A stretch of 64,000 nucleotides of DNA, taken from the NCBI RefSeq assembly GCF_003443535.1, contig NZ_CP031947.1, forward strand, positions 679,268 through 743,267. The letters run 5' to 3'. Below the pieces are notes generated by a model that saw only the letters and a program-made list of their open reading frames with translations, was not told the origin of the DNA and made no database searches. Made by a program: the position numbers and the translations under genes. Shown piece after piece: positions 1 to 64,000 of the stretch. The stretch is from Ruegeria sp. AD91A. GTDB lineage: Bacteria > Pseudomonadota > Alphaproteobacteria > Rhodobacterales > Rhodobacteraceae. The stretch's first letter is position 1. The number at the start of each line of letters is the position of its first letter.

Positions 1-678
1 ATGCCCGGCGGCAATGTCATTCTGAACGGCGGCCTCAAGCGCCGAGGGAACAATCCCGAAGTTCGGCCCCTGTGTGGGCAATTTGACCAGATTGTCCTGA
101 CCAATCCCAGCGACCCAGCAGGCCCGGTCAATCGACGAATGCACCTGATCCGAACAATAAATCCGCAATGCACCCTTCGCGTTCAGACCTTCTCGGTTGC
201 CGGTAAAGCCGGTGGCCCGTTCCCGCATGGTCAGCACTGCTGATAACGTAGCCGAAGAGGCGCTGTCCTGAATGACGCCGGTCATGCCCTCAGGCAATCC
301 AAGGGCCTGCCGCAACCATTCGACCATGACGCCTTCAACCTCGGTCGCGGCAGGCGATGTCTGCCACAACATGCATTGCGCTGCGATAGTCGTCACCAGC
401 ATCTCGGCCAACATGGACGGGGGCGCGGCATTGGCCGGGAAATACGCAAAGAAGCGTGGATGCTGCCAATGGGTGATGCCCGGCATCACGATCCGTTCGA
501 AATCGGCCAGGATGGCGTCCATCGGCTCGCCTGTCTCGGGTGGTACTGGCACAAGCTGGGCCGCGATTTCCCCCGGCGCGGTCTGCGCCCGCACGGGACG
601 TTCAGCAAGTGTCTTGTGATAATCCGCCGCCCATTTCGAGATGTGCTGACCCCAATACGAAAACGTGTCCCAGTTCAT
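1..678 (-). CDS. PLP-dependent group II amino acid decarboxylase, N-terminal part (runs off window)
   Basis: The reverse strand is open from ATG at 678 to the window edge (226 codons, no stop). The protein begins MNWDTFSYWGQHISKWAADY and carries stretches typical of aromatic-L-amino-acid/tyrosine decarboxylases: PGITHWQHPRFFAYFP near residue 70, SPAATEVEGVMVEWL near 110 and QDSASSATLSAV near 140. These precede the PLP-lysine region, which lies outside the window. It is the last visible gene of the hpaF-hpaE-hpaD direction, 58 bases after hpaD, so co-transcription is likely. Substrate is not provable. An aromatic amino acid such as tyrosine or DOPA would fit the homoprotocatechuate context, because amines of these feed into hydroxyphenylacetates. 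Confidence 0.85.
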   Translation of the reverse strand, partial: MNWDTFSYWGQHISKWAADYHKTLAERPVRAQTAPGEIAAQLVPVPPETGEPMDAILADFERIVMPGITHWQHPRFFAYFPANAAPPSMLAEMLVTTIAAQCMLWQTSPAATEVEGVMVEWLRQALGLPEGMTGVIQDSASSATLSAVLTMRERATGFTGNREGLNAKGALRIYCSDQVHSSIDRACWVAGIGQDNLVKLPTQGPNFGIVPSALEAAVQNDIAAGH

Positions 679-736
679 CTACTGACTTTCCTTTGTGACG
701 GGATCACCGCCGAATCCTCGTGTTCCGTTGCTTGCG

Positions 737-1579
737 TCACACCGAAAAGCTGACATTTGCCTGACCGGTGCCAGAGCTGCCGAAATACGGGGTGTAAATG
801 TCAATTTCACCCTTGTAGCTTCCCCAACCCAACGCACCAAACAGCAAAGCGGTGTCATTCATGGCGCATTCGCCAGTGCATTTCGTTGCATAGTCCGGCA
901 GCATTTCAAGGAACTCTTCAAACTTGCCCTGCTGCCACAACTCCAGAACGCGCATGTCCATCTGGCGGTTGAACTCGCCATTCACTGCATTCAACCCGTC
1001 GACCGAGCGTTCATTCGGAGTGAAGTCGTGGCTGAGCGAGCCGGACGCCAGAATGGAAACATTGCGGTCCGAACGTCGGATGCCTTCGGCAATGGCCTCG
1101 CCCCAGGCCCGGTTTTCTGCAATCGACGAGAATTGATTGACTGCCACCGGCAATACCCGGGCATTCACACCGTCGTTGATGAAATGCATCGGCAGCAGGG
1201 TGCCGTATTCCATGCCCATGTCGGGGTGCGAATGGCCCAGCGCCCGCTCTCCCCGTTCGCGCAGAACGTCTAGGATGGTTTCCCCAAGTTCATGATCGCC
1301 GCGATAATCGAACTCCATATCCGCCAACATATGCGGCAGTTCGTGACTGATGAATCGACCCTTGTGACGTTCTTTCGTATTCAGGTGAAACCCTTGATTG
1401 GTGATCCAATGGGTGTCGAACACAATAAACGTCTCGACCCCGCGATCTATCGCGTCCTGACGCAGGCGTTCATACCCATCAATGGCAGATTGCCGGATGC
1501 CTTTGTATTTTGGCATCGTGTGGGACATCCAGATGCTGGGTACATGCGTAATCTTTGCGGCCTGTACTATCTTTCCCAT
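737..1579 (-). CDS. hpaD: 3,4-dihydroxyphenylacetate (homoprotocatechuate) 2,3-dioxygenase, class III extradiol
   Basis: The 280-residue protein belongs to the LigB-type extradiol dioxygenases, which open homoprotocatechuate with O2 to 5-carboxymethyl-2-hydroxymuconate semialdehyde in the cytoplasm. Likely iron ligands are visible as His12 (KITHVPS), His57 (FDTHW) and Glu237 (TGECAMND). Length matches HpaD of the meta-cleavage pathway rather than the cupin-type HPCD. It lies 54 bases downstream of hpaE on the same strand, directly before the next pathway enzyme's substrate-supply genes. No damage is seen. The hpaE and hpaF neighbours make the substrate assignment firm at family level. Confidence 0.9.
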   Translation of the reverse strand: MGKIVQAAKITHVPSIWMSHTMPKYKGIRQSAIDGYERLRQDAIDRGVETFIVFDTHWITNQGFHLNTKERHKGRFISHELPHMLADMEFDYRGDHELGETILDVLRERGERALGHSHPDMGMEYGTLLPMHFINDGVNARVLPVAVNQFSSIAENRAWGEAIAEGIRRSDRNVSILASGSLSHDFTPNERSVDGLNAVNGEFNRQMDMRVLELWQQGKFEEFLEMLPDYATKCTGECAMNDTALLFGALGWGSYKGEIDIYTPYFGSSGTGQANVSFSV

Positions 1580-1633
1580 GGCAATTCCTCCTCGTGAAAT
1601 GGGCTTGCCCCAGCCGGGGTCGGCCTATGAGAT

Positions 1634-3142
1634 CTACTTACCCAACTGCATGATCTTGTGCTGACCGGTGGCAAAGCCAATGTGTTTCTGTTCCATATAG
1701 AATTCAAAGCTCCAGTCGCCGCCATCCCGGCCGATGCCGGACGCCTTGACCCCTCCGAACGGCGTTGGCAAGTGACGTACGTTCTCCGAATTCACCCAGA
1801 TCATTCCAGCCTCCAGCCTGTCTGTAAACCGAAGCGCGCGGGTCAGATCATTGGTCCAGACATAGCCGGTCAGGCCATAAGGTGTGTCGTTGGCGATCTC
1901 CAGCGCCTCGTCCTCGGTCGAGAACGGGATCGAGGTCAGGACAGGGCCAAATATCTCTTCCCGTGCGATGCGCATTTGGTTGGTGGCATTGGTGAACAGG
2001 GTCGGCCGGACAAAATAGCCCGCATCCCCCACCGTGACGCCGCCAGCGGCGACAGTTGCGCCATCTTCCTTGGCGACGTCGAAATAGCTCGTAACCTTGT
2101 TGTAGTGTTCTTCAGTCACCAACGGCCCAATCTCGGTCTCCGGGTCCAAGGGGTGGCCCACCTTGATGCTGTTGACGCGTTCAATCAGTCTGGCTTCGAA
2201 TTCTTCCTTGATCGTGTCCTGCACCAGAAGTCGCGAAGACGAGGTGCAGCGTTCGCCATTGATCGAATAGATCATAAAGATCACGGCATCCAACGCGCGG
2301 TCCAGATCTGCATCGTCAAACACGACAACGGGGTTTTTTCCGCCCAATTCCAAATGGTTGCGCTTATGGGTGTCTGCGCCTTGCTTGACGATCAGACTGC
2401 CGGTACGACTTTCGCCCACAAAAGCAATGGCCTTGATCAGTTCATGCTCGCACAAAACCTTGCCAGCGTCGGGGCCAAATCCGTTGACCGTGTTCAGCAC
2501 ACCTTTGGGCAGCCCTGCCTGTTCGGCGATTTCCACCAGCAGGCGAGCCGTCAGAGGGGAATCCTCGGCGGGTTTGTGAACCACCGTGCAACCCGCAGCC
2601 AACGCAGGCGCGATCTTCCAGGTCGACAGCATGAACGGCGTGTTCCACGGGGTGATCACGCCAACCGGGCCAATTGGCACACGGGTCGTAACATTCATCA
2701 GTGTCGGAGACTTCAGGTGCTGCCCGTCCCGTGCCTGAATCACCTGATCCGCGAAATACCGGAAGTTCTCTGCGCCCCGCAACGCTGCCTTTGACATGAA
2801 GCGCAGAGTCTGCCCTGTGTCCCAGCACTCGCACAGTGCTATTTCCTCGGCGCGGGCTTCAATGCCATCAGCCACATTCAACAAAATGCGACGGCGTTCG
2901 GTGGCGGGAATGTCTCGCCACTCTGCAAAGGCTGCATGAGCGGCCTTGGCTGCCGCGTCAATATCATCACCCGTGCCATGGGCAACATCACAGATCACGG
3001 ATTTATCGACGGGCGAGACAGACTGAAACACTCCGGCAGATCCGTCCCGATCTTCACCCGCTATACGGTTGCGGATGCCAGTTTCCCGGAACCGGTCCAG
3101 AAAGCCGTTCAGCTTTTCGATGTTTGTGTCCAATGCACTCAT
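1634..3142 (-). CDS. hpaE: 5-carboxymethyl-2-hydroxymuconate semialdehyde dehydrogenase
   Basis: A 502-residue NAD-dependent aldehyde dehydrogenase. It has the proton-relay Glu in LELGGKNP and the nucleophile Cys in NGERCTSSSRL, both at the usual spacing, and the PWNTPFM cofactor loop near residue 165. In the HPA pathway it oxidises the HpaD product to 5-carboxymethyl-2-hydroxymuconate. Start ATG at 3142 is only three bases after the hpaF stop, so translation is probably coupled. The closest family is HpaE-type, but aldehyde dehydrogenases are promiscuous by sequence; the assignment relies on being sandwiched between hpaF and hpaD. Confidence 0.9.
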   Translation of the reverse strand: MSALDTNIEKLNGFLDRFRETGIRNRIAGEDRDGSAGVFQSVSPVDKSVICDVAHGTGDDIDAAAKAAHAAFAEWRDIPATERRRILLNVADGIEARAEEIALCECWDTGQTLRFMSKAALRGAENFRYFADQVIQARDGQHLKSPTLMNVTTRVPIGPVGVITPWNTPFMLSTWKIAPALAAGCTVVHKPAEDSPLTARLLVEIAEQAGLPKGVLNTVNGFGPDAGKVLCEHELIKAIAFVGESRTGSLIVKQGADTHKRNHLELGGKNPVVVFDDADLDRALDAVIFMIYSINGERCTSSSRLLVQDTIKEEFEARLIERVNSIKVGHPLDPETEIGPLVTEEHYNKVTSYFDVAKEDGATVAAGGVTVGDAGYFVRPTLFTNATNQMRIAREEIFGPVLTSIPFSTEDEALEIANDTPYGLTGYVWTNDLTRALRFTDRLEAGMIWVNSENVRHLPTPFGGVKASGIGRDGGDWSFEFYMEQKHIGFATGQHKIMQLGK

Positions 3143-3145
3143 GCG

Positions 3146-3544
3146 TCAGGTCTCCTGCGTGGTCGCGTCCAAGTGGTCGCGGATCGTACCAGCCTTGGGC
3201 GACAGCTTGGGGTCGATGTCACGCATCTCAAGCGAGAGCGCGATGGAATGCTGTGAAAAAACCGGCGCCAGATATGCTTTGACCGCCTCAAAAATGCGCT
3301 GGGTGGCGTCGTGTTTGACATCAGCGGGCCGGCCTGCCCGCAGGCGGATCGAGATATCAATAAGCCCATGCGCCGGGTTGCCGTCCGCTATGGCGTAATG
3401 ATCGACCCGCGTCGCGCGCACACGAATGCCCGGCATCGGAAAGGTCTCAATCTCAGCAGCCGTTGCCCGAATGCATTCGCATAGGCCATCCATGTCGATC
3501 CTGTCTTCCAGATTACCGGAGTATTCGACGTGGAAGTGGGGCAT
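3146..3544 (-). CDS. hpaF: 5-carboxymethyl-2-hydroxymuconate delta-isomerase
   Basis: A small tautomerase-fold enzyme (132 residues) that isomerises the HpaE product. The ATG at 3544 was chosen over an upstream in-frame ATG at 3568 because it yields Met-Pro-His-Phe: tautomerases need an N-terminal proline as catalytic base after Met removal. A good ribosome site (AGGAG) lies just upstream. The C-terminal half (LSLEMRDIDPKLSPKAGTIRD) is typical of CHMI proteins. It is the first gene of the minus-strand operon hpaF-hpaE-hpaD-decarboxylase and faces hpaR across about 100 bases. Confidence 0.9.
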   Translation of the reverse strand: MPHFHVEYSGNLEDRIDMDGLCECIRATAAEIETFPMPGIRVRATRVDHYAIADGNPAHGLIDISIRLRAGRPADVKHDATQRIFEAVKAYLAPVFSQHSIALSLEMRDIDPKLSPKAGTIRDHLDATTQET

Positions 3545-3563
3545 GGTTTCTCCTCTATTAGTT

Positions 3564-3571
3564 AACATGTT
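3564..3571. promoter_or_regulatory. Possible HpaR operator core in the hpaF-hpaR divergent region
   Basis: The intergenic region between hpaF and hpaR holds AACATGTT, an 8-base perfect palindrome inside the AT-rich stretch GTTAACATGTTTAG. MarR-family regulators such as HpaR bind palindromes in the divergent promoter region. Position, not a known consensus, is the support. Confidence 0.35.
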
Positions 3572-3649
3572 TAGTATTTAATGCATTCCCTGTCAAGAGA
3601 TTGCTTTGTTAATCTTTGCAATTTCCGAGATGACATTCTAGAAGGCCGC

Positions 3650-4090
3650 ATGAACACTCAAAGCCATTCCAAAAGCACCGCCCGGTCCCTTCCGATCGCG
3701 CTGCTGCGAGCCCGCGAAACCGTCATGGCTCCGATCCGGGACATGCTGCAAGGCATCCAACTGACCGAGCAGAAATGGCGCATCCTGCGTGTTTTGGACG
3801 AGCTGGGCGAAGTGGAACAAAGCACCATCGCGCATGAGGCATGCCTGCTGCTACCCAGCGTGACCCGCATTTTGCGCACGATGGAGGCCGATGGCCAGAT
3901 CACCCGCCGTCAGGATAGCGACGACAAGCGCCGCACCATGGTCAAGATCACGGATTCAGGCCGCTCTATCCTCAAGGAGAACCTGGCCACATCACTCGCC
4001 ATCTCCAGTAATATCGAAGCGCAGATGGGCACCGAGAAGCTGGATCAACTGCTGGACCTGCTCGAGGAATTGCAGGCCATCAAAGCCTGA
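3650..4090 (+). CDS. hpaR: MarR-family regulator of homoprotocatechuate degradation
   Basis: The 146-residue protein has a winged-helix MarR core: recognition segment TIAHEACLLLPSVTRILRTM at about residues 60-80, then a wing with DSDDKRRTMVKIT. The N-terminal SLPIALLRARETVMAPIRDML segment is typical of HpaR. HpaR normally represses the divergent hpa operon until hydroxyphenylacetate is present. ATG at 3650 (MNTQSHSK) is preferred to an in-frame ATG at 3581, which would add 23 non-homologous residues and run into the operator region. It converges on the aminotransferase at 4124, with a terminator between. Confidence 0.85.
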   Translation: MNTQSHSKSTARSLPIALLRARETVMAPIRDMLQGIQLTEQKWRILRVLDELGEVEQSTIAHEACLLLPSVTRILRTMEADGQITRRQDSDDKRRTMVKITDSGRSILKENLATSLAISSNIEAQMGTEKLDQLLDLLEELQAIKA

Positions 4091-4113
4091 CCCCGCCCCA
4101 ACAGGACGGGGTC
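4089..4113. terminator. Rho-independent terminator between convergent genes
   Basis: GACCCCG at 4089-4095 pairs with CGGGGTC at 4107-4113 across an 11-base loop, followed by GTTT. It overlaps the hpaR stop codon and lies before the end of the convergent aminotransferase gene, so it may serve both directions. Confidence 0.6.
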
Positions 4114-4123
4114 GTTTGAATAC

Positions 4124-5476
4124 TTACAGGGTCCCCAATCCAGCGTCCAAAGCCGATAGAATTTTAGTCACATCTTCCGAAGTGACGATCAGCGGCGGCG
4201 ACAGAATGATGTTGTTGCCTGATACGCGGACCATCACGCCGTCTTCATATGCAGCTTTCTGAACCTGTAGCGGCAGGTGTTTTGCGATAGGTGCCTTGGT
4301 CGCCCGATCCGAGACCAGTTCCAATGCACACATCAGGCCCTCACCGCCCCGCACGTCCCCGATCGCGTCATGCTTGTCGGCCAGCTTTTGCAAGCCGGCA
4401 AACAACTCATGCCCGCGCGCGGCAGCGTTTTCCCAGATCCGTAGGCGGTTGATCTCGGACAGGGCGGCCAAAGCTGCGGCCGCGCCGACCGGATGGCCGG
4501 AATAGGTATACCCCTGATCGACGGATGCCAGACCCGTGGTGTCACTTTCAAAAACCTCTGCGACCGCGCCCGAAATCATGGCCGCGCCAAAAGGGAAATA
4601 CCCATTGGTGATCGCCTTTGCCGTCGTCATGATATCCGGCTGGACGCCCCAGTGCCGCGCACCACTTTCACTGCCGGTGCGACCAAAAGCGGTGATAATC
4701 TCGTCCGAGATCAGCAGGATGCCGTGCCTGTAACAGACCTCGCGCACCATGGGCATGAAACTCTTGTGCGGCGGGATCACGCCTCCTGCCCCGAGAACCG
4801 GCTCCATGATGAAGGCCGCAACGGTGCTTGCACCCTGAAATGCGATCTCGGCCTCAAGCGCCTTGATACAAAGCTGCGCCAGACGCTCGGGATCGGTTTC
4901 GTCAAACGGATTGCGATAGGTCCAGGGGGCCGGCACGTGGTAGCAGCCCGGCATCATCGGCTCATACACCGCGCGGAACTTCTGGTTGCCGTTGACAGAG
5001 GCGGCAGCAAAATGAGTGCCGTGATAGCCCTGCTTTAGGCTGATGAACTTGGTACGTCCGGCTTCACCCCGGACTTTGTGATACTGGCGCGCAAGTTTCA
5101 GAGCTATTTCGACAGAATCCGACCCACCCGACGTAAAGAAAGCGCGGGTCAGCCCGTCAGGCTCAAAGAACTGGGCCAGTTCATAAGACAGCTCAATCGC
5201 CTTGTCGTTGCTGGTGCCCCGAAAGGTGGAGTAGTAAGGCAACGCATTCAGTTGATCCGCTATGGCCCGCTTCACCGGTTCACAGGAATAGCCCAGATTG
5301 ACGTTCCACAGCCCCCCTACGGCGTCCAGCGCCCTGTGGCCATCGACATCAATGATGCTGACCCCTTCACCACCGCTGAGAATTGTCGGCGGGTTCTTCC
5401 GGCTGTCGGCGGGATGCGCCATCGGGTGCCAGAAGTATCGGGCGTTGTTTTCCTTCAGAAAGTTGGAGTCTTTCAT
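4124..5476 (-). CDS. Class III (omega) aminotransferase
   Basis: A 450-residue fold-type I PLP enzyme of the omega-amino acid:pyruvate aminotransferase group. Visible markers are the phosphate-binding TSGGSDSVEIALKLAR, YHGTHFAA, the PLP-ring Asp in LLISDEIITAFGRTG, and the Schiff-base Lys in MTTAKAITNGYFP. ATG at 5476 (MKDSNFLKENNARYFWHP) matches the family N terminus; the open frame extends further upstream without homology. It follows the IclR-type regulator by 34 bases in the same direction, so the two are probably co-transcribed. The natural amine donor is unknown; the neighbouring amine/amino-alcohol operon suggests a related role. Confidence 0.85.
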   Translation of the reverse strand: MKDSNFLKENNARYFWHPMAHPADSRKNPPTILSGGEGVSIIDVDGHRALDAVGGLWNVNLGYSCEPVKRAIADQLNALPYYSTFRGTSNDKAIELSYELAQFFEPDGLTRAFFTSGGSDSVEIALKLARQYHKVRGEAGRTKFISLKQGYHGTHFAAASVNGNQKFRAVYEPMMPGCYHVPAPWTYRNPFDETDPERLAQLCIKALEAEIAFQGASTVAAFIMEPVLGAGGVIPPHKSFMPMVREVCYRHGILLISDEIITAFGRTGSESGARHWGVQPDIMTTAKAITNGYFPFGAAMISGAVAEVFESDTTGLASVDQGYTYSGHPVGAAAALAALSEINRLRIWENAAARGHELFAGLQKLADKHDAIGDVRGGEGLMCALELVSDRATKAPIAKHLPLQVQKAAYEDGVMVRVSGNNIILSPPLIVTSEDVTKILSALDAGLGTL

Positions 5477-5510
5477 GTCGCGGGTCTCCGAGTGTTGAAT
5501 CCGCCCCGGG

Positions 5511-6290
5511 TCACGGGTGGAATTCGGTTGGAAAGGAGTCGGGCAACTGGCCGCCAAAACCAGCGGTCAGATCAGCCGAAAGTGAATGCAACGTTGACAG
5601 TATTGCCGGAAGGCGGTCGCTGGTTGCCCGGGTTTCAGGGACAGCTATTGCGATGGTTCCCAGTGCAATCTGATCGATGCCGAAGATCGGCGCGGCATAT
5701 CCAAAAACACCTTCTTCGTAACTGCCGCGGCTGTCGGCCCAGCCTGAAACTCTGATCTTTGCGACCCGCTCTTTGATGAGCTTCGGATCAGTAAGCGTGG
5801 CTTGTGTAAACCGTGCCTGCACGTCCTGATCCAACTGCTCCAAAAGGTGGGCCGGTCCGAAACTGAGCATGCACAGACCGGAAGCCGTCGCATTGAGCGG
5901 AAGCATCTCGCTGGGATCAAGACTGACCCGGACACTGTGCCGCGTTGTTTCCACCACCAGCGCTGTCTGTAATCCCGTTTTCTCCAGCAAGGACAGATGC
6001 AGGGATTCACCGACCATCTGCATTGCGGCCTGCATTTTTTGGCGCGCGCGCTCAATGCCGGGTCTGGCGATCTCTCGCAGTGCGGCCAAACGCAATGCCG
6101 CCGGCCCGATGGCATAAGTTTTTGTCATCGGATTCTGTTCGATCAACCCGAACTCCTCAAGCGCGCGCAGGTGGCGCAATGCCGTTGCCTTGTTCAGCCC
6201 GGACAACCGCGCCAGGTGACTCAGCCCGATCTCTGGGCGGGCATTGGAAAAGTAATCCAGCATTTTTAGGGCGTTAAGGGCTGTGCCCAT
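5511..6290 (-). CDS. IclR-family transcriptional regulator
   Basis: The 259-residue protein starts with a winged helix (IGLSHLARLSGLNKATALRHLRAL, about residues 20-43) and continues with an IclR effector domain (LPLNATASGLCMLSF; SRGSYEEGVFGYAAPIFG). It is divergent from the transporter operon at 6399, and the shared region carries two inverted repeats, one of them a perfect palindrome of IclR style. It therefore most likely controls both the aminotransferase side and the transporter-kinase-lyase operon. The effector is unknown. Confidence 0.85.
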   Translation of the reverse strand: MGTALNALKMLDYFSNARPEIGLSHLARLSGLNKATALRHLRALEEFGLIEQNPMTKTYAIGPAALRLAALREIARPGIERARQKMQAAMQMVGESLHLSLLEKTGLQTALVVETTRHSVRVSLDPSEMLPLNATASGLCMLSFGPAHLLEQLDQDVQARFTQATLTDPKLIKERVAKIRVSGWADSRGSYEEGVFGYAAPIFGIDQIALGTIAIAVPETRATSDRLPAILSTLHSLSADLTAGFGGQLPDSFPTEFHP

Positions 6291-6320
6291 GTGCGTATCG
6301 TCCTCTTGCTCAGGTAATAC

Positions 6321-6381
6321 TTGACAGAACTAACTTAACAAAGCAACATTATTATTGTTAACGAGGTTCAAATATTGAACC
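6321..6381. promoter_or_regulatory. Divergent control region: -35-like box and two inverted repeats
   Basis: Between the IclR gene and the tctC-type gene are three elements. TTGACA at 6321-6326 resembles a -35 box. TTAACAA (6335-6341) is inverted as TTGTTAA (6355-6361). A perfect palindrome, GGTTCAA-ATA-TTGAACC, lies at 6365-6381, 18 bases before the transporter start codon. The last has the 7-3-7 form common for IclR-family operators; its position suggests repression of the + strand operon. Confidence 0.55.
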
Positions 6382-6398
6382 ACTAACGGGAGGTGTCA

Positions 6399-7328
6399 AT
6401 GAAGAAATTTCTAACAGCCGCCGCTTTTGCAGCTTCGGCCACTGCCGCACTGGCAGAGTACCCTGAGAAGCCGGTAAGCTTTGTCGTACCTTGGCCTCCG
6501 GGCGATCTGGAAGATGTCCTTACCCGGATGATCGCCGACGAATTCCAGGCCATGTACGGTGTGCCTGCTGCTGTCGTGAACAAACCCGGAGGTGGCGGTG
6601 GCCCATTCCCCGGCGCTGTCGAGGTGGCAACCGCTCCGGCGGATGGTTACACCATCGGCTCTTTCGTCATCGGAGTACCCGTCATTGGCCCCGAGATCGG
6701 AATTCCCGAACTCAACCCGAATCCTTTCGATCCAATTGGCATCTTCCTGACTTATCCCTTCGTCATCGCAGCGAGCAAAGACGCACCGTTTTCAAGCTGG
6801 GAAGAACTGGCCGAATACGGCAAGGAAAATGACGTGGCGCTTGGCCATTTCGGATCGGTTCTGCCGCCCACTCAGGTCACATTTGCAGCTGCGGTCAGCA
6901 GCGGGTTCGACTTTGCCAGCGAAGCGGCATTTGACGCCTTGGATTGCAACACGCTGGCCTCAGGCGACGTGGATGTAATCAATACGACGCTACAGCTTAT
7001 CCTTCCCTGCCTTGATCAGGTGAACGTCCTTGCCAGCATCGGTGGCGAGCGGATTTCACTGGTTCCGGATACGCCGACGATCGTGGAACTCAATCCGGAC
7101 CTGCCATTGGCTCTTTGGAACGGGCTGTTTGTGCACAAAGACACGCCTGCCGACGCGCGTGAAAAGATCTCGGCTGCCGCCCAGAAAGCGTTGTCCTCGG
7201 ACAAAGCCAAGAAGCTGGCTGAGGAAACAGGCGCACTGATCTACTGGCAGGACCCGGACGCATCCAATGCTCAGATCGAGCAGGACAAAGCCTCTTTTGC
7301 CAAGATCGAAGAGATTCTGGGCGAATAG
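6399..7328 (+). CDS. TctC-type periplasmic binding protein of a tripartite tricarboxylate (TTT) transporter
   Basis: The 309-residue precursor has a signal peptide (MKKFLTAAAFAASATAALA, cleavage near residue 20) and the Bug/TctC receptor fold: YPEKPVSFVVPWPPG at the mature N terminus and PGGGGGPFPG in the first ligand loop. The start ATG 6399 follows a GGGAGG ribosome site; a GTG two codons earlier is less likely. It is the first gene of the operon and is separated from the membrane genes by a terminator-like hairpin, typical for a receptor needed in excess. TTT receptors bind mainly carboxylates or small zwitterions; the ligand here is unknown. Confidence 0.85.
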   Translation: MKKFLTAAAFAASATAALAEYPEKPVSFVVPWPPGDLEDVLTRMIADEFQAMYGVPAAVVNKPGGGGGPFPGAVEVATAPADGYTIGSFVIGVPVIGPEIGIPELNPNPFDPIGIFLTYPFVIAASKDAPFSSWEELAEYGKENDVALGHFGSVLPPTQVTFAAAVSSGFDFASEAAFDALDCNTLASGDVDVINTTLQLILPCLDQVNVLASIGGERISLVPDTPTIVELNPDLPLALWNGLFVHKDTPADAREKISAAAQKALSSDKAKKLAEETGALIYWQDPDASNAQIEQDKASFAKIEEILGE

Positions 7329-7335
7329 TCCGAAG

Positions 7336-7371
7336 AAGGCCCGGCAAGGTCGAACAACGCCGGGCCTTTTT
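7336..7371 (+). terminator. Intercistronic terminator/attenuator behind the binding-protein gene
   Basis: AAGGCCCGGC (7336-7345) pairs perfectly with GCCGGGCCTT (7359-7368) over a 13-base loop, followed by a run of T to 7371. Placed between the receptor and the permease genes, it would let most transcripts end after the receptor. Confidence 0.75.
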
Positions 7372-7391
7372 CTTTCAAACAGGAGGCCAAA

Positions 7392-7928
7392 ATGATAGCA
7401 AAGACACTGCAAGACATGTTCCGACGTTATCGACGTCCTGGCGATATTGTCTTTGCCTTCCTTTTCTTCGGTTGCTCCCTGTTCCTTCTCAGCCAGATCG
7501 GCACTGAGACTCAGGCTGTCAAACGAACCAAGTGGTTTGCCCAGCCCGCCCTTTGGCCCAAGATCGCGATCTGGGGTATGGTTTTGTTCAGCGGCCTCCA
7601 CTTGCTGAGCTCTTTCCTGTCCCCGCGCATTCCCGGACGTTTGCGAGAGGTGACGTTCTGGTTGATGTCCCTCGAATACGTTGCCTACTTCCTGATCTAT
7701 GTCGTGGCGGTTCCGTGGCTTGGGTATCTGCCCTCCACCATGCTTTTTGCGGCCCTGCTGACGATACGATTGGGATTTCGACTGCCTGGGGCTTTTTGCG
7801 TTGCACTTACCTTCGGCGCGGTCGTGGCCGTCGTCTTCCGCGCGCTGCTTCATGTGAACATTCCTACCGGTCGGATATACGAATTCTTGCCCGATGGGCT
7901 GCGCGCCTTTGCGCTGACCTACCTGTGA
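7392..7928 (+). CDS. TctB-type small permease subunit of the TTT transporter
   Basis: A 178-residue membrane protein with four hydrophobic segments (about residues 18-36, 56-74, 90-110 and 118-145), as usual for the poorly conserved TctB family. The order receptor, small permease, large permease and the 7-base gap to the TctA gene support the assignment more than the sequence itself. It is needed with TctA for sodium- or proton-driven uptake. Confidence 0.75.
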   Translation: MIAKTLQDMFRRYRRPGDIVFAFLFFGCSLFLLSQIGTETQAVKRTKWFAQPALWPKIAIWGMVLFSGLHLLSSFLSPRIPGRLREVTFWLMSLEYVAYFLIYVVAVPWLGYLPSTMLFAALLTIRLGFRLPGAFCVALTFGAVVAVVFRALLHVNIPTGRIYEFLPDGLRAFALTYL

Positions 7929-7935
7929 GGCCAAG

Positions 7936-9456
7936 ATGGACAATCTGATTTCCGGCTTTGCAATTCTGGCACAGTGGCAGGTCGTCGTGGCACTAGTCAT
8001 CGGATCGGTGGGCGGCGTCATCATCGGCGCGTTGCCCGGCGTCGGCGCTGCTGTGGCAATTGCCATTCTGCTGCCCGCCACCTTCGCGTTTGAGCCCATC
8101 GTCGGCCTGACCCTTCTGTTGGGCATTTACGGGTCGTCCATGTATGGCGGTGCAATTCCTGCCATTCTGATCAACACGCCTGGCACGGCCGTCAACGCAC
8201 TGACCACCTATGACGGCTATCCCATGACCAAGCGCGGCGAGGGACACCGAGCCCTGTCGCTGGCCTATTCGGCGTCGTTTTTCGGCGGCATCTTCTCGAT
8301 CCTCTGTCTGATCATCCTATCGCCTGTGTTGGCCTGGGTTGCCCCACATTTCGGAAGCCGCGAAATATTCCTGGCTGCGTTAATGGGCATCCTTCTGGTG
8401 ATCCTGGCCCATCGCGGGCAGACCTTTTCGGCCGCGATGCTGGCGTTCTTCGGCATTTTCCTCAGCACCGTCGGTCTGGAACCCGTCAAATACACCAAAC
8501 GTTTTACCTTTGACCAAACCTGGCTTTCGTCAGGTGTCGATCTGATCGTGGTGGTTCTTGGGCTGTTCGCCATCAGTCAGGCGCTGCTGCTGCTGGTCGA
8601 CAAAGAACACGCGCCGGGCGAAGCCCATGTGCGCGGCAGCATCTTCGCGGGCCTCAAAGAACTACTGGGCCTGAAACGCATCGCAACGGTGTCGTCATCG
8701 CTGGGTGTGCTCATGGGCATGGTACCGGGCACAGGCGAATTCACATCACAGTTCCTCTCATACACATACGCACAGAAAACCTCTGAAGACCCCGACAAAT
8801 TTGGCGATGGGTCACCAGAAGGTCTGGTGGCGTCCGAGGCGGCCAACAATGCCGTTCCTGGGGCCGCAATGATTCCGCTGCTGGCGCTGGGTATTCCTGG
8901 CGAAGCGCTGACCGCGATGATGCTTTCGGTCTTCTATGTTCACAACGTCATTCCCGGACCACAGCTTTTTGCCGATCAGATGGATTTTGTCATGGCACTG
9001 TACATGTCGCTGATCCTGCTCAATGTGATCGTTCTGGTCTTTTTGTTGTTCTCGACCAATCTGTTGCTGAAGATCATTCAGATCCCGACGCGCTTTCTGG
9101 GGATCATGATCCTGACGCTTTCCTTTGTCGGTGTATTTAGCCTGCGCAACTCAGTCACGGACTGCGCCATTGCCGCCGGGTTCGGCGTGTTCGGGCTGAT
9201 CCTGAAGCGCCTGAACCTGCCCATTGTTCCGATCATTCTGGGCATGGTTCTGGGCGGGATCATGGAAGTCAAACTGCGCAGCGCCATGGCGCGGGTGAAG
9301 ACACCACTTGATTTCATTGACCGGCCGATTGCCGCAATACTATTCATCATGATCCTTGGGGTCATTCTGCTCCACGTTCGCTCGCTGATCAAGGAACACA
9401 AGGAACGCATCACACCGCAACCGGTTCTCGACGAAGACTCAACTCAGCAAGGATAA
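7936..9456 (+). CDS. TctA-type large permease subunit of the TTT transporter
   Basis: The 506-residue protein has about a dozen membrane segments and the family signature near the N terminus, GALPGVGAAVAIAILLP, with a second related motif at GMVPGTGEFTSQFLSY in the C-terminal half (inverted repeat of the fold). It forms the channel of the three-part importer. The gene is intact and is followed seven bases later by the aldehyde dehydrogenase, so importer and enzymes are in one operon. Confidence 0.9.
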   Translation: MDNLISGFAILAQWQVVVALVIGSVGGVIIGALPGVGAAVAIAILLPATFAFEPIVGLTLLLGIYGSSMYGGAIPAILINTPGTAVNALTTYDGYPMTKRGEGHRALSLAYSASFFGGIFSILCLIILSPVLAWVAPHFGSREIFLAALMGILLVILAHRGQTFSAAMLAFFGIFLSTVGLEPVKYTKRFTFDQTWLSSGVDLIVVVLGLFAISQALLLLVDKEHAPGEAHVRGSIFAGLKELLGLKRIATVSSSLGVLMGMVPGTGEFTSQFLSYTYAQKTSEDPDKFGDGSPEGLVASEAANNAVPGAAMIPLLALGIPGEALTAMMLSVFYVHNVIPGPQLFADQMDFVMALYMSLILLNVIVLVFLLFSTNLLLKIIQIPTRFLGIMILTLSFVGVFSLRNSVTDCAIAAGFGVFGLILKRLNLPIVPIILGMVLGGIMEVKLRSAMARVKTPLDFIDRPIAAILFIMILGVILLHVRSLIKEHKERITPQPVLDEDSTQQG

Positions 9457-9462
9457 CCCCCC

Positions 9463-10947
9463 ATGGACCAATCCTCGATTGATGCGCTGCGTGCGCAGGA
9501 CATTGCTCCGCGCGGGCATTTCATAAACGGCCGCTATCAGGATGGCGAAACCGGGGCCCGGCATCAAGTTCTGTCTCCGATCAACGGTCAGCCTCTGGCG
9601 CTGATCGCCGAGGGCACGCCTGCGGATGTCGAGTCAGCCGTTCGTGCGGCGCGCCTAGCGTTCGAGGATGGGCGATGGGCGCGCATGGCCCCTGCCGACC
9701 GCAAGAAAGTATTGCTGAAACTGGCTGACCTGATCGAAGCACGCGCGCTTGAGCTAGCCGTGCTGGGCGTGCGCGACAACGGAACCGAGATCACCATGGC
9801 TTACAAGGCCGAGGCACTCTCGGCGGCTGCTACTTTCCGGTACTACGCCGAGGCGATCGACAAGATTTATGGACAAATCGCCCCGACAAGCGGTGATGTT
9901 CTGGGGCTTGTACATCACGCTCCGGTCGGGGTTGTCGGGGCCATCGTACCGTGGAACTTTCCACTGATGATCGGCAGCTGGAAAATTGCACCGGCACTGG
10001 CCGCAGGCAATTCCGTCGTCCTGAAACCTGCCGAAAGCGCCTCACTCAACCTGCTGAAGATTGCCGAGCTTGCCGCAGAAGCCGGAGTGCCCGACGGGGT
10101 GTTCAATGTCGTGACCGGGCGTGGCTCGGTCGTGGGTGAGGCTCTGGCCCTGTCGATGGACGTCGACATCATGGTGTTTACCGGGTCGGGCACAACCGGA
10201 CGGCGGCTGTTGGAGTATTCCGCTCGGTCGAACCTGAAACGCTGCTATCTGGAACTAGGCGGCAAGTCCCCTAACATCGTTTTTTCCGATGCCCCTGATC
10301 TGTCCGAAGCGGCCAAGGTCTCAGCCGCTGGCATCTTCCGCAATTCTGGTCAGGTCTGTGTCGCCGGATCTCGCCTGCTGGTCCAGCAAGAGGTTTACGA
10401 GGACTTCGTGACCGAGATCAGCCGCCATGCTGAAAGCTTCCGCGTCGGCGACCCGCTGGACCTGAACAGCCAGATCGGCGCGGTGCACAGCCTGCCAGAG
10501 CTTCAGGCCAATCTGGATTTCGTGACCAAAGCCGAAGCAGAAGGCGCCGAGCGCCGGACGGGCGGAAACCGCATCCTGACAGAGACCGGAGGCTACTACA
10601 TGGCGCCGACCGTCATGGCCAACGTGAAAGAGACCGACAACCTGTTCCAGAACGAAGTCTTCGGCCCCGTACTGGCGGTTACGCCTTTCAAGGATGAAGA
10701 CGAAGCGATCCGTCTGGCCAATGCCACGGTCTATGGGCTGGCTGGCGGTGTCTGGACCTCGAACTTCAGCCGCGCGCATCGCATGGTGGCCGGCATTCGC
10801 GCCGGTGTTGTGCACGTCAACACATATGGCGGTGCCGACCTGACTGTGCCGCTGGGCGGGGTTCGCCAGTCGGGCAATGGACACGACAAATCTCTGCACG
10901 CACTGGAAAAATACTTCGATCTGAAAACCGCATGGATAAAACTCTGA
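9463..10947 (+). CDS. NAD(P)-dependent aldehyde dehydrogenase (PuuC/betaine-aldehyde-dehydrogenase-like)
   Basis: A 494-residue aldehyde dehydrogenase with PWNFPLMIGSWK near residue 165, catalytic Glu in LELGGKSPN near 265 and the nucleophile Cys in NSGQVCVAGSRL near 300. It resembles dehydrogenases for omega-amino and other small aldehydes. In this operon it sits directly before the phospho-lyase-like PLP enzyme and the kinase, so it is a good candidate for oxidising the aldehyde made by that pair. The sequence alone does not fix the substrate. Confidence 0.85.
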   Translation: MDQSSIDALRAQDIAPRGHFINGRYQDGETGARHQVLSPINGQPLALIAEGTPADVESAVRAARLAFEDGRWARMAPADRKKVLLKLADLIEARALELAVLGVRDNGTEITMAYKAEALSAAATFRYYAEAIDKIYGQIAPTSGDVLGLVHHAPVGVVGAIVPWNFPLMIGSWKIAPALAAGNSVVLKPAESASLNLLKIAELAAEAGVPDGVFNVVTGRGSVVGEALALSMDVDIMVFTGSGTTGRRLLEYSARSNLKRCYLELGGKSPNIVFSDAPDLSEAAKVSAAGIFRNSGQVCVAGSRLLVQQEVYEDFVTEISRHAESFRVGDPLDLNSQIGAVHSLPELQANLDFVTKAEAEGAERRTGGNRILTETGGYYMAPTVMANVKETDNLFQNEVFGPVLAVTPFKDEDEAIRLANATVYGLAGGVWTSNFSRAHRMVAGIRAGVVHVNTYGGADLTVPLGGVRQSGNGHDKSLHALEKYFDLKTAWIKL

Positions 10948-10962
10948 AAGAAGGCCGACCTC

Positions 10963-12258
10963 ATGACTCTTCCAGCGAAATCTGTTGAACTCATTGAGCG
11001 CCGGGCCAGGCTATTGGGCCCTAACGTGTCGACGTTCTACTACGAGCCGGTTCATTTTGTGAAAGGCGAAGGCGTCTGGTTGTGGGATGCGGACGGGCGT
11101 AAATATCTGGATTGCTACAACAACGTGCCACATGTGGGTCATTGCAATCCGCGCGTGGTCGAGGCGATCTGTCGTCAGGCGCGCACGCTCAACACGCACA
11201 CCCGGTATCTGCACGACGGGATTCTGGACTATGTGGAAAAACTGACCGGGACGATGGATGCAGCGCTGAATACGGCCATCCTCACCTGCACCGGTTCCGA
11301 GGCAAATGACATTGCTTTGCGAATGGCAGAGGCAATGACCGGAAAACGAGGGATCATTGCCACTGACGCCACCTATCATGGAAATACAGCGCTGGTCAGC
11401 CAGTTGAGCAAATCGAACATCCCGACAGTCGGCTTCGGGCTGAGCAAGTATTTCCGTTTTGTCGGCGCACCCGACAGCTATCGCGATCCCGACCCGGACG
11501 GGTCAAAATTCGCCGATGCCGTGGCGGAACAGATTGCCGAGCACGAAAAGGCCGGCACCGGCTTTGCCGCATTGATCGTCTGCCCTTATTTTCTGAACGA
11601 AGGCTTTCCAGACAATCCGGACGGTTGGCTGGCACCCACGGCCAAGGTCGTACGCCAGGCCGGCGGCCTGTTGATCTGCGACGAGGTGCAATCAGGCTTT
11701 GGCCGAACCGGCACCCATATGTGGGCGCATCAGAAGATGGGCGTTGTGCCGGACGTCATGACTTTGGGCAAACCCATGGCCAACGGCCATCCGGTGGGCA
11801 GCGTGGTCACACGTTCCGAGATCATTTCGGCGTTCCGCAAGGGATATCGGTACTTCAACACGTTTGGCGGAAACCCTGTTTCCTGTGCTGCAGCGATGGC
11901 GGTTTTGGAAGAGATCGAAGACCAGAGCCTGGTCGCACATGCCAAATCCGTTGGCGACCATGCGCGAAAACGACTGAAGCTTTTGAAAGAAAAGTATGAC
12001 GTCATCGGAGACATACGCGGCTCGGGGCTGATATTCGGGGCCGAAATGGTCCTTGATCGCGACAGCAAGCAGCCCGCCAGTGAATTCACTGACCGTACCA
12101 TCAACGCCATGCGCCAGCGCGGGATTATTCACTCCAAGCTTGGACGCCATAAGAATGCTCTGAAAATTCGACCACCCATGCCATTCTCTATCAAAAACGC
12201 GGATCTTCTCTTTGACACGCTGGACGAAGTTTTGGCGAAAACGCCGCTGGTCGCATGA
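10963..12258 (+). CDS. Class III PLP enzyme resembling phosphoethanolamine/phosphohydroxylysine phospho-lyases
   Basis: The 431-residue protein has the class III aminotransferase fold: GSEANDIALR, Asp240 in LLICDEVQSGFGRTG and Schiff-base Lys270 in MTLGKPMANGHPVG. Its N-terminal segments CYNNVPHVGHCNP (about 51-63) and LNTHTRYLHDGILDY (76-90) match the subgroup of human ETNPPL and PHYKPL, which do not transaminate but eliminate phosphate and ammonia from a phosphorylated amino alcohol to leave an aldehyde. The gene overlaps the downstream APH-fold kinase by four bases (ATGA), tying lyase and kinase together. Ordinary transamination cannot be excluded. Confidence 0.8.
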   Translation: MTLPAKSVELIERRARLLGPNVSTFYYEPVHFVKGEGVWLWDADGRKYLDCYNNVPHVGHCNPRVVEAICRQARTLNTHTRYLHDGILDYVEKLTGTMDAALNTAILTCTGSEANDIALRMAEAMTGKRGIIATDATYHGNTALVSQLSKSNIPTVGFGLSKYFRFVGAPDSYRDPDPDGSKFADAVAEQIAEHEKAGTGFAALIVCPYFLNEGFPDNPDGWLAPTAKVVRQAGGLLICDEVQSGFGRTGTHMWAHQKMGVVPDVMTLGKPMANGHPVGSVVTRSEIISAFRKGYRYFNTFGGNPVSCAAAMAVLEEIEDQSLVAHAKSVGDHARKRLKLLKEKYDVIGDIRGSGLIFGAEMVLDRDSKQPASEFTDRTINAMRQRGIIHSKLGRHKNALKIRPPMPFSIKNADLLFDTLDEVLAKTPLVA

Positions 12259-13196
12259 AGCAGATCGTGGAACAGGCGCTGACCCTTTGGGAACTGGTCG
12301 ATAGCGAATGGTCTCTCGTGGCTGCTCGCGAAAACTGCGTCTATCGCGTTCAGGCAGGCCAGACCGCCTATGCTCTGCGACTGCATCGCAAAGGGCTGCG
12401 AACGGATGTCGAACTCCGTTCAGAGCTACAATGGATGGCCGTTCTCGGCAAAAACGGGGTCGGAGTTCCAACTCCTGTCCCGGCCGCAGATCGACGCTAT
12501 CTGCATCTGGTGGACGGCATTCAGGTCGACATGCTCAACTGGTTGCCGGGCAGCCCTTTGGGTGCGACCGGATCAGCCTTGGAGCAGCGCGACAGAAACG
12601 GCGTCTTCCACACAATTGGCAGAGAAACGGCGCGACTGCATGACATCAGTGACCAATGGACTCGTCCGCACGACTTCACGCGTTGGTCATGGGATCGTAG
12701 CGGGCTGCTTGGAGACACCCCTCTCTGGGGTCGATTCTGGGAGAACCCAACGCTTGGGAAAACGGACCGATCACTTTTCCTGGCGTTCCGAGACGTCGCA
12801 GATCGTGACCTTCAGCGCGTGGAAAAGCAGTTGGATTACGGGCTGATCCACGCCGATCTTGTCCGCGAAAACATCATGGTTGATGGTGACAAACTGTGGC
12901 TTATCGACTTCGACGATTCCGGTTTCGGTTTTCGCCTGTTTGATATCGCGACAATACTCCTCAAGAATCTGCGCGAACCGGATTTCAACCAGTTGCACGA
13001 TGCTTTGCTGGCCGGGTACCGATCGGAACGAACGATCTACACCGCGCAACTTGACCTGTTCATGGCACTTCGCGCGGCAACATATGTGGGATGGGTTGCA
13101 TCCCGCCTGAATGAAGAAGGATCGGACATACGCAATGTGCGGTTCATTGAAACCGCCCGAGGGTTGATGACCAAATACCTCGAACGCCACACTTAG
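12255..13196 (+). CDS. APH-fold small-molecule kinase (hydroxylysine/ethanolamine-kinase-like)
   Basis: A 313-residue phosphotransferase of the APH/choline-kinase fold. The catalytic loop HADLVREN is at residues 199-206 and the metal-binding segment DFDDSG at 218-223. The start codon overlaps the stop of the phospho-lyase-like gene, so translation is coupled. Relatives phosphorylate hydroxyls of amino alcohols, sugars or antibiotics. The partner enzyme suggests the substrate is an amino alcohol such as 5-hydroxylysine or ethanolamine, phosphorylated before elimination. An antibiotic-resistance role is unlikely in this context. Confidence 0.75.
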   Translation: MKQIVEQALTLWELVDSEWSLVAARENCVYRVQAGQTAYALRLHRKGLRTDVELRSELQWMAVLGKNGVGVPTPVPAADRRYLHLVDGIQVDMLNWLPGSPLGATGSALEQRDRNGVFHTIGRETARLHDISDQWTRPHDFTRWSWDRSGLLGDTPLWGRFWENPTLGKTDRSLFLAFRDVADRDLQRVEKQLDYGLIHADLVRENIMVDGDKLWLIDFDDSGFGFRLFDIATILLKNLREPDFNQLHDALLAGYRSERTIYTAQLDLFMALRAATYVGWVASRLNEEGSDIRNVRFIETARGLMTKYLERHT

Positions 13197-13209
13197 ACGG
13201 GAGGCACCA

Positions 13210-14445
13210 ATGGCCAAAAAGACAATCCTGCTGATTGGTACTTATGACACCAAAGAGCCCGAGATGCGGTTCATCGAAAAGGCGGTCAGAGCGCAGGGTG
13301 CCGACGTCCTGACCATGGATGTCTCGGTTCTGGGTGATCCGTCCGATCCAACTGATATCTCAAAGCACGACGTGGCCGCAGCCGGTGGCATGACCATTGA
13401 AGAAGTCATCGCGCAAGGAGACGAAAACAAAGCCTTTCGCGCAATGTCGGCCGGGGCAGCAAAGGTCGTTGCAAAGGCTTATTCAGAAGGTCGGTTTGAC
13501 GGAATGCTTGCCACGGGTGGAACCATGGGCACGGACCTTGCGCTGGATTGTGCGCAGGCGCTGCCGATGGGCGTTCCCAAATACATCGTATCAACGGTCA
13601 GCTTCTCACCTCTGATTCCTCCGCATCGGCTTGCACCTGACATTCAGATGATCCTCTGGGCCGGCGGCCTGTATGGCATGAACTCGATCTGCAAGTCTTC
13701 GCTCAGCCAAGCTGCCGGGGCCGTCGTGGGCGCAACCAAAGCGGCGACCGCCCCCGATCGCAGCAAACCTCTGATCGGTATGACCAGCCTTGGTTCGTCC
13801 TGCCTGCGTTACATGAAAACTCTGAAACCGGCATTGGAAGACCGCGGGTTTGAAGTGGCCGTGTTCCACTCTACCGGCATGGGCGGCATGGCTTATGAAA
13901 AACTGGCAGGCGAAGGCGCGTTTGCCTGCGTGATGGACTTCTGCATGCAGGAATTCGGCAACCTGATGGCGGGTTCCGTTGTCTCCAGCGGCGATGACCG
14001 TGTCACCAATGCCGGACGTGTAGGAACACCACAGATGGTGGCCCCAGGTGCGCTGGATCTATTGGACTTTGCGGGTTGGCAGGATATCCCCGAGCAATAC
14101 GCTGATCGCCCGTTCCATGAACACAACCGCCTGATCAAAAGCTCGGTCTTCAACGGGGCTGAACGACGTTCCTGGATTCGGGAACTCACGAACCGGCTGG
14201 AAGCCGCAACCGGGCCCGTGCATTTCTTTTTGCCCGTTCAGGGCGTCGAGGATTGGGACAAGGAAGGCGAAGAAGCGCATGATCCAAAGGCACTGGCCGA
14301 AATGGTGGATGAAGCGCGCAAGGTCATGCCCGGTCGGGTGCCGATGACAGAACTGGACGTTCACATCAACGACGCGGCTTTCTGCGAAGCAGTTCTGTCC
14401 CGGTTTGACAGGTGGGTTGAAACCGGGGTTGTCAGAACAGACTGA
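13210..14445 (+). CDS. UPF0261 / Tm-1-like ATP-binding protein
   Basis: The 411-residue protein is a full-length member of the UPF0261 family related to the N-terminal domain of tomato Tm-1. It shows the typical opening ILLIGTYDTKEPEM and the glycine-rich LATGGTMGTDLAL near residue 100. Members bind ATP and dimerise; their cellular role is unsettled. It closes the operon 13 bases after the kinase. In other bacteria such proteins also occur in catabolic operons, so an accessory function (salvage or repair of an intermediate) is possible but unproven. Confidence 0.8.
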   Translation: MAKKTILLIGTYDTKEPEMRFIEKAVRAQGADVLTMDVSVLGDPSDPTDISKHDVAAAGGMTIEEVIAQGDENKAFRAMSAGAAKVVAKAYSEGRFDGMLATGGTMGTDLALDCAQALPMGVPKYIVSTVSFSPLIPPHRLAPDIQMILWAGGLYGMNSICKSSLSQAAGAVVGATKAATAPDRSKPLIGMTSLGSSCLRYMKTLKPALEDRGFEVAVFHSTGMGGMAYEKLAGEGAFACVMDFCMQEFGNLMAGSVVSSGDDRVTNAGRVGTPQMVAPGALDLLDFAGWQDIPEQYADRPFHEHNRLIKSSVFNGAERRSWIRELTNRLEAATGPVHFFLPVQGVEDWDKEGEEAHDPKALAEMVDEARKVMPGRVPMTELDVHINDAAFCEAVLSRFDRWVETGVVRTD

Positions 14446-14506
14446 ACGCCATTGGAAGTAGTGGGAAAGGGGAAAAAGACACCCTGCGCATTGTCTGATA
14501 AACGTA

Positions 14507-14974
14507 TTATGGGACCTGGCCGGATTTGTGCGGCTTGATTCTGTGAAACTCTGGCACCCAGTCTTCAGACGGACGGTTCCAGAACTTGTTGGGGTTGTCT
14601 TCGTCCATCCCGGCCCGGTGCAAGGTGCGCCACGCGGACCGGATCAGAATGACCGGCTCTTCATAGGGATGCTGTGCAAAAAGCGTTTCCACAACGTTTT
14701 TAACGATTTGATGATCGGCAACGAAGAACGAGAGTTCGACGCAAGGCACTTCGACCACTTGATCGGTCGCAGCGTTTCGCCCTCCCGGTAAGGAACGAAA
14801 CCGTTGAGTGCCGACCTCAGTCTGAAAAGAAACATGGTCGTAGTCGCCATAGTCAAGCGCGGTCACCTGGTAAACAGCCTGAAGCAGAGCTTTTGCATGT
14901 GGTTGCGGAACCTGCACGGTAATTTCGAAACCCGCTTCGAGGTCGAAACGATTGGATTGGATTTGCCAGATCAT
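14507..14974 (-). CDS. NIF3-like (HPYEEP motif) small protein
   Basis: A 155-residue soluble protein. The segment AQHPYEEPVILI at about residues 101-112 is the hallmark of the PII/CutA-like domain inserted in NIF3/DUF34 proteins, which here stands alone with short tails. Its function is unknown. It lies convergent to the UPF0261 gene (61 bases between them) and downstream of the ArsR-type gene on the same strand. No damage is visible. Confidence 0.6.
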   Translation of the reverse strand: MIWQIQSNRFDLEAGFEITVQVPQPHAKALLQAVYQVTALDYGDYDHVSFQTEVGTQRFRSLPGGRNAATDQVVEVPCVELSFFVADHQIVKNVVETLFAQHPYEEPVILIRSAWRTLHRAGMDEDNPNKFWNRPSEDWVPEFHRIKPHKSGQVP

Positions 14975-15053
14975 TGTGTCCCCTTAGTTTTGGCAAGTCA
15001 TGGTCGGGGACACCGGCCTTCGCTACTATGAACAGTTCGCCTCCGGCCGAAGT

Positions 15054-15758
15054 TCAAGTGACTTCAAAGCTACGAAACAACATGTCTTTGGAGATGCCAA
15101 AATACAGCTCGAAAGCAGCAAGACCTTTCGGCTCGATGTACAAAGCCCTGCCGTTGCGCGGGCGGGTTACCCATTTCCTTGACAGTGCCTGATCGAGAAG
15201 ATTGACCCCGAACGGCCCGGAAAAATGGTGGCGACGCTCGGACCAGTCCAGACAGCATTTGACCGGTAGAGATGATGCAGCGTCAGACAGAATTCCAATA
15301 CGCTTCAGATGCGCACCTCCGCTTTGGGTCAGGCGCGCGCTTGTCCCTTCGACAGACATCCAGCCTTGGTCCACAAGTCGCCGGGCCAAGACGACTCCAA
15401 GACGACCGGCGATGTGGTTGTAACAGGTCCGCGCCACCAAATCAGGCGGACATTCCCCGTTTCGACCTCTGTACAGATGATCGGTGGGCGACAATGCAGA
15501 CAGCTGTTCAAGAGTTTCCGCGACCTCATCGCTGGCGATGCGGTAATAGACGCACCGTCCGCTTTTCTCGGCGACGATCATATCTGCACCCCGAAGTTTC
15601 GACAGGTGCTCACTTGCGGTGTTCGGGGCGATCCCGGCAACGGATGCCAGTTCTTTTCCGGTGTGCGCCCGACCATCCATCAACTCGCACAGAATGCGGG
15701 TCCTGCTTGAATCCGCAAGTGCAGCGCCGACAATATTCAGCCTGGGTTCATATGACAT
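15054..15758 (-). CDS. ArsR-type winged-helix transcriptional regulator
   Basis: The 234-residue protein opens with an ArsR helix-turn-helix: GKELASVAGIAPNTASEHLSKL at about residues 38-59, followed by a wing GRCVYYRIA. A longer C-terminal part without a recognised domain makes it larger than plain metal-sensing ArsR proteins, and no clustered metal-binding cysteines are obvious apart from CC in PVKCCLDW. ATG 15758 (MSYEPRLNIVG) fits the family; the frame extends upstream. It is divergent from the hydroxyproline transporter operon but that operon has its own GntR site, so its target is unknown. Confidence 0.75.
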   Translation of the reverse strand: MSYEPRLNIVGAALADSSRTRILCELMDGRAHTGKELASVAGIAPNTASEHLSKLRGADMIVAEKSGRCVYYRIASDEVAETLEQLSALSPTDHLYRGRNGECPPDLVARTCYNHIAGRLGVVLARRLVDQGWMSVEGTSARLTQSGGAHLKRIGILSDAASSLPVKCCLDWSERRHHFSGPFGVNLLDQALSRKWVTRPRNGRALYIEPKGLAAFELYFGISKDMLFRSFEVT

Positions 15759-15970
15759 GCCGCAGCTTAACCGAAACAACCTGTTTGGCACATGTTTCGT
15801 TGTTCGGTGATTGTCGAACTGAACGAGGAACGGAGGTCATTGAGTTTGGATCGAACAGCGAAACCTCAAGACAATCAATGAGCGACCAGGCGTTCTTTGA
15901 ATAATTGTTCCGTCCGATAGCCGGGTAGAGGCGCATGCCGATTAGGCCCGATAGAACTTTTTTGTGGATG

Positions 15971-15986
15971 TTGGATACAATATCCG
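15971..15986. promoter_or_regulatory. GntR-type operator upstream of the hydroxyproline transport operon
   Basis: TTGGATACAATATCCG contains the palindrome GGATA-CAA-TATCC (15973-15985), about 40 bases before the binding-protein start at 16025. The same GGATA-N3-TATCC element recurs before the dehydrogenase at 25413 and, degenerate, before the gntR gene at 24660. This marks it as the likely binding site of that regulator. Confidence 0.7.
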
Positions 15987-16024
15987 TTATTCGTGTTCAC
16001 ATCTTTTGATTCAGGGAGGATCAC

Positions 16025-16825
16025 ATGCTCAAGAAACTCGTCGCACTGGCGGCCTTCACTACTTTCACAACAGGCCCTGCGATGGCGGACACGCTCGACG
16101 ATGTCGTGGATCGCGGCACTCTTCGATGTGGCGTTGTTCTGGACTTTCCGCCGATCGGGTATCGCGACGCCAACAACGAACCGGCGGGTTTTGACGTGGA
16201 ATACTGCAATGATCTGGCTGCGGCGCTTGAAGTTGAGGCGGAAATCCTGCCTTTGACCTGGGCCGAGCGCCTGCCGGTCATCGTGACCGGGCGCGCAGAT
16301 GTCGTGTTCGGTGCGACCTCGGACAGCCTCGAACGGGCGCGGACCGTAGGCTTTTCCATTCCCTATGCAATCTACTACGCGCAGGGCGTCGTGAACGCGG
16401 ACAGTGGGATCGAAACCTTCGAAGACATCCGCGGTAAACGGGTCGCCGCCGCGATTGGCACAGTGCCAGAGCAGGAATGGCTAAAGATCGCTGCCGAATG
16501 GGGTGAAGAAGGCAACTATCAGGGCTACCAGTCGGAAAACGAGGTGTTTCTGGCGGTCGCACAGGGCAAGGCCGATATCGGTATCACCACCAACACCGCC
16601 GTTCTGCCGATCACCCAGCAGTATGAAACCGTGCTGGCCGGTCCGCGTATGCCCTGGACCACCGATTACACCTCGGTCGTTGGCAAAAGACAGGACGTCA
16701 CCTGGCTGAACTTCCTGAACCTGTTTGTTACACATCAGGCGCGTTCGGGCCGTTATCAGGAACTGTGGGGCAAATATGTCGGAGGCGAAACACCCGAGCT
16801 GCGCATTCCCGGTGTGATGTACTGA
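16025..16825 (+). CDS. Periplasmic binding protein of a PAAT-family ABC transporter (probable hydroxyproline uptake)
   Basis: The 266-residue precursor has a signal peptide (cleavage after AMA near residue 22) and the solute-binding family 3 fold: RGTLRCGVVLDFPPIGYRD at the mature N terminus and ADVVFGATSDSLERA near residue 95. It is first in the operon with two permeases, an ATPase and hydroxyproline-catabolic enzymes, so the ligand is probably a hydroxyproline isomer or its betaine. Ribosome site GGGAGG lies just upstream. A hairpin follows the stop. Confidence 0.8.
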   Translation: MLKKLVALAAFTTFTTGPAMADTLDDVVDRGTLRCGVVLDFPPIGYRDANNEPAGFDVEYCNDLAAALEVEAEILPLTWAERLPVIVTGRADVVFGATSDSLERARTVGFSIPYAIYYAQGVVNADSGIETFEDIRGKRVAAAIGTVPEQEWLKIAAEWGEEGNYQGYQSENEVFLAVAQGKADIGITTNTAVLPITQQYETVLAGPRMPWTTDYTSVVGKRQDVTWLNFLNLFVTHQARSGRYQELWGKYVGGETPELRIPGVMY

Positions 16826-16840
16826 TCCCACTCCCAAACA

Positions 16841-16872
16841 CTCTTTCGCCGGGCTTCTGCCGGGCGAAAGAG
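16841..16872 (+). other. Intercistronic hairpin behind the binding-protein gene
   Basis: CTCTTTCGCC (16841-16850) pairs with GGCGAAAGAG (16863-16872), with an inner GGC/GCC stem. There is no T run, so mRNA stabilisation of the upstream binding-protein message is more likely than full termination. Confidence 0.55.
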
Positions 16873-16897
16873 CTGGGTAACTTCGGAAAAGAAACCT

Positions 16898-17560
16898 GTG
16901 TTCGATTATAACTTCCACTGGCGGCCGGTCATGAAAAGCCTGCCGGACTTGCTTGAGGCATCGCTGCTGACCTTGCAAGTCGCGGTAATGGCGATGATCC
17001 TCGGCATCATCATCGGCCTGTGTCTGGCATTGACGCGCATGCACCTGAAGGGGCCGATGTATTGGTTTGCTTCAACCTGGGTCGAACTGGCACGTAATAC
17101 ACCTGCTTTGTTCCAGCTGTTCTTTTTCGGCTTTGGGCTTGGCGCATTCGGCCTGCACCTGTCGCCTTACTTCATTGTGCTGGCCGCGTTGACATTCAAT
17201 TGTGCCGGCTATCTGGCCGAGAACTTTCGCGGAGGCTTTCAGGCCGTTCCCGAGACTCAGTTACGCGCCTCTCGTTCTCTGGGCATGACTGCGTGGCAGG
17301 CTTACACACGCGTGGTGATCCCACAGGTGTTTCGCATTGTCTATCACCCAATCACCAACCAGATGGTCTGGGCCGTGCTCATGTCATCGCTGGGCATGCT
17401 GGTCGGCTTCCGGGAACTGTCAGGAGAGACGCAGTTCTTTGCCTCACGCACCTTCCGCATCTTCGAATATTTCGCCGTCACGGCGGTCATCTACTACGTG
17501 ATCGTCAAAATCATTCTCGGAGCCTCACGCCTGCTGGCGACCCGGCTCTTTCGCTGCTGA
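16898..17560 (+). CDS. PAAT ABC transporter permease, first subunit
   Basis: A 220-residue inner-membrane permease of the HisQ/M type with about five membrane segments. The EAA loop contacting the ATPase is visible as ENFRGGFQAVPETQLRASRS followed by LGM (about residues 107-130). The start is GTG at 16898 (Met-Phe-Asp-Tyr-Asn), since no ATG gives a complete first membrane region. It pairs with the next permease to form a heterodimeric channel. Confidence 0.85.
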   Translation: MFDYNFHWRPVMKSLPDLLEASLLTLQVAVMAMILGIIIGLCLALTRMHLKGPMYWFASTWVELARNTPALFQLFFFGFGLGAFGLHLSPYFIVLAALTFNCAGYLAENFRGGFQAVPETQLRASRSLGMTAWQAYTRVVIPQVFRIVYHPITNQMVWAVLMSSLGMLVGFRELSGETQFFASRTFRIFEYFAVTAVIYYVIVKIILGASRLLATRLFRC

Positions 17561-17571
17561 AGGACGCTCGG

Positions 17572-18234
17572 ATGCAACCCACTGTCAGCTTTTTCAGCAG
17601 CTTCAACATCAATGATCTGTGGTTTCTGGCCGAAGCCGCCCTGCGGACACTCTGGATTTCAGTTCTGTCAATAACCATCGGAACGTTTCTTGGAGTGGTG
17701 TGCGGGTGGATCCTTTACGAAGGCAAACTGGCAGCCACCCTGACAGTGGCCCCGTTTCTGGACATTTTTCGTTCGGTGCCGTTGATCATCCAACTGGTGC
17801 TGTTCTACAACTTTGCGCCCATTGTCGGGCTTAACCTAGACCCGTTTGCCTCGGGCGTGGTGATCCTGTCGATCTACACTGCGGCTTTGGTTGCGAATGT
17901 CGCGCGCGGCGGGATCGAGGCCGTCGGCGCGCCGATGCGCCGTGCCGCGCGCAGTCTGGGCATGACCTATTGGCAGGACTTGCGCTATGTCGTCTTCCCT
18001 ATCGGCGGACGCGCAGTGTTCCCGGCATGGGTCGGTGTTGCACTGGGTGTGATGAAGGACAGCGCATTGGTGTCGGTATTGGGCTACGTCGAATTGCTCA
18101 AGGCTAGCCAGATCCTGATCACCCGAACGCAGGAACCCTTCTTGATCCTGACAATCGCGGGCGCGTTCTACTTCGCGCTCAGCTATCCAATTTCGCGCTA
18201 TTCCGCGTCTCTTGAAAAAAGGTGGGCCCAATGA
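17572..18234 (+). CDS. PAAT ABC transporter permease, second subunit
   Basis: A 220-residue HisM-type permease with five membrane segments and the EAA loop ARGGIEAVGAPMRRAARSLG at about residues 107-126. ATG 17572 lies 11 bases after the stop of the first permease. The frame is open much further upstream but that part overlaps the first permease. Its stop overlaps the ATPase start codon (ATGA). Confidence 0.85.
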   Translation: MQPTVSFFSSFNINDLWFLAEAALRTLWISVLSITIGTFLGVVCGWILYEGKLAATLTVAPFLDIFRSVPLIIQLVLFYNFAPIVGLNLDPFASGVVILSIYTAALVANVARGGIEAVGAPMRRAARSLGMTYWQDLRYVVFPIGGRAVFPAWVGVALGVMKDSALVSVLGYVELLKASQILITRTQEPFLILTIAGAFYFALSYPISRYSASLEKRWAQ

Positions 18235-18953
18235 TCGAAATTCGCGACCTGCACAAGTATTTCGGCGCGCTGCATGTGCTGAAAGGTATCGATCTGGATG
18301 TGCAGAAAGGTGAGGTCCTGTCGGTGATCGGCGCGTCGGGTTCCGGCAAATCGACCCTTCTCTATTGCATCAACGGGCTGGAACTGATCCAGCAAGGCTC
18401 GGTCAGGGTCGATGGCACCGATGTTCATGCGAAGGGCACCGACATCAACAAGCTGCGCACAAAGCTGGGGATGGTATTTCAGCAATGGAACAGCTTTCCC
18501 CACCTGACAGCGCTGGAAAACGTCGCGCTCGCCCCCAAAATCGTCAAAAGATTGTCAAAGCAAGAGGCCCGTGATGTCGCGGCCAAACAACTGACCCACG
18601 TCGGCTTGGGCGAAAAGCTCAACGCCTACCCCTCGGCCCTGTCCGGCGGCCAGCAACAGCGTCTGGCCATCGCCCGCGCGCTGGCGATGGAACCGGAATA
18701 CATGCTGTTTGATGAGGCGACGTCGGCGCTGGATCCCGAACTGGTGGGCGAGGTTCTCGACACGATGCGCCTTTTGGCCGAAGAAGGGATGACCATGATC
18801 TGTGTCACGCACGAGATGGGTTTCGCACGCGATGTATCGGACCGGGTTGCTTATTTCCATCGGGGTGTGATGGAAGAGATTGGCCCACCCGGGCAAGTAT
18901 TCGGTGATGCGCAATCCGAAAACACCCGTAAGTTCCTGGCCAATGTGCGCTAA
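18231..18953 (+). CDS. PAAT ABC transporter ATP-binding subunit
   Basis: A 240-residue polar-amino-acid-type ATPase with Walker A GASGSGKST, Q-loop VFQQWNSF, signature [15 protein letters not shown], Walker B MLFDEATSALDPE and switch His in CVTHEMGF. Start ATG 18231 (MIEIRDLHKYFG) overlaps the permease stop; an ATG three codons upstream is a less natural start. It energises the importer encoded just before. Confidence 0.9.
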   Translation: MIEIRDLHKYFGALHVLKGIDLDVQKGEVLSVIGASGSGKSTLLYCINGLELIQQGSVRVDGTDVHAKGTDINKLRTKLGMVFQQWNSFPHLTALENVALAPKIVKRLSKQEARDVAAKQLTHVGLGEKLNAYPSALSGGQQQRLAIARALAMEPEYMLFDEATSALDPELVGEVLDTMRLLAEEGMTMICVTHEMGFARDVSDRVAYFHRGVMEEIGPPGQVFGDAQSENTRKFLANVR

Positions 18954-18992
18954 GTGCACCGGTCCCCTGAAACAACGAGGAAGATCAACTTC

Positions 18993-19952
18993 ATGTCCAA
19001 GAATATCTTCACCGGCACCATGCCAGCCCTGATGACCCCCTGCAAAGCCGACCGGACACCGGATTTCGATGCTCTGGTCAAAAAGGGCAAGGAAATGATC
19101 GAGGCAGGCATGTCGGCCGTCGTGTATTGCGGCTCTATGGGCGACTGGCCGTTGCTGTCAGTTGCCGAACGCATGCAAGGCGTCGAACGCTTGATCGAGG
19201 CAGGCCTGCCCGTTGTCGTCGGCACAGGTGCGATAAACTCGAAATCTGCCGTGGCCTTGGCTGCGCATGCGCAAAAGGTCGGCGCGGCAGGGCTTATGGT
19301 CATCCCACGTGTGCTGTCGCGCGGATCGTCCATCGCGGCACAGCGTAACCACTTCAAGGCAATCCTGTCAGCGGCGCCGGATATCCCGGCTATCATTTAC
19401 AACAGCCCCGTTTACGGCTTCGCCACCCGCGCCGATTTGTTCCTGGAATTGCGTGCGGATCATCCGAACCTGGTTGGATTCAAGGAATTCGGCGGCAAAA
19501 GCGATCTGCGTTATGCGGCGGAACACATCACCTCGAAAGATGATCAGGTGACACTGATGGTGGGCGTGGATACCGAAGTTTATCATGGCTTCGTCAATTG
19601 CGGCGCCACGGGTTCGATTACCGGTATCGGTACCGCCTTGCCCAAAGAGGCACTTCTGCTGGCTGCCCTGTGTCAGAAAGCGGCGGCGGGTCATACCGAA
19701 GCGCGCCTGCGCGCGCGTGAGCTTGAAGAAGCCTTTGGCGTGCTGGCCAGCTTTGACGAAGGCACCGATCTGGTGCTGTACTACAAACACCTGCTGGTCC
19801 TGAACGGCGAAGAGGAATACCGTTTGCACTTCAACGAAACCGACGAACTGACCGATGCCCAGCGCAACTATTGCGAACAGCAATACAGCCTGTTCCGCAC
19901 CTGGTTTGCCGACTGGTCCAGCCAGGGTGGGGTCATCGCTGAATGCATGTGA
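18993..19952 (+). CDS. DapA-family lyase, probable pyrroline-4-hydroxy-2-carboxylate deaminase
   Basis: The 319-residue protein is of the dihydrodipicolinate synthase/N-acetylneuraminate lyase superfamily. The Schiff-base lysine is Lys164 in VGFKEFGGKSD and the partner tyrosine Tyr136 in IIYNSPVYG. In bacterial trans-4-hydroxyproline degradation a DapA-type enzyme turns 1-pyrroline-4-hydroxy-2-carboxylate into ketoglutarate semialdehyde and ammonia. The next genes (epimerase, FAD dehydrogenase) would supply that substrate. ATG 18993 (MSKNIFTG) is chosen; the frame extends upstream. It overlaps the epimerase gene by ten bases. Confidence 0.8.
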   Translation: MSKNIFTGTMPALMTPCKADRTPDFDALVKKGKEMIEAGMSAVVYCGSMGDWPLLSVAERMQGVERLIEAGLPVVVGTGAINSKSAVALAAHAQKVGAAGLMVIPRVLSRGSSIAAQRNHFKAILSAAPDIPAIIYNSPVYGFATRADLFLELRADHPNLVGFKEFGGKSDLRYAAEHITSKDDQVTLMVGVDTEVYHGFVNCGATGSITGIGTALPKEALLLAALCQKAAAGHTEARLRARELEEAFGVLASFDEGTDLVLYYKHLLVLNGEEEYRLHFNETDELTDAQRNYCEQQYSLFRTWFADWSSQGGVIAECM

Positions 19953-20875
19953 TCGACAGCCATACCGGAGGCATGCCCACGCGGGTTATCCTGGACGGCG
20001 GCCCCGATCTGGGGTCGGGCCCGCTGGCCGAGCGCGCACAACGCCTGGCCACCGAGCATGAGGCTTTCTACAAATCGGTCCTTCTGGAGCCGCGCGGTCA
20101 ACCCGGCATGGTCGGGGCGCTTCTTGTCACCCCGGAAACGTCAGGCTGTGAGACCGGCGTGATCTATTTCGATGCCGACGCCGTTTTGGGCATGTGCGGC
20201 CATGGCACCATCGGGCTTGGGGTCACTCTGGCGCATCTGGGCCGGATTGGGCCGGGGACGCACAGGGTTGAAACGCCGGCCGGCGTCATCTCGGTTGACC
20301 TGTTGGACGCCAACACCGTGCGCGTCACCAATATCGAAAGTCGCCGGGTCAGGGCCTCTGTATCTGTTGATGTCGACGGCCATGGAAAAGTGACCGGCGA
20401 TCTGGCCTATGGTGGCAACTGGTTCTTCATTGTCGATCCCAGTCCGATAGAAGTGAACCCCGGCAACATCCGAGCCCTCACCGACCTGACCATTGCAATA
20501 CGCGAAGCCTGCATCGCGCAAAACCTGCGTGGTGAAAACGGGGAACCGGTGGACCACGTGATCTTGCAGGACAAATCCCCTGACGAAAACGTTCACAGCC
20601 GGAACTTTGTCCTGTGCCCGGACGATCAATACGACCGATCCCCGTGCGGGACCGGCAGTTCGGCGCGTCTGGCTTGTCTGGCGGCGGATGGGGTTCTGGT
20701 TCCCGGAGTAGAGATCGTGCAGGAAAGCGTGATCGGCAGTTCTTACCGACTAAGCTATCAGCCCGGCCCCAATGGCGGCGTCATCCCGACCCTGACCGGG
20801 CAGGCCCATATCATGGCCCAGGGCAAAATGATTTTCGCGCAAAACGATCCGTTCCGCAGTGGGATCCTTCTTTGA
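19943..20875 (+). CDS. 4-hydroxyproline 2-epimerase (proline racemase superfamily)
   Basis: The 310-residue enzyme carries both catalytic cysteines of the superfamily, Cys85 in MCGHGT and Cys235 in DRSPCGTG. A Cys/Cys pair is expected of epimerases and racemases. It would convert trans-4-hydroxy-L-proline to cis-4-hydroxy-D-proline by two-base proton transfer. It sits between the DapA-type deaminase and the FAD dehydrogenase of the same route. Proline racemase activity itself is less likely in this neighbourhood. Confidence 0.85.
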   Translation: MHVIDSHTGGMPTRVILDGGPDLGSGPLAERAQRLATEHEAFYKSVLLEPRGQPGMVGALLVTPETSGCETGVIYFDADAVLGMCGHGTIGLGVTLAHLGRIGPGTHRVETPAGVISVDLLDANTVRVTNIESRRVRASVSVDVDGHGKVTGDLAYGGNWFFIVDPSPIEVNPGNIRALTDLTIAIREACIAQNLRGENGEPVDHVILQDKSPDENVHSRNFVLCPDDQYDRSPCGTGSSARLACLAADGVLVPGVEIVQESVIGSSYRLSYQPGPNGGVIPTLTGQAHIMAQGKMIFAQNDPFRSGILL

Positions 20876-20941
20876 CAAAACTATCGGGGATTGGCGCAAT
20901 CCGGCCCCCGGTACCGAACCACAGTTTGAAAAGATCTGGCC

Positions 20942-22192
20942 ATGCTGCAAGACAACCTGACGGATATTGTTGTGATCGGCGCTGGTATCATTGGGATCAG
21001 CACGGCACTGGAATTGCAAAAGCGCGGCAAACAGGTTCTGGTGTTGGATCGCGAAGGCGTAGGAGCTGGTGCCTCGAAAGGGAATGCCGGAGCTTTTGCC
21101 TTTACCGACATCGTGCCGTTGGCCACCCCCGGGATCATGCGCAAAGCTCCGAAATGGCTGTTTGATCCATTGGGTCCGCTTTCAATCCCCCCCTCTTACG
21201 CTTTGAACATCGCACCGTGGATGCTGAGGTTCTGGCGGGCCAGTTGGCAGGATCGCTATGCTGCTGCTCGGTCTGCACAGGCTGCTTTGATGGATCACAG
21301 CCGCGCGGCGCTGGAACGCCAGATTGCGGATGTCGACGGCGAAGCGCTAATGCAACGCGAAGGCCAGTTGCAGTTGTTCGAAAGTGAAGGCGAATTCCGC
21401 GCCAGTCTTCCCACGTGGGATATCCGCAAGGATCACGGCATCCCCTTTGACCTGCTGGACAGCCCCGACGCGATTGCGGAAATCCAGCCTGGGCTTCACC
21501 GACGATTTACCCACGCGGGATTTACGCCCACCTGGATGAACACGGTCGATCCGGCCAGTTGGACAAGACATTTGGCCACCCGGTTCACTGCGCGTGGCGG
21601 TCAGGTTGAAATCGCGGCAATCAACGCGCTCACACCGATGGATGCAGGCGTACACCTGACGACTTCGATCGGTGAAATTGATGCAAGACACGTGATCGTG
21701 GCCGCCGGGGCCTGGTCTCACCAACTCGCGAAAACCCTGGGCGATCGCATCCCTCTTGAAACCGAGCGCGGTTATAACACCACCCTGCCCGAAGGGGCCT
21801 TTGACCTGCGCACCCATCTGACCTTTGGTGGACATGGGTTTGTGGTGACACGGATCAACGGCGGTGTGCGCATCGGTGGTGCGGTCGAGTTGGGAGGGCT
21901 GGAACTGCCGCCCAATTACAAGCGGGCCGACACGCTGCTGGCAAAGGCCGGGCGCTTCATGCCTGATCTGAACCTAGAAGGCGGTACGCAATGGATGGGG
22001 TTCCGGCCATCGCTTCCCGACAGTTTGCCGGTGATCGACCGCTCGGCCCGTGCGTCACAGGTTTTTTATGCCTTTGGACACGGACATCTGGGCCTGACGC
22101 AATCCGCAGGCACGGCGGATCTGGTCGCGGATCTGGTCACGAACGCCAAGCCCGCGCTCGACATGAAGCCTTACGCATCCACACGCTTCTGA
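20942..22192 (+). CDS. FAD-dependent D-amino-acid (D-hydroxyproline) dehydrogenase
   Basis: A 416-residue DadA-type oxidoreductase. The FAD-binding Rossmann motif is at the N terminus (IVVIGAGIIGISTALELQ, about residues 9-26), and the C-terminal FAD contact GHGHLGLTQS is near residue 382. In the 4-hydroxyproline pathway this class oxidises cis-4-hydroxy-D-proline to pyrroline-4-hydroxy-2-carboxylate, delivering electrons to the respiratory chain. Its position directly after the epimerase supports that substrate. Confidence 0.8.
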   Translation: MLQDNLTDIVVIGAGIIGISTALELQKRGKQVLVLDREGVGAGASKGNAGAFAFTDIVPLATPGIMRKAPKWLFDPLGPLSIPPSYALNIAPWMLRFWRASWQDRYAAARSAQAALMDHSRAALERQIADVDGEALMQREGQLQLFESEGEFRASLPTWDIRKDHGIPFDLLDSPDAIAEIQPGLHRRFTHAGFTPTWMNTVDPASWTRHLATRFTARGGQVEIAAINALTPMDAGVHLTTSIGEIDARHVIVAAGAWSHQLAKTLGDRIPLETERGYNTTLPEGAFDLRTHLTFGGHGFVVTRINGGVRIGGAVELGGLELPPNYKRADTLLAKAGRFMPDLNLEGGTQWMGFRPSLPDSLPVIDRSARASQVFYAFGHGHLGLTQSAGTADLVADLVTNAKPALDMKPYASTRF

Positions 22193-22207
22193 TCTGGAGA
22201 ACATCAC

Positions 22208-23311
22208 ATGAAAATCACCGCACTGAACGTATATCAGGTGGATCTGCCGCTGAAGGAAGGTCGTTACAACTGGTCCAATGGCAACTATGTCGAAGTCTTC
22301 GACAGCACCGTTCTCGAGATCATCACGGATGAAGGTCTGAAGGGTTATGCCGAATGCTGCCCGCTGGGATCGGCTTATCTTCCGTCCTTCGCACTTGGCG
22401 TCAGGGCCGGGCTGGCCGAATTATCGCCACATCTGATCGGGCAGAATCCGCTTAATATAGGCCAGATCAATCGCACCATGGATGCTGCCCTGCGTGGCCA
22501 CCCCTATGCCAAGGCTCCTGTTGATATTGCCTGCTGGGATCTTCTGGGCAGGGCGACAGGGCAACCGCTTTACACCCTTCTGGGCGGCGCGGCACAGGAG
22601 GATGTGGTGCTTTATCGTGCGATCAGTCAGGAAGCGCCGGACATCATGGCGCAAAAGATCGAAGGCTATGCAGCTGAAGGCTACACGAAGTTTCAACTAA
22701 AAGTGGGCGGCGACGCCAATGACGACATCGACCGCATTCACGCCACCCGCGCGGTTCTGAAAAAGACCGATCTTCTGGTGGCAGATGCCAACACTGGCTG
22801 GACCCGGCACGAGGCTGCTCGTGTCGTGGGCGCGGTCTCGGGTCTGGATGTCTATGTGGAACAACCCTGTTTGACCTATGAGGAATGCGTTTCGATCCGC
22901 CGCCGTACTGCGCTGCCGTTCGTGATGGATGAGGTCATCGACACTTCCAACACATTGGTTCGCGGCATTGCCGAAGACGCTATGGATGTGATCAATCTGA
23001 AAATCTCCAAAGTCGGTGGTTTGACCAAGGCAAAACTGATGCGGGATCTCTGCGTGGCGCACGGTATTCCCATGACCATCGAGGACACATGGGGCGGCGA
23101 CATCACCACAGCCACCATCGCCCATCTGGCACGGTCAACACCGTCCGAGTTCACGTTCTCGGCCACCGATTTCAATTCCTATGGTACCGTGGACATCGCC
23201 GAAGGCGCACCAAAGCGTGTCAATGGCCGGATGACCGCAGCAGATCGTCCCGGTCTGGGCGTGACACCGATCTTCGACGCGCTGGGTGCCCCTGTCGCGC
23301 AATATAGCTGA
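22208..23311 (+). CDS. Enolase-superfamily (mandelate racemase group) enzyme: cis-3-hydroxyproline dehydratase or hydroxyproline-betaine epimerase type
   Basis: A 367-residue MR/MLE enzyme with metal ligands Asp193 (VADANTGW), Glu218 (YVEQP) and Asp241 (VMDEV). The two general acid/base lysines are Lys165 (FQLKVGG) and Lys265 (INLKISK). The same arrangement is described for 4-hydroxyproline betaine 2-epimerase (HpbD, Pelagibaca) and for cis-3-hydroxy-L-proline dehydratase (Labrenzia). No Rieske demethylases for betaine breakdown are nearby, and a trans-3-hydroxyproline-dehydratase-like gene follows, so the dehydratase reading is favoured. Confidence 0.7.
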
Positions 23312-23318
23312 GGTAAAC

Positions 23319-24344
23319 ATGCGCAGCAGCAAAACCGTACATGTGATCTCGGCCCATGCCGAAGGTGAGGTTGGAGATGTCATCGTCGGAGGTGTCGCCC
23401 CACCGCCGGGCGACACTCTCTGGGATCAGCGAAGCTTCATCGCGCGGGATCAAACCCTGCGCAACTTTGTTCTGAACGAACCGCGCGGCGGTGTGTTCCG
23501 GCATGTCAACCTTCTGGTTCCGCCAAAACACCCCGAGGCGGACGCCGCCTGGATCATCATGGAACCCGAAGACACGCCGCCCATGTCGGGGTCCAACTCA
23601 ATCTGTGTCTCAACCGTATTACTGGATAGTGGGATCATTCCGATGAAAGAGCCGGAAACTCATATGGTGCTGGAGGCACCGGGAGGGCTGGTCCGGGTAC
23701 GTGCGGAATGCCGCAATGGCAAGGCACAACGCATCTTTGTCCAGAACCTGCCCAGCTTTGCCGACAAGCTGTCGGTCCCGCTCGAGGTATCCGGACTGGG
23801 CACGATCACGGTAGATACCGCTTATGGCGGCGACAGCTTTGTGGTCGTCGATGCGCAGACGCTTGGGTTTGCAATCGTCGATCATGAGGCCCGCGACATA
23901 GCCCGGTTGGGGGTAAAGATCACAAACGCCGCCAATGAACAGCTTGGGTTTTCTCATCCCGAGAACCCGGACTGGGATCATATATCGTTCTGCGCCTTTT
24001 GCGGCCCGCTGAGCGAGACGGAAACCGGTCTAAGCGGCAAGTCCGCCGTGGCGATCCAGCCGGGTAAGGTTGACCGTTCGCCGACGGGTACCGCGGTGTC
24101 TGCCCGCATGGCGCTGATGGCGGCCAAAGGGTTGATGAAACCCGGCCAGACCTTCGAGGCGGTTTCGATCATCGGATCACGATTTACCGGTCGGATCCTT
24201 GACACTGCGCAGATAGGTGGCCGCCCGGCAATCGTTCCTGAAATCAGCGGTCGCGGTTGGATCACCGGAATTCATCAGCACATGCTGGACCCTGACGACC
24301 CGTGGCCGGGTGGTTATCGACTGTCTGACACCTGGGGTGTCTGA
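23319..24344 (+). CDS. Proline-racemase-superfamily protein, probable trans-3-hydroxy-L-proline dehydratase (Ser/Thr pair)
   Basis: A 341-residue paralogue of the upstream epimerase. The first catalytic position is Ser90 (MSGSNS) instead of Cys and the second is Thr256 (DRSPTGT). A Thr at the second site is the mark of trans-3-hydroxyproline dehydratases (human enzyme: Cys104/Thr273), which use one base only and give pyrroline-2-carboxylate. The Ser at the first site is less usual. ATG 23319 ([11 protein letters not shown]) follows GAGG; the frame extends upstream into the previous gene. It is the last gene of the operon. Confidence 0.65.
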
Positions 24345-24659
24345 GATCTGGTGTCGCGCAATTTTCGTTGATGGCAAAGTCTGCATATCCGCGACCCGAG
24401 TTTGGTAATTTGGGATAACTCAAGGCCCTGGCCGCCGATAACCGTCCCACCAACACTTGGGGTTAAGGACGGTTGATCTTGTTTCAAACCTGCTTGCCTT
24501 CACTTTGACAGAGGTGGGATTGATACATCCTGGATGATGGATTCATCACCAGATCCATACTTTTCAAACGCTCTGAAATGGGTCGAAATCCAAGTTCGGC
24601 TTGGAAAAGTCGGTAATTACGGGTAATTGTATCCAAAAAACCGCGGCGGGATATTGGAA
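24345..24659. promoter_or_regulatory. Region before gntR with a degenerate operator
   Basis: No gene is seen here. GGTAA-TTG-TATCC (24622-24634) is a degenerate copy of the GGATA-N3-TATCC element, 26 bases before the gntR start, which fits autoregulation. AACCGTCC (24440-24447) and GGACGGTT (24467-24474) form an 8-base stem with a 19-base loop, a weak terminator candidate for the preceding operon. Confidence 0.5.
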
Positions 24660-25340
24660 ATGGCAGGAAAACGCGCGATCACGAAACAAAGCCTACCGGA
24701 CGTCATCGCAAATGATCTGCGTGAACGTATCCTGAGCGGCGAACTCGCCGAAGGTGAGACGATCCGGCAGGAAGCACTGGCCGAGGAATATGATGTCTCG
24801 CGTATGCCAATCCGCGAGGCGCTGAAACGCCTGAATGCCGAAGGCCTGGTACAATGGGCCAACAATCGCGGCGGCTCGGTGACCAAACACTCCCTCGACG
24901 AAATCGGTGAGATTTTCGATCTTCGCATCCTGATCGAAGTGGATCTGTTTCGCCGAGCCATCCCTAATATGGGCCCAAGGGAATTTGCTCGTTGCGACGA
25001 GATCCTCAAACAGATGGAAGCGTCATACGATGAAAATGACGTCGGCAAGTGGGGGATATTGAACTATCAATATCACTCGGCGCTTTATGCGGCTTCACAG
25101 CGGAAGCTGACCAACGAATTGCTGGACCGCGTCAACCTGCAATCGGATCGCTATGTAAGGATGCACCTGAGCGTGATGAAACAGCGCGAACCCGCAAAAA
25201 AGGAACATCGTGATCTGTTGCGGCTGGCCCGGGAAGGCAAGGTGGACAAAGCATGCGAGGTCTTGACGCAGCACATACGCCGGACGAAGGAACAGCTTCT
25301 GGAAATGATCGCCTCGAAGCGCGGGACAGACGAACCCTAG
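24660..25340 (+). CDS. GntR-family (FCD) transcriptional regulator of hydroxyproline genes
   Basis: The 226-residue protein has an N-terminal winged helix (EALAEEYDVSRMPIREALKRL, about residues 37-57) and a helical FCD ligand-binding domain with the usual His-containing NYQYHSALY segment. ATG 24660 (MAGKRAIT) follows GGAAA; upstream in-frame TTG codons are less likely. It sits between the hydroxyproline operon and the ketoglutarate-semialdehyde dehydrogenase gene. The recurring palindrome before both and before itself makes it the probable local repressor, with a pathway intermediate as inducer. Confidence 0.85.
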   Translation: MAGKRAITKQSLPDVIANDLRERILSGELAEGETIRQEALAEEYDVSRMPIREALKRLNAEGLVQWANNRGGSVTKHSLDEIGEIFDLRILIEVDLFRRAIPNMGPREFARCDEILKQMEASYDENDVGKWGILNYQYHSALYAASQRKLTNELLDRVNLQSDRYVRMHLSVMKQREPAKKEHRDLLRLAREGKVDKACEVLTQHIRRTKEQLLEMIASKRGTDEP

Positions 25341-25365
25341 GGCGGTCTTGCATGTCCTGTCATTT

Positions 25366-25380
25366 TGGATACATTATCCA
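25366..25380. promoter_or_regulatory. GntR-type operator upstream of the semialdehyde dehydrogenase gene
   Basis: TGGATA-CAT-TATCCA is a perfect 6-3-6 palindrome, 32 bases before the start codon at 25413. It is the best of the three copies of this element in the hydroxyproline region. Confidence 0.7.
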
Positions 25381-25412
25381 TTAGACTGGACATCATGAAA
25401 TACGAGGCCCAA

Positions 25413-26928
25413 ATGAACTTTACTCCGCATGGCAAGCATCTGATCGCAGGCAATTGGATTGCAGGTGACGATTTCTTTGCATCACAACCCGCACATGGGC
25501 TATCGCATGACTATTCGAAAGGTCGCATTTCAGACGTCGATGCCGCTGCGCAGGCCGCGGAAGATGCTTTTTGGAGTTATGGCTATTCCACTCGGGAAAA
25601 ACGTGCTGCCTTCCTGAACACCATTGCCGACGAGATCGAAGCGCGCGCCGATGCAATCACCGAGATTGGCACACAGGAAACCGGCCTGCCCGAAGCTCGG
25701 TTGCAAGGTGAGCGAGGCCGCACGTCGGGGCAGCTAAGGCTGTTTGCAACGCATATCATCAGCGGCGATTATCTGGACCGGCGCCACGACGGCGCGCTGC
25801 CGGACCGTGCACCCCTGCCCCGGCCCGGTCTGAAAATGATCCAGCGTCCGATCGGCCCGGTTGCAGTGTTCGGCGCATCAAATTTCCCGTTGGCATTTTC
25901 CACCGCCGGGGGGGGACACCGCCGCCGCACTGGCTGCCGGCTGCCCGGTTGTCGTCAAAGGCCACAGCGCCCATCCTGGCACCGGCGAGATCATCGCTGA
26001 AGCAATCTTCGCTGCTGCTCGCCGTTGCAACATTCATCCCGGTGTTTTCAGCCTGATCCAGGACGGCGGGCCGGCTGTGGGTTCAGCCTTGGTGCAGCAC
26101 CCTCTGATCAAGGCAGTCGGGTTCACCGGGTCGCTTACGGGCGGTCGCGCCCTCTTCGACCTGTGCGCCGCGCGCCGCGAACCGATTCCGTTTTTTGGTG
26201 AGCTTGGATCGGTCAACCCCATGTTCATTCTGGATGCGGCACTCGCGAACCGGGGCGAAGACATCGCCAAAGACTGGGCCGGATCGCTGACCATGGGCGC
26301 AGGTCAGTTCTGCACCAACCCGGGCGTCGTGGTGATACCGGCAGGTGAAGCAACAGACCGTTTCGCCGAGATCGCACGGACCGCATTGACCGAAGTTCCG
26401 GCGCAGACCATGCTGACCGACGGCATCGCCGAAGCCTATCGCAACGGTCAGGCCCGCGTCGCGGAAACCAGTGGCGTTCAGGAGATTCTGACGTCGAAAT
26501 GCGACCAGCGCAACGCAGCCCCCTTCCTTTACCGAACAAGCGCCGCGACATGGCTGGCCAACGAAACCCTCGCAGAAGAGGTGTTTGGCCCGTTGGGCAT
26601 CATCGTTACCGCCGAAACATCGGACGAGATGCGCGACGTCGCGCGCAGCTTGCACGGTCAGTTGACCTGCACGCTGCAAATGGACGAGGCCGACATGGAC
26701 ATGGCCCGGTCCCTGCTGCCGATCCTTGAACGCAAAGCCGGGCGCGTGTTGTCCAATGGCTTCCCCACGGGGGTCGAGGTGTGCGACAGCATGGTCCATG
26801 GCGGCCCCTACCCGGCTTCGACCAATTTCGGTGCCACATCTGTCGGCACATTGTCGATCCGACGTTTCCTGCGTCCTGTTTGCTATCAGAACCTGCCGGA
26901 TGCCTTGTTGCCGGAACGATTCTCGTAG
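25413..26928 (+). pseudogene. 2-ketoglutarate semialdehyde (2,5-dioxovalerate) dehydrogenase, frameshifted
   Basis: Two overlapping frames together encode one aldehyde dehydrogenase. The first (from ATG 25413, MNFTPHGKHLIAGNW) runs to FSTAGG; the second continues GDTAAALAAGCPVVVKGHSAHPG to the end at 26928. The switch is at a run of eight G at 25908-25915. With seven G the product would be 504 residues, the normal size, with Glu in FFGELGSVNP and Cys in GAGQFCTNPG. It would convert ketoglutarate semialdehyde from hydroxyproline to 2-oxoglutarate. The rest of the gene looks conserved, so a recent slip, a phase-variable tract or a base-call error are all possible. Confidence 0.85.
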
Positions 26929-27137
26929 AGCTTCGGGGGAACGCCCGCTCGCCGACACTCTGAGAGCAATAAGCACTGCAGAGGCTGGTGGTTGCATTTG
27001 AAGCCAACCGTCAGCCTCTGACGAGCGATCTTGGTTCATCCTTTCTGTTTCAGCGCCCGCGTAAAAAGGATGGGGCAGAACCGCCACCTTTAAGCCTGCA
27101 TGTTCAACCACGGTATTCTGGTGTTGCGTCCGATCAA

Positions 27138-27422
27138 ATGAGAGCTTTGGCACCGAATTGCTTGAAGAACGGCAAAGGAAAAGGGAGCACGCCCTTCGAT
27201 CCGATTGCGCAGTTTCATTTGGGTAACAGTGCGCTTGCTCATTCGCTGCATGCCAACGCAGACACCGCCCAGTGCGTTGGCACCATGGTCAACTACCTGT
27301 ATGATTTGACCCGCGCGGCCCTGAACCACAAACAATTCGCCAACACCCATGAGATGACCGCCTCCACCGAGACAAAATTCTCCGCTGCATCCACCTCTCT
27401 CTCCATGCTTCAAGAAAGGTAA
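27138..27422 (+). pseudogene. C-terminal remnant of malonyl-CoA decarboxylase
   Basis: A frame open from 26988 ends with sequence like the C terminus of malonyl-CoA decarboxylases: FDPIAQFHLGNSALAHSLHA, then GTMVNYLYDL and NHKQFANTHEMTAS. These correspond to the conserved DPVA-FHL-NGA and NYLYDL-NH blocks. Homology is recognisable only from about 27138; the N-terminal three quarters are missing. The 209 bases between 26929 and 27137 show no gene. It lies six bases before matB, the normal partner in malonate operons, so this is a deleted matA. Confidence 0.7.
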
Positions 27423-27427
27423 ACCTG

Positions 27428-28942
27428 ATGGCTAACCCCCTCTATGACGGCCTGTTCGGCATTCATGCTGGCAAAGGCACACCTTTTTTGCGGCTGCTGG
27501 ATGGGACAACAATCACCCATCAGGGCTTTCTCGGCAACGCGGCGCAGATCGCGCATGTCGCCACGCGTCTGGGTCTGAATCCCGGTGATCGCGTTGCGGC
27601 GCAGGTTGAGAAGTCACCCGAGGCGCTGGCGCTTTATGCAGCTTGCGCCCAAGCCGGTCTGGTGTTCCTACCGCTCAATACCGCCTACACGGTAGATGAA
27701 TTAACCTATTTCATAGAAAACAGTGGAGCCGCACTGATTATCTGTGACGCTAAAAGTGAGGAAAAACTCATCCCTGTCGGCGCGCAGCTGGGGGCGCGAA
27801 TAGAGACCCTGAACGCGGATGGCAGCGGGTCCCTGACAGATCAGGCCGCAACCATGCCGACAAGTTTCGAAACCGTCGCCCGCGATGGCGAGGACCTGGC
27901 CGCGTTCCTCTATACATCGGGAACCACAGGCCGGTCCAAGGGGGCCATGCTGACCCAGAATAATCTGCTGTCGAATGCACGGACACTGATCAAGGAATGG
28001 CGCTTCACCTCGCAGGATGTGCTGCTGCATGCCCTGCCAATCTTCCACACCCACGGGCTGTTCGTCGCGACCAACATCATGCTGGCCGCGGGCGGATGCA
28101 TGATCTGGCTACCAAAATTCGATCTGGATCAAATCATAGACAATTTGCCCTATGCCACGTCGATGATGGGCGTCCCAACCTTCTATACGCGCCTATTGGA
28201 CGACCGCAGCTTTACCAAGGAACTGGCCACCCATATGCGCCTGTTCGTATCGGGATCGGCACCACTGCGGGCGGAAACCCATGTGCAGTTCGAGAAACGA
28301 ACGGGTCATCGCATCCTTGAGCGCTACGGCATGACTGAAACCAACATGAACACGTCAAACCCTTATGACGGCGATCGGCGCGCCGGAACGGTTGGGCACC
28401 CGCTACCCGGGGTCGAACTGAAGATCTGTGATTCAGACGGCAATACCCTGCCCGTGGGCGAGATCGGCGAGATTGAGGTGCGTGGGCCCAACGTCTTCAA
28501 AGGCTATTGGCAGATGCCTGAAAAAACCGCTGCCGAACTGCGCGACAACGGCTTTTTCATCACCGGTGATCTTGGCCGCATCGACGACGATGGCTACGTC
28601 CATATCGTTGGTCGCAACAAGGATCTTATCATTTCGGGCGGTTACAACATTTACCCCAAAGAGATCGAGCTGGTTCTCGATGATCAACCCGGAGTATTGG
28701 AAAGCGCCGTGATCGGCGTGCCGCACCCAGATTTCGGTGAAACGGTTGTTGGTATCATCGTGGCAGAGCCCGGCCAGACTCCCGATCCGGATGCGATAAC
28801 AGAGGCGGTTCGTGAAGGTCTGGCGCGGTTCAAGCATCCGCGCAAGCTGATCGTTGTGGATGAACTTCCCTGCAACACGATGGGCAAGGTTCAAAAGAAC
28901 GTTTTGCGTGACCGATACAAAGACATGTTCATGGCCGTGTGA
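27428..28942 (+). CDS. matB: Malonyl-CoA synthetase
   Basis: A 504-residue acyl-CoA synthetase of the ANL superfamily. Motifs are YTSGTTGRSKGAML (about residues 161-174), the RYGMTETNMN adenylate-binding block near 300 and the catalytic Lys in NTMGKVQKN near the C terminus. The overall sequence (PTFYTRLLDDRSF, SGSAPLRAETHVQFEKRTGH) matches MatB proteins that activate malonate with ATP and CoA. The gene is intact although its usual partner, malonyl-CoA decarboxylase, survives only as a fragment just upstream. MatB could then feed malonyl-CoA to biosynthesis or to a decarboxylase encoded elsewhere. Confidence 0.85.
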   Translation: MANPLYDGLFGIHAGKGTPFLRLLDGTTITHQGFLGNAAQIAHVATRLGLNPGDRVAAQVEKSPEALALYAACAQAGLVFLPLNTAYTVDELTYFIENSGAALIICDAKSEEKLIPVGAQLGARIETLNADGSGSLTDQAATMPTSFETVARDGEDLAAFLYTSGTTGRSKGAMLTQNNLLSNARTLIKEWRFTSQDVLLHALPIFHTHGLFVATNIMLAAGGCMIWLPKFDLDQIIDNLPYATSMMGVPTFYTRLLDDRSFTKELATHMRLFVSGSAPLRAETHVQFEKRTGHRILERYGMTETNMNTSNPYDGDRRAGTVGHPLPGVELKICDSDGNTLPVGEIGEIEVRGPNVFKGYWQMPEKTAAELRDNGFFITGDLGRIDDDGYVHIVGRNKDLIISGGYNIYPKEIELVLDDQPGVLESAVIGVPHPDFGETVVGIIVAEPGQTPDPDAITEAVREGLARFKHPRKLIVVDELPCNTMGKVQKNVLRDRYKDMFMAV

Positions 28943-29114
28943 GTGAGTCTCCGCAAAACGGAAATCTACGGGCCCTGAGCCGAACTGGGCGTCGTGATCG
29001 GCAAAGACGCAAAAAACGTGACAGCATCCGAAGTGGTGTATCGCGTCGACAACGGTCTGTCGGAGCATGATTGCGGCATAGCGGGCATTAGCGGATGCAG
29101 CCCCCTGAAAAGAT

Positions 29115-29146
29115 AATCAGGCGAGGGTGTCCTCGCCTGATTTTTT
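29115..29146. terminator. Strong terminator between matB and katG
   Basis: AATCAGGCGAGG (29115-29126) pairs perfectly with CCTCGCCTGATT (29131-29142) over a GTGT loop, followed by TTTT. Its place between convergent genes suggests bidirectional use. The 170 bases between matB and the hairpin show no gene. Confidence 0.85.
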
Positions 29147-29152
29147 CATGTG

Positions 29153-31351
<2,199 letters not shown>

Positions 31352-31393
31352 TTACCTAGGGGTTCAGATATCTTGACTCGTACCTTACAGCTT

Positions 31394-31422
31394 CGATAAT
31401 TGGAAATTTGTAATTACTATCG
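31394..31422. promoter_or_regulatory. Probable OxyR-binding region between katG and oxyR
   Basis: CGATA at 31394-31398 is inverted as TATCG at 31418-31422 across an AT-rich spacer that itself contains ATT/AAT half sites. This long AT-rich dyad in a divergent LysR/target promoter is the expected form of an OxyR site. It lies 19 bases before the oxyR start. Confidence 0.5.
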
Positions 31423-31440
31423 TTGCGATTAGTTTTTCAT

Positions 31441-32373
31441 ATGAAAGCACTCACGCTTAAACACCTGCGCTATTTCGAGGCGCTCGCCACGCACGGCCAC
31501 TTTGGAAAGGCCGCCGCGGCCAGTGCGATATCGCAGCCCGCGCTTTCCATACAAATCAAAGAGCTGGAAGCAATCATGGGTGGGCCGCTGGTCGAACGCG
31601 CGGCCCGTCAAACCCGCCTGACAGCACTTGGCGAAGACGTGCTGAAACATGGCCGCGAAATCCTGACCCGGGTCGAGGATTTGGGGAATTTGGTGCAATC
31701 CCCCTCAGGCCCCTTGTCCGGCCGCATCAGAATCGGGGTCATTCCCACGGTTGCACCTTATTTGCTGCCCTCGATCATCAAAGCTTTGTCGCAACGTTTC
31801 CCGCAACTGACCATCGAACCAAAGGAAACGATAACCAAGACGTTAATCGGTGAAATACTGGATTCAAAACTGGATTTTGGCGTCGTTGCCCTGCCTGTCT
31901 CGGAACCCAACCTCCGAGAATTCTCGCTGTTCAACGAAGACTTTCTGCTGGTTCGCCCGGCGCAGGATGCCAAGCTGCCGATGCCAAGTTCCTCGCAGCT
32001 CAGAACCATGCGCCTGCTTTTGCTGGAAGAGGGGCATTGCTTCAGGGATCAGGCCCTGTCCTTCTGCTCAATCCGCAATATCGAACCGCAGCACATCATG
32101 GAGGGCAGTTCGCTTTCCACACTGGTTCAGATGGTCGGCGCCGGCATCGGTGTAACTCTGATACCGGAAATGGCGGTTGGGCTGGAAACCCGATCCGCGG
32201 ATGTGTCCATTTCCCGGTTTCAGGACACACCGCCAACGCGGACGATTGGTCTGATCTGGCGAAAGACCAACCCGCTTAGCGAAAATCTATTGAAGATCGG
32301 CGCAATCATCCGCAAAACAGCGGAAGAAAACACGTGGGGCATGAAACCACCGCAACCCAAAGCTATCAGCTGA
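31441..32373 (+). CDS. oxyR: Hydrogen-peroxide-sensing LysR-family regulator
   Basis: A 310-residue LysR protein with an N-terminal HTH (GKAAAASAISQPALSIQIKE, about residues 22-41). The two redox cysteines are at positions equivalent to E. coli Cys199/Cys208: Cys200 in EEGHCFRDQ and Cys209 in LSFCSI. Disulfide formation by peroxide would switch on katG next door. ATG 31441 (MKALTLKHLRYFEAL) is the family start; the frame opens six codons earlier. Confidence 0.9.
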   Translation: MKALTLKHLRYFEALATHGHFGKAAAASAISQPALSIQIKELEAIMGGPLVERAARQTRLTALGEDVLKHGREILTRVEDLGNLVQSPSGPLSGRIRIGVIPTVAPYLLPSIIKALSQRFPQLTIEPKETITKTLIGEILDSKLDFGVVALPVSEPNLREFSLFNEDFLLVRPAQDAKLPMPSSSQLRTMRLLLLEEGHCFRDQALSFCSIRNIEPQHIMEGSSLSTLVQMVGAGIGVTLIPEMAVGLETRSADVSISRFQDTPPTRTIGLIWRKTNPLSENLLKIGAIIRKTAEENTWGMKPPQPKAIS

Positions 32374-32422
32374 CCCCCCAAAACGTTGTTCCACGGCACG
32401 GAGCCAAACCCGCCGCAACCCA

Positions 32423-33004
32423 TCAGTCGTCACCCGTATAAAAGCCGATCACATCATTCTCGGTCGTTGCGCCAAGACCGTTCAGCAATCGGTTGGAATA
32501 GTTGAAATAGGCGCAGACCTGGTTGACCTCCAGGATCTCTCCGTCTTCACAGCCTGCGATCTTGAGCACTTCGAAGTCGGACTTGACCATTTTACCGACA
32601 TCCGTCGTCAGCTTGGCGGCATAGCGCAGCAGCGCCAGTTCTTTACCTTCGAATTCATCCTCGGGCCGATGGGCCTTGAGCGCGACAAAAATCCGGTCGC
32701 TGTGCGGCTGGTCCTTCAGCAGGTTGCGCACGTTCATGAAGTGATGGGTCAGTGAATAGGTGCAATTATTCAGGATCGAAGTATAGCTGGCGACAACCTC
32801 GAGAAACCAGAATGGCAACTGGTTGTCATCGGAATGCAGGACCGAACGATACAGCGTCACATGCCCGGCCATCGTTTCGGGGCGCAATGAATGCACACGC
32901 ATGACCGTGTCAACCGTGCCATGAGGGGTGCGGGCCTTGTCCAGCAACTCTTTCAGGCGGCCGTCGGCCTTGCCGTCCGAGATCATCTCGATCCAAGCAC
33001 TCAT
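32423..33004 (-). CDS. Peroxidase-related protein, carboxymuconolactone decarboxylase/AhpD-like fold
   Basis: The 193-residue protein resembles the uncharacterised peroxidase-related branch of the AhpD/CMD superfamily. The core NNCTYSLTHHFMNV has a single Cys plus His, in place of the CxxC-His of true AhpD. ATG 33004 (MSAWIEMISDG) follows a good AGGAG; the frame continues upstream. It lies convergent to oxyR and near an oxygenase cluster with a second AhpD-like gene at 35320. Redox defence or ring-cleavage chemistry are both conceivable. Confidence 0.7.
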   Translation of the reverse strand: MSAWIEMISDGKADGRLKELLDKARTPHGTVDTVMRVHSLRPETMAGHVTLYRSVLHSDDNQLPFWFLEVVASYTSILNNCTYSLTHHFMNVRNLLKDQPHSDRIFVALKAHRPEDEFEGKELALLRYAAKLTTDVGKMVKSDFEVLKIAGCEDGEILEVNQVCAYFNYSNRLLNGLGATTENDVIGFYTGDD

Positions 33005-33157
33005 TTCTATGTCTCCTGTCCTGTTCGGGCCCAGCTTATGAACAAAGCCCCCAAGCATGTGAGTTAATTTTTTTCTTAAGGTGAAATTTTTTCTGGATCA
33101 CAGAAACATGAAAGATGTAAAACACCAACGCGGGGGATTTGTTGAGGATCAGCGGAA

Positions 33158-34264
33158 ATGCACAGTCCAGAGCTCATGGCGGGTGCTGAAAACCTGTTGT
33201 TCAGATGCGGTGGCCTGACGGCGGGCGACCAGTTGCTTGTGGTCTGCGAAGATGCGGCCAACGGTTATTATGATGCCGAGATCACAGGGGCTATCGTCGA
33301 CTGTGCCCGACAAAACCGGATCAAAACCGCAGTTCGAACTCTCCCATTCGAACCCATGGGTCCCTTGGTGCCTGAAGAGCTGAAATCGGTGATGAAGTCG
33401 GCGGACTGCACCCTGTTTCTGTCCCGCACCGGCGATCAGATAAGGTTCGACGCGGGCATGGAGGACGTCCGGCCCATCATGTCGTATGCGCTGGACGCCG
33501 GAATGCTGGCGTCGGGTTTCGGGCGAGCCAACTACACCGGGTTCGTCGAGCTGAAAAACGCTGTCAACACGCTGCTAACCAACGCCGGGCGCATCCACGT
33601 GACCTGCCCGCTTGGCACCAACTTCGCTGGCCCGGGCGCCGCCTTCCCGCCATCAGGTGCCACGGATGTCAGCATCACGCGTTTTCCGATGTCGGTTTTT
33701 GCCCCGGTTCCCGCGCAGGGGTTCTCTGGTGTGCTGGTTCAGGACGGGTTTCTGGTCGGCACCGGATCGAAGTTCTATGAACCATACGGCTGTGACCTGC
33801 GAGAACCGCTGACCATCCGGTTCGAAAACAACCGCCTGACCGGTTTTGACGGCCATCCCATGGATGTGCATTGCGCGCAGATGCATTACGAAAAGGTCGG
33901 TCGGATGTTCGGTCTTGATCCCCTGACCATGCATTCCTGGCACGCAGGTATCCATCCGGGCTGCGCCTATACCACCCCTGCCCAAAGCAGCTTTGAACGT
34001 TGGAGCGGATCTGCCTTTGGCAATCCGCGCCTGCTGCACTTTCACACTTGCGGGCATTATGCGCCGGGTGAGATTTCACTCAACGTGCTGGATCCCACGA
34101 TCCGGGTGGATGGTGTTGCAATCTGGGATACCGGTGTTCTCCGGGCCGATCTGTTGCCAGGTGGAACGGAAATCCTAGAACAGTATCCCTGTATCAAAGC
34201 GGTGTTCGACGACCCGGCCCGACACGTAGGCCAGAGCGCGAACGGGCGCTTGTCGGCCGGTTGA
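33158..34264 (+). CDS. M29-aminopeptidase/NicX-like metalloenzyme
   Basis: The 368-residue protein recalls the family that joins M29 leucyl aminopeptidases with 2,5-dihydroxypyridine 5,6-dioxygenase (NicX). Candidate metal ligands cluster in MHSWHAGIHPG (about residues 257-267) and LHFHTCGHYAPGEIS (about 294-308). No signal peptide is seen. Its stop abuts the stop of the convergent Rieske oxygenase gene without a spare base (TGA-TCA). The context of oxygenase, AhpD-like protein and importer favours a catabolic over a peptidase role, but the assignment is tentative. Confidence 0.5.
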   Translation: MHSPELMAGAENLLFRCGGLTAGDQLLVVCEDAANGYYDAEITGAIVDCARQNRIKTAVRTLPFEPMGPLVPEELKSVMKSADCTLFLSRTGDQIRFDAGMEDVRPIMSYALDAGMLASGFGRANYTGFVELKNAVNTLLTNAGRIHVTCPLGTNFAGPGAAFPPSGATDVSITRFPMSVFAPVPAQGFSGVLVQDGFLVGTGSKFYEPYGCDLREPLTIRFENNRLTGFDGHPMDVHCAQMHYEKVGRMFGLDPLTMHSWHAGIHPGCAYTTPAQSSFERWSGSAFGNPRLLHFHTCGHYAPGEISLNVLDPTIRVDGVAIWDTGVLRADLLPGGTEILEQYPCIKAVFDDPARHVGQSANGRLSAG

Positions 34265-35314
34265 TCAGCCAGCCTCCTGCGCAATCAGTTTTGCAACCCG
34301 CGCGCGGAAGCGCATCGCGCCCGCGTCCAGCCCGAGGTTGATATAGCCGGTCTTGCGCCGTGCCATGCCTGTTTGGACGTATTCCAGAACCTCTTTGTCC
34401 TCGTTGAAGGCCATGATCGCGCCCTCAAACATGCGCTGCGACATGGCTGCGTCATCCGCGTGCATGTTGCGGTGCTGGAACCAGAAATACCGAGAGGTTT
34501 CCGCATCGACCGGCGTGATGAAATTGTACGAAATGTTCACAAAGGCATTGGGCGACATCGGTCGATCCGCCCCGCCCTCATCCGTCGGAGTGTAAACGGA
34601 CATGTTGATCGCCGTGGACGGCAGACGGCATTCGTAATGCTGCTTGCGGTCACAACTTGGCCCAAACGGCAGTATCGGCGCGTAGTAGGGCGGCGCGGGT
34701 TCGTCCGCGATCCAGCGCGAAACAATGACACCGCTTTCGGTTTCTTCAAGATCCAGCGGGCGGTTGTCGGTCCCTGCCCCGGCAAACGAGGTCAGATGCA
34801 CCCAGGCCACATGGCTTGGATCCAGCAGGTTGTCGATGATGTAAAGGTAGTGGCACGCCATCTCCATCGCTCCGGTCCGGGTCTTGCCCCAGGACGGGTT
34901 GTCGAAATTGGGGATATCGATGATATCGTCAGTGCTGGCGTTATCCGGGTCTCCCATCCAGAGCCACAGAAACCCCCAGCGATCTTCGGCCGGGAAGGCA
35001 TGCACGGCGGCGCGGCGCGGAGGATTGTCCAGCTGTGTTGGGGCGCTGACGCATTCACCGCCGCAGCCGAAAGTCAGACCGTGATAGCCGCAAACCACAT
35101 GGTCCCCTTCAATGGTGCCCCGAGACAGCGGCAGCTTTCTATGCGGGCAAGCGTCCTCCAACGCGATCGCTTTGCCTGTTGTGTCACGATAGACTACTAT
35201 CTCTTCGCCCAGCATTCGCACGGCGCTCAGGCTGCGGCCAAAATCCTCGGACCGTCCGGCGACATACCAGCTGTTGCGAACAAACCCCTCTGCTCCGGCC
35301 AGATCAGGACGCAT
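34265..35314 (-). CDS. Rieske non-haem iron oxygenase, VanA-like oxygenase subunit
   Basis: The 349-residue protein has an N-terminal Rieske domain with Cys56/His58 (DACPHRKL) and Cys75/His78 (VVCGYHGLTF) for the 2Fe-2S centre. The mononuclear iron motif follows in DNLLDPSHVAWVH with His168 and His173. It resembles O-/N-demethylase and ring-hydroxylating oxygenases of the vanillate demethylase group. No reductase gene lies nearby, so electrons must come from one encoded elsewhere. It is last in the operon ATPase-permease-AhpD-like-oxygenase. Confidence 0.85.
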   Translation of the reverse strand: MRPDLAGAEGFVRNSWYVAGRSEDFGRSLSAVRMLGEEIVVYRDTTGKAIALEDACPHRKLPLSRGTIEGDHVVCGYHGLTFGCGGECVSAPTQLDNPPRRAAVHAFPAEDRWGFLWLWMGDPDNASTDDIIDIPNFDNPSWGKTRTGAMEMACHYLYIIDNLLDPSHVAWVHLTSFAGAGTDNRPLDLEETESGVIVSRWIADEPAPPYYAPILPFGPSCDRKQHYECRLPSTAINMSVYTPTDEGGADRPMSPNAFVNISYNFITPVDAETSRYFWFQHRNMHADDAAMSQRMFEGAIMAFNEDKEVLEYVQTGMARRKTGYINLGLDAGAMRFRARVAKLIAQEAG

Positions 35315-35319
35315 GTTTC

Positions 35320-35655
35320 TTACTCCGAAAACACATCAAAAGCCTTGAGCGCCTTGGCGCTATACGCATAGGACGGCCCTCCGCCCATATAGGTGGCCAT
35401 GGCCAACGCCTCGCACATCTCTTCGCGGGTAGCGCCCAGCCGGACCAGCGAACGCACATGAAATCCAATGCAACTGTCGCAGCGGGTCGCGATCGCAATG
35501 CCAAGCGCCATGAACTCCTTGGTTTTCTCGCTCAGCGCTCCATCGGTCTTGGCGGCCTTTCCCATGATGCCAAAGCCGCGCACTGTTTCAGGCACCTCCT
35601 TTGAAAAGGCCCCGATATTGGCCTCGGTCTCGGCCATGAAATCTTTCCAGTCCAT
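35320..35655 (-). CDS. AhpD/carboxymuconolactone decarboxylase family protein
   Basis: The 111-residue protein has the canonical redox motif in RCDSCIGFHVRSLVRLGAT (CxxC then His, residues about 58-66). Such proteins act as thiol peroxidase partners or as lactone decarboxylases. It sits five bases before the Rieske gene and ten after the permease, so it belongs to the same operon; its exact function there is unknown. Confidence 0.85.
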   Translation of the reverse strand: MDWKDFMAETEANIGAFSKEVPETVRGFGIMGKAAKTDGALSEKTKEFMALGIAIATRCDSCIGFHVRSLVRLGATREEMCEALAMATYMGGGPSYAYSAKALKAFDVFSE

Positions 35656-35665
35656 TTTTTACTCC

Positions 35666-36424
35666 TTATCCGCGCTCGTCCGCGCCCATGCGACGCTCCA
35701 GCCAGCGCACCCCGGCTGAGATGATCAGAACCAGGATCAGATACTCGAAAATCAGCAGGGTATAGATTTCCAGTGGGCGGTATTCCGTCACCACCAACTC
35801 ATTCGCGCGGCGGGTCAGTTCCTGCATCCCGATGACGCTGGCGAAGGCGCTCATCTTGACGATGTAGATGAACTGGTTTGCCAGCGGCGGCAGAATACGC
35901 CGGATTGCCTGTGGCAGGATCACGTAGCGCATGGTCTGCACATAGTTCAGCCCAATGGTTTGCGCCGCCTCGCGCTGGCCTCGGGCAATGGATTGAATCC
36001 CCGCGCGGTAGATTTCGGCAGTAAAGGCACTGTCAGAAATCGCCAACGTAAGGATCGCACCCCAAAAGGGATCAATGGGGATGTTCACCCCCATGGACTG
36101 AAACACGATCGGCAAGCCGTAAAACACCCAAAACAACATCGGCAGCAGAGGGATGGCGCGGATGAACTCCACGTAAATTCGGTTAAGCATCCGCCAGCCG
36201 CGTTTCTCGGACAACCCCGGCAAGGCGACCAGCAGCCCGATGACGATCGAAATAACGGCAGCGATCAACGAAATCTGGATCGTCGCGCCCATGCCCGAGA
36301 TCAAGAATTTCACATTGGTCCAACCCGACGCCGTGGTCGGATCGATCACGTACCAGCCCCAGGTCTGGGACGACGAACATCCTGCCAGCAGAAAAAGTGG
36401 AAGAATCAGAAGAGTTTTTTTCAT
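35666..36424 (-). CDS. Amino-acid-type ABC permease with an N-terminal lipobox-like segment
   Basis: A 252-residue PAAT-type permease. The EAA loop is visible as AEIYRAGIQSIARGQREAAQ and IGL in the middle. Unusually, it begins with MKKTLLILPLFLLAGCSSS: a basic start, a short hydrophobic stretch and the lipobox Leu-Ala-Gly-Cys16. That looks like a lipoprotein signal followed by a periplasmic linker before the first transmembrane helix. Only one permease gene is present, so the channel may be a homodimer. It lies nine bases behind the ATPase gene. Confidence 0.8.
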   Translation of the reverse strand: MKKTLLILPLFLLAGCSSSQTWGWYVIDPTTASGWTNVKFLISGMGATIQISLIAAVISIVIGLLVALPGLSEKRGWRMLNRIYVEFIRAIPLLPMLFWVFYGLPIVFQSMGVNIPIDPFWGAILTLAISDSAFTAEIYRAGIQSIARGQREAAQTIGLNYVQTMRYVILPQAIRRILPPLANQFIYIVKMSAFASVIGMQELTRRANELVVTEYRPLEIYTLLIFEYLILVLIISAGVRWLERRMGADERG

Positions 36425-36433
36425 CGGCTCCAC

Positions 36434-37174
36434 TCAGTGCTGCAAAATCTGGCTGAGGAATTGGCGGCACCGTTCGGATTGAGGTGCCGTGAAGAAATGT
36501 TCGGGGTTGCCTTCCTCGACAATTTCGCCTGCATCCATGAAGATCATCTTGTCCGCCACCTTGCGGGCAAATCCCATCTCGTGCGTGACAACCACCATGG
36601 TCATGCCCTCATTCGCCAGTTCGACCATCACATCCAGCACTTCCGAAATCATCTCGGGGTCCAGCGCCGAAGTGGGTTCATCAAACAACAAGACGCGCGG
36701 CTCCATGCACAGGGATCGCGCTATGGCGACGCGTTGCTGCTGACCGCCCGACAACTGAATGGGCTTTTTTTCGGCCTGATCGGGAATATGCACCCGATCC
36801 AGATAATGACGTGCTTTTTCCTCTGCCTCTTTGCGGCTTAGACCGCGCGCTTTGACCGGGCCCAAGGTCAGGTTCTCCAACACGGTCAGATGAGGGAACA
36901 GGTTGAATTGCTGGAACACCATGCCGACCTCGGACCGGATTCTGGCCACGGATTTTGCCTCATCCGTCAACTCGATCCCATCTACGCGAATGGTTCCTTT
37001 CTGGTGCTTTTCCAACTGGTTGATACATCGCACAACAGTGGATTTTCCTGACCCGGACGGTCCGCAGATCACCACCTTTTCGCCGCTGTTAACTGTCAGA
37101 TTGATATCTTTGAGAACGTGAAACGTGTCGAACCACTTGTTCACGCCCACAAGTTCGATTGCGGCGTCTGGCAT
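36434..37174 (-). CDS. Amino-acid-type ABC transporter ATP-binding subunit
   Basis: A 246-residue GlnQ/HisP-type ATPase with Walker [11 protein letters not shown]-loop VFQQFNLF, signature [15 protein letters not shown], Walker [15 protein letters not shown] and switch VVTHEMGFA. The start is ATG 37174 ([15 protein letters not shown]); the frame is open far upstream but that part overlaps the divergent binding-protein gene. It is the first gene of the minus-strand operon with permease, AhpD-like protein and Rieske oxygenase. Confidence 0.9.
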
Positions 37175-37295
37175 AAGCTGAGCTGCCCCTGTTTTAGTCC
37201 CAGTATAATATTTTCTTGAGGTTATCTTTCCCTTTGGGCTTAAATCAATGAAGAATACGGCCACAAGGTCGAAACGCCACCAACGGGAGAAACCT

Positions 37296-38066
37296 ATGAA
37301 CACTTTTTGGAAAGCTGCGGCAGCCGCTGCGCTTGGGCTTGTATTGTCAGGCGCTGCGAACGCGCAATCTGCACTGAACGAGGTGCTGGATTCCGGCGTG
37401 CTCAAGGTTGGCACCACGGGCGATTGGAACCCCATGTCCCTCCGCGACCCTGCAACCAACAGCTACAAGGGGTATGACATCGACATCATGAACGAGCTGG
37501 CCGCCGATCTGGGTGTTGAGGTCGAATATGTCCCTACCGACTGGAAAACACTGGTCAACGGTGTTGTGGCAGGCAAGTATCACCTGACCGGGTCAGCTTC
37601 GATTTCGCCACCGCGTATGAAGGTCGCGGGCTTTTCCGACAGCTATATTTCAGTGGAGCTCTTCCCATACACGACGAAGGATAAGGCCGACAAATTCGAC
37701 GGTTATGACTCGATCAACCAACCCGGCGTGACGGTTGCAACGACTTTGGGCACCACATTCGAAAAACGAGTCCGCGAGTGGTTCCCGAATGCTGAGATCA
37801 AGGTGGTCGAGGCGCCGGCCCGCGGTTTTCAGGAAGTAATCGCCGGTCGGGCCGACGTGTTCATCACGTCGAACATCGAAGGTTCGACCCTGGAGGAAAA
37901 GTTTCCCATAGTACGCGTCAAAAACGCGGGCCCCCGTTCGCCGTCGCCCATCGCGATGATCCTGCCGCAGGCGGATCAGGTCTGGATAAACTATGTGAAC
38001 AACTGGATCGAAGTGAAAAAGGCACAAGGGTTTTTCGAAGCAAATCGCAAGAAATGGGGTCTCTGA
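37296..38066 (+). CDS. Periplasmic binding protein, family 3 (cyclohexadienyl-dehydratase-like)
   Basis: A 256-residue precursor with a signal peptide ending at AANA near residue 24. The mature part reads [32 protein letters not shown] in two stretches, a pattern shared by family 3 binding proteins and periplasmic cyclohexadienyl dehydratase. ATG 37296 follows GGGAGA. Divergent from the ATPase-permease operon, it is the likely ligand-binding part of that importer. The ligand is unknown; the neighbouring oxygenase suggests a cyclic or aromatic amine or acid. Confidence 0.8.
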
Positions 38067-38092
38067 CCCTTTTCACATTGCTTTGTTCCCCG

Positions 38093-38118
38093 AACGCCCG
38101 GCCCTGTTGCCGGGCGTT
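38093..38118. terminator. Terminator between convergent binding-protein and XRE-regulator genes
   Basis: AACGCCCGGC (38093-38102) pairs perfectly with GCCGGGCGTT (38109-38118) over a six-base loop and is followed by TT. Confidence 0.8.
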
Positions 38119-38119
38119 T

Positions 38120-38728
38120 TCAATTGTCGCCCGACACGGCTTTGGAAACCACGGTGACAAAGCTGACCTTGTCTGTTTTCAACTCGATCGGCCCGTGGGT
38201 GGCATTTGAATCAAAACTCAGGCTGTCGCCCGGACGCATATGATAAGCTGCTTCACCGCAACCATAGACCATCTCACCAGCTGTAACATGGATGAATTCG
38301 ACACCCTGGTGTTGGTAAAGCGGACGTTCGTCCAACGGGCCTTCCAATGTAACGCTGAAACTCTCGAAACTGACATGTTTTGCTTCCGCCCGACCGATCA
38401 GCTTGTAACTGTGCCCAAAACCACTGCCCAACCGTTGAACGGTTACGCCTTCGCCTGCGGCCACAAATGACACGTCCGTGCGTTCGACCGTGCCGGCGAA
38501 AAAGTTGATCAGGGGAACGCCAATCCCTCCTGCCAAGGCCTCAAGCGTCGCCAGTGAAGCAGACACCTGACCGCGCTCGATCTTGGAAATCATCGCCGTA
38601 GATACACCGGACCGCTGAGACAATTCGGCCAGAGTCAACCCTGTCAGCGTCCGGTGAGTCTTAACTGCTGACCCGACCAGTTGATCCAGAGGCGGTTTTT
38701 CGGCGGAAAGAACAGGTGAATCTTCCAT
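38120..38728 (-). CDS. XRE-family regulator with C-terminal cupin domain
   Basis: The 202-residue protein has an HTH (TLAELSQRSGVSTAMISKIERG, about residues 32-53) followed by a small cupin (EFIHVTAGEMVYGCGEAAYH and PGDSLSFDSNATHGP). This two-domain design is common in regulators of amine and amino acid catabolism (PuuR type). It follows the aminotransferase at 38807 in the same direction and probably controls the surrounding transporter/oxygenase cluster. Confidence 0.85.
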   Translation of the reverse strand: MEDSPVLSAEKPPLDQLVGSAVKTHRTLTGLTLAELSQRSGVSTAMISKIERGQVSASLATLEALAGGIGVPLINFFAGTVERTDVSFVAAGEGVTVQRLGSGFGHSYKLIGRAEAKHVSFESFSVTLEGPLDERPLYQHQGVEFIHVTAGEMVYGCGEAAYHMRPGDSLSFDSNATHGPIELKTDKVSFVTVVSKAVSGDN

Positions 38729-38806
38729 TTGCGAAGCCTATCGACGCGAATGAAAAAGGCAAAAGAAATGTCATCGAACCACTCGCATAAATTCGACGGC
38801 AACCCC

Positions 38807-39946
38807 TTAACCTCCGTTCAGAATGTCTCCTGTAAGATCATTCAACTTTGCCAGCCCGTCCCGCAAATGATCTTCGGGCAGGGCCGAGCTGAACCGAAAA
38901 TGATTCTCGACCCCGAACCGCGACCCAGGAATGACCAACACGTCTTTCTCGCGCAACAGGCGCATGCTGAAATCCTCCGATGCGATCGGTAGATTGAACC
39001 GCACGAACGACATGGCCGACGCCTGAGGTGGTACAACGGAAAACACCCCCTGATGCCGCGCCAGTTCTTCCGTCAGAACGTCAAACCCCGTGCGGATCAG
39101 ACGGCGCGCGCGAGCTTTCAGTTTGGATCGCGCTGGTTCGGCAAGTGCCTTGTCCGCCAGTTCCATCGACAACATGGATGCCGCGATCGAAGCATATTCG
39201 TGCCGCCGCCAGCATTGCTGAATAATATCTTCCGGCCCCACAAGCCAACCCAGCCTCAGACCCGGAAGTCCATAGGCCTTGGACATGGAGTTCACCACAA
39301 GAACCCTGTCCGTACTCCCCCAGAAGGAGGGCGTTTCAGTATCTCCTTCCCGCTCGGTTCCAGCATATACCTCGTCCGAAACAATCCAGGCGCCGACTCG
39401 CTCGGCTGCCGACACGATACGCGCGCGGTCCGCTTCGCCCAGAATTCGGCCCGTTGGATTGTTCGGATTGACCACATGAATGATGCGGGTCCGGTCATCG
39501 ACGGCCCGCTCAAGCGCCTCGGCGTCAATGCCCCACCCTGCGGATTCGATCAGATCGACCCAGCGCACCTCGTTTCCACGATTGGCGGCGTTTCCTGAAA
39601 TCTGCTCATAGGTCGGTCGAAAACACACAACATTGTCGCCGGGCCCTAACACCGTATTGGTGACCAGAGTGTTCGCTTCGGTTGCCCCGACCGTGACCAT
39701 TACCCCATCCGGAGAAGCCCCCGGGTAAAAATCTGCGATGGTTTCGCGCAGGGATTGCTTTCCATTGACTTGCGGGTAATCGATCATCGTGGTCAGCAGA
39801 GTATCGAGATCAATCTGTGCCAGATCCATCAATCCCTGGAGCGACATAGGGTGTACGCCGCTTTCCGAGAAATTGAAGACCACTCCGTGCTCTGTGTCGG
39901 ATAGGAACTGTTCGACCTGAAAAGGCTGAAAACTCGGGTTGATCAT
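38807..39946 (-). CDS. Class I/II PLP-dependent aminotransferase
   Basis: A 379-residue fold-type I enzyme. NPNNPTGRIL (about residue 165), the PLP-ring Asp in AWIVSDEVYAG and the Schiff-base Lys in NSMSKAYGLPGLRLGW are visible, together with the carboxylate-binding Arg near the C terminus (NHFRFSS). Substrate is unknown. It is upstream of the XRE-cupin regulator on the same strand and separated by 40 bases from the plasmid initiator gene, so it marks the border between cargo and replication module. Confidence 0.85.
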   Translation of the reverse strand: MINPSFQPFQVEQFLSDTEHGVVFNFSESGVHPMSLQGLMDLAQIDLDTLLTTMIDYPQVNGKQSLRETIADFYPGASPDGVMVTVGATEANTLVTNTVLGPGDNVVCFRPTYEQISGNAANRGNEVRWVDLIESAGWGIDAEALERAVDDRTRIIHVVNPNNPTGRILGEADRARIVSAAERVGAWIVSDEVYAGTEREGDTETPSFWGSTDRVLVVNSMSKAYGLPGLRLGWLVGPEDIIQQCWRRHEYASIAASMLSMELADKALAEPARSKLKARARRLIRTGFDVLTEELARHQGVFSVVPPQASAMSFVRFNLPIASEDFSMRLLREKDVLVIPGSRFGVENHFRFSSALPEDHLRDGLAKLNDLTGDILNGG

Positions 39947-39986
39947 GACTCATCCTTTGTTCGGGTGGGCTTCGTGCTCGTCGCCC

Positions 39987-40748
39987 TTAATCGGCCGCTT
40001 CTATACGAACCGTCCTGATACTGGGATCAACGCGACTGTAAGCGGCCAGCAATCGTGCCGTCCATTTCTGTGCAATGTAGTCAGCCATAAACCGCGAGGG
40101 CGCAACCAGGGTGACGCTTCCCCCTGCCCTTTCCGCCTCGGACAGATGCCGAAACCAGCTCGCCCACAGCTCGGGATCACGGCCGTGGAGAATCGATTGC
40201 ACCTGTGACCAGACATCCTCAGCCGCAACTTCAGGTCCCACGGGTTTTGTCGCGAAAGGCACGACATTTGTAACGGGCTCAGAATCTTCACTCATCCGGG
40301 TCTGGAAATCGGGTCCTATGATCGGCCAGACCTCCTGCGTATCAATCATGATCTGTTTAAGGTCGATTTCGTAGACAGCGACCCGACCCCGTGCAGCAGG
40401 CCGTTTTACCGTTACCCATCCTAATACGCGAAAATTGGCCATTTCGCGCTTTACGGTCCTTTCGTTCACTGCCCACAGGCGCGAAATTTCTTCACGCCCA
40501 ATCGATAATTCATTGTTCCGCCAATTATATCGGGTCGTAATCAAGGCGATGATGCGCAGTATACTTCGCTGTCGATGCTTGTCGCCTGACAACGCGTAAA
40601 TGGTGAGCGCCGATAATATATCGTATTTTAAGGCCGCCGCATTTCGCCCGACCGGTTTAGCCAGCTGCATACCCGTTCTCACCGCTCTGTCTGCCTCGGA
40701 CGGGTGTGTCCCGTCTATCTTGCGCTGTTTGCCAACGCTTTTCGTCAT
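39987..40748 (-). CDS. DnaA-like plasmid replication initiator
   Basis: The 253-residue protein combines an N-terminal winged-helix part (SIGREEISRLWAVNERTVKREM, about residues 81-102) with a C-terminal segment like domain I of DnaA: VWSQVQSILHGRDPELWASW followed by LVAPSRFMADYIAQKW. It lacks the AAA+ ATPase of DnaA. This architecture is that of the DnaA-like replicases that define one class of Rhodobacterales plasmids. It is encoded divergently from parA, and the space between holds repeats, as expected for the origin. The replicon type is inferred, not proven. Confidence 0.75.
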   Translation of the reverse strand: MTKSVGKQRKIDGTHPSEADRAVRTGMQLAKPVGRNAAALKYDILSALTIYALSGDKHRQRSILRIIALITTRYNWRNNELSIGREEISRLWAVNERTVKREMANFRVLGWVTVKRPAARGRVAVYEIDLKQIMIDTQEVWPIIGPDFQTRMSEDSEPVTNVVPFATKPVGPEVAAEDVWSQVQSILHGRDPELWASWFRHLSEAERAGGSVTLVAPSRFMADYIAQKWTARLLAAYSRVDPSIRTVRIEAAD

Positions 40749-41025
40749 CTTGGCCTAATTAGCGTCCAAAGCTTCGATTCTGTCAAGAAGAGTCTGAAAA
40801 AGGTCAGAAACTTGCGCCAATCCAGATCAAAAAATAAAAGAAATCTGGTGAAGTATTGGTGAGGGGGGACATGCAGCGCGTCCCCCTATTCTTGTATTAT
40901 GTCCCCCTATATGTGGCCGTTTCAAGACATATGCCCCCCTAAATGCGGTTGAGGGTTCCATGCGAATCGTCGCCCTACATCTTTCGACCACCCGAATCGG
41001 ATTCAGGCTTGTAGGCCCTTGTTTT

Positions 41026-41041
41026 CTTACCCGTGGGTAAG
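41026..41041. promoter_or_regulatory. parS-like palindrome 1
   Basis: CTTACCC-GT-GGGTAAG, a 16-base palindrome (18 with flanking T/A), lies 98 bases before parA. Two further copies with the same 7-base arms are at 42122 and 43538, which marks it as a ParB-binding centromere site. Confidence 0.75.
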
Positions 41042-41064
41042 ATTGCAGTTTCATCATATTTTCT

Positions 41065-41081
41065 TTTGCGTAAAGCGCAAA
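41065..41081. promoter_or_regulatory. Inverted repeat in the parA promoter region
   Basis: TTTGCG-TAAAG-CGCAAA is a perfect 6-5-6 dyad. Its GCGTAAA element recurs at 41086-41092, shortly before parA. It could be the ParA autorepression operator. Confidence 0.4.
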
Positions 41082-41138
41082 TCAAGCGTAAATAAAAAAT
41101 GAACAGAAATTTACGTTCTAAGCAAAGAGACATGAGGC

Positions 41139-42446
41139 ATGTACACGCACGAAGACCTGAATGCATTGCGCAATCAATCTCTCAAACTACAGGGGTGGAT
41201 TCGTCAGCAGACTTTTAGCCCCGAGATGGAGAAGACACTCCGCCGGTTCTCGAGCTGGGAGGTTTCCGAGCTGATCTTCCGGGTCAACCAGTCAACTTTT
41301 CGCGGAAAGCTTGCCGCTGATCCATCTCTGCCTGGTGGCGAAGTTGAGCCCGAGGGACGGCAGCGCTGGTTTAGCCTGGAAGAAGTGAATGAGTTGCGAC
41401 GGCGGCTCAAAGTGAATCGCAAGTCCCTTATGCCACCTCGTCCCGAGGGTAAACGTGCCATTCGCGCGGCTGTGGCAAACTTCAAGGGCGGTGCGGGCAA
41501 GTCGACCGTAGCGTTGCATCTTGCTCATGCGGCCGCGCTTGATGGTTATCGCGTTCTCGTCGTGGACTTCGACCCTCAGGCAACGTTGAGCCATTCGATG
41601 GGTCTGACCGATGTGGCCGAAGACTATACTGTCTGGGGGATCATGGCACGTGACCTGATCCGCGAGACGGAACGTATGAACAACCGGCCCGCAGCCGCGG
41701 AGTCTGGAACCGCCCTACCCCACCGGGAGTTGCCGCCGGCGATTACGGATATGGGGCTTGGTGACCTGCGGATCAGCGATTTCATCAGAAAGACATCTTG
41801 GTCCACCATCGATGCCATACCATCCTGTGCGAACGCTGCCTTCGTCGAGTTCGCCTCGGCGCAATATCGCCACCTGAACCCAGAATGGTCTTTCTTTGCT
41901 GCGGTGTCCCGCTATCTGGATCAAATCCCTGATGATGCCTATGACCTGATTCTGTTCGATTGCCCTCCTGCCATTGGATATCAGTCAATGAACGCGGTGT
42001 TCGCGGCGGACATGTTGTATATCCCGTCCGGCCCGGGGTATTGGGAATATGATTCGACCACATCCTTTATCGGTCAGCTGGCCGAGGCTTTAGAGGATCT
42101 GGCTTACGGGTTCGACAAAACCTTACCCACGGGTAAGATCGGCCTTCCCAAAACGTTCTGCGAGTTGCGGTTCCTGCTCACGCGGTACGAGCCCGGCAAC
42201 GCTTTGCATCTGGCGATGTTTGATGCCTTTCAGAAAGTTTTCGGGGACCACGTAGCCCAGCACCCGGTTGAAATGACCCGCGCGGTTGAACAATCGGGCC
42301 GCTTTCTGAGCTCAGTCTACGAAATGGATTATCGCGAGATGACCCGGGAAACCTGGCGCCGGGCGCGTTCGACTTTTGACAATGTTTACGAGGAATTCCG
42401 GGGTGTGATGCTGTCTGCCTGGGACAAGCTGGAGGATGACGCATGA
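41139..42446 (+). CDS. parA: Plasmid partition ATPase ParA
   Basis: A 435-residue type Ia partition ATPase. An N-terminal region with a MerR-like motif (RQRWFSLEEVNELRRRLKV, about residues 74-92) precedes the deviant Walker A KGGAGKST at 116-123 and the switch region VVDFDPQATLSH. The extended N terminus is typical of ParA proteins that also repress their own operon. The stop overlaps the parB start (ATGA). A parS-like palindrome lies inside the coding sequence (42122), encoding Leu-Pro-Thr-Gly-Lys. Confidence 0.9.
   Translation: MYTHEDLNALRNQSLKLQGWIRQQTFSPEMEKTLRRFSSWEVSELIFRVNQSTFRGKLAADPSLPGGEVEPEGRQRWFSLEEVNELRRRLKVNRKSLMPPRPEGKRAIRAAVANFKGGAGKSTVALHLAHAAALDGYRVLVVDFDPQATLSHSMGLTDVAEDYTVWGIMARDLIRETERMNNRPAAAESGTALPHRELPPAITDMGLGDLRISDFIRKTSWSTIDAIPSCANAAFVEFASAQYRHLNPEWSFFAAVSRYLDQIPDDAYDLILFDCPPAIGYQSMNAVFAADMLYIPSGPGYWEYDSTTSFIGQLAEALEDLAYGFDKTLPTGKIGLPKTFCELRFLLTRYEPGNALHLAMFDAFQKVFGDHVAQHPVEMTRAVEQSGRFLSSVYEMDYREMTRETWRRARSTFDNVYEEFRGVMLSAWDKLEDDA
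42122..42137. promoter_or_regulatory. parS-like palindrome 2, inside parA
   Basis: CTTACCC-AC-GGGTAAG, identical in both arms to copies 1 and 3, located within the 3' third of the parA reading frame. Confidence 0.75.
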
Positions 42447-43552
42447 GCCGTAAGCGCAGAATGTTTGATATCGACCTACCTGCAATGGATGATATTCCTG
42501 TCGGCAAGGTTCCGGACAAGGTTCTTGAAAAACGGCGCGGCCCGATGGCTGCGGCCATTTCGGAAAATGCCGATGCGCTGCGCGACCAGCAATCGACGGA
42601 AGAATCAATTCGTGCAGAGAATGATCGCCTTGCGCATGAACTGGTTCGCCTGCGGTCCGAAGGTCTGGTAACGGAACGGGTGGCATTGGCTGACATCCTT
42701 TTTGAAAAGCTGACGCGGGATCGCAAGCCGGGACCGGATCCTGAACTGGACGAACTAAAGGCGTCAATCCGGGAAATCGGATTGTCCAACCCGATCCGAC
42801 TTGAGCGTCGTTCAGATGGTCGATTTGAATTGATCCAGGGAATGCGACGCCTGTCAGCCTATCGGGCCTTGTATGAAGAAACGGGCGATGAGTTCTACGC
42901 CAGAATTCCGGCGGGTATCTCAGATGCGGGCGATCTCGATAACAGTTACCGGCGCATGGTGGATGAGAACCTGGTCCGCAAGGATATCTCTTTTGCTGAA
43001 ATGGGCGCTCTCGCACGCGCGTATGCCGAAGACCCGGCAAATGATTGCCCGGATGTAGACAAGGCGGTTTCCACGCTGTTTAAATCTGCCAGTTATACAA
43101 AGCGGAGTTACATCAGATCATTTGCCAGTTTGCTGATGATGTTGGACAAGGTGCTGAAACATCCGAACGAAATTCCGCGCAACGTAGGCGTAGAGCTGAA
43201 GCGCAAACTGGATGCAACGCCAGGTTTGGTGCGCCAGGTGAGTGACGCGGTCATGAGCGAGCCGGACCGAGACGGAGCGCGGGAGGTCGCAATTCTCAGG
43301 TCTTTTCTGGGCGCTCCGGAAACAGGCGTGGCAAAGAAGGTTCCCGTTGAAAGTGCCGGCAAACCACGACGTGCAAAGACCACGTTTCAGGTATCTGGAC
43401 GGGCAGGGATCGCGAAATGCTCTGCTTCCAGCGGCCGAATTGAGTTGCGATACGATTTGGATTTTACGCGTGTCGACCGCAGCAAACTTGAGGCGGCGAT
43501 TGCTGCTCTGATTGATGCTCTCCCTGAGGAAGATGATCTTACCCATGGGTAA
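42443..43552 (+). CDS. parB: Centromere-binding partition protein ParB
   Basis: The 369-residue protein has the ParB N-terminal nuclease-like/CTPase fold: ELDELKASIREIGLSNPIRL, then RFELIQGMRRLSAYRAL at about residues 130-146, the position of the GERR-type nucleotide box. A KorB-like HTH region follows (SFAEMGALARAYAED; SASYTKRSYIRSFASLL). It binds parS and works with ParA in segregation. Its last codons and TAA stop are embedded in the third parS-like palindrome. Confidence 0.9.
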   Translation: MSRKRRMFDIDLPAMDDIPVGKVPDKVLEKRRGPMAAAISENADALRDQQSTEESIRAENDRLAHELVRLRSEGLVTERVALADILFEKLTRDRKPGPDPELDELKASIREIGLSNPIRLERRSDGRFELIQGMRRLSAYRALYEETGDEFYARIPAGISDAGDLDNSYRRMVDENLVRKDISFAEMGALARAYAEDPANDCPDVDKAVSTLFKSASYTKRSYIRSFASLLMMLDKVLKHPNEIPRNVGVELKRKLDATPGLVRQVSDAVMSEPDRDGAREVAILRSFLGAPETGVAKKVPVESAGKPRRAKTTFQVSGRAGIAKCSASSGRIELRYDLDFTRVDRSKLEAAIAALIDALPEEDDLTHG

Positions 43553-43555
43553 GAT
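43536..43555. promoter_or_regulatory. parS-like palindrome 3, overlapping the parB stop codon
   Basis: The core CTTACCC-AT-GGGTAAG is at 43538-43553 and extends to a perfect 20-base palindrome with flanking AT. The TAA of parB is inside it. It is the most symmetrical of the three copies. Confidence 0.75.
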
Positions 43556-43577
43556 TCTGTTCGAAGGTTCGAAAAAG

Positions 43578-43609
43578 GGCGCCGGATCAAACCGACGCCT
43601 GAGTTTTTT
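43578..43609 (+). terminator. Terminator of the parAB operon
   Basis: GGCGCCGG (43578-43585) pairs with CCGACGCC (43592-43599) with one mismatch over a six-base loop, followed four bases later by six T. Confidence 0.7.
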
Positions 43610-44032
43610 CGCAAAAGCATAGCGGGTACCAACAAAAGCTTCCTGCCCACAAGGCTTCTAGGTTTGATCCAGTGCCCCGGGGCGAGCGTGACGAGGGGCT
43701 TGAGAGAGCGAGGCTTCAGCCATTTGTTCAGAAGTAGTGGTTTCACGGGATGTTGTAGCTGCCTAACAGCACAAAGTTCAGGTCGACGCGAGTATGTTTT
43801 TGTTGGCGAAGGGTCTCCGGCAACTGCTTGAGCTTGCCGCTTGCAAATGATGGAACGGAAGGTGCCAAGGTCACATGACAGCCAGTCTGCGCCAGATGTT
43901 CGGCGAGGTAGATCACACCTGATAAGGGGTACTTATCGAATGCAATTGGGAATCTGAATGGCTGTGAATGTAGTGCGCAAAAACTACTTTTTTTGCGCAT
44001 AAAAAGGGTGGGGCATTTGTGTCACGGTACAC
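43610..44032. other. Gene-free stretch between parB and an IS6-family relic
   Basis: No recognisable gene. The reverse strand holds an 85-codon frame (43743-44000) beginning MRKKSSFCALHSQPF whose sequence resembles no family I know; it may be chance or a decayed gene. Confidence 0.4.
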
Positions 44033-44857
44033 GGATGTGTCGCAAACTATGATGTCCAATTGACGAACATGGGTAATCTGACGATTGTTCCCGCCGAATA
44101 GTTTTCGAACAGGCTTCAGTATAATCTCACTGTAAGGCTGCCATTTCCCCAAGGATGCGGTTACGTACGCTGTGTACTTCTATCTGCGGTACACTGTGTC
44201 ATATCGCGATTTGGAAGAGATCATGGCTGAGCGCGGTGTGCAGGTTGACCACACTACTCTCAACAGATGGGTTGTAAAACTCTCACCCATGGTAGCCGCC
44301 CGAGCGCAATCGAAGAAGCGCCCAACACAGAAATCCTGGAGAATGGACGAGACTTACATACGTGTTCGCGGCAAATGGATGTATCTCTGTTGAGCAGTCG
44401 ACAAAGCAGAAAACACCCTTGATTTCATGCTGTCTGAGCGAAGGAACCGTCCTGCAGCAGCAATGTTCTTAGCCAAAGCGCTGTCGTCAAACGCATTCCC
44501 GAGCAAGATCGTCATCGACAAAAGCGGTGCTAACACGGCCTGTATTCGAGAAATGAACAGAATCCCGGGGCGATTTGGGTGCCCAGCCAAAGTACAGTCA
44601 ATCAGGTCCAAGTATCTGAACAACATGATCGAACAGGATCATCGCTTCATAAAGCGGCGTGCTCGGCACATGCGTGGGTTTATGTCGTGCGAATCCGCCT
44701 CAGCCACATTGGATGGCATTAAGGTGGCCAGTATGATCCGGAAGCAGCAATTCTCTAGCACTACTACCTCGGGATTTCGGACGTTTGCTGAGATCGCAGG
44801 ATAGATGTGTCCAGTAAATCGCCACCTCTGGCCGTTCAAAAAGTTTGCGACACATCC
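44033..44857 (+). mobile_element. IS6-family insertion sequence relic 1 with both ends
   Basis: GGATGTGTCGCAAAC at 44033-44047 is repeated inverted as GTTTGCGACACATCC at 44843-44857 (17 bases perfect when one flanking base each side is counted). The ends resemble the IS6 consensus GGCTCTGTTGCAAA, and the 825-base length is normal for the family. The transposase inside is broken. The flanking eight bases (CGGTACAC and GATGAGGA) do not match, so no target duplication remains. Confidence 0.85.
44142..44804 (+). pseudogene. IS6-family transposase, nonsense-mutated
   Basis: One frame of 221 codons encodes an IS6 transposase: YTVSYRDLEEIMAERGV at the N terminus, first catalytic Asp in WRMDETYIRVRGKW, second in VIDKSGANTA and Glu in NNMIEQDHRFIKRR. 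A TGA at 44391-44393 replaces the Arg codon of the YLYRAVDK block, and the normal ATG with the first residues is lost. It is therefore inactive. Confidence 0.85.
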
Positions 44858-45310
44858 GATGAGGATGCTTCGGAAGACGATCTCTGGTTCCTGCCGGGAC
44901 CGGTTGAAGAAGAACCAGATTATCTGCTTCCCGGGGCGCTGGCGGAACCGCCCGATACTTTGGTCATGGACGACTGGGCTAAGGCGGAAGCGGCTTACGC
45001 TGCGCGCCTCGCAAGGGTGGCTTGACGCTTGGGTGCGCTGGATGACCGGTTGCTGCGCGGCCCAGACGGCTGGCGGCATAGACTGGCTTTGATCGAGGCT
45101 GCAGACCTCAGCTGGTTCGCGGGTGATCGGGTGAGCCCAGATCGCGTGGGCAGATGGCTGGACGTAACGGCTGCGGCTGCCGATCTGCACCCTATCACGC
45201 GCGCCTGCATGGGGTTTCACTTCTGGAGCCTAGCGGGCCTCGGCCAACATGGAGACCGGATGGAGGCCGCTGTGCAGCGCAATCTGGCCTGGCTGGAAGA
45301 AAGGGGCTGA
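44858..45310 (+). pseudogene. 5'-truncated gene of unknown function with an internal stop
   Basis: Beginning exactly at the right end of the IS relic, one frame reads DEDASEDDLWFLPGPVEEEP and continues to WLEERG at 45310. It is interrupted by TGA at 45023-45025 (context ALARVA-stop-RLGALDDRLL). The text on both sides is continuous in composition (Ala/Leu/Arg-rich, helical), so this is one gene cut at its 5' end by the IS and later hit by a nonsense change. It faintly recalls plasmid-borne DUF1612/DUF1403-type proteins, but I cannot confirm this. Confidence 0.5.
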
Positions 45311-45635
45311 AACGCGAGATGACGGGGCAGGGGCGATTTAGGATGTGGCGGTTCGACATCTAGGTGCTTTGACAAAATCTGCGCCACTCCGGTTTTGCGT
45401 GACAGCAGTCATTCGTTCTGCGTGCAGAGAACGACGGAAGAGAGCCCAAAGTGACGGGTGCTGCGAAATGCACGAAGAACTGATAATCACTGGTAGCCAT
45501 CATTGATGGGCTGGGGGCGATACAATCCGGGCTTTGAGCGCACTGTTCGTCGAGGTAGCCGTTCGCAGCATGGCCGGCGCCAATATCGCAGTGAATTCAC
45601 AGGCTACGCGACAAAGCTGTTATTAAGATTGGCTT
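45311..45635. other. Gene-free stretch between two relics
   Basis: I see no gene, RNA or clear repeat here. Short frames exist but lack recognisable sequence. It separates the truncated gene from the IS5-family relic. Confidence 0.4.
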
Positions 45636-46390
45636 TCAAAGCCAAAACAGGACGGTTGCCGCGAGTGCGATTGCCGACAGGAAGACCTTCGGGCATCCGT
45701 TTTATCGGGTCGCCACGCGCCGCCAGTCTTTGAGCCTGCCGAACATGATCTCGATCCGTTTACGCCGTTTGTAGCTGCGCTTGTCGTATTTCACGGCTTT
45801 CTTGCGTTGCTTTCGGCTTGGGATACAGGCGCGTATCCCTTTGTCTTTCAATGCTTCCCTGAACCAGTCGGCGTCATAGCCGTGGTCCCCGAGCAACCAA
45901 TCGACATCCGGCAGGCTACTCAGCAATCCCCGTGCGCTGATATAATCGCTGACTTGACCAGCGGTGACGAACAGATTGAGCGGTCGTCCCTGGCTGTCAC
46001 AGATGGCGTGCAACTTGGTGCTCATACTACCCCTGGTCCGGCTAATCAGGCGACGACGTCCCCCTTTTTTACGCCCATACTGGTCGCTGTTCGATGGGTT
46101 TTCAGATAGGTTGCGTCGATCATCACGGTCTTCACTTCGCTGTGCTTGGCAGCCAGACCTGCCATTATTCGGGCGAAGACGCCCTGTCACTCCACCGTTT
46201 CCAGCGGGTGTAGAGCGTTTTGTGTGGCCCATAGGCCGCGGGCGCCTCGCGCCCGCGCAAGCCATTGCGATTGATGAAGATAATCCCATTCAACACACGT
46301 TGGTCATCGACGGGGGGTGCTGTGTGACTTCGGAAAGAAAGGCTCAAGACGCGCCATCTGCGCGTCCGTCAGCCAGAAAAGGTCAGACAT
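45636..46390 (-). mobile_element. IS5-family insertion sequence relic (multiply frameshifted transposase)
   Basis: On the reverse strand the transposase starts at ATG 46390 (MSDLFWLTDAQMARLEPFFP) and is readable to FLSAIALAATVLFWL at 45636, but not in one frame. Shifts occur near 46316 (TPR/VDD) and near 46175 (SDRA/FARIMAG), and again near 46030, and a TAA replaces a Tyr codon near 45700. The longest piece (45702-46040) has STKLHAICDSQGRPLNLFVT and DVDWLLGDHGYDADWF with a catalytic Asp. The element is long dead. Confidence 0.8.
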
Positions 46391-46481
46391 GTTCGCCGCT
46401 TGGTTTTCCAACCGTGAATCATGACGCCAAGCGGAAATCAATGGGTCCTGACCCTTCTGTATCCCGGAACTGGTATCCTGC

Positions 46482-46517
46482 CCCCGTCACGGGTCCTGGC
46501 CGGGACCCGTGACGGGG
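46482..46517. other. Perfect 15-base hairpin
   Basis: CCCCGTCACGGGTCC (46482-46496) is inverted as GGACCCGTGACGGGG (46503-46517) with a six-base loop. It lies 22 bases beyond the stop of the LysR gene at 46539. No T run follows in either direction, so it may be a rho-independent-like barrier, a mobile-element relic or a protein-binding site. Confidence 0.6.
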
Positions 46518-46538
46518 TTGTGCGCGACGGGCTCGGTT

Positions 46539-47432
46539 TCATTCGCGAAGGTTCTGGGTTTGACCCAATAACCAATCTCTGAAAAACGCTGACGCACCTG
46601 ACTTTGATGTGCCTCTGGGTATTGCGATCTGATACCAGATGCATCGCACCGAACGATCGTCCAGACGCACCAACTGGCCCGAAGAAATCTCGCGTTGGCA
46701 AAGTATGTCGTCTGCAAGGATGACGCCTTCCCCGTCCACCGCTGCATCGATTGCAAGCGACAGGTCCGAATGGATGCGGCCTTTGCGCCAACCCTCGCTT
46801 TTGGGTTCGTGCGCTGCATACCACTTGTGCCAGGTCTCCTTTCCATTGTCGTGCACCAGTTCAGCGCGCTGCCAGTCAATGGCGGAACCCTCAGTTGGCA
46901 ACGCATCGCGTACGTCTGGTGTTGCTGCGGGATAGCCGTCAATCGGGAACAGGTTGTCCCGTTCCACCCCGCGTTTGGGAATCCGGGTTTCGAAGTGAAT
47001 GATCATGTCCGCTTGGCCTTCGCCAATTTGGGCTGGCGTCCATGCCGGCCGCAGATCGATTTCTATCCGGGGAAATTGACTGCAGAACTCGGTGATCCGC
47101 TTGCGCAGCCAAAGTGAGGCCAGCGCGGGCTCGGCGCTGACGACCAGGGTGCCGGACCTTGTCTTTCGCAACAGGATTTCACTGGCATCTGTCAAGGTCT
47201 GCATGCCGCTCGCGATCTGGGGATGCAGGTCACGACCATCGTCGCTCAGTTCGACCCGATTGCCGTGCCGAATGAACAATTCGGTGCCAAACCACAGCTC
47301 GAGGTTGCGAATGTGCTGGCTGACGACGCTGTGACTGACATTCAATTCGACCGCGGCCTTGGCAAAACTGGAGTGCCGGGCAGCAACCTCGAAAACGCGC
47401 AGCGCATTCAGGTGCCGGAGTGTGTTTTCCAT
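46539..47432 (-). CDS. LysR-family regulator (GcvA-like)
   Basis: A 297-residue LysR protein. The HTH is KAAVELNVSHSVVSQHIRNL at about residues 25-44 and the effector domain follows. The start HLNALRVFEVAARHSSFAKA is typical of the GcvA/AmpR branch. It is divergent from the transporter fusion gene at 47549 with 116 bases between, so it probably once regulated that amino-acid importer and the isochorismatase-like hydrolase. The gene itself looks intact. Confidence 0.85.
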   Translation of the reverse strand: MENTLRHLNALRVFEVAARHSSFAKAAVELNVSHSVVSQHIRNLELWFGTELFIRHGNRVELSDDGRDLHPQIASGMQTLTDASEILLRKTRSGTLVVSAEPALASLWLRKRITEFCSQFPRIEIDLRPAWTPAQIGEGQADMIIHFETRIPKRGVERDNLFPIDGYPAATPDVRDALPTEGSAIDWQRAELVHDNGKETWHKWYAAHEPKSEGWRKGRIHSDLSLAIDAAVDGEGVILADDILCQREISSGQLVRLDDRSVRCIWYQIAIPRGTSKSGASAFFRDWLLGQTQNLRE

Positions 47433-47548
47433 GAGTTCAGCGTAGGTAAAAGCTTCGCTGAGGGCAAGTTAAACCCGTTTTTCAGAAGGCCGTGGGAAAG
47501 TTAGGATTAAATCGAATTTCCCGCTTCCCGCGACCCATTGGAACCTGA

Positions 47549-48565
47549 ATGACCACTCCCACGCCCTTTGCCGACCCGAATGCCTCGCTTGTGGTGCGTG
47601 ACCTGCACATGTCTTTCGGCTCGGTTGAAGTCCTCAAGGGCGTTTCGCTTAGGGCCTGCGAAGAGGATGTGACTTCGCTCCTGGGGTCTTCAGGTTCTGG
47701 AAAAAGTACGTTTCTGCGGTGCATCAACCTGCTCGAAACCCCTACCTCCGGTCTAATTGCCGTTCACGATGAAGACATCATCATGGCCAAGGATCGCCAT
47801 GGCATGTCCCATCCGGCGGATGACAGACAGGTCGAACGCATCCGTGCGCGTCTGGCTATGGTGTTTCAATCCTTCAATTTGTGGTTGCGCATGACAGTGC
47901 TGGAGAACGAGATTGCCGGGCCAATACACGTGCTGAAGCAGCCACGCGCAGAGCCCATTGCACGCGCCTATTGCAAACCGTTCCTAAGTCCCGCCATCAG
48001 GGTCTATACCTACGTCTTCTGCGGCGCGCTGCTGCTGGTGCAGGTCTATCTGTTCTATTTCGGTCTTGGACAGTCTAAGGCCGTGCATGAAAGATTCCTG
48101 GGGGATCCGATCCTGAGCAGCCCGTGGTGGCGCGTGTTCACCGCGTTTGCGCAGAACACGGCAGCCTACACGACCGGCTTTTTGCGCGGGGTGATCGAAA
48201 CTACGCCGCACCGCGAAATCAAGGCATCAAAAGCCTGCGGCATGTCACCCTTCACCCGGATGCGTCTCGTGGTCCTGCCCAACGCTATCCGCCGCGCTTT
48301 ACCGGCCTATTCGAACGAGGTCATTTTCACGCTGCACGGCTCCGTCATTGCCAGCACGGTTATCTTGCAAGACGTGCCGGGCGTCGACCGATGGCTGAAC
48401 GGCCACTACTATCTTGCCTACAAGGGCTTGCTGACGGCGATGGTCTTTTACATGGCAATCGTGTTCCTGATCACTTTCGCCTTCAGATTGGTCGAAAAGC
48501 GCTTTCTCGGACACCTGCGACCCCGTGAAACATCTGAGTCTGGCACCGCAAGGGTCGCCGCCTAG
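47549..48565 (+). CDS. ABC ATPase N-terminal part fused in frame to permease C-terminal part (deletion fusion)
   Basis: The 338-residue reading frame joins two halves of an amino-acid importer. Residues 1 to about 140 are a HisP/OccP-type ATPase with Walker A GSSGSGKST (46-54) and Q-loop Q107 (MVFQSFNLW). The signature LSGGQ, Walker B and switch are missing. From about residue 141 it continues as a HisM/OccM-type permease (RVYTYVFCGALLLVQVYLFYFGLGQ split over the junction side) with its EAA loop (YTTGFLRGVIETTPHREIKA) but without the first membrane helix. An internal deletion spanning the end of the ATPase and the start of the permease gene explains this. It cannot hydrolyse ATP normally and is probably a dead transporter. 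Confidence 0.8.
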   Translation: MTTPTPFADPNASLVVRDLHMSFGSVEVLKGVSLRACEEDVTSLLGSSGSGKSTFLRCINLLETPTSGLIAVHDEDIIMAKDRHGMSHPADDRQVERIRARLAMVFQSFNLWLRMTVLENEIAGPIHVLKQPRAEPIARAYCKPFLSPAIRVYTYVFCGALLLVQVYLFYFGLGQSKAVHERFLGDPILSSPWWRVFTAFAQNTAAYTTGFLRGVIETTPHREIKASKACGMSPFTRMRLVVLPNAIRRALPAYSNEVIFTLHGSVIASTVILQDVPGVDRWLNGHYYLAYKGLLTAMVFYMAIVFLITFAFRLVEKRFLGHLRPRETSESGTARVAA

Positions 48566-48613
48566 CCACGATCTCAACACATCCTTCCGCAACCGCTATT
48601 GAAAGGTAATCCC

Positions 48614-49249
48614 ATGACCCAGTCCAGGAAAAGAGACCTGATCGAAGGCCGCGCCGCACTTATCGTCATCGACATCCAGAAATCGACCTTTGCACCAATC
48701 CCCGATGATAAGCGCGCCATCGCCCACATGCCGGACTATGCCGACCGCATGGCCCGTTCGAAGGTGGCCATCGACAAGGCGCGCGAGGTGGGTATTCCCG
48801 TCATCTTCATCCAGGAGATTCACCGTGCCAATCTGATTGACATGGGCCGCGAAACAGACGGGGACGAAGATGTGCACTGCCTCGATAGCAATCCACTGAC
48901 CGCCTTCGCGGAGGAAGAATTGGGCATGCGCCCCGATGACTACCGCATCTCCAAGCGCCGCTATTCTGCCTTCTACGGCACAGATCTCGAAATCCTGTTG
49001 AAGGGTCTCAAGGCCGAGACGCTGATCCTTGTTGGCGGGCTGACGGATGTCTGTGTGCACTACACCTTCGTCGACGCACACCAGGGCGACTACTTCTGTC
49101 GCGTGATCGAGGATTGCGTTGCGGGATCCAGTCTCGAGGCACATCAGGCGTCCCTCAAAGCGGTGGAATACCTCCAGCACGGGGCGGTCCGCAGCCTGGA
49201 CGAGGTCCTGTCGGCGATGCAGGGACAAGCGGAAACAAATGCAGGTTAG
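48614..49249 (+). CDS. Isochorismatase-like cysteine hydrolase
   Basis: The 211-residue protein has the catalytic triad of the family: Asp in ALIVIDIQKS (about residue 19), Lys in RISKRRYSAFYGT and Cys in GLTDVCVHYTFVDA. Relatives hydrolyse amides or ureido compounds (biuret, N-carbamoyl compounds, nicotinamide) or isochorismate. ATG 48614 (MTQSRKRDL) is preferred over an upstream TTG. It follows the defective transporter fusion by 48 bases, which suggests it acted on the compound once imported there. Confidence 0.8.
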   Translation: MTQSRKRDLIEGRAALIVIDIQKSTFAPIPDDKRAIAHMPDYADRMARSKVAIDKAREVGIPVIFIQEIHRANLIDMGRETDGDEDVHCLDSNPLTAFAEEELGMRPDDYRISKRRYSAFYGTDLEILLKGLKAETLILVGGLTDVCVHYTFVDAHQGDYFCRVIEDCVAGSSLEAHQASLKAVEYLQHGAVRSLDEVLSAMQGQAETNAG

Positions 49250-49281
49250 CCAGACCCTGATGGCGGCCGGGCTGCCTTCGG

Positions 49282-49670
49282 CGGGCCGTGGATGCGAACG
49301 GTGAAACTCTTGATGTCCTCGTCCAACCACGGCGGAGTGCCAAGGCAGCCCGGCGCTTTCTGAAGCGGCTGATTTCGCAATTTGGCGAACCCCGTGTTGT
49401 GACCACGGATAAGTTGCGAAGCTATTTCAAGCCGGTCCGCGATCTTGCGCCGGGTTCGGATCACCGAGCACACAAAGGGTTGAATAGTCGGATCGAAGGA
49501 TCACACAGACCCACTCGAAGGCATGAAAAGCTCATGGGGCGCTTCAATTCGCCTAAGCAAGCGCAAAGGTTCCTTGCCGCTCACGACCAGATCAACACTG
49601 TCTTTCGCCCTCGCCGCTATCAACCCTCCATCGTCTCATACCGTCACGCCAGAACCGATGCTCTCAGAAC
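49282..49670 (+). mobile_element. IS6-family transposase, C-terminal half
   Basis: From codon 49282 the frame reads RAVDANGETLDVLVQPRRSA and runs through LISQFGEPRVVTTDKLRSYF (second Asp), HKGLNSRIEGSHRPTRRHEK (Glu region) to FRPRRYQPSIVSYRHART. It has no N-terminal half in front. The sequence belongs to a different IS6 lineage from relic 1. Confidence 0.8.
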
Positions 49671-49914
49671 ACCGCGCACGCGGTGTGGCTGTACATTCGT
49701 TTCAATCTGGGCTTGCGGGAAGTCGAAGAGATACCGCTTCAGCACGGGATCTACGTGTCTCAAGAAGCTGTCCGGCGTTGGGTGATAAAATTCGGGCCGG
49801 GGGTTGCTCGAAACCTGCGGCAGAGACGGAAATGTCCTGATGATGTCTGGCATCTGGATAAAGTTGCCGTGTGAATCTCAGGTCGCAAGTATTGGCTTTG
49901 GCGCGCTGACCAGC
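49671..49914 (+). mobile_element. IS6-family transposase, N-terminal half, behind the C-terminal half
   Basis: The frame reads NTAHAVWLYIRFNLGLREVE, RRWVIKFGPGVARNL and CPDDVWHLDKVAV (first catalytic Asp), then a TGA and ISGRKYWLWRA before homology ends near 49914. This is where the preceding C-terminal half starts (RAVDANG). The two halves are thus in reversed order. Confidence 0.8.
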
Positions 49915-50415
49915 ATCGCGTCGTGCCGCACTGAAACTGACTCGCAGGGCATCAATGGTTCGCTCACTGGTCACCAAGGATTTCTCCCGGCTGCGTTTGG
50001 TTTCTTCGCTTTCAGGGCCTTCGATTTATTCTTCGGTTACAACATCCGGAATTGCACGGGTGCGCTGTTAAACCCATTTCTCGAATGTTCCTTGGGCTCA
50101 GCTTCATGGTTACAAAGCAAATCATTGATTGCCAAATTGCTTCTGGATCTACGGCGATTACCGTCATCCAATTCTACCAGTGCCCGACCGGCTTTCCGGC
50201 GAAACTCCAACCCAAGCATTCCGATTTCGCTTGCGAAGTCATCCATCCCGTCCAGTTCCAACGCGCCACGGGCAACCAAATTGATGAGCCCAGTACCCAA
50301 TACGATTTTCGGTATGTGCAGAACTCGCACATTGAAACGTGGGTTAAGCAACAAAATTTGTTGCAAAACGTCCGAAAGGCCACAAAGCTGTAGCTGAAGC
50401 CGAGTCAGTCGTTGT
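49915..50415. promoter_or_regulatory. Gene-poor stretch before the DeoR gene, with a palindrome
   Basis: No gene is recognised; weak frames exist on both strands (50052-50393 forward, 50037-50441 reverse) without family resemblance. CAACAAA-A-TTTGTTG at 50349-50363 is a perfect 7-1-7 palindrome about 50 bases before the DeoR start and may be its operator. Confidence 0.4.
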
Positions 50416-51231
50416 ATGTCCAAATCAAAAATGCGCAGCAAAAAAACGGATAAGGGTCAGAAGCGGGTTAAGAAATCCGACCGCCTGCGCGAGATATTGT
50501 TGGAACTGAAACTGCGACCTCATGTGCGTATCAGTGAACTGGCACGGCGGTTCAACGTATCAACAGAAACCGTCCGCAGAGATGTTGACGCTCTGTCTGT
50601 TGATGGTTTGATTGCGCGGGCGCATGGGGGGGCATCAGCCCCGGTGCAAGGTCATTACCCAAGCCTTGATGAACGCACAGGCGCCAGAATGGAAGAGCGC
50701 GAGAGGATCGGCATAACTGCTGCCGCTCTGATACAGGACGGCGAGTCAGTAATGATCGATTCTGGTTCCACCACCATCGAGTTGGCGCGTGCCCTGGCGT
50801 ATCGAGGAATCCATTGCACGGTCATAACAAATTCGATTCCAGTAGCTATGACCCTCGGCCACGGTGCTGCTGAAGTGCTGCTTTGTCCTGGCGAATATCT
50901 TGCAGCCGAGGCGGCAACAATCGGTTCGGAAACGCTGGCGTTTCTGTCCGGTTTCAATGTCGATCGCTGTTTGATTGGCTCGTCTGGCTTTTCAGAGGAA
51001 GGGCCATCAGAGTCGATACGTGGTTTTGCGGCCATCAAACGCATGATGCTGGCACGGGCCGCTACAAGACATCTGCTGATCGACTCAGACAAATTCGGCC
51101 GCAAGGGTCTGGCCCATGTAGGCAATCTTGAAGGATTGGATTCCGTTGTTACCGATACAAAACCAAAAGGAGAACTGCAGAGCGCAATATCCAGTGCCAA
51201 GGTCAAGATCCTTGTCGCTGATCAACTATAA
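50416..51231 (+). CDS. DeoR-family transcriptional regulator
   Basis: A 271-residue repressor-type protein. The HTH is VRISELARRFNVSTETVRRD at about residues 36-55, followed by the sugar-phosphate-binding-like domain (SVMIDSGSTTIELARAL, TNSIPVAMTL, IGSSGF). DeoR regulators usually sense phosphorylated metabolites. That fits a downstream transporter of phosphonate type and a HAD hydrolase. A lysine-rich tail of about 20 residues precedes the HTH; a later start is possible. Confidence 0.85.
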   Translation: MSKSKMRSKKTDKGQKRVKKSDRLREILLELKLRPHVRISELARRFNVSTETVRRDVDALSVDGLIARAHGGASAPVQGHYPSLDERTGARMEERERIGITAAALIQDGESVMIDSGSTTIELARALAYRGIHCTVITNSIPVAMTLGHGAAEVLLCPGEYLAAEAATIGSETLAFLSGFNVDRCLIGSSGFSEEGPSESIRGFAAIKRMMLARAATRHLLIDSDKFGRKGLAHVGNLEGLDSVVTDTKPKGELQSAISSAKVKILVADQL

Positions 51232-51283
51232 GGAAGAATGATAATTGGTGGCCGCAGAGGCTACGCATGATTGGGAGGAAGAC

Positions 51284-52258
51284 ATGAAGATCGATATCAA
51301 ACTACTGATTGGAGCATCAGCAATTGCACTCTTGTCGCTTGGCGGCACTGCTTCGGCGCAGGATTGTCCACGCGGTGATCTGGATGAGAGGTTCTGCGAC
51401 GCGGACGGTGATCTGATCGCGGACATTCCCACAGACCCTTCCGAGCAAATAGATCCTGACACATTGATTTTTGCCTACACCCCGGTTGAAGACCCAGCCG
51501 TATACAAAACGGCTTGGTCGGATTTCCTTGACCACTTGAAAGCAGAAACTGGCAAGGACGTTGTCTTTTTCCCGGTTCAAAACAATGCCGCTCAAATCGA
51601 AGCGATGCGTTCGGGACGTTTGCATATCGCCGGATTCAATACGGGCTCGAACCCATTGGCGGTGAACTGCGCCGGTTTCCGACCCTTCACAATTATGGCC
51701 TCGAAAGATGGGAATTTCGGTTATGAGATGGAAATCATCACCTATCCGGGTTCAGGCATCGAAAAGGTCGAGGACATCAAAGGAAAGCAATTAGCCTTTA
51801 CGTCGCCTACATCAAACTCTGGGTTCAAAGCGCCCTCGGCAATCCTGAAAAGCGACTTTGATCTTTTGCCGGAACGCGATTTCGAGCCCGTTTATTCTGG
51901 CAAGCATGACAACTCGATCCTGGGAGTTGCCAACAAGGATTACCTGGCGGCTTCAATTGCGAACTCGGTAAAATCGCGGATGATCTCGCGTGATGTGATC
52001 AAGGAAGATGATGTTTTAACGATCTATAAGTCGCAGACCTTTCCAACCACTGGGTTTGGCACCGTTTACAACCTGACGCCCGAGTTGCAGGAGAAGATCC
52101 GCAATGCCTTTTTCAGTTTCGAATGGGAGGGCACGACACTTGAAGCTGAGTTCTCGAAATCGAACGAAGGCCAGTTCCTTGAGATGACCTATCAGGAATT
52201 TTGGGATGTCATTCGGAAAATTGACGCTGCCAACGGTGTTTCCTACGCCTGCCAATGA
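51284..52258 (+). CDS. phnD: Phosphonate-type periplasmic binding protein
   Basis: A 324-residue precursor with a signal peptide ending at TASA near residue 24. The mature protein follows the PhnD fold: ALIFAYTPVEDP-like N terminus (LIFAYTPVEDPAVYKTAW), FNTGSNPLAVNCAGFRPF and FTSPTSNSGFKAP, the loop that holds the phosphonate group. ATG 51284 (MKIDIKLL) follows GGGAGG. The ligand could be a phosphonate, phosphite or an organic phosphate ester; symbol given for the family only. Confidence 0.8.
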   Translation: MKIDIKLLIGASAIALLSLGGTASAQDCPRGDLDERFCDADGDLIADIPTDPSEQIDPDTLIFAYTPVEDPAVYKTAWSDFLDHLKAETGKDVVFFPVQNNAAQIEAMRSGRLHIAGFNTGSNPLAVNCAGFRPFTIMASKDGNFGYEMEIITYPGSGIEKVEDIKGKQLAFTSPTSNSGFKAPSAILKSDFDLLPERDFEPVYSGKHDNSILGVANKDYLAASIANSVKSRMISRDVIKEDDVLTIYKSQTFPTTGFGTVYNLTPELQEKIRNAFFSFEWEGTTLEAEFSKSNEGQFLEMTYQEFWDVIRKIDAANGVSYACQ

Positions 52259-52318
52259 ACATTGGAAAATCCGGCGGGCCTGACAGGGCCCGCTATTCAT
52301 CCTAACTCGGGGCATCTT

Positions 52319-53107
52319 ATGCTGCGTCTTCAAAAGCTGACGAAAACATACAAGACCGGTGATCAGGCCTTGAAGGCCATTGATCTTGAGGTTCCAAAAG
52401 GACAGGTTCTTGCATTGATTGGGCCTTCGGGCGCGGGCAAATCGACCATGATCCGTTGCATTAACCGTTTGGTTGAACCCACAAGCGGGGGTGTCCTTCT
52501 GGATGAGGTTGACCTGACCAAACTCGGCTCGGGCGCGTTAAGGAAGGCACGCCGCGCAATGGGCATGATCTTTCAGGAATATGCCTTGGTTGAACGCCTC
52601 ACGGTTATGGAAAACGTTTTGTCGGGACGGCTGGGATATGTGGGGTTCTGGCGCAGCTTCCTGCGGCGGTACCCGCAGTCGGATGTCGACGAGGCCTTCC
52701 GCCTGCTTGATAGAGTCGGGCTGTTACACATGGCTGACAAACGGGCGGATGAACTGTCGGGGGGTCAACGCCAAAGGGTCGGTATCTGCCGCGCTTTGAT
52801 TCAGAACCCGAAACTTTTGCTGGTCGATGAGCCAACTGCGTCGCTGGATCCAAAGACCAGTCGTCAGATCATGCGCCTAATCACTGAGCTATGTCAGGAG
52901 CGCGGGTTAGCGGCCATTATCAATATCCATGACGTGGCGCTTGCCCAGATGTTTGTTCCCCGAGTCGTGGGTCTTCGCTTCGGCGAGATAGTATATGACG
53001 GCCTTCCAACAGGCCTGACCCCCGACAAGCTGACCGAGATCTACGGTGAAGAAGACTGGGAAGCGACAATCGAAAAAGTGGATGAAGATGTCGAGGCTGC
53101 GGAATGA
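52319..53107 (+). CDS. phnC: Phosphonate-type ABC transporter ATP-binding subunit
   Basis: A 262-residue ATPase of the PhnC group with Walker [11 protein letters not shown]-loop IFQEYALV, signature [15 protein letters not shown], Walker [13 protein letters not shown] and the NIHDVALA switch (His replaced in register as in PhnC proteins: INIHDV). ATG 52319 ([11 protein letters not shown]) is the family start. Its stop overlaps the first permease start. Confidence 0.85.
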
Positions 53108-53919
53108 GCCATCGAGAGTTAGACGACATGTTGGGAAAAGGCTGGCGTAAACCTGCCTTTGTAAAAAAACCATTGCTCCGATGGGCTTTGATCCTGGGCT
53201 TTTTTGCTTACCTGATCGCGGCTTTCATGACCATCGATGTTGATTGGGGCCGGGTTTATGAAGGGCTGGACCGGGGATGGGCGTTTGTGCTGGCATTTAC
53301 CAGCCCGGACTTCGTTTCGCGGTGGTCAGACATTTGGAGCGGTCTGCTGGAGAGCATCATTATGACCGTAGCTGCGTCGGTCGTGGGCATCCTGATTTCG
53401 ATCCCAATCGGTTTGGGGGCTGCACGCAATATCGCCCCTTTGCCAGTCTACATAATTTGCCGTGGCATTGTCGCGATAAGTCGGGCTCTGCAAGAGATCA
53501 TCGTCGCAATTTTGCTAGTAGCCATCTTCGGCTTTGGTCCTCTGGCCGGATTTCTGACGCTGTCCTTCGCCACCATTGGTTTTCTCTCCAAACTTCTGGC
53601 CGAAGACATCGAAGCCATGGACAAGGTTCAGGCCGAGGCGATCAAAGCCTCTGGAGCGCGTTGGACTCAATGGATCAACTATGGAGTACAGCCGCAGGTG
53701 ATGCCGCGGCTTGTAGGGCTTTCAATGTATCGTATCGACATCAATTTCCGAGAAAGTGCAATCCTCGGACTGGTTGGAGCTGGTGGAATCGGCGCGACGT
53801 TGAACACCGCGTTCGACCGCTATGAATACGACACGGCAGCAGCCATTCTTATCCTCATCATTGGGATCGTCATGGCCCTTGAATATCTTTCGGGAATTAT
53901 CCGCGCGAGGGTTCAATAA
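53104..53919 (+). CDS. phnE: Phosphonate-type ABC permease, first subunit
   Basis: A 271-residue PhnE-family permease with about six membrane segments and an EAA-type loop ([20 protein letters not shown]). It overlaps phnC by four bases and the second permease by one base (TAATG), so translation is coupled. Together with the next gene it forms the channel. Confidence 0.85.
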
Positions 53920-54734
53920 TGCCGGTACTTGAACGCAATGAAGTACAGGTTTGGCGACGTCGGACAACGGGTCAGAGTCTGGTTCGATGGTTCGGCTGGT
54001 TAATAGGCGTAGCGGTTTTTGTTTACTGCTGGCAACTCATCTCGGAATCGACGACCTGGTTTTTTGTCTGGGACGCGCCCCGCATCGCGAACGATATCTG
54101 GACCCGGGCAACACCTCCCAAATGGAGCTACATCACCCAGTTGGGCCGACCGATTTGGGACACTCTGAACATCGCGACCCTGGGGACAATCATCGCGTTG
54201 TTCATGGCGGTGCCGGTTGCCTTTCTGGCGGCCCGAAACACCACACCATCGGCTTTGTTCATCCGACCGATTGCCTTGTTAGTCATTGTCTCGACCCGCT
54301 CAATAAACTCACTGATCTGGGCGTTGCTACTGATCGCGATTATTGGTCCGGGCGTCTTTGCTGGTGTAGTAGCGATCGCCATCCGTTCTATTGGGTTTTG
54401 CGCCAAGCTGCTGTATGAGGCGATCGAGGAAATTGATCACACGCAGGTCGAAGCAATCACGGCAACCGGTGCTTCGCGCTGGCAAGTCATGGCTTACGGG
54501 ATCGTTCCGCAAATCCTGCCCGCTTTTGCAGGCATTGCTGTCTTCCGTTGGGATATCAACATCCGCGAATCCACAGTGCTTGGGTTGGTTGGAGCTGGAG
54601 GAATCGGTTTGCAATTGTCGGCCTCGCTCAACGTTCTGGCCTGGCCACAAGTCAGCCTGATCCTGATTGTCATCCTTGTCGCGGTAATGATTAGTGAATG
54701 GGTCTCGGCGAAAGTTCGAGGAGCGATCATTTGA
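53919..54734 (+). CDS. phnE: Phosphonate-type ABC permease, second subunit
   Basis: A second 271-residue PhnE-family permease, clearly paralogous to the first: both contain [21 protein letters not shown] text (here [20 protein letters not shown]) and an EAA-type loop (EAIEEIDHTQVEAITATGAS). Two different PhnE subunits are common in this transporter family. Its stop overlaps the TTG start of the HAD gene. Confidence 0.85.
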   Translation: MPVLERNEVQVWRRRTTGQSLVRWFGWLIGVAVFVYCWQLISESTTWFFVWDAPRIANDIWTRATPPKWSYITQLGRPIWDTLNIATLGTIIALFMAVPVAFLAARNTTPSALFIRPIALLVIVSTRSINSLIWALLLIAIIGPGVFAGVVAIAIRSIGFCAKLLYEAIEEIDHTQVEAITATGASRWQVMAYGIVPQILPAFAGIAVFRWDINIRESTVLGLVGAGGIGLQLSASLNVLAWPQVSLILIVILVAVMISEWVSAKVRGAII

Positions 54735-55636
54735 CCGAAATCTCAGCGCGAGAGGCTTTTGATGCCTATGAGGCTGTACGCCACCGCCTTCCTGAAACCA
54801 CACCGTCTGAAGTGAGCTTGCGCAAGGCAGCGACGTTGGAGGAAATAGCTGATGAGTTCGACGTTTTCCTTCTTGATGCTTTCGGTGTTCTCAATATCGG
54901 CGATACGGCGATTCCAGGCACACCGGAACGGGTCAGGTCACTGAAAGCCGCTGGCAAGCGTGTTCTGGTCGTGTCGAATGCCGCATCAGTCCCGCACGAA
55001 GCTCTTTTGGAAAAATATGCCAGGCTTGGTTATGATTTTGCACCGCAGGACGTAATCACCAGCCGGGCAACTTTGTTGGGTGAACTAAACGGCCAAAGTA
55101 AGCTGCATTGGGGATTGATGGCGACACCAGGTGACGGTCTTCGCGATCTGGAGGGGTTGCAAGTATCCTATCTGGAAGATGACCCGAAACCCTACGAAAC
55201 CGTCGACGGATTTTTAATGATCGGGTCAGCGGTCTGGACCGAAACGCGGCAAGCCATGTTGGAAACTGCCTTGTTAAAGCGTCCCCGCCCGGTAATGGTC
55301 GGCAACCCTGACATAGTCGCGCCTCGCGAGTATGGCTTTTCCAAAGAGCCCGGTCTTTTCGCGCACAGGCTGGCAGACCGAACAGGTATTGCGCCTCAGT
55401 TTTTTGGAAAGCCTTTCGGCAACATTTATGATCTTGCTTTCCGACGCCTCGGGCACACCGACAAATCCCGCGTGCTGATGGTTGGCGACAGCCTGCACAC
55501 AGACATCGTGGGCGCACGCAATGCCGGGATAGTATCGGCACTCATCTCAGGATTTGGATTCTTTGCCGGGCATGATGTTGAAGCCGCCATCAAGAAGGCA
55601 AAGATTGTACCGGACTTTGTCGTAAACCGGCCTTGA
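54731..55636 (+). CDS. HAD-superfamily hydrolase (subfamily IIA type) of the phn operon
   Basis: The 301-residue protein starts most likely at TTG 54731, overlapping the permease stop (TTGA). Motif I is FLLDAFGVLN: the nucleophile Asp is present but the second Asp of phosphatases is Phe. Motif II is VVSNAAS, the conserved Lys region GKPFGNIYD, and motif III/IV VLMVGDSLHTDIVGARNAG. A NagD-like cap is expected. Co-transcription with a phosphonate-type importer suggests it dephosphorylates the imported compound or breaks a C-P or related bond. The exact reaction is open. Confidence 0.75.
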   Translation: MTEISAREAFDAYEAVRHRLPETTPSEVSLRKAATLEEIADEFDVFLLDAFGVLNIGDTAIPGTPERVRSLKAAGKRVLVVSNAASVPHEALLEKYARLGYDFAPQDVITSRATLLGELNGQSKLHWGLMATPGDGLRDLEGLQVSYLEDDPKPYETVDGFLMIGSAVWTETRQAMLETALLKRPRPVMVGNPDIVAPREYGFSKEPGLFAHRLADRTGIAPQFFGKPFGNIYDLAFRRLGHTDKSRVLMVGDSLHTDIVGARNAGIVSALISGFGFFAGHDVEAAIKKAKIVPDFVVNRP

Positions 55637-55637
55637 T

Positions 55638-55760
55638 GAGACTGTTGCATTGACGGAGTGACGTAACGATTTTTGATTTTTGAATTCGCTCATTCCGCGC
55701 ATGTCGCCTTTCAAGCATCATCGTTTTCCACGTGACATCATCTTGTACGCCGCCCGGTGA
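55638..55760 (+). mobile_element. IS6-family left-end fragment
   Basis: GAGACTGTTGCA at 55639-55650 resembles an IS6 terminal repeat and begins two bases after the HAD stop codon. At 55701 a transposase start follows, MSPFKHHRFPRDIILYAAR, ended by TGA at 55758. Only these 19 codons of the family N terminus remain. The stretch to 55868 shows no gene. Confidence 0.65.
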
Positions 55761-55868
55761 CATCTCATCTTCACTCCTTGGTGGTTAGGATGAGACAGAA
55801 ATCCTCTCTTATAAAATCGACCCAAACTGTCCCATTGGCGCTGACGTCAGACACAAGGTGTCCCCAAT

Positions 55869-56644
55869 GGTTTTTGTTGCGAAGCTTCTTGCTGACCGAA
55901 GAGGTTACGTTGGATCTGCGAGTTAAGCAGCCAGTTCCGCAAATTGACGAAGCGGGCAGAGGCCGGGCGTGAACTGACCTTTGCGAACCATGTTCGCAAC
56001 TTCGATCCCATCCAAAGTTGCCGATTCAAAAGCAAAGGCCTTGAAGCACTGAATCGGTCGAGTACACCTCTTGATAAACCGGTGGTCCTGCCCCGCGATA
56101 TTGTTCAAGTAATTCCGCTTCGCCATCTCGATTGGGATCGGGCAGCCAAAGTCTTTTAGCATTCGTTGATGGCCTGGATGCTTGCGGTGTTGGCTCCGCT
56201 TTTGTTGATCACAATCTTCCTCGGCAATCCATTCGCGTCCAGCATCTTAGCGAAGAACTTGGTGGCGGTAGGTTTGTTAAGACGTCGCAAAAGCATGAAA
56301 TCAAGGCTCTTGCCGTACTTGTCGACAGCTCAATAGAGGTAAACTCACGCGCCTTTAACTTTGATGATAGTTTCGTCCATTCTCCACGAACGATCACATG
56401 GCGCTTTTCGACGACGCGCTGTTTCAGCGATCGCGCCGGAATACCATGTGACCCAACGGCTCAGAACAGTGGGATCAACAGAAATGCCGTGCTCGGCCAT
56501 GATTTCTTCAAGGTCTCGATGGGAAACACCGTAGCGGACATAAAAGAACACCGCGAACAGGATCACATCCTTCGGATACTGCGTTTCTTTGAAAGAAATC
56601 ATAGACCAACCTTCAACTGGATAACGCCGTTCGCAACACAGGCG
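55869..56644 (-). mobile_element. IS6-family insertion sequence relic 2
   Basis: On the reverse strand a transposase begins at about 56602 (MISFKETQYPKDVILFAVFF, RYGVSHRDLEEIMAEHGISV, WRMDETIIKVKGA). It meets TGA stops at 56345-56347 (a Trp codon) and 56330-56332 (the Arg of YLYRAVDK), and continues in parts to YLNNIAGQDHRFIKR, where the catalytic Glu is Gly, ending at 55923. TTTGTTGCGAA near 55873 and its inverse TTCGCAACACA near 56630 are the probable ends. Confidence 0.75.
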
Positions 56645-56922
56645 ATCCCGCCACGAAGGTCAGTGGTCAAAAGATTACAACAGATCCCGAGCGGATCATT
56701 GCCGCGGTTGCCATCGCCATACTGGCGGCAATCACCTTTTCTGTTTTGTCGGCTGATGGAATTTGGGCAGGCTGGCCCCGCTGGACCGGGTGGGCGACAG
56801 TCGGCGTCTTCTTCGTTTCACCCACCTTGAACTGGATCACGCCATCCGCGACGGAACGCAAGTCCCGAAGACCAATCATGACCGTGATGTTCTTTTTCGA
56901 GATTGCCGTCGTCTGGCATTAA
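56645..56922 (+). pseudogene. 5'-truncated small membrane protein gene
   Basis: Directly after the right end of IS6 relic 2 an open frame without start codon reads ERIIAAVAIAILAAITFSVL, then WAGWPRWTGWATVGVFFV and IMTVMFFFEIAVVWH, ending at TAA 56920-56922. Three hydrophobic stretches suggest an inner-membrane protein that lost its 5' part to the insertion. I do not recognise the family. Confidence 0.45.
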
Positions 56923-56934
56923 TCAACAGACGTC

Positions 56935-57816
56935 TTACTGACCAATGAAGTCCGCACGTCGCTCCAAAAGGGCTGCGCCCAAATAATCTACGAGAAGCCG
57001 GGCGCGTTGAACCCGCCGCAGCCCGCCGTGCAGAAGAATCCAAGTTGAGCGACGTTGATCCAATTGGGTTCCAGGCACGCGCTGCAATTCCGGAAAGACG
57101 CTGGGAACCCAATTGGACAGGAATGTCATGCCAGCCCCGGCGCGGGCCAGATGCAAGTGCATTTGTGGGTCCGTGACGATGTGCCGAACGCGGGCCTCGG
57201 CAAAAGGCGTGGCAGCGATCATCTTTTGCAACTCGGGCACGTCCCCGTAGCCGATCCAGGTCAGACCTTTACCTTTCGATCCAGCGTTCGGTAGGTGCGC
57301 ATCAATATAGCGACGTGACGCAAAGACCCCCAACGACAAGGGAAAGAGTTTGCGTCCGACGGCATCCTCCTCAACCTCAAGAACATGTCGGATCGATACA
57401 TCCGTCTCGTCCTTCTCGATCGAATCGAGAAGATAGGACAGTTTCAGTTCAATCTCGATCTCCGGGTAAAGCGCGGCAAAATCCGCCAGAACCGGTGCGA
57501 GCAGATAATGCGCCGTCAACGGATCGGCCGACAAACGGATGCGCCCCGACGCTTCCCGGTCGAGACCTTTGACCGCGCTGAACCCTTTGAGCAGCGCCGT
57601 TTCCGCCTCGATTGCCAGTGGTAGCAAACGTCGTCCGGCTGCCGTGAGTGTCAGCCCCCCCGCGTTCCGGCGAAACAGCGTCGTTCCAAGCTGCGCCTCC
57701 AACCCTTCGATCTGTCGGCGCACAGTGGCATGCGTGCCATCCATCTGCTCGGCGCCAGCGCGAAGAGTTCCTGAGCGGGCAACTGCGAGGAAGGCGGGAA
57801 GTGACTTCCAATCCAT
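56935..57816 (-). CDS. LysR-family regulator
   Basis: A 293-residue LysR protein starting MDWKSLPAFLAVARSGTLRA, with HTH GAEQMDGTHATVRRQIEGLE at about residues 21-40. It is divergent from the oxidoreductase operon at 57915 with 98 bases between and is its probable activator or repressor. Intact. Confidence 0.85.
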   Translation of the reverse strand: MDWKSLPAFLAVARSGTLRAGAEQMDGTHATVRRQIEGLEAQLGTTLFRRNAGGLTLTAAGRRLLPLAIEAETALLKGFSAVKGLDREASGRIRLSADPLTAHYLLAPVLADFAALYPEIEIELKLSYLLDSIEKDETDVSIRHVLEVEEDAVGRKLFPLSLGVFASRRYIDAHLPNAGSKGKGLTWIGYGDVPELQKMIAATPFAEARVRHIVTDPQMHLHLARAGAGMTFLSNWVPSVFPELQRVPGTQLDQRRSTWILLHGGLRRVQRARLLVDYLGAALLERRADFIGQ

Positions 57817-57914
57817 TTAGCGTAACGTTTTTGAACCATTCCGGTTCAATATAGACAATTATTGGATCGAAAGAAAACCGATATCTCCATCATCGTACAA
57901 TGAAGGAGATCACC

Positions 57915-58895
57915 ATGGAAACGACACTCAACGCCTGGAGCGTCAGCCGCTACGGTGGACCCGACGTTCTCACCGCGGTCTCGCGCCCGGTTCCAGCGCC
58001 CGCCACAGCAGAGGTTCTGATCCGCATTCGCGCCTCTGCAGTTTCTCGTGCCGATGGGATGATGCGGGCTGGGCAACCGAAGTTTGCCCGCCTCTTTCTC
58101 GGATTGAAGCGCCCTCGCGCGGGTTTGGCTGGCACCTGCTTTTCGGGCGATGTTGTCGCCGTCGGAGACACTGTAACGAAGTTTCACGTCGGCGACGCCG
58201 TCTTTGGTGAAGCCGGCCTTCGGTTTGGTGCCAACGCGACGCACATCAGCGTCGACGAGGAAGGCAGTCTTCTAAACAAGCCGGACACGGTAAACTATGG
58301 AGAGGCTGCCACGCTCTTTGATGGTGCGATGACATCTTGGCACTTCCTGACCCGCGTGGCAAAGGTGCAACCAGGTGAACGCGTGCTAATCCTTGGTGGG
58401 TCCGGGAGCCTCGGGACCGCGGCGGTCCAATTCGCCAAAGCACTCGGCGCAAAGGTCACTGCCAGCGCAAGCGCACGTAACACGGAGTTACTCCGCTCTC
58501 TCGGCGCTGACCATGCTGCGGACTACAACGTCGAAGACCCTCTCAAGCACGGGGCCGATTATGACGTTGTCTTCGACACGCTCGGGGTTTCGTCCTTTGG
58601 CGCGGCCAAACCCGCGCTTGCTGAGAACGGGCGCTATCTGTGTCCGGTGCTTGGGTTGGCGCTTTTGCGCGACACGATCCTGACCGGGCTATTCAGGCAC
58701 AAAAAGGCGATGTTTGCTGCTGCCGGTATGTCGAAACCCGAGTTCCATCGAGAAGAGTTGTCGGAAGTTCTGACGCTCATGGCCGAGAACAAGTTTTCGC
58801 CGGTGATGGATCGCGTCTATTCACTTTCCGACCTGGTCGAAGCGCACGCTTACGTCGAAACGGGCCGCAAGCGCGGCAATGTCGTCGTTGTTTAG
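57915..58895 (+). CDS. NAD(P)-dependent MDR-family oxidoreductase (quinone-oxidoreductase-like)
   Basis: A 326-residue medium-chain dehydrogenase/reductase without the structural zinc cysteines. It shows GDVVAVGDTVTKFHVGDAVF near residue 80 and the nucleotide-binding GERVLILGGSGSLGTAAVQF at about 156-175. ATG 57915 (METTLNAWSVSRYGG) follows AAGGAG. Members reduce quinones or enones. It leads a three-gene operon with a DoxX-like membrane protein and an NTF2-like protein, divergent from a LysR gene, a layout often induced by electrophilic or oxidative stress. Confidence 0.85.
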   Translation: METTLNAWSVSRYGGPDVLTAVSRPVPAPATAEVLIRIRASAVSRADGMMRAGQPKFARLFLGLKRPRAGLAGTCFSGDVVAVGDTVTKFHVGDAVFGEAGLRFGANATHISVDEEGSLLNKPDTVNYGEAATLFDGAMTSWHFLTRVAKVQPGERVLILGGSGSLGTAAVQFAKALGAKVTASASARNTELLRSLGADHAADYNVEDPLKHGADYDVVFDTLGVSSFGAAKPALAENGRYLCPVLGLALLRDTILTGLFRHKKAMFAAAGMSKPEFHREELSEVLTLMAENKFSPVMDRVYSLSDLVEAHAYVETGRKRGNVVVV

Positions 58896-58907
58896 CGAGT
58901 TGGAAAG

Positions 58908-59408
58908 ATGACAACGCCCCTCATCATACTCTGCCTGCTTTTCATACCTCTTCTTGTCGCGCGGGCAATCGGCGGCACAGGTAAAACGCGCTTAGGTGGT
59001 ACCATCGGCATCGCCCTTGCCTTCGCTTTCTTTGGCGTCGGTCACTTTTTCGAGACCAAGGCAATGACCCGGATGATACCACCGTTCATTCCCTTTGCCA
59101 CGCCGCTCGTCCTGGCAACCGGACTGCTCGAACTTGGCGTTGCCGCCGGACTCATAAATCCTGCCAACCGTCGCCTGGCCGGACTTCTCGGCATCGGCGT
59201 CTTGGTCGCATTCTTTCCAGTCAATGTTTATGCCGCGTTCAATCACACCGGCATGGGCGGGCATGTTCAGGGACCGATCTACCTCCTGATCCGCGCACCG
59301 CTTCAGTCGTTGCTGATCTGGTGGGCGTGGTTCTTCGTGGTTCACCCCGGAGACGCGGTACAGTCAAACAGCCTCGGCATGATGCAAATTTTCCGGAAAG
59401 GACATTAA
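58908..59408 (+). CDS. DoxX-like integral membrane protein
   Basis: A 166-residue protein with four membrane segments (about residues 3-18, 24-42, 55-95 and 115-150) in the arrangement of the DoxX/DoxD-like family. It starts 12 bases after the oxidoreductase stop and ends one base before the next start codon. The family is linked to redox or quinone-related processes; the function here is unknown. Confidence 0.7.
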   Translation: MTTPLIILCLLFIPLLVARAIGGTGKTRLGGTIGIALAFAFFGVGHFFETKAMTRMIPPFIPFATPLVLATGLLELGVAAGLINPANRRLAGLLGIGVLVAFFPVNVYAAFNHTGMGGHVQGPIYLLIRAPLQSLLIWWAWFFVVHPGDAVQSNSLGMMQIFRKGH

Positions 59409-59409
59409 G

Positions 59410-59799
59410 ATGCAGGAACATGACGTTCTCAACCTGATCAAACTGGCGGACACGGCAATAAATGCCGAAGACTTCGATACCCTCGTGGAGCTTTATTCTG
59501 ACGACGCCGTTCTTGTGGTTCAGCCTGGCCAGATTGCACGCGGCAAGGTCCAGATCCGGAAGGCCTTCGAGGCAATCGCCAAGCATTTCGGGAACACGCT
59601 GACCGTCACGCAAGGTAAAGCACAGGTGATCGAGGGTGGTGGTACGGCGTTGGTGATCATGGAAACGGTGCTCCACACCGGAGAAGCCAAGGAACCAATT
59701 GACCGCCGTGCCACCTACGTTTTCGTACAAGACGAAACACGTGGATGGCTCTGTACGGTCGACAACTCCTACGGTACCGATCTGCTCGACGAAGACTAA
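59410..59799 (+). CDS. NTF2-like (SnoaL/DUF4440-type) small protein
   Basis: A 129-residue cone-shaped alpha+beta-barrel protein by sequence pattern: INAEDFDTLVELYSDDAVLV and GRAQIRKAFEAI-like text (GKVQIRKAFEAIAKHFG) are typical of steroid-isomerase-like DUF4440 members. It could be an isomerase or hydrolase, or a stress protein. Last gene of the operon, followed by a terminator. Confidence 0.75.
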   Translation: MQEHDVLNLIKLADTAINAEDFDTLVELYSDDAVLVVQPGQIARGKVQIRKAFEAIAKHFGNTLTVTQGKAQVIEGGGTALVIMETVLHTGEAKEPIDRRATYVFVQDETRGWLCTVDNSYGTDLLDED

Positions 59800-59836
59800 C
59801 TTCGTTGTGGCGTGGCATCATCACGGAGACGTTTCC

Positions 59837-59870
59837 GGCGGCGCTGGTTGATCTGGCGCCGCCCTTTTTT
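59837..59870 (+). terminator. Terminator of the oxidoreductase-DoxX-NTF2 operon
   Basis: GGCGGCGC (59837-59844) pairs with GCGCCGCC (59856-59863) over an 11-base loop, followed by C and six T. Confidence 0.8.
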
Positions 59871-59879
59871 GCTCCCAAG

Positions 59880-60331
59880 GCATACCGGCTGCATTGGCAC
59901 CGCTCTTGTGAATCACGATCAATTCTGGAATTCCGTTGGTGGATAACACTTTGGCAAGGAATCTGATGGCTGCCGGACGATTCCGTCGCTCAGACCGCAT
60001 AAATCAAGAGTATTTCCTGCTTTGTCTATGGCTCGATAGAGGTACTTCCACTTCCCACGAACACGCAAATAGGTTTCGTCCATACGTCAAGATTTCAGTG
60101 TTGGACGCTTTTTCGAACGGTCGCGTGCTGCGACCAACGGTGAATGTTTCGCCACCCAACTGTTCAAGGCAGTGTGGTCAACCCGCACATCGCGTAAAAA
60201 AACCGCATCCTTAGGGAAGTGACTGCCTTTCGAAAAGAACATGGTAGTACCTGTTTGTGATCTATCCAAAGGCAACAAACGCGGGACCCAGTGCTCTTTT
60301 CAAACCAAGTCCAAAATGTGCAACACAACCC
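59880..60331 (-). mobile_element. IS6-family insertion sequence relic 3 (truncated, internally deleted)
   Basis: On the reverse strand GGGTTGTGTTGCACA (60317-60331) is a probable terminal repeat. The transposase text SHFPKDAVF jumps directly to LRDVRVDHTALNSWVAKHSP, so about 25 codons are missing. A TGA (60087-60089) replaces Trp before RMDETYLRVRGKWKYLYRAI. A frameshift follows after NTLD, and the relic ends near 59880 in KSGANAAGMP, before the third catalytic residue. Confidence 0.75.
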
Positions 60332-60346
60332 ACTAAAATAGACGAA

Positions 60347-61306
60347 CTAGCCTGGGTCTGAAAATGGATCGGGAGGTGTATTCAATCGAAGATGTCGCAT
60401 GAAGGCCCGCGCGATTCTTGGAACCGGTTTTTGATCTGATACGACAAAGTGACCGCGATACCGCATCGGAGACTCAAATCGGACAAATGCCAAGTCGGGA
60501 GATCGATAGTGGTACACTGGAAAGGGGTTGATAACGGCCAGTCCCAACCCTTCACGTGCCATGTCCGCAGCGGCAAAAGAGGTGGAGACTTCTGCAACTA
60601 TTTTCGGCTCGGCGCGAGCCTGATGAAGCAATCGGTCAAGTTGTCCGCGCCGTCCATGTCTATACGTTAGGGCGATCAACTCCTGTTCATGCAGGTCAAC
60701 CGGTTTAAGTATCTTTCGCCCGGAAAGCGGATGCTCGGGTCGCATAACGCAAACTGCGGGAGACTCGCGAAATGGGATGAGTTTGATACCAGCCCGGCTT
60801 TGTTCGATCCCGGTTACCGCAAGATCGAAACGGTTCTCAAGTATACCAAGCGTAACCATATCCGAAGTTGTTACCTCCAGGTTAACGAAAAACTCCGGGT
60901 TTCCTCGAATGAAGCTTGCGATGAGGGAAACGATATATCTATGCGCATAGCTGGGCGGTGCGACGAGGCGCAGTGTCTCCTGCACAGTTTCACCCGGACC
61001 ATCGATACGGTCCAATGCCTCGAATAAGGGATCCAGCCGCATATTGAGCCTCACGGCCTCTTGTGTGGGTCGCAATCGGCCCGCATCGCGCTCAAACAGC
61101 GTTCTGCCAAGTCGAGCTTCCAAGCTGCTGACGGACCGGCTTACTGCTGATTGAGACAAGCCAAGTTGTCGTGCTGCCGACGCGGTTGTTCCAGACTGCA
61201 TGAGTGCGCGTAGTGCTTGATACTCTGGCAGCGAGTGCCAGTTGCGTGGTTTCTTCAATTGCACGACACCCACATGATTCCGACTAGCTCTATGAGTAAA
61301 ACTCAT
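60347..61306 (-). CDS. LysR-family regulator
   Basis: A 319-residue LysR protein with HTH AARQLGLSQSAVSRSVSSLE at about residues 44-63, preceded by an unusually long N-terminal stretch (MSFTHRASRNHVGVVQLKKP). A later start is possible but no other ATG precedes the HTH conveniently. It is divergent from the dipeptidase gene at 61324 with almost no space, so its binding site probably overlaps both starts. Confidence 0.8.
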   Translation of the reverse strand: MSFTHRASRNHVGVVQLKKPRNWHSLPEYQALRALMQSGTTASAARQLGLSQSAVSRSVSSLEARLGRTLFERDAGRLRPTQEAVRLNMRLDPLFEALDRIDGPGETVQETLRLVAPPSYAHRYIVSLIASFIRGNPEFFVNLEVTTSDMVTLGILENRFDLAVTGIEQSRAGIKLIPFRESPAVCVMRPEHPLSGRKILKPVDLHEQELIALTYRHGRRGQLDRLLHQARAEPKIVAEVSTSFAAADMAREGLGLAVINPFPVYHYRSPDLAFVRFESPMRYRGHFVVSDQKPVPRIARAFMRHLRLNTPPDPFSDPG

Positions 61307-61323
61307 CAATAATTTTTGCAATT

Positions 61324-62436
61324 ATGATGATAGCGTCTGTTAGCGTGTATCGAAATGATACTAGATCGGATGATGCAAAGTTGAGCACATATCCTCTTAT
61401 CTTCGATGGGCACAACGACGTATTATCGAAGCTATTTTCGTCGGGTGGTTTGGCTGAAGCTGACCGCTTCGTAACCGGTCTCGAAGGTGCGATTGACCTT
61501 ACCAAGTCCAAGGTAGGTGGATTTGGGGGAGGTTTCTTTGCCATCTGGGTTCCATCCCCCATGGACGTCGATGCCAAGATGGAAGAGATGGTTCAGCCCA
61601 GCTATGATCTGCCGCTTCCTGATCAGATCGATGCGGAAGACGCTTTGCCAGCGGCTATGAGCCAGATTGCCATTTTGCTTGAGCTGGAACGATTGGGTGC
61701 GTTGAAAGTGGTCCGCTCGGTTTCAGATATTCGGGCTTGTAAGGCACAGGGTCAGATGGCGGCCATATTCCATATCGAAGGTGCCGAAGCGATTGACGCC
61801 GATCTGCACTCACTCGACGTTTTCCATGCAGCCGGGTTACGTTCTCTCGGGCTGGTCTGGAGCAGGCCGAACATTTTTGGTCACGGGGTGCCGTTCAGAT
61901 ATCCATCGGGGCCGGATACTGGTCCAGGGCTGACAGATCACGGATTGCGGCTCGTGCAGCGCTGCAACGCGCTTGGCATCATGTTGGATTTATCCCATCT
62001 CAATGAAAAAGGGTTTTGGGACGTGGCGCGATATTCGGAAGCGCCGTTGGTTGCAACGCATTCAAATGCCCATTCAATCTGCCCACATGCGCGAAATCTA
62101 ACCGATGACCAGCTACGCGCCATTGCGGAAAGCGACGGGATGGTCGGTCTTAATTTCGCCGCAGCGTTTCTGCGTGAAGACGGACGGATGTTGTCTGATG
62201 TGCCTTTGACGCAGGTGCTCGTGCACCTTGATCATCTGATCGGCGTATTGGGCGAAGATCGCGTCGGGCTTGGGTCGGACTATGATGGGGCAGTGGTGCC
62301 GGATGAGATAACAGATATCTCAATGCTGCCCAGATTGAGAGATGCCATGGAAAACCATGGATACGGCAAAGAGCTCGTCAAGAAGCTCTGCCACGAAAAC
62401 TGGTTGCGTGTACTTGAAAAAACCTGGGGATCGTAA
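61324..62436 (+). CDS. Membrane-dipeptidase-family (M19) zinc hydrolase
   Basis: The 370-residue enzyme has the M19 metal sites: His30 and Asp32 in IFDGHNDVL, the bridging Glu in IFHIEGAEAI, His pairs in VATHSNAHSICPHARN, and GLGSDYDGA near the C terminus. No clear signal peptide is present, so it may be cytoplasmic. It hydrolyses dipeptides, often with D-residues or modified ones. The next gene encodes a dipeptide-type binding protein, so uptake and cleavage are linked. Confidence 0.85.
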   Translation: MMIASVSVYRNDTRSDDAKLSTYPLIFDGHNDVLSKLFSSGGLAEADRFVTGLEGAIDLTKSKVGGFGGGFFAIWVPSPMDVDAKMEEMVQPSYDLPLPDQIDAEDALPAAMSQIAILLELERLGALKVVRSVSDIRACKAQGQMAAIFHIEGAEAIDADLHSLDVFHAAGLRSLGLVWSRPNIFGHGVPFRYPSGPDTGPGLTDHGLRLVQRCNALGIMLDLSHLNEKGFWDVARYSEAPLVATHSNAHSICPHARNLTDDQLRAIAESDGMVGLNFAAAFLREDGRMLSDVPLTQVLVHLDHLIGVLGEDRVGLGSDYDGAVVPDEITDISMLPRLRDAMENHGYGKELVKKLCHENWLRVLEKTWGS

Positions 62437-62471
62437 CCGTTGTTGAGAGATCTGATGACAGAGAGGACAAA

Positions 62472-64000
62472 ATGAACGCATTTAATAGATTGCTTACCGG
62501 TGCGGCGCTGGGACTGGCGCTCGCCGTGACCTCGACTTCGGCAATGGCGGAGACACCGCCGAACATGCTGGTGATTGCAAACCGTATCGACGACATCACG
62601 ACGCTGGATCCTGCGGAGAGCTTTGAATTTGCCGGGTCGGATGTCAGCCGGAATGTTTACCAAAAGCTTGTGAATTTTGATCCGCTGGATCTTGATGCAG
62701 GATATCAGCCAGACGTCGCGGAAAGCTGGGATGTTTCAGAAGACGGCAAGTCGATTACCTTCAAGATCAGGGAAGGGCTGACCTTTCACTCCGGTAATCC
62801 GGTAACTGCGGAAGATGTTCAGTTTTCTCTGCGCCGCGCGATCATTTTGAATAAAACGCCGGCCTTTATCCTGACCCAGTTTGGCTTCACACCGGAGAAC
62901 GTCGAACAAACAATAGTCGCAGATGGTAACACTCTGACGATCACGACAGACAAGCCCTACGCAACATCCTTCGTTCTGAACTGTCTGACCGCGACCATCG
63001 GTGGCATCGTCGACAAAAAGACGGTAATGGAACACGACAAGGATGGCGATCTGGGCAATGAATGGCTCAAAACCAATACGGCGGGCTCAGGTGCGTACAG
63101 CCTGGTGAGCTGGAAGCCCAATGAAAGTGTAACCCTGAAGTCCAACCCTGATTTCTATCTGGGTGCCCCGGCAATGGAGCGTGTAGTTGTTCGTCACGTT
63201 CAGGAAAGCGCCAGCCAGCGCTTGCTGTTGGAGCGTGGTGACATCGACGTTGCCCGCAACCTGAACCCCGAAGACGTTGCAGGGGTGTCATCGGTTGCAG
63301 GTGTCAAGATTTCGGATGAGCTGAAAGGCCGTCTGATGTATGTTTCGCTGAACCAGAAGCATCCCGAGCTCAGCAAACCTCAGGTACGTCAGGCGTTCAA
63401 ATACCTGATCGACTATGAAGGGATGCGCGACAGCTTCCTGAAAGGTCAGTACACAATTCATCAGAATTTCCTGCCACAAACTTATCTCGGCGCATCTGAT
63501 GAGAACCCGTTCAGCTTTGATGTCGAAAAAGCAAAGGCACTGCTGGATGAAGCCGGTGTTAGCGGACTTGAGATCGAAGTAGGTGTGCGAGAGGCGCAGG
63601 AACGGATTGAAATCGCCCAGTCCATGCAGAATGCACTCGCTCAGGTCGGTATCACCATGAACATCACCGTTGGTACCGCGAAGCAAATCCTGGCACGATA
63701 CCGTGCACGGGAACTGGACGTCTATCTTGGTGCATGGGGACCCGATTATCCTGATCCGCAAACCAACGCGGGGACGTTTGCCTATAATCCAGACAATTCG
63801 GATGCGGCCAACGCAACTGGGCTGTTGGCATGGCGAAATTCCTGGGACACCGGCGGCCTGTCAGAGAAAACGGCCGCAGCCGTTGTTGAGAACGACACCG
63901 TGAAACGGGCTGACATGTACAAAGAAATCCAGGCTGAGTTCCGTGAAACCTCACCCTTTGTCATTATGTTCCAGCAGATTGAACAATCGGCGCTGCGTGA
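62472..64000 (+). CDS. Dipeptide/oligopeptide-type periplasmic binding protein, partial (runs off window)
   Basis: From ATG 62472 the frame stays open to the window end (509 codons). A signal peptide (MNAFNRLLTGAALGLALAVT, cleavage after AMA near residue 26) precedes a family 5 binding protein: LDPAESFEFAGSDVSRNVYQ, PDVAESWDVSEDGKSITFKI and FHSGNPVTAEDVQFSLRRAI are characteristic. It is 35 bases after the dipeptidase gene. Permease and ATPase genes would be expected beyond the edge. Confidence 0.9.
   Translation, partial: MNAFNRLLTGAALGLALAVTSTSAMAETPPNMLVIANRIDDITTLDPAESFEFAGSDVSRNVYQKLVNFDPLDLDAGYQPDVAESWDVSEDGKSITFKIREGLTFHSGNPVTAEDVQFSLRRAIILNKTPAFILTQFGFTPENVEQTIVADGNTLTITTDKPYATSFVLNCLTATIGGIVDKKTVMEHDKDGDLGNEWLKTNTAGSGAYSLVSWKPNESVTLKSNPDFYLGAPAMERVVVRHVQESASQRLLLERGDIDVARNLNPEDVAGVSSVAGVKISDELKGRLMYVSLNQKHPELSKPQVRQAFKYLIDYEGMRDSFLKGQYTIHQNFLPQTYLGASDENPFSFDVEKAKALLDEAGVSGLEIEVGVREAQERIEIAQSMQNALAQVGITMNITVGTAKQILARYRARELDVYLGAWGPDYPDPQTNAGTFAYNPDNSDAANATGLLAWRNSWDTGGLSEKTAAAVVENDTVKRADMYKEIQAEFRETSPFVIMFQQIEQSALR

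Follow-up and report, generated by a model that had tools for sequence, protein, structure and literature searches.

A compact operon of Ruegeria sp. AD91A probably degrades an aromatic beta-amino alcohol through a kinase, a PLP-dependent phospholyase and an aldehyde dehydrogenase (ALDH), and thereby feeds the homoprotocatechuate (Hpa) ring-cleavage pathway encoded beside it. This proposal is built on features that can be read from the sequences themselves, namely the gene families and their order, the membership of the PLP enzyme among phospholyases, and the adjacency of hpa genes together with its recurrence elsewhere. The window analyzed is a stretch of 64,000 nucleotides, and the coordinates below refer to it.

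An operon adjoining the homoprotocatechuate pathway

1..678, minus strand: end part of a DOPA-decarboxylase-like PLP decarboxylase; remainder left of the window (L089)
737..1579, minus strand: HpaD (LigB type), 3,4-dihydroxyphenylacetate 2,3-dioxygenase; TIGR02298 355 bits, cutoff 316
1634..3142, minus strand: HpaE, 5-carboxymethyl-2-hydroxymuconate semialdehyde dehydrogenase; TIGR02299 751 bits, cutoff 638
3146..3568, minus strand: HpaF, 5-carboxymethyl-2-hydroxymuconate isomerase; PF02962 134 bits, cutoff 26.5
3581..4090, plus strand: HpaR, MarR-type homoprotocatechuate regulator; TIGR02337 134 bits, cutoff 121
4124..5476, minus strand: class III aminotransferase, PRK07481 type; PRK07481 720 bits, cutoff 575
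5511..6290, minus strand: IclR-family regulator, divergent from the operon; PF01614 83 bits, PF09339 48 bits
6399..7328, plus strand: TctC, substrate-binding protein of a TTT importer; PF03401 55.5 bits
7392..7928, plus strand: TctB, small membrane subunit; PF07331 45 bits
7936..9456, plus strand: TctA, large membrane subunit; PF01970 436 bits
9463..10947, plus strand: ALDH; PF00171 528 bits
10963..12258, plus strand: class III PLP phospholyase (P0005); PF00202 257 bits
12255..13196, plus strand: APH-fold kinase (P0006); PF01636 100 bits, cutoff 23.2
13210..14445, plus strand: UPF0261/Tm-1-like protein; PF06792 158 bits, PF23189 205 bits

The sequence-only reading had described a same-direction operon in which the lyase and kinase open reading frames overlap by 4 bases, and profile searches confirmed both the coordinates and the families. 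The seven genes are tightly packed on one strand, with gaps from TctC to UPF0261 of 63, 7, 6, 15, -4 and 13 bases. Sites resembling promoters or terminators were no more numerous than in shuffled sequences.

By Pfam profiles, TctA, TctB and TctC make up a complete tripartite tricarboxylate transporter. The TctC reading frame opens with GTG at 6393, with an ATG at 6399, and its nearest solved structure is BugD (2f5x, 85 bits). The ALDH, which we predict to be an arylacetaldehyde dehydrogenase, scores 535 bits against NCBIfam PuuC, under the cutoff of 850, and is closest in structure to KauB (6b4r, 509 bits). The UPF0261 protein exceeds the cutoff of PRK02399.1-4 (580 bits versus 556), and its solved relatives include 9mpy (210 bits) and Tm-1 (3wry, 128 bits).

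The neighboring hpa pathway, decarboxylase and aminotransferase had gone unnoticed in the earlier reading. HpaG, HpaH and HpaI genes lie beyond the decarboxylase, just left of the window in locus L089. HpaH (TIGR02312 382 bits, cutoff 352), like HpaD, HpaE and HpaR, exceeds its curated cutoff. HpaF (PRK15031 70 bits, cutoff 215), the HpaG-like protein (TIGR02303 162 bits, cutoff 276) and HpaI (TIGR02311 344 bits, cutoff 369) pass Pfam cutoffs though they fall under those of NCBIfam. The same pathway is annotated as such beside the operon in Ruegeria sp. THAF33, where the HpaR relative begins about 69 bases further on. The decarboxylase (L089:16549-17946) matches PF00282 with 316 bits and is nearest to DOPA decarboxylase (7xin, 372 bits). 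The aminotransferase is nearest to the omega-transaminase 5lh9 (429 bits); its listed reading frame starts at 5557, and the length given here follows the annotated THAF33 relative (450 aa).

The homoprotocatechuate pathway is commonly supplied from 4-hydroxyphenylacetate through the hydroxylase HpaB. A search of the genome for HpaB-type 4-hydroxyphenylacetate 3-hydroxylases (PF11794) gave no match; the same profile matched in 6 of 14 control genomes, 4 of them above cutoff.

The PLP enzyme groups with phospholyases

Phylogenetic analysis upheld the suggestion that the PLP enzyme is of the phospho-lyase type. All 27 phospholyase rows are separated from 6 transaminase rows by a single branch (support 100/100), and in a 131-row tree a branch with support 100 unites 121 rows, all of phospholyase type. 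P0005 and the bacterial phospholyase A1RDF1 share one clade (support 97/91) with human ETNPPL outside it, in a tree from which PHYKPL is absent. The nearest solved structures are A1RDF1 (5g4i, 376 bits) and human ETNPPL (6tor, 335 bits), followed by dialkylglycine decarboxylase with 193 bits.

The residues agree with this placement. P0005 carries the motifs NNVPHVGHCNP at residue 53 and NTHTRYLHD at residue 77, and its PLP-site segments CDEVQ (239) and GKPMANGHP (269) are intact. Eight columns common to phospholyases (R14, G19, N54, N77, G235, P271, F298 and K401) are missing from 10 transaminase rows. Judged by sequence, P0005 belongs with the O-phosphoamine phospho-lyases typified by A1RDF1 and ETNPPL, apart from transaminases.

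The same genome encodes a second phospholyase, which is fused to a kinase (PRK06148 type, 1446 bits).

Lyase and kinase genes travel together

P0006 retains the catalytic HxD...N...DFD pattern (HADLVRENIMVDG...DFD, with the motif at residue 199), a stricter version of which matches 93 of 101 related kinases. Its nearest solved structure is 6ef6 (155 bits), and its top NCBIfam match is homoserine kinase, at 62 bits against a cutoff of 271. We regard P0006 as a candidate aromatic amino-alcohol kinase.

A kinase was called in 102 of the 117 loci that contain a related lyase. The lyase precedes the kinase on a single strand in 101 of these 102, the exception being L091, where the two are annotated on opposite strands, and the 4-base overlap is shared by 71 of the 101. 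Such regularity indicates that the pairing is not due to chance. Of the 15 loci lacking a called kinase, 8 have lyases of two different types (7 kinase-first, 1 fused), and the query used did not pick up their kinases. Not every such lyase has a kinase linked to it, however, because three gammaproteobacterial loci (L065, L068 and L071), in which the lyase lies 239-1023 bases from an hpa enzyme, hold no relative of P0006 in the stretch even at an E value of 10.

The importer is more variable. The earlier reading had the route driven by the TTT importer, but an APC permease takes its place in several related clusters, and the importer is thus not an essential part. Carboxylates are the mainly known substrates of TTT importers.

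Recurrence beside hpa and paa genes

Members of Rhodobacterales, Rhizobiales, Sphingobium, Gammaproteobacteria and Paenarthrobacter have related lyases adjoining hpa or paa genes. In 30 of 80 relatives' loci, one or more hpa enzymes were found, at distances of 6 to 9755 bases from the lyase; none was seen in the fetched flanks of the other 50, of which 31 reach beyond 9 kb on each side. These neighborhood counts use stricter thresholds that supersede a looser first count and altered four values only (fam13 from 15 to 12, SDR from 17 to 14, VOC-type HpaD from 12 to 11 and MBL from 12 to 11).

The arrangements differ among lineages. The lyase cluster of Rhizobium leguminosarum includes HpaB and the whole hpa set, and separate hpa-linked arrangements occur in Shinella, in Sphingobium and in the f10/g146 genomes L163, L169 and L170. 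On Paenarthrobacter plasmid pTC2, hpa genes lie near A1RDF1. Among four Gammaproteobacteria with the lyase near hpa genes (the three above and L066), a kinase was called in L066 only. In Mesorhizobium AR07 and in G262 (L157), paa genes stand in place of hpa genes. No hpa or paa genes were found in the 7 fetched stretches of a kinase-first sister clade, and no hpa, TTT or UPF0261 genes were called in those of an 11-row lyase subclade (57-62% identity).

Co-occurrence also extends to whole genomes. Across 120 genomes of the family, HpaE is present in 15 of the 16 with a lyase of at least 62% identity versus 32 of the 104 others (Fisher p 1.8e-6), and it is weakly enriched with the lower-identity lyase group (9 of 17, p 0.033), although the compared genomes are kin and these p-values therefore overstate independence. 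HpaB was found in none of the 16.

A proposed route for aromatic amino alcohols

Because the operon abuts the homoprotocatechuate pathway, its substrate is more plausibly an aromatic amino alcohol than ethanolamine or hydroxylysine. We propose that the TTT importer brings in a phenylethanolamine-type compound and that the APH-fold kinase would place a phosphate on its benzylic hydroxyl. The PLP enzyme would then hold the primary amine as an external aldimine, eliminate phosphate and next release ammonia to leave an arylacetaldehyde, which the ALDH may oxidize to an arylacetate, here 3,4-dihydroxyphenylacetate. The adjacent Hpa enzymes would cleave the ring of this product, and the neighboring decarboxylase and aminotransferase could make DOPA and dopamine further sources of the arylacetaldehyde. 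The general chemistry of the import-kinase-lyase-dehydrogenase route envisaged previously agrees with the evidence, but the route is not self-contained, since a ring-cleavage pathway abuts it. Weighing against the proposal are the loci in which no hpa enzyme was seen, the hpa-linked lyases that lack a kinase, the 11-row subclade, the weak HpaE enrichment with lower-identity lyases, the mainly carboxylate cargo of TTT importers and the reported assay of A1RDF1 on phosphoethanolamine.

The predicted substrate class is beta-hydroxy-phenethylamines (H2N-CH2-CHOH-aryl). As HpaB was not found in this genome, noradrenaline or a closely related catechol is the likeliest substrate here. In rhizobia, where HpaB is present, an octopamine-type substrate is suggested, and phenylethanolamine may be used where paa genes flank the lyase.

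More broadly, we lean slightly toward the view that bacteria possess a widespread route for beta-hydroxylated biogenic amines (noradrenaline, octopamine and phenylethanolamine, and N-methyl forms after demethylation) through benzylic phosphorylation and a dedicated PLP phospholyase, that this route could supply the genes for the octopamine and synephrine dehydratase activities, and that A1RDF1 belongs to it, with an aromatic O-phosphate as its real substrate. If true, this would tie genes to the degradation of catecholamine-type amino alcohols by bacteria, widen the substrate range of O-phosphoamine phospho-lyases from aliphatic to aromatic compounds and put right many database names, among them aspartate aminotransferase and homoserine kinase. 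A further implication would be that a bacterial phospholyase with a crystal structure was characterized with a surrogate substrate.

Alternative interpretations

Within the aromatic reading, the substrate might instead be phenolic, of the octopamine type, with an unrecognized enzyme hydroxylating the ring ahead of HpaD. Rhizobial clusters carry HpaB, and the same lyase family may take a phenolic substrate there, but a search for HpaB-type hydroxylases, the one type covered, gave no match in this genome or in the 16 with the closest lyases. We consider this variant possible but rather unlikely. Another unlikely reading is that the lyase-kinase pair serves an aliphatic amino alcohol (ethanolamine, 1-aminopropan-2-ol or hydroxylysine), with aromatic neighbors that either have no connection to it or belong to a mixed amine island. 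The nearest characterized relatives are named phospholyase or ethanolamine-phosphate phospho-lyase, the genome yields no match to EutB, 50 of 80 loci show no hpa enzyme nearby, and the 11-row subclade has none called. Against this, hpa or paa adjacency recurs in unrelated arrangements, HpaE co-occurs at the genome level, and the kinase-fused phospholyase in the same genome could take an aliphatic substrate. On account of the hpa/paa context, ethanolamine and hydroxylysine were rated lower as main substrates.

It is very improbable that P0005 is an omega-transaminase and that the kinase acts elsewhere, for example as a homoserine kinase. NCBI names for several relatives are aminotransferase and homoserine kinase, the latter also being the top, though low-scoring, NCBIfam match of P0006, and such a kinase is missing near a few of the hpa-linked lyases. 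However, the eight phospholyase columns, the frequent 4-base overlap and the existence of kinase-PLP fusions speak against it, and the transaminase reading was discarded because trees place P0005 among phospholyases.

Comparison with known systems

Among the papers listed in literature searches, judged by title and opening of the abstract, none describes a phospholyase or kinase acting on octopamine, noradrenaline or phenylethanolamine, which is weak evidence of absence because subscription journals were mostly uncovered; the queries "octopamine dehydratase" and "A1RDF1" returned no paper. The main text of a TRIS degradation paper has no words beginning lyase, kinase or phospho (PMC10848231), and none of five amine terms is present in PMC3053370. 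An Arthrobacter is described as degrading tyrosine and 4-hydroxyphenylacetate by way of homoprotocatechuate, in passages that treat neither octopamine nor synephrine (PMC3534580). Catecholamine dehydroxylation is the subject of PMC7028382.

ETNPPL and PHYKPL are class III PLP lyases that split O-phospho amino alcohols with release of phosphate and ammonia (title of a reference cited in PMC8154272). In animals, these enzymes and hydroxylysine kinase act on aliphatic substrates, unlike the aromatic one proposed here. Similarly, Jones, Faulkner and Turner reportedly described in the 1970s an ethanolamine/1-aminopropan-2-ol kinase and an O-phosphate phospho-lyase in Pseudomonas and Erwinia. That route shares the logic of kinase, lyase and aldehyde dehydrogenase, but its substrates are aliphatic.

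Octopamine dehydratase (EC 4.2.1.87) and synephrine dehydratase (EC 4.2.1.88) convert an aromatic amino alcohol to an arylacetaldehyde and an amine. To our knowledge, they have been described as ATP-free hydro-lyases and no genes have been assigned to them. Their net change equals that of the proposed route, although an ATP-free reaction is unlike one that begins with a kinase. Work on octopamine in P. aeruginosa was reportedly published in 1987.

Compared with the known homoprotocatechuate pathway, the set here has HpaD, HpaE, HpaH and HpaR at curated strength and weaker HpaF, HpaG and HpaI, with HpaB not found. A close parallel is the locus of A1RDF1 (AAur_pTC20101 of Paenarthrobacter aurescens TC1; 5g4i/5g4j), an enzyme of P0005's phospholyase clade that is said to have been assayed and characterized with phosphoethanolamine. 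The differences are that A1RDF1 is about 43% identical to P0005 and that its locus has the kinase (AAur_pTC20099) on the opposite strand and an APC permease, with no TTT or UPF0261 gene found in the stretch. In common with the operon described here, hpa genes, aldehyde dehydrogenases and a kinase of the APH fold lie within 12 kb of A1RDF1.

Operon and adjoining genes

A sequence-only reading had described a TTT importer, an aldehyde dehydrogenase (ALDH), a class III PLP enzyme, an APH-fold kinase and a UPF0261 protein, all encoded in one direction. This gene set was borne out, and a second block was observed downstream:

6399-14445, rightward: tctC, tctB, tctA, ALDH, class III PLP enzyme, APH-fold kinase, UPF0261
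16025-24344, downstream of the operon: hydroxyproline catabolism block (ABC importer parts, DHDPS-family protein, 4-hydroxyproline epimerase, FAD oxidoreductase, cis-3-hydroxy-L-proline dehydratase, trans-3-hydroxy-L-proline dehydratase)

Gaps of 63, 7, 6, 15, -4 and 13 bases, in order, make a single transcript likely for the seven operon genes. The window is the final 64 kb of a 743-kb contig in a 4.4-Mb genome. A protein labeled Ruegeria atlantica shares 94% identity with the window PLP enzyme, and a plasmid of Ruegeria sp. THAF33 has the same operon gene order.

The initial reading did not list the genes beyond the divergent IclR regulator, which encode a PRK07481 aminotransferase, HpaR, HpaF, HpaE and HpaD. 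Left of the window, in the own-genome stretch L089, are a decarboxylase closest to DOPA decarboxylase, then HpaG-like, HpaH and HpaI proteins, followed by paaK and paaG. HpaD, HpaE, HpaH and HpaR score over curated cutoffs; HpaF, HpaG and HpaI fall below NCBIfam cutoffs and above Pfam cutoffs. Together, these Hpa genes amount to a predicted homoprotocatechuate (3,4-dihydroxyphenylacetate) meta-cleavage pathway. The hydroxylase HpaB has no match anywhere in the Ruegeria sp. AD91A genome. At L089:13834-14970, the HpaI aldolase and DUF2218 occupy a single open frame; the incomplete gene table of Ruegeria sp. THAF33 lists DUF2218 alone, with no hpaI.

Phospholyase membership of the PLP enzyme

Among solved structures, the window PLP enzyme best matches A1RDF1, the Paenarthrobacter aurescens TC1 phospholyase (376 bits), and human ETNPPL (335 bits), with the next family at 193 bits. 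In a tree of 131 rows and a careful tree of 33 rows, both with long branches among transaminase rows, it groups with A1RDF1, ETNPPL and the kinase-fused PRK06148 type. The class III transaminases of its own genome and the neighboring PRK07481 aminotransferase fall apart from these in both. The split has 100/100 support in the 33-row tree and was recovered in all 200 bootstrap trees counted, placing the enzyme on the phospholyase side that its sequence segments had first suggested. One transaminase row (L003) is weakly nearest to the phospholyases in the 131-row tree, outside their fully supported branch. Within the family, the window and A1RDF1 types form one clade (97/91, 33-row tree), outside which are ETNPPL, the kinase-fused type and a kinase-first type. 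A passage in a 2021 article (PMC8154272) gives ETNPPL and a closely related enzyme as the phosphate-releasing lyases documented in the class III subgroup.

Neighborhoods of related lyases

Of 321 related stretches, the 80 best were read with up to 10 kb of flank per side. The kinase was called in 74 of these, ALDH and TctC in 51 each, UPF0261 in 45 and a PRK07481-type aminotransferase in 43. At least one hpa enzyme is present in 30 of the 80, at 6 to 9755 bases from the lyase. None was seen in the other 50, where flanks exceed 9 kb on both sides in 31 and are shorter in 19. Separate arrangements, most of them with hpa or paa genes, are listed below.

Arrangements around lyase relatives
R. leguminosarum: HpaB, flavin reductase, ALDH, APC permease, IclR, UPF0261, HAD, aminotransferase, lyase, kinase, hpaR-F-E-D, gabD, hpaG-H-I in one stretch
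Shinella (HpaB absent from stretch): hpaI-H-G, decarboxylase, hpaD-E-F, then UPF0261, HAD, aminotransferase, lyase, kinase
L163, L169, L170: rhizobial gene set, HpaB included
Sphingobium: hpcB, hpcD and HpaR near lyase and kinase
Mesorhizobium AR07: permease, lyase, kinase, then paaX, pcaF, paaABCDE
L157 (G262, another class): paa genes adjoining the lyase-kinase pair
Phyllobacterium: annotated tyramine oxidase nearby
A1RDF1 locus, plasmid pTC2: kinase, ALDHs, hpaE, HpaI

In four gammaproteobacterial stretches (L065, L066, L068, L071), hpa enzymes lie 239-3885 bases from the lyase, and the kinase is present in L066 only; the other three have no kinase relative in the stretch even at E 10, with the lyase 239-1023 bases from hpa enzymes. 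L065 and L071 have further genes between TctC and the lyase. By eye, those ahead of the lyase in L071 resemble a cytochrome P450 and a glutamine-synthetase-like ligase. Because hpa or paa arrangements occur on both sides of the clade's deepest split, the common element, as read from gene content, is an arylacetate pathway: hpa with a hydroxylated ring, paa without.

Co-occurrence was assessed in 120 genomes of the family, covering 119 genera. At E <= 1e-150 the lyase is present in 33 of them, and 47 encode an HpaE that passes its cutoff; 24 have both, 9 the lyase alone, 23 HpaE alone and 64 neither (p 4.9e-6). HpaE accompanies lyases of at least 62% identity in 15/16 genomes, against 32/104 others (p 1.8e-6), a line set after the table was seen, with one of the 16 (G102) belonging to an 11-row subclade. 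For lower-identity lyases the figures are 9/17 and 23/87 (p 0.033). HpaB is found in 9 of the 47 HpaE genomes and in none of the 16 with the closer lyase (0/15 versus 9/32, p 0.041). These p-values serve as guides only, because the genomes are related. Of 398 genomes sampled across the phylum, 23 encode the lyase (E <= 1e-120), and hpa or paa genes adjoin it in 4 (L157, L163, L169, L170) of 19 stretches read.

The 11-row lyase subclade has 57-62% identity. This subclade and the loci lacking hpa genes may serve other substrates, or their hpa genes may lie elsewhere in the genome. Eleven Rhodobacterales genomes (L103-L109, L115-L117, L120) have the lyase-kinase pair outside any hpa/TTT cluster, and neighbors in several resemble, by eye, nicotinate phosphoribosyltransferase and nicotinamidase.

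Other phospholyases

The Ruegeria genome encodes a second, kinase-fused phospholyase (L002, contig C1; PRK06148, 1446 bits versus a cutoff of 1128). Since EutB has no match in this genome, this protein may act on an aliphatic amino alcohol. The kinase-first type mostly has GntR, SDR or ABC genes nearby and looks like another unassigned kinase-phospholyase route. These kinase-first pairs form a sister clade (L095, L100, L121, L123, L124, L125 and L126), several with a GntR regulator, SDR and ABC importer genes, and no hpa or paa genes were called in these fetched stretches. The Chelatococcus pair (L100) adjoins ectoine/hydroxyectoine genes. Plasmids and megaplasmids often carry relatives of the lyase (E <= 1e-80; 381 plasmid records, 134 predicted conjugative), which suggests horizontal spread.

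Proposed route and relation to known systems

Lyases of the ETNPPL/PHYKPL type act on a terminal amine beside a hydroxyl-bearing carbon. Were that carbon to bear an aryl group, kinase and lyase would yield an arylacetaldehyde, ammonia, ADP and phosphate; ALDH would form the arylacetate, and HpaD and later hpa enzymes would cleave the ring. The aminotransferase could deaminate amines without the hydroxyl (dopamine, tyramine) to the identical aldehyde, and the decarboxylase could supply such amines from DOPA or tyrosine. We infer these steps from gene family and genomic context. The lack of HpaB favors catechol substrates in Ruegeria sp. AD91A. TTT importers usually carry carboxylates, and the cargo here may be an amino acid, for example DOPA or a phenylserine.

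The lyase is expected to require a primary amine, so adrenaline- or synephrine-like N-methyl amines would need an N-demethylase. A possible candidate for N-methylated amino alcohols is the FAD/GcvT protein next to the lyase-kinase operon of L013 (1604-4099), whose relatives bring the total to 12 loci; the L013 copy, the one compared, scores 175 bits against sarcosine oxidase-type TIGR01372, under the cutoff of 1164.

Searches of an open-access library brought up no aromatic version of the kinase-phospholyase route, and EC 4.2.1.87 and EC 4.2.1.88 are not known to have assigned genes. The route of kinase, phospho-lyase and aldehyde dehydrogenase for ethanolamine and aminopropanol dates from work of the 1970s, and the proposed route shares its general logic. 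Whereas ETNPPL falls outside the clade of the window enzyme, A1RDF1 falls within it, and its pTC2 locus resembles the window in having a kinase, ALDHs and hpa genes around the phospholyase.
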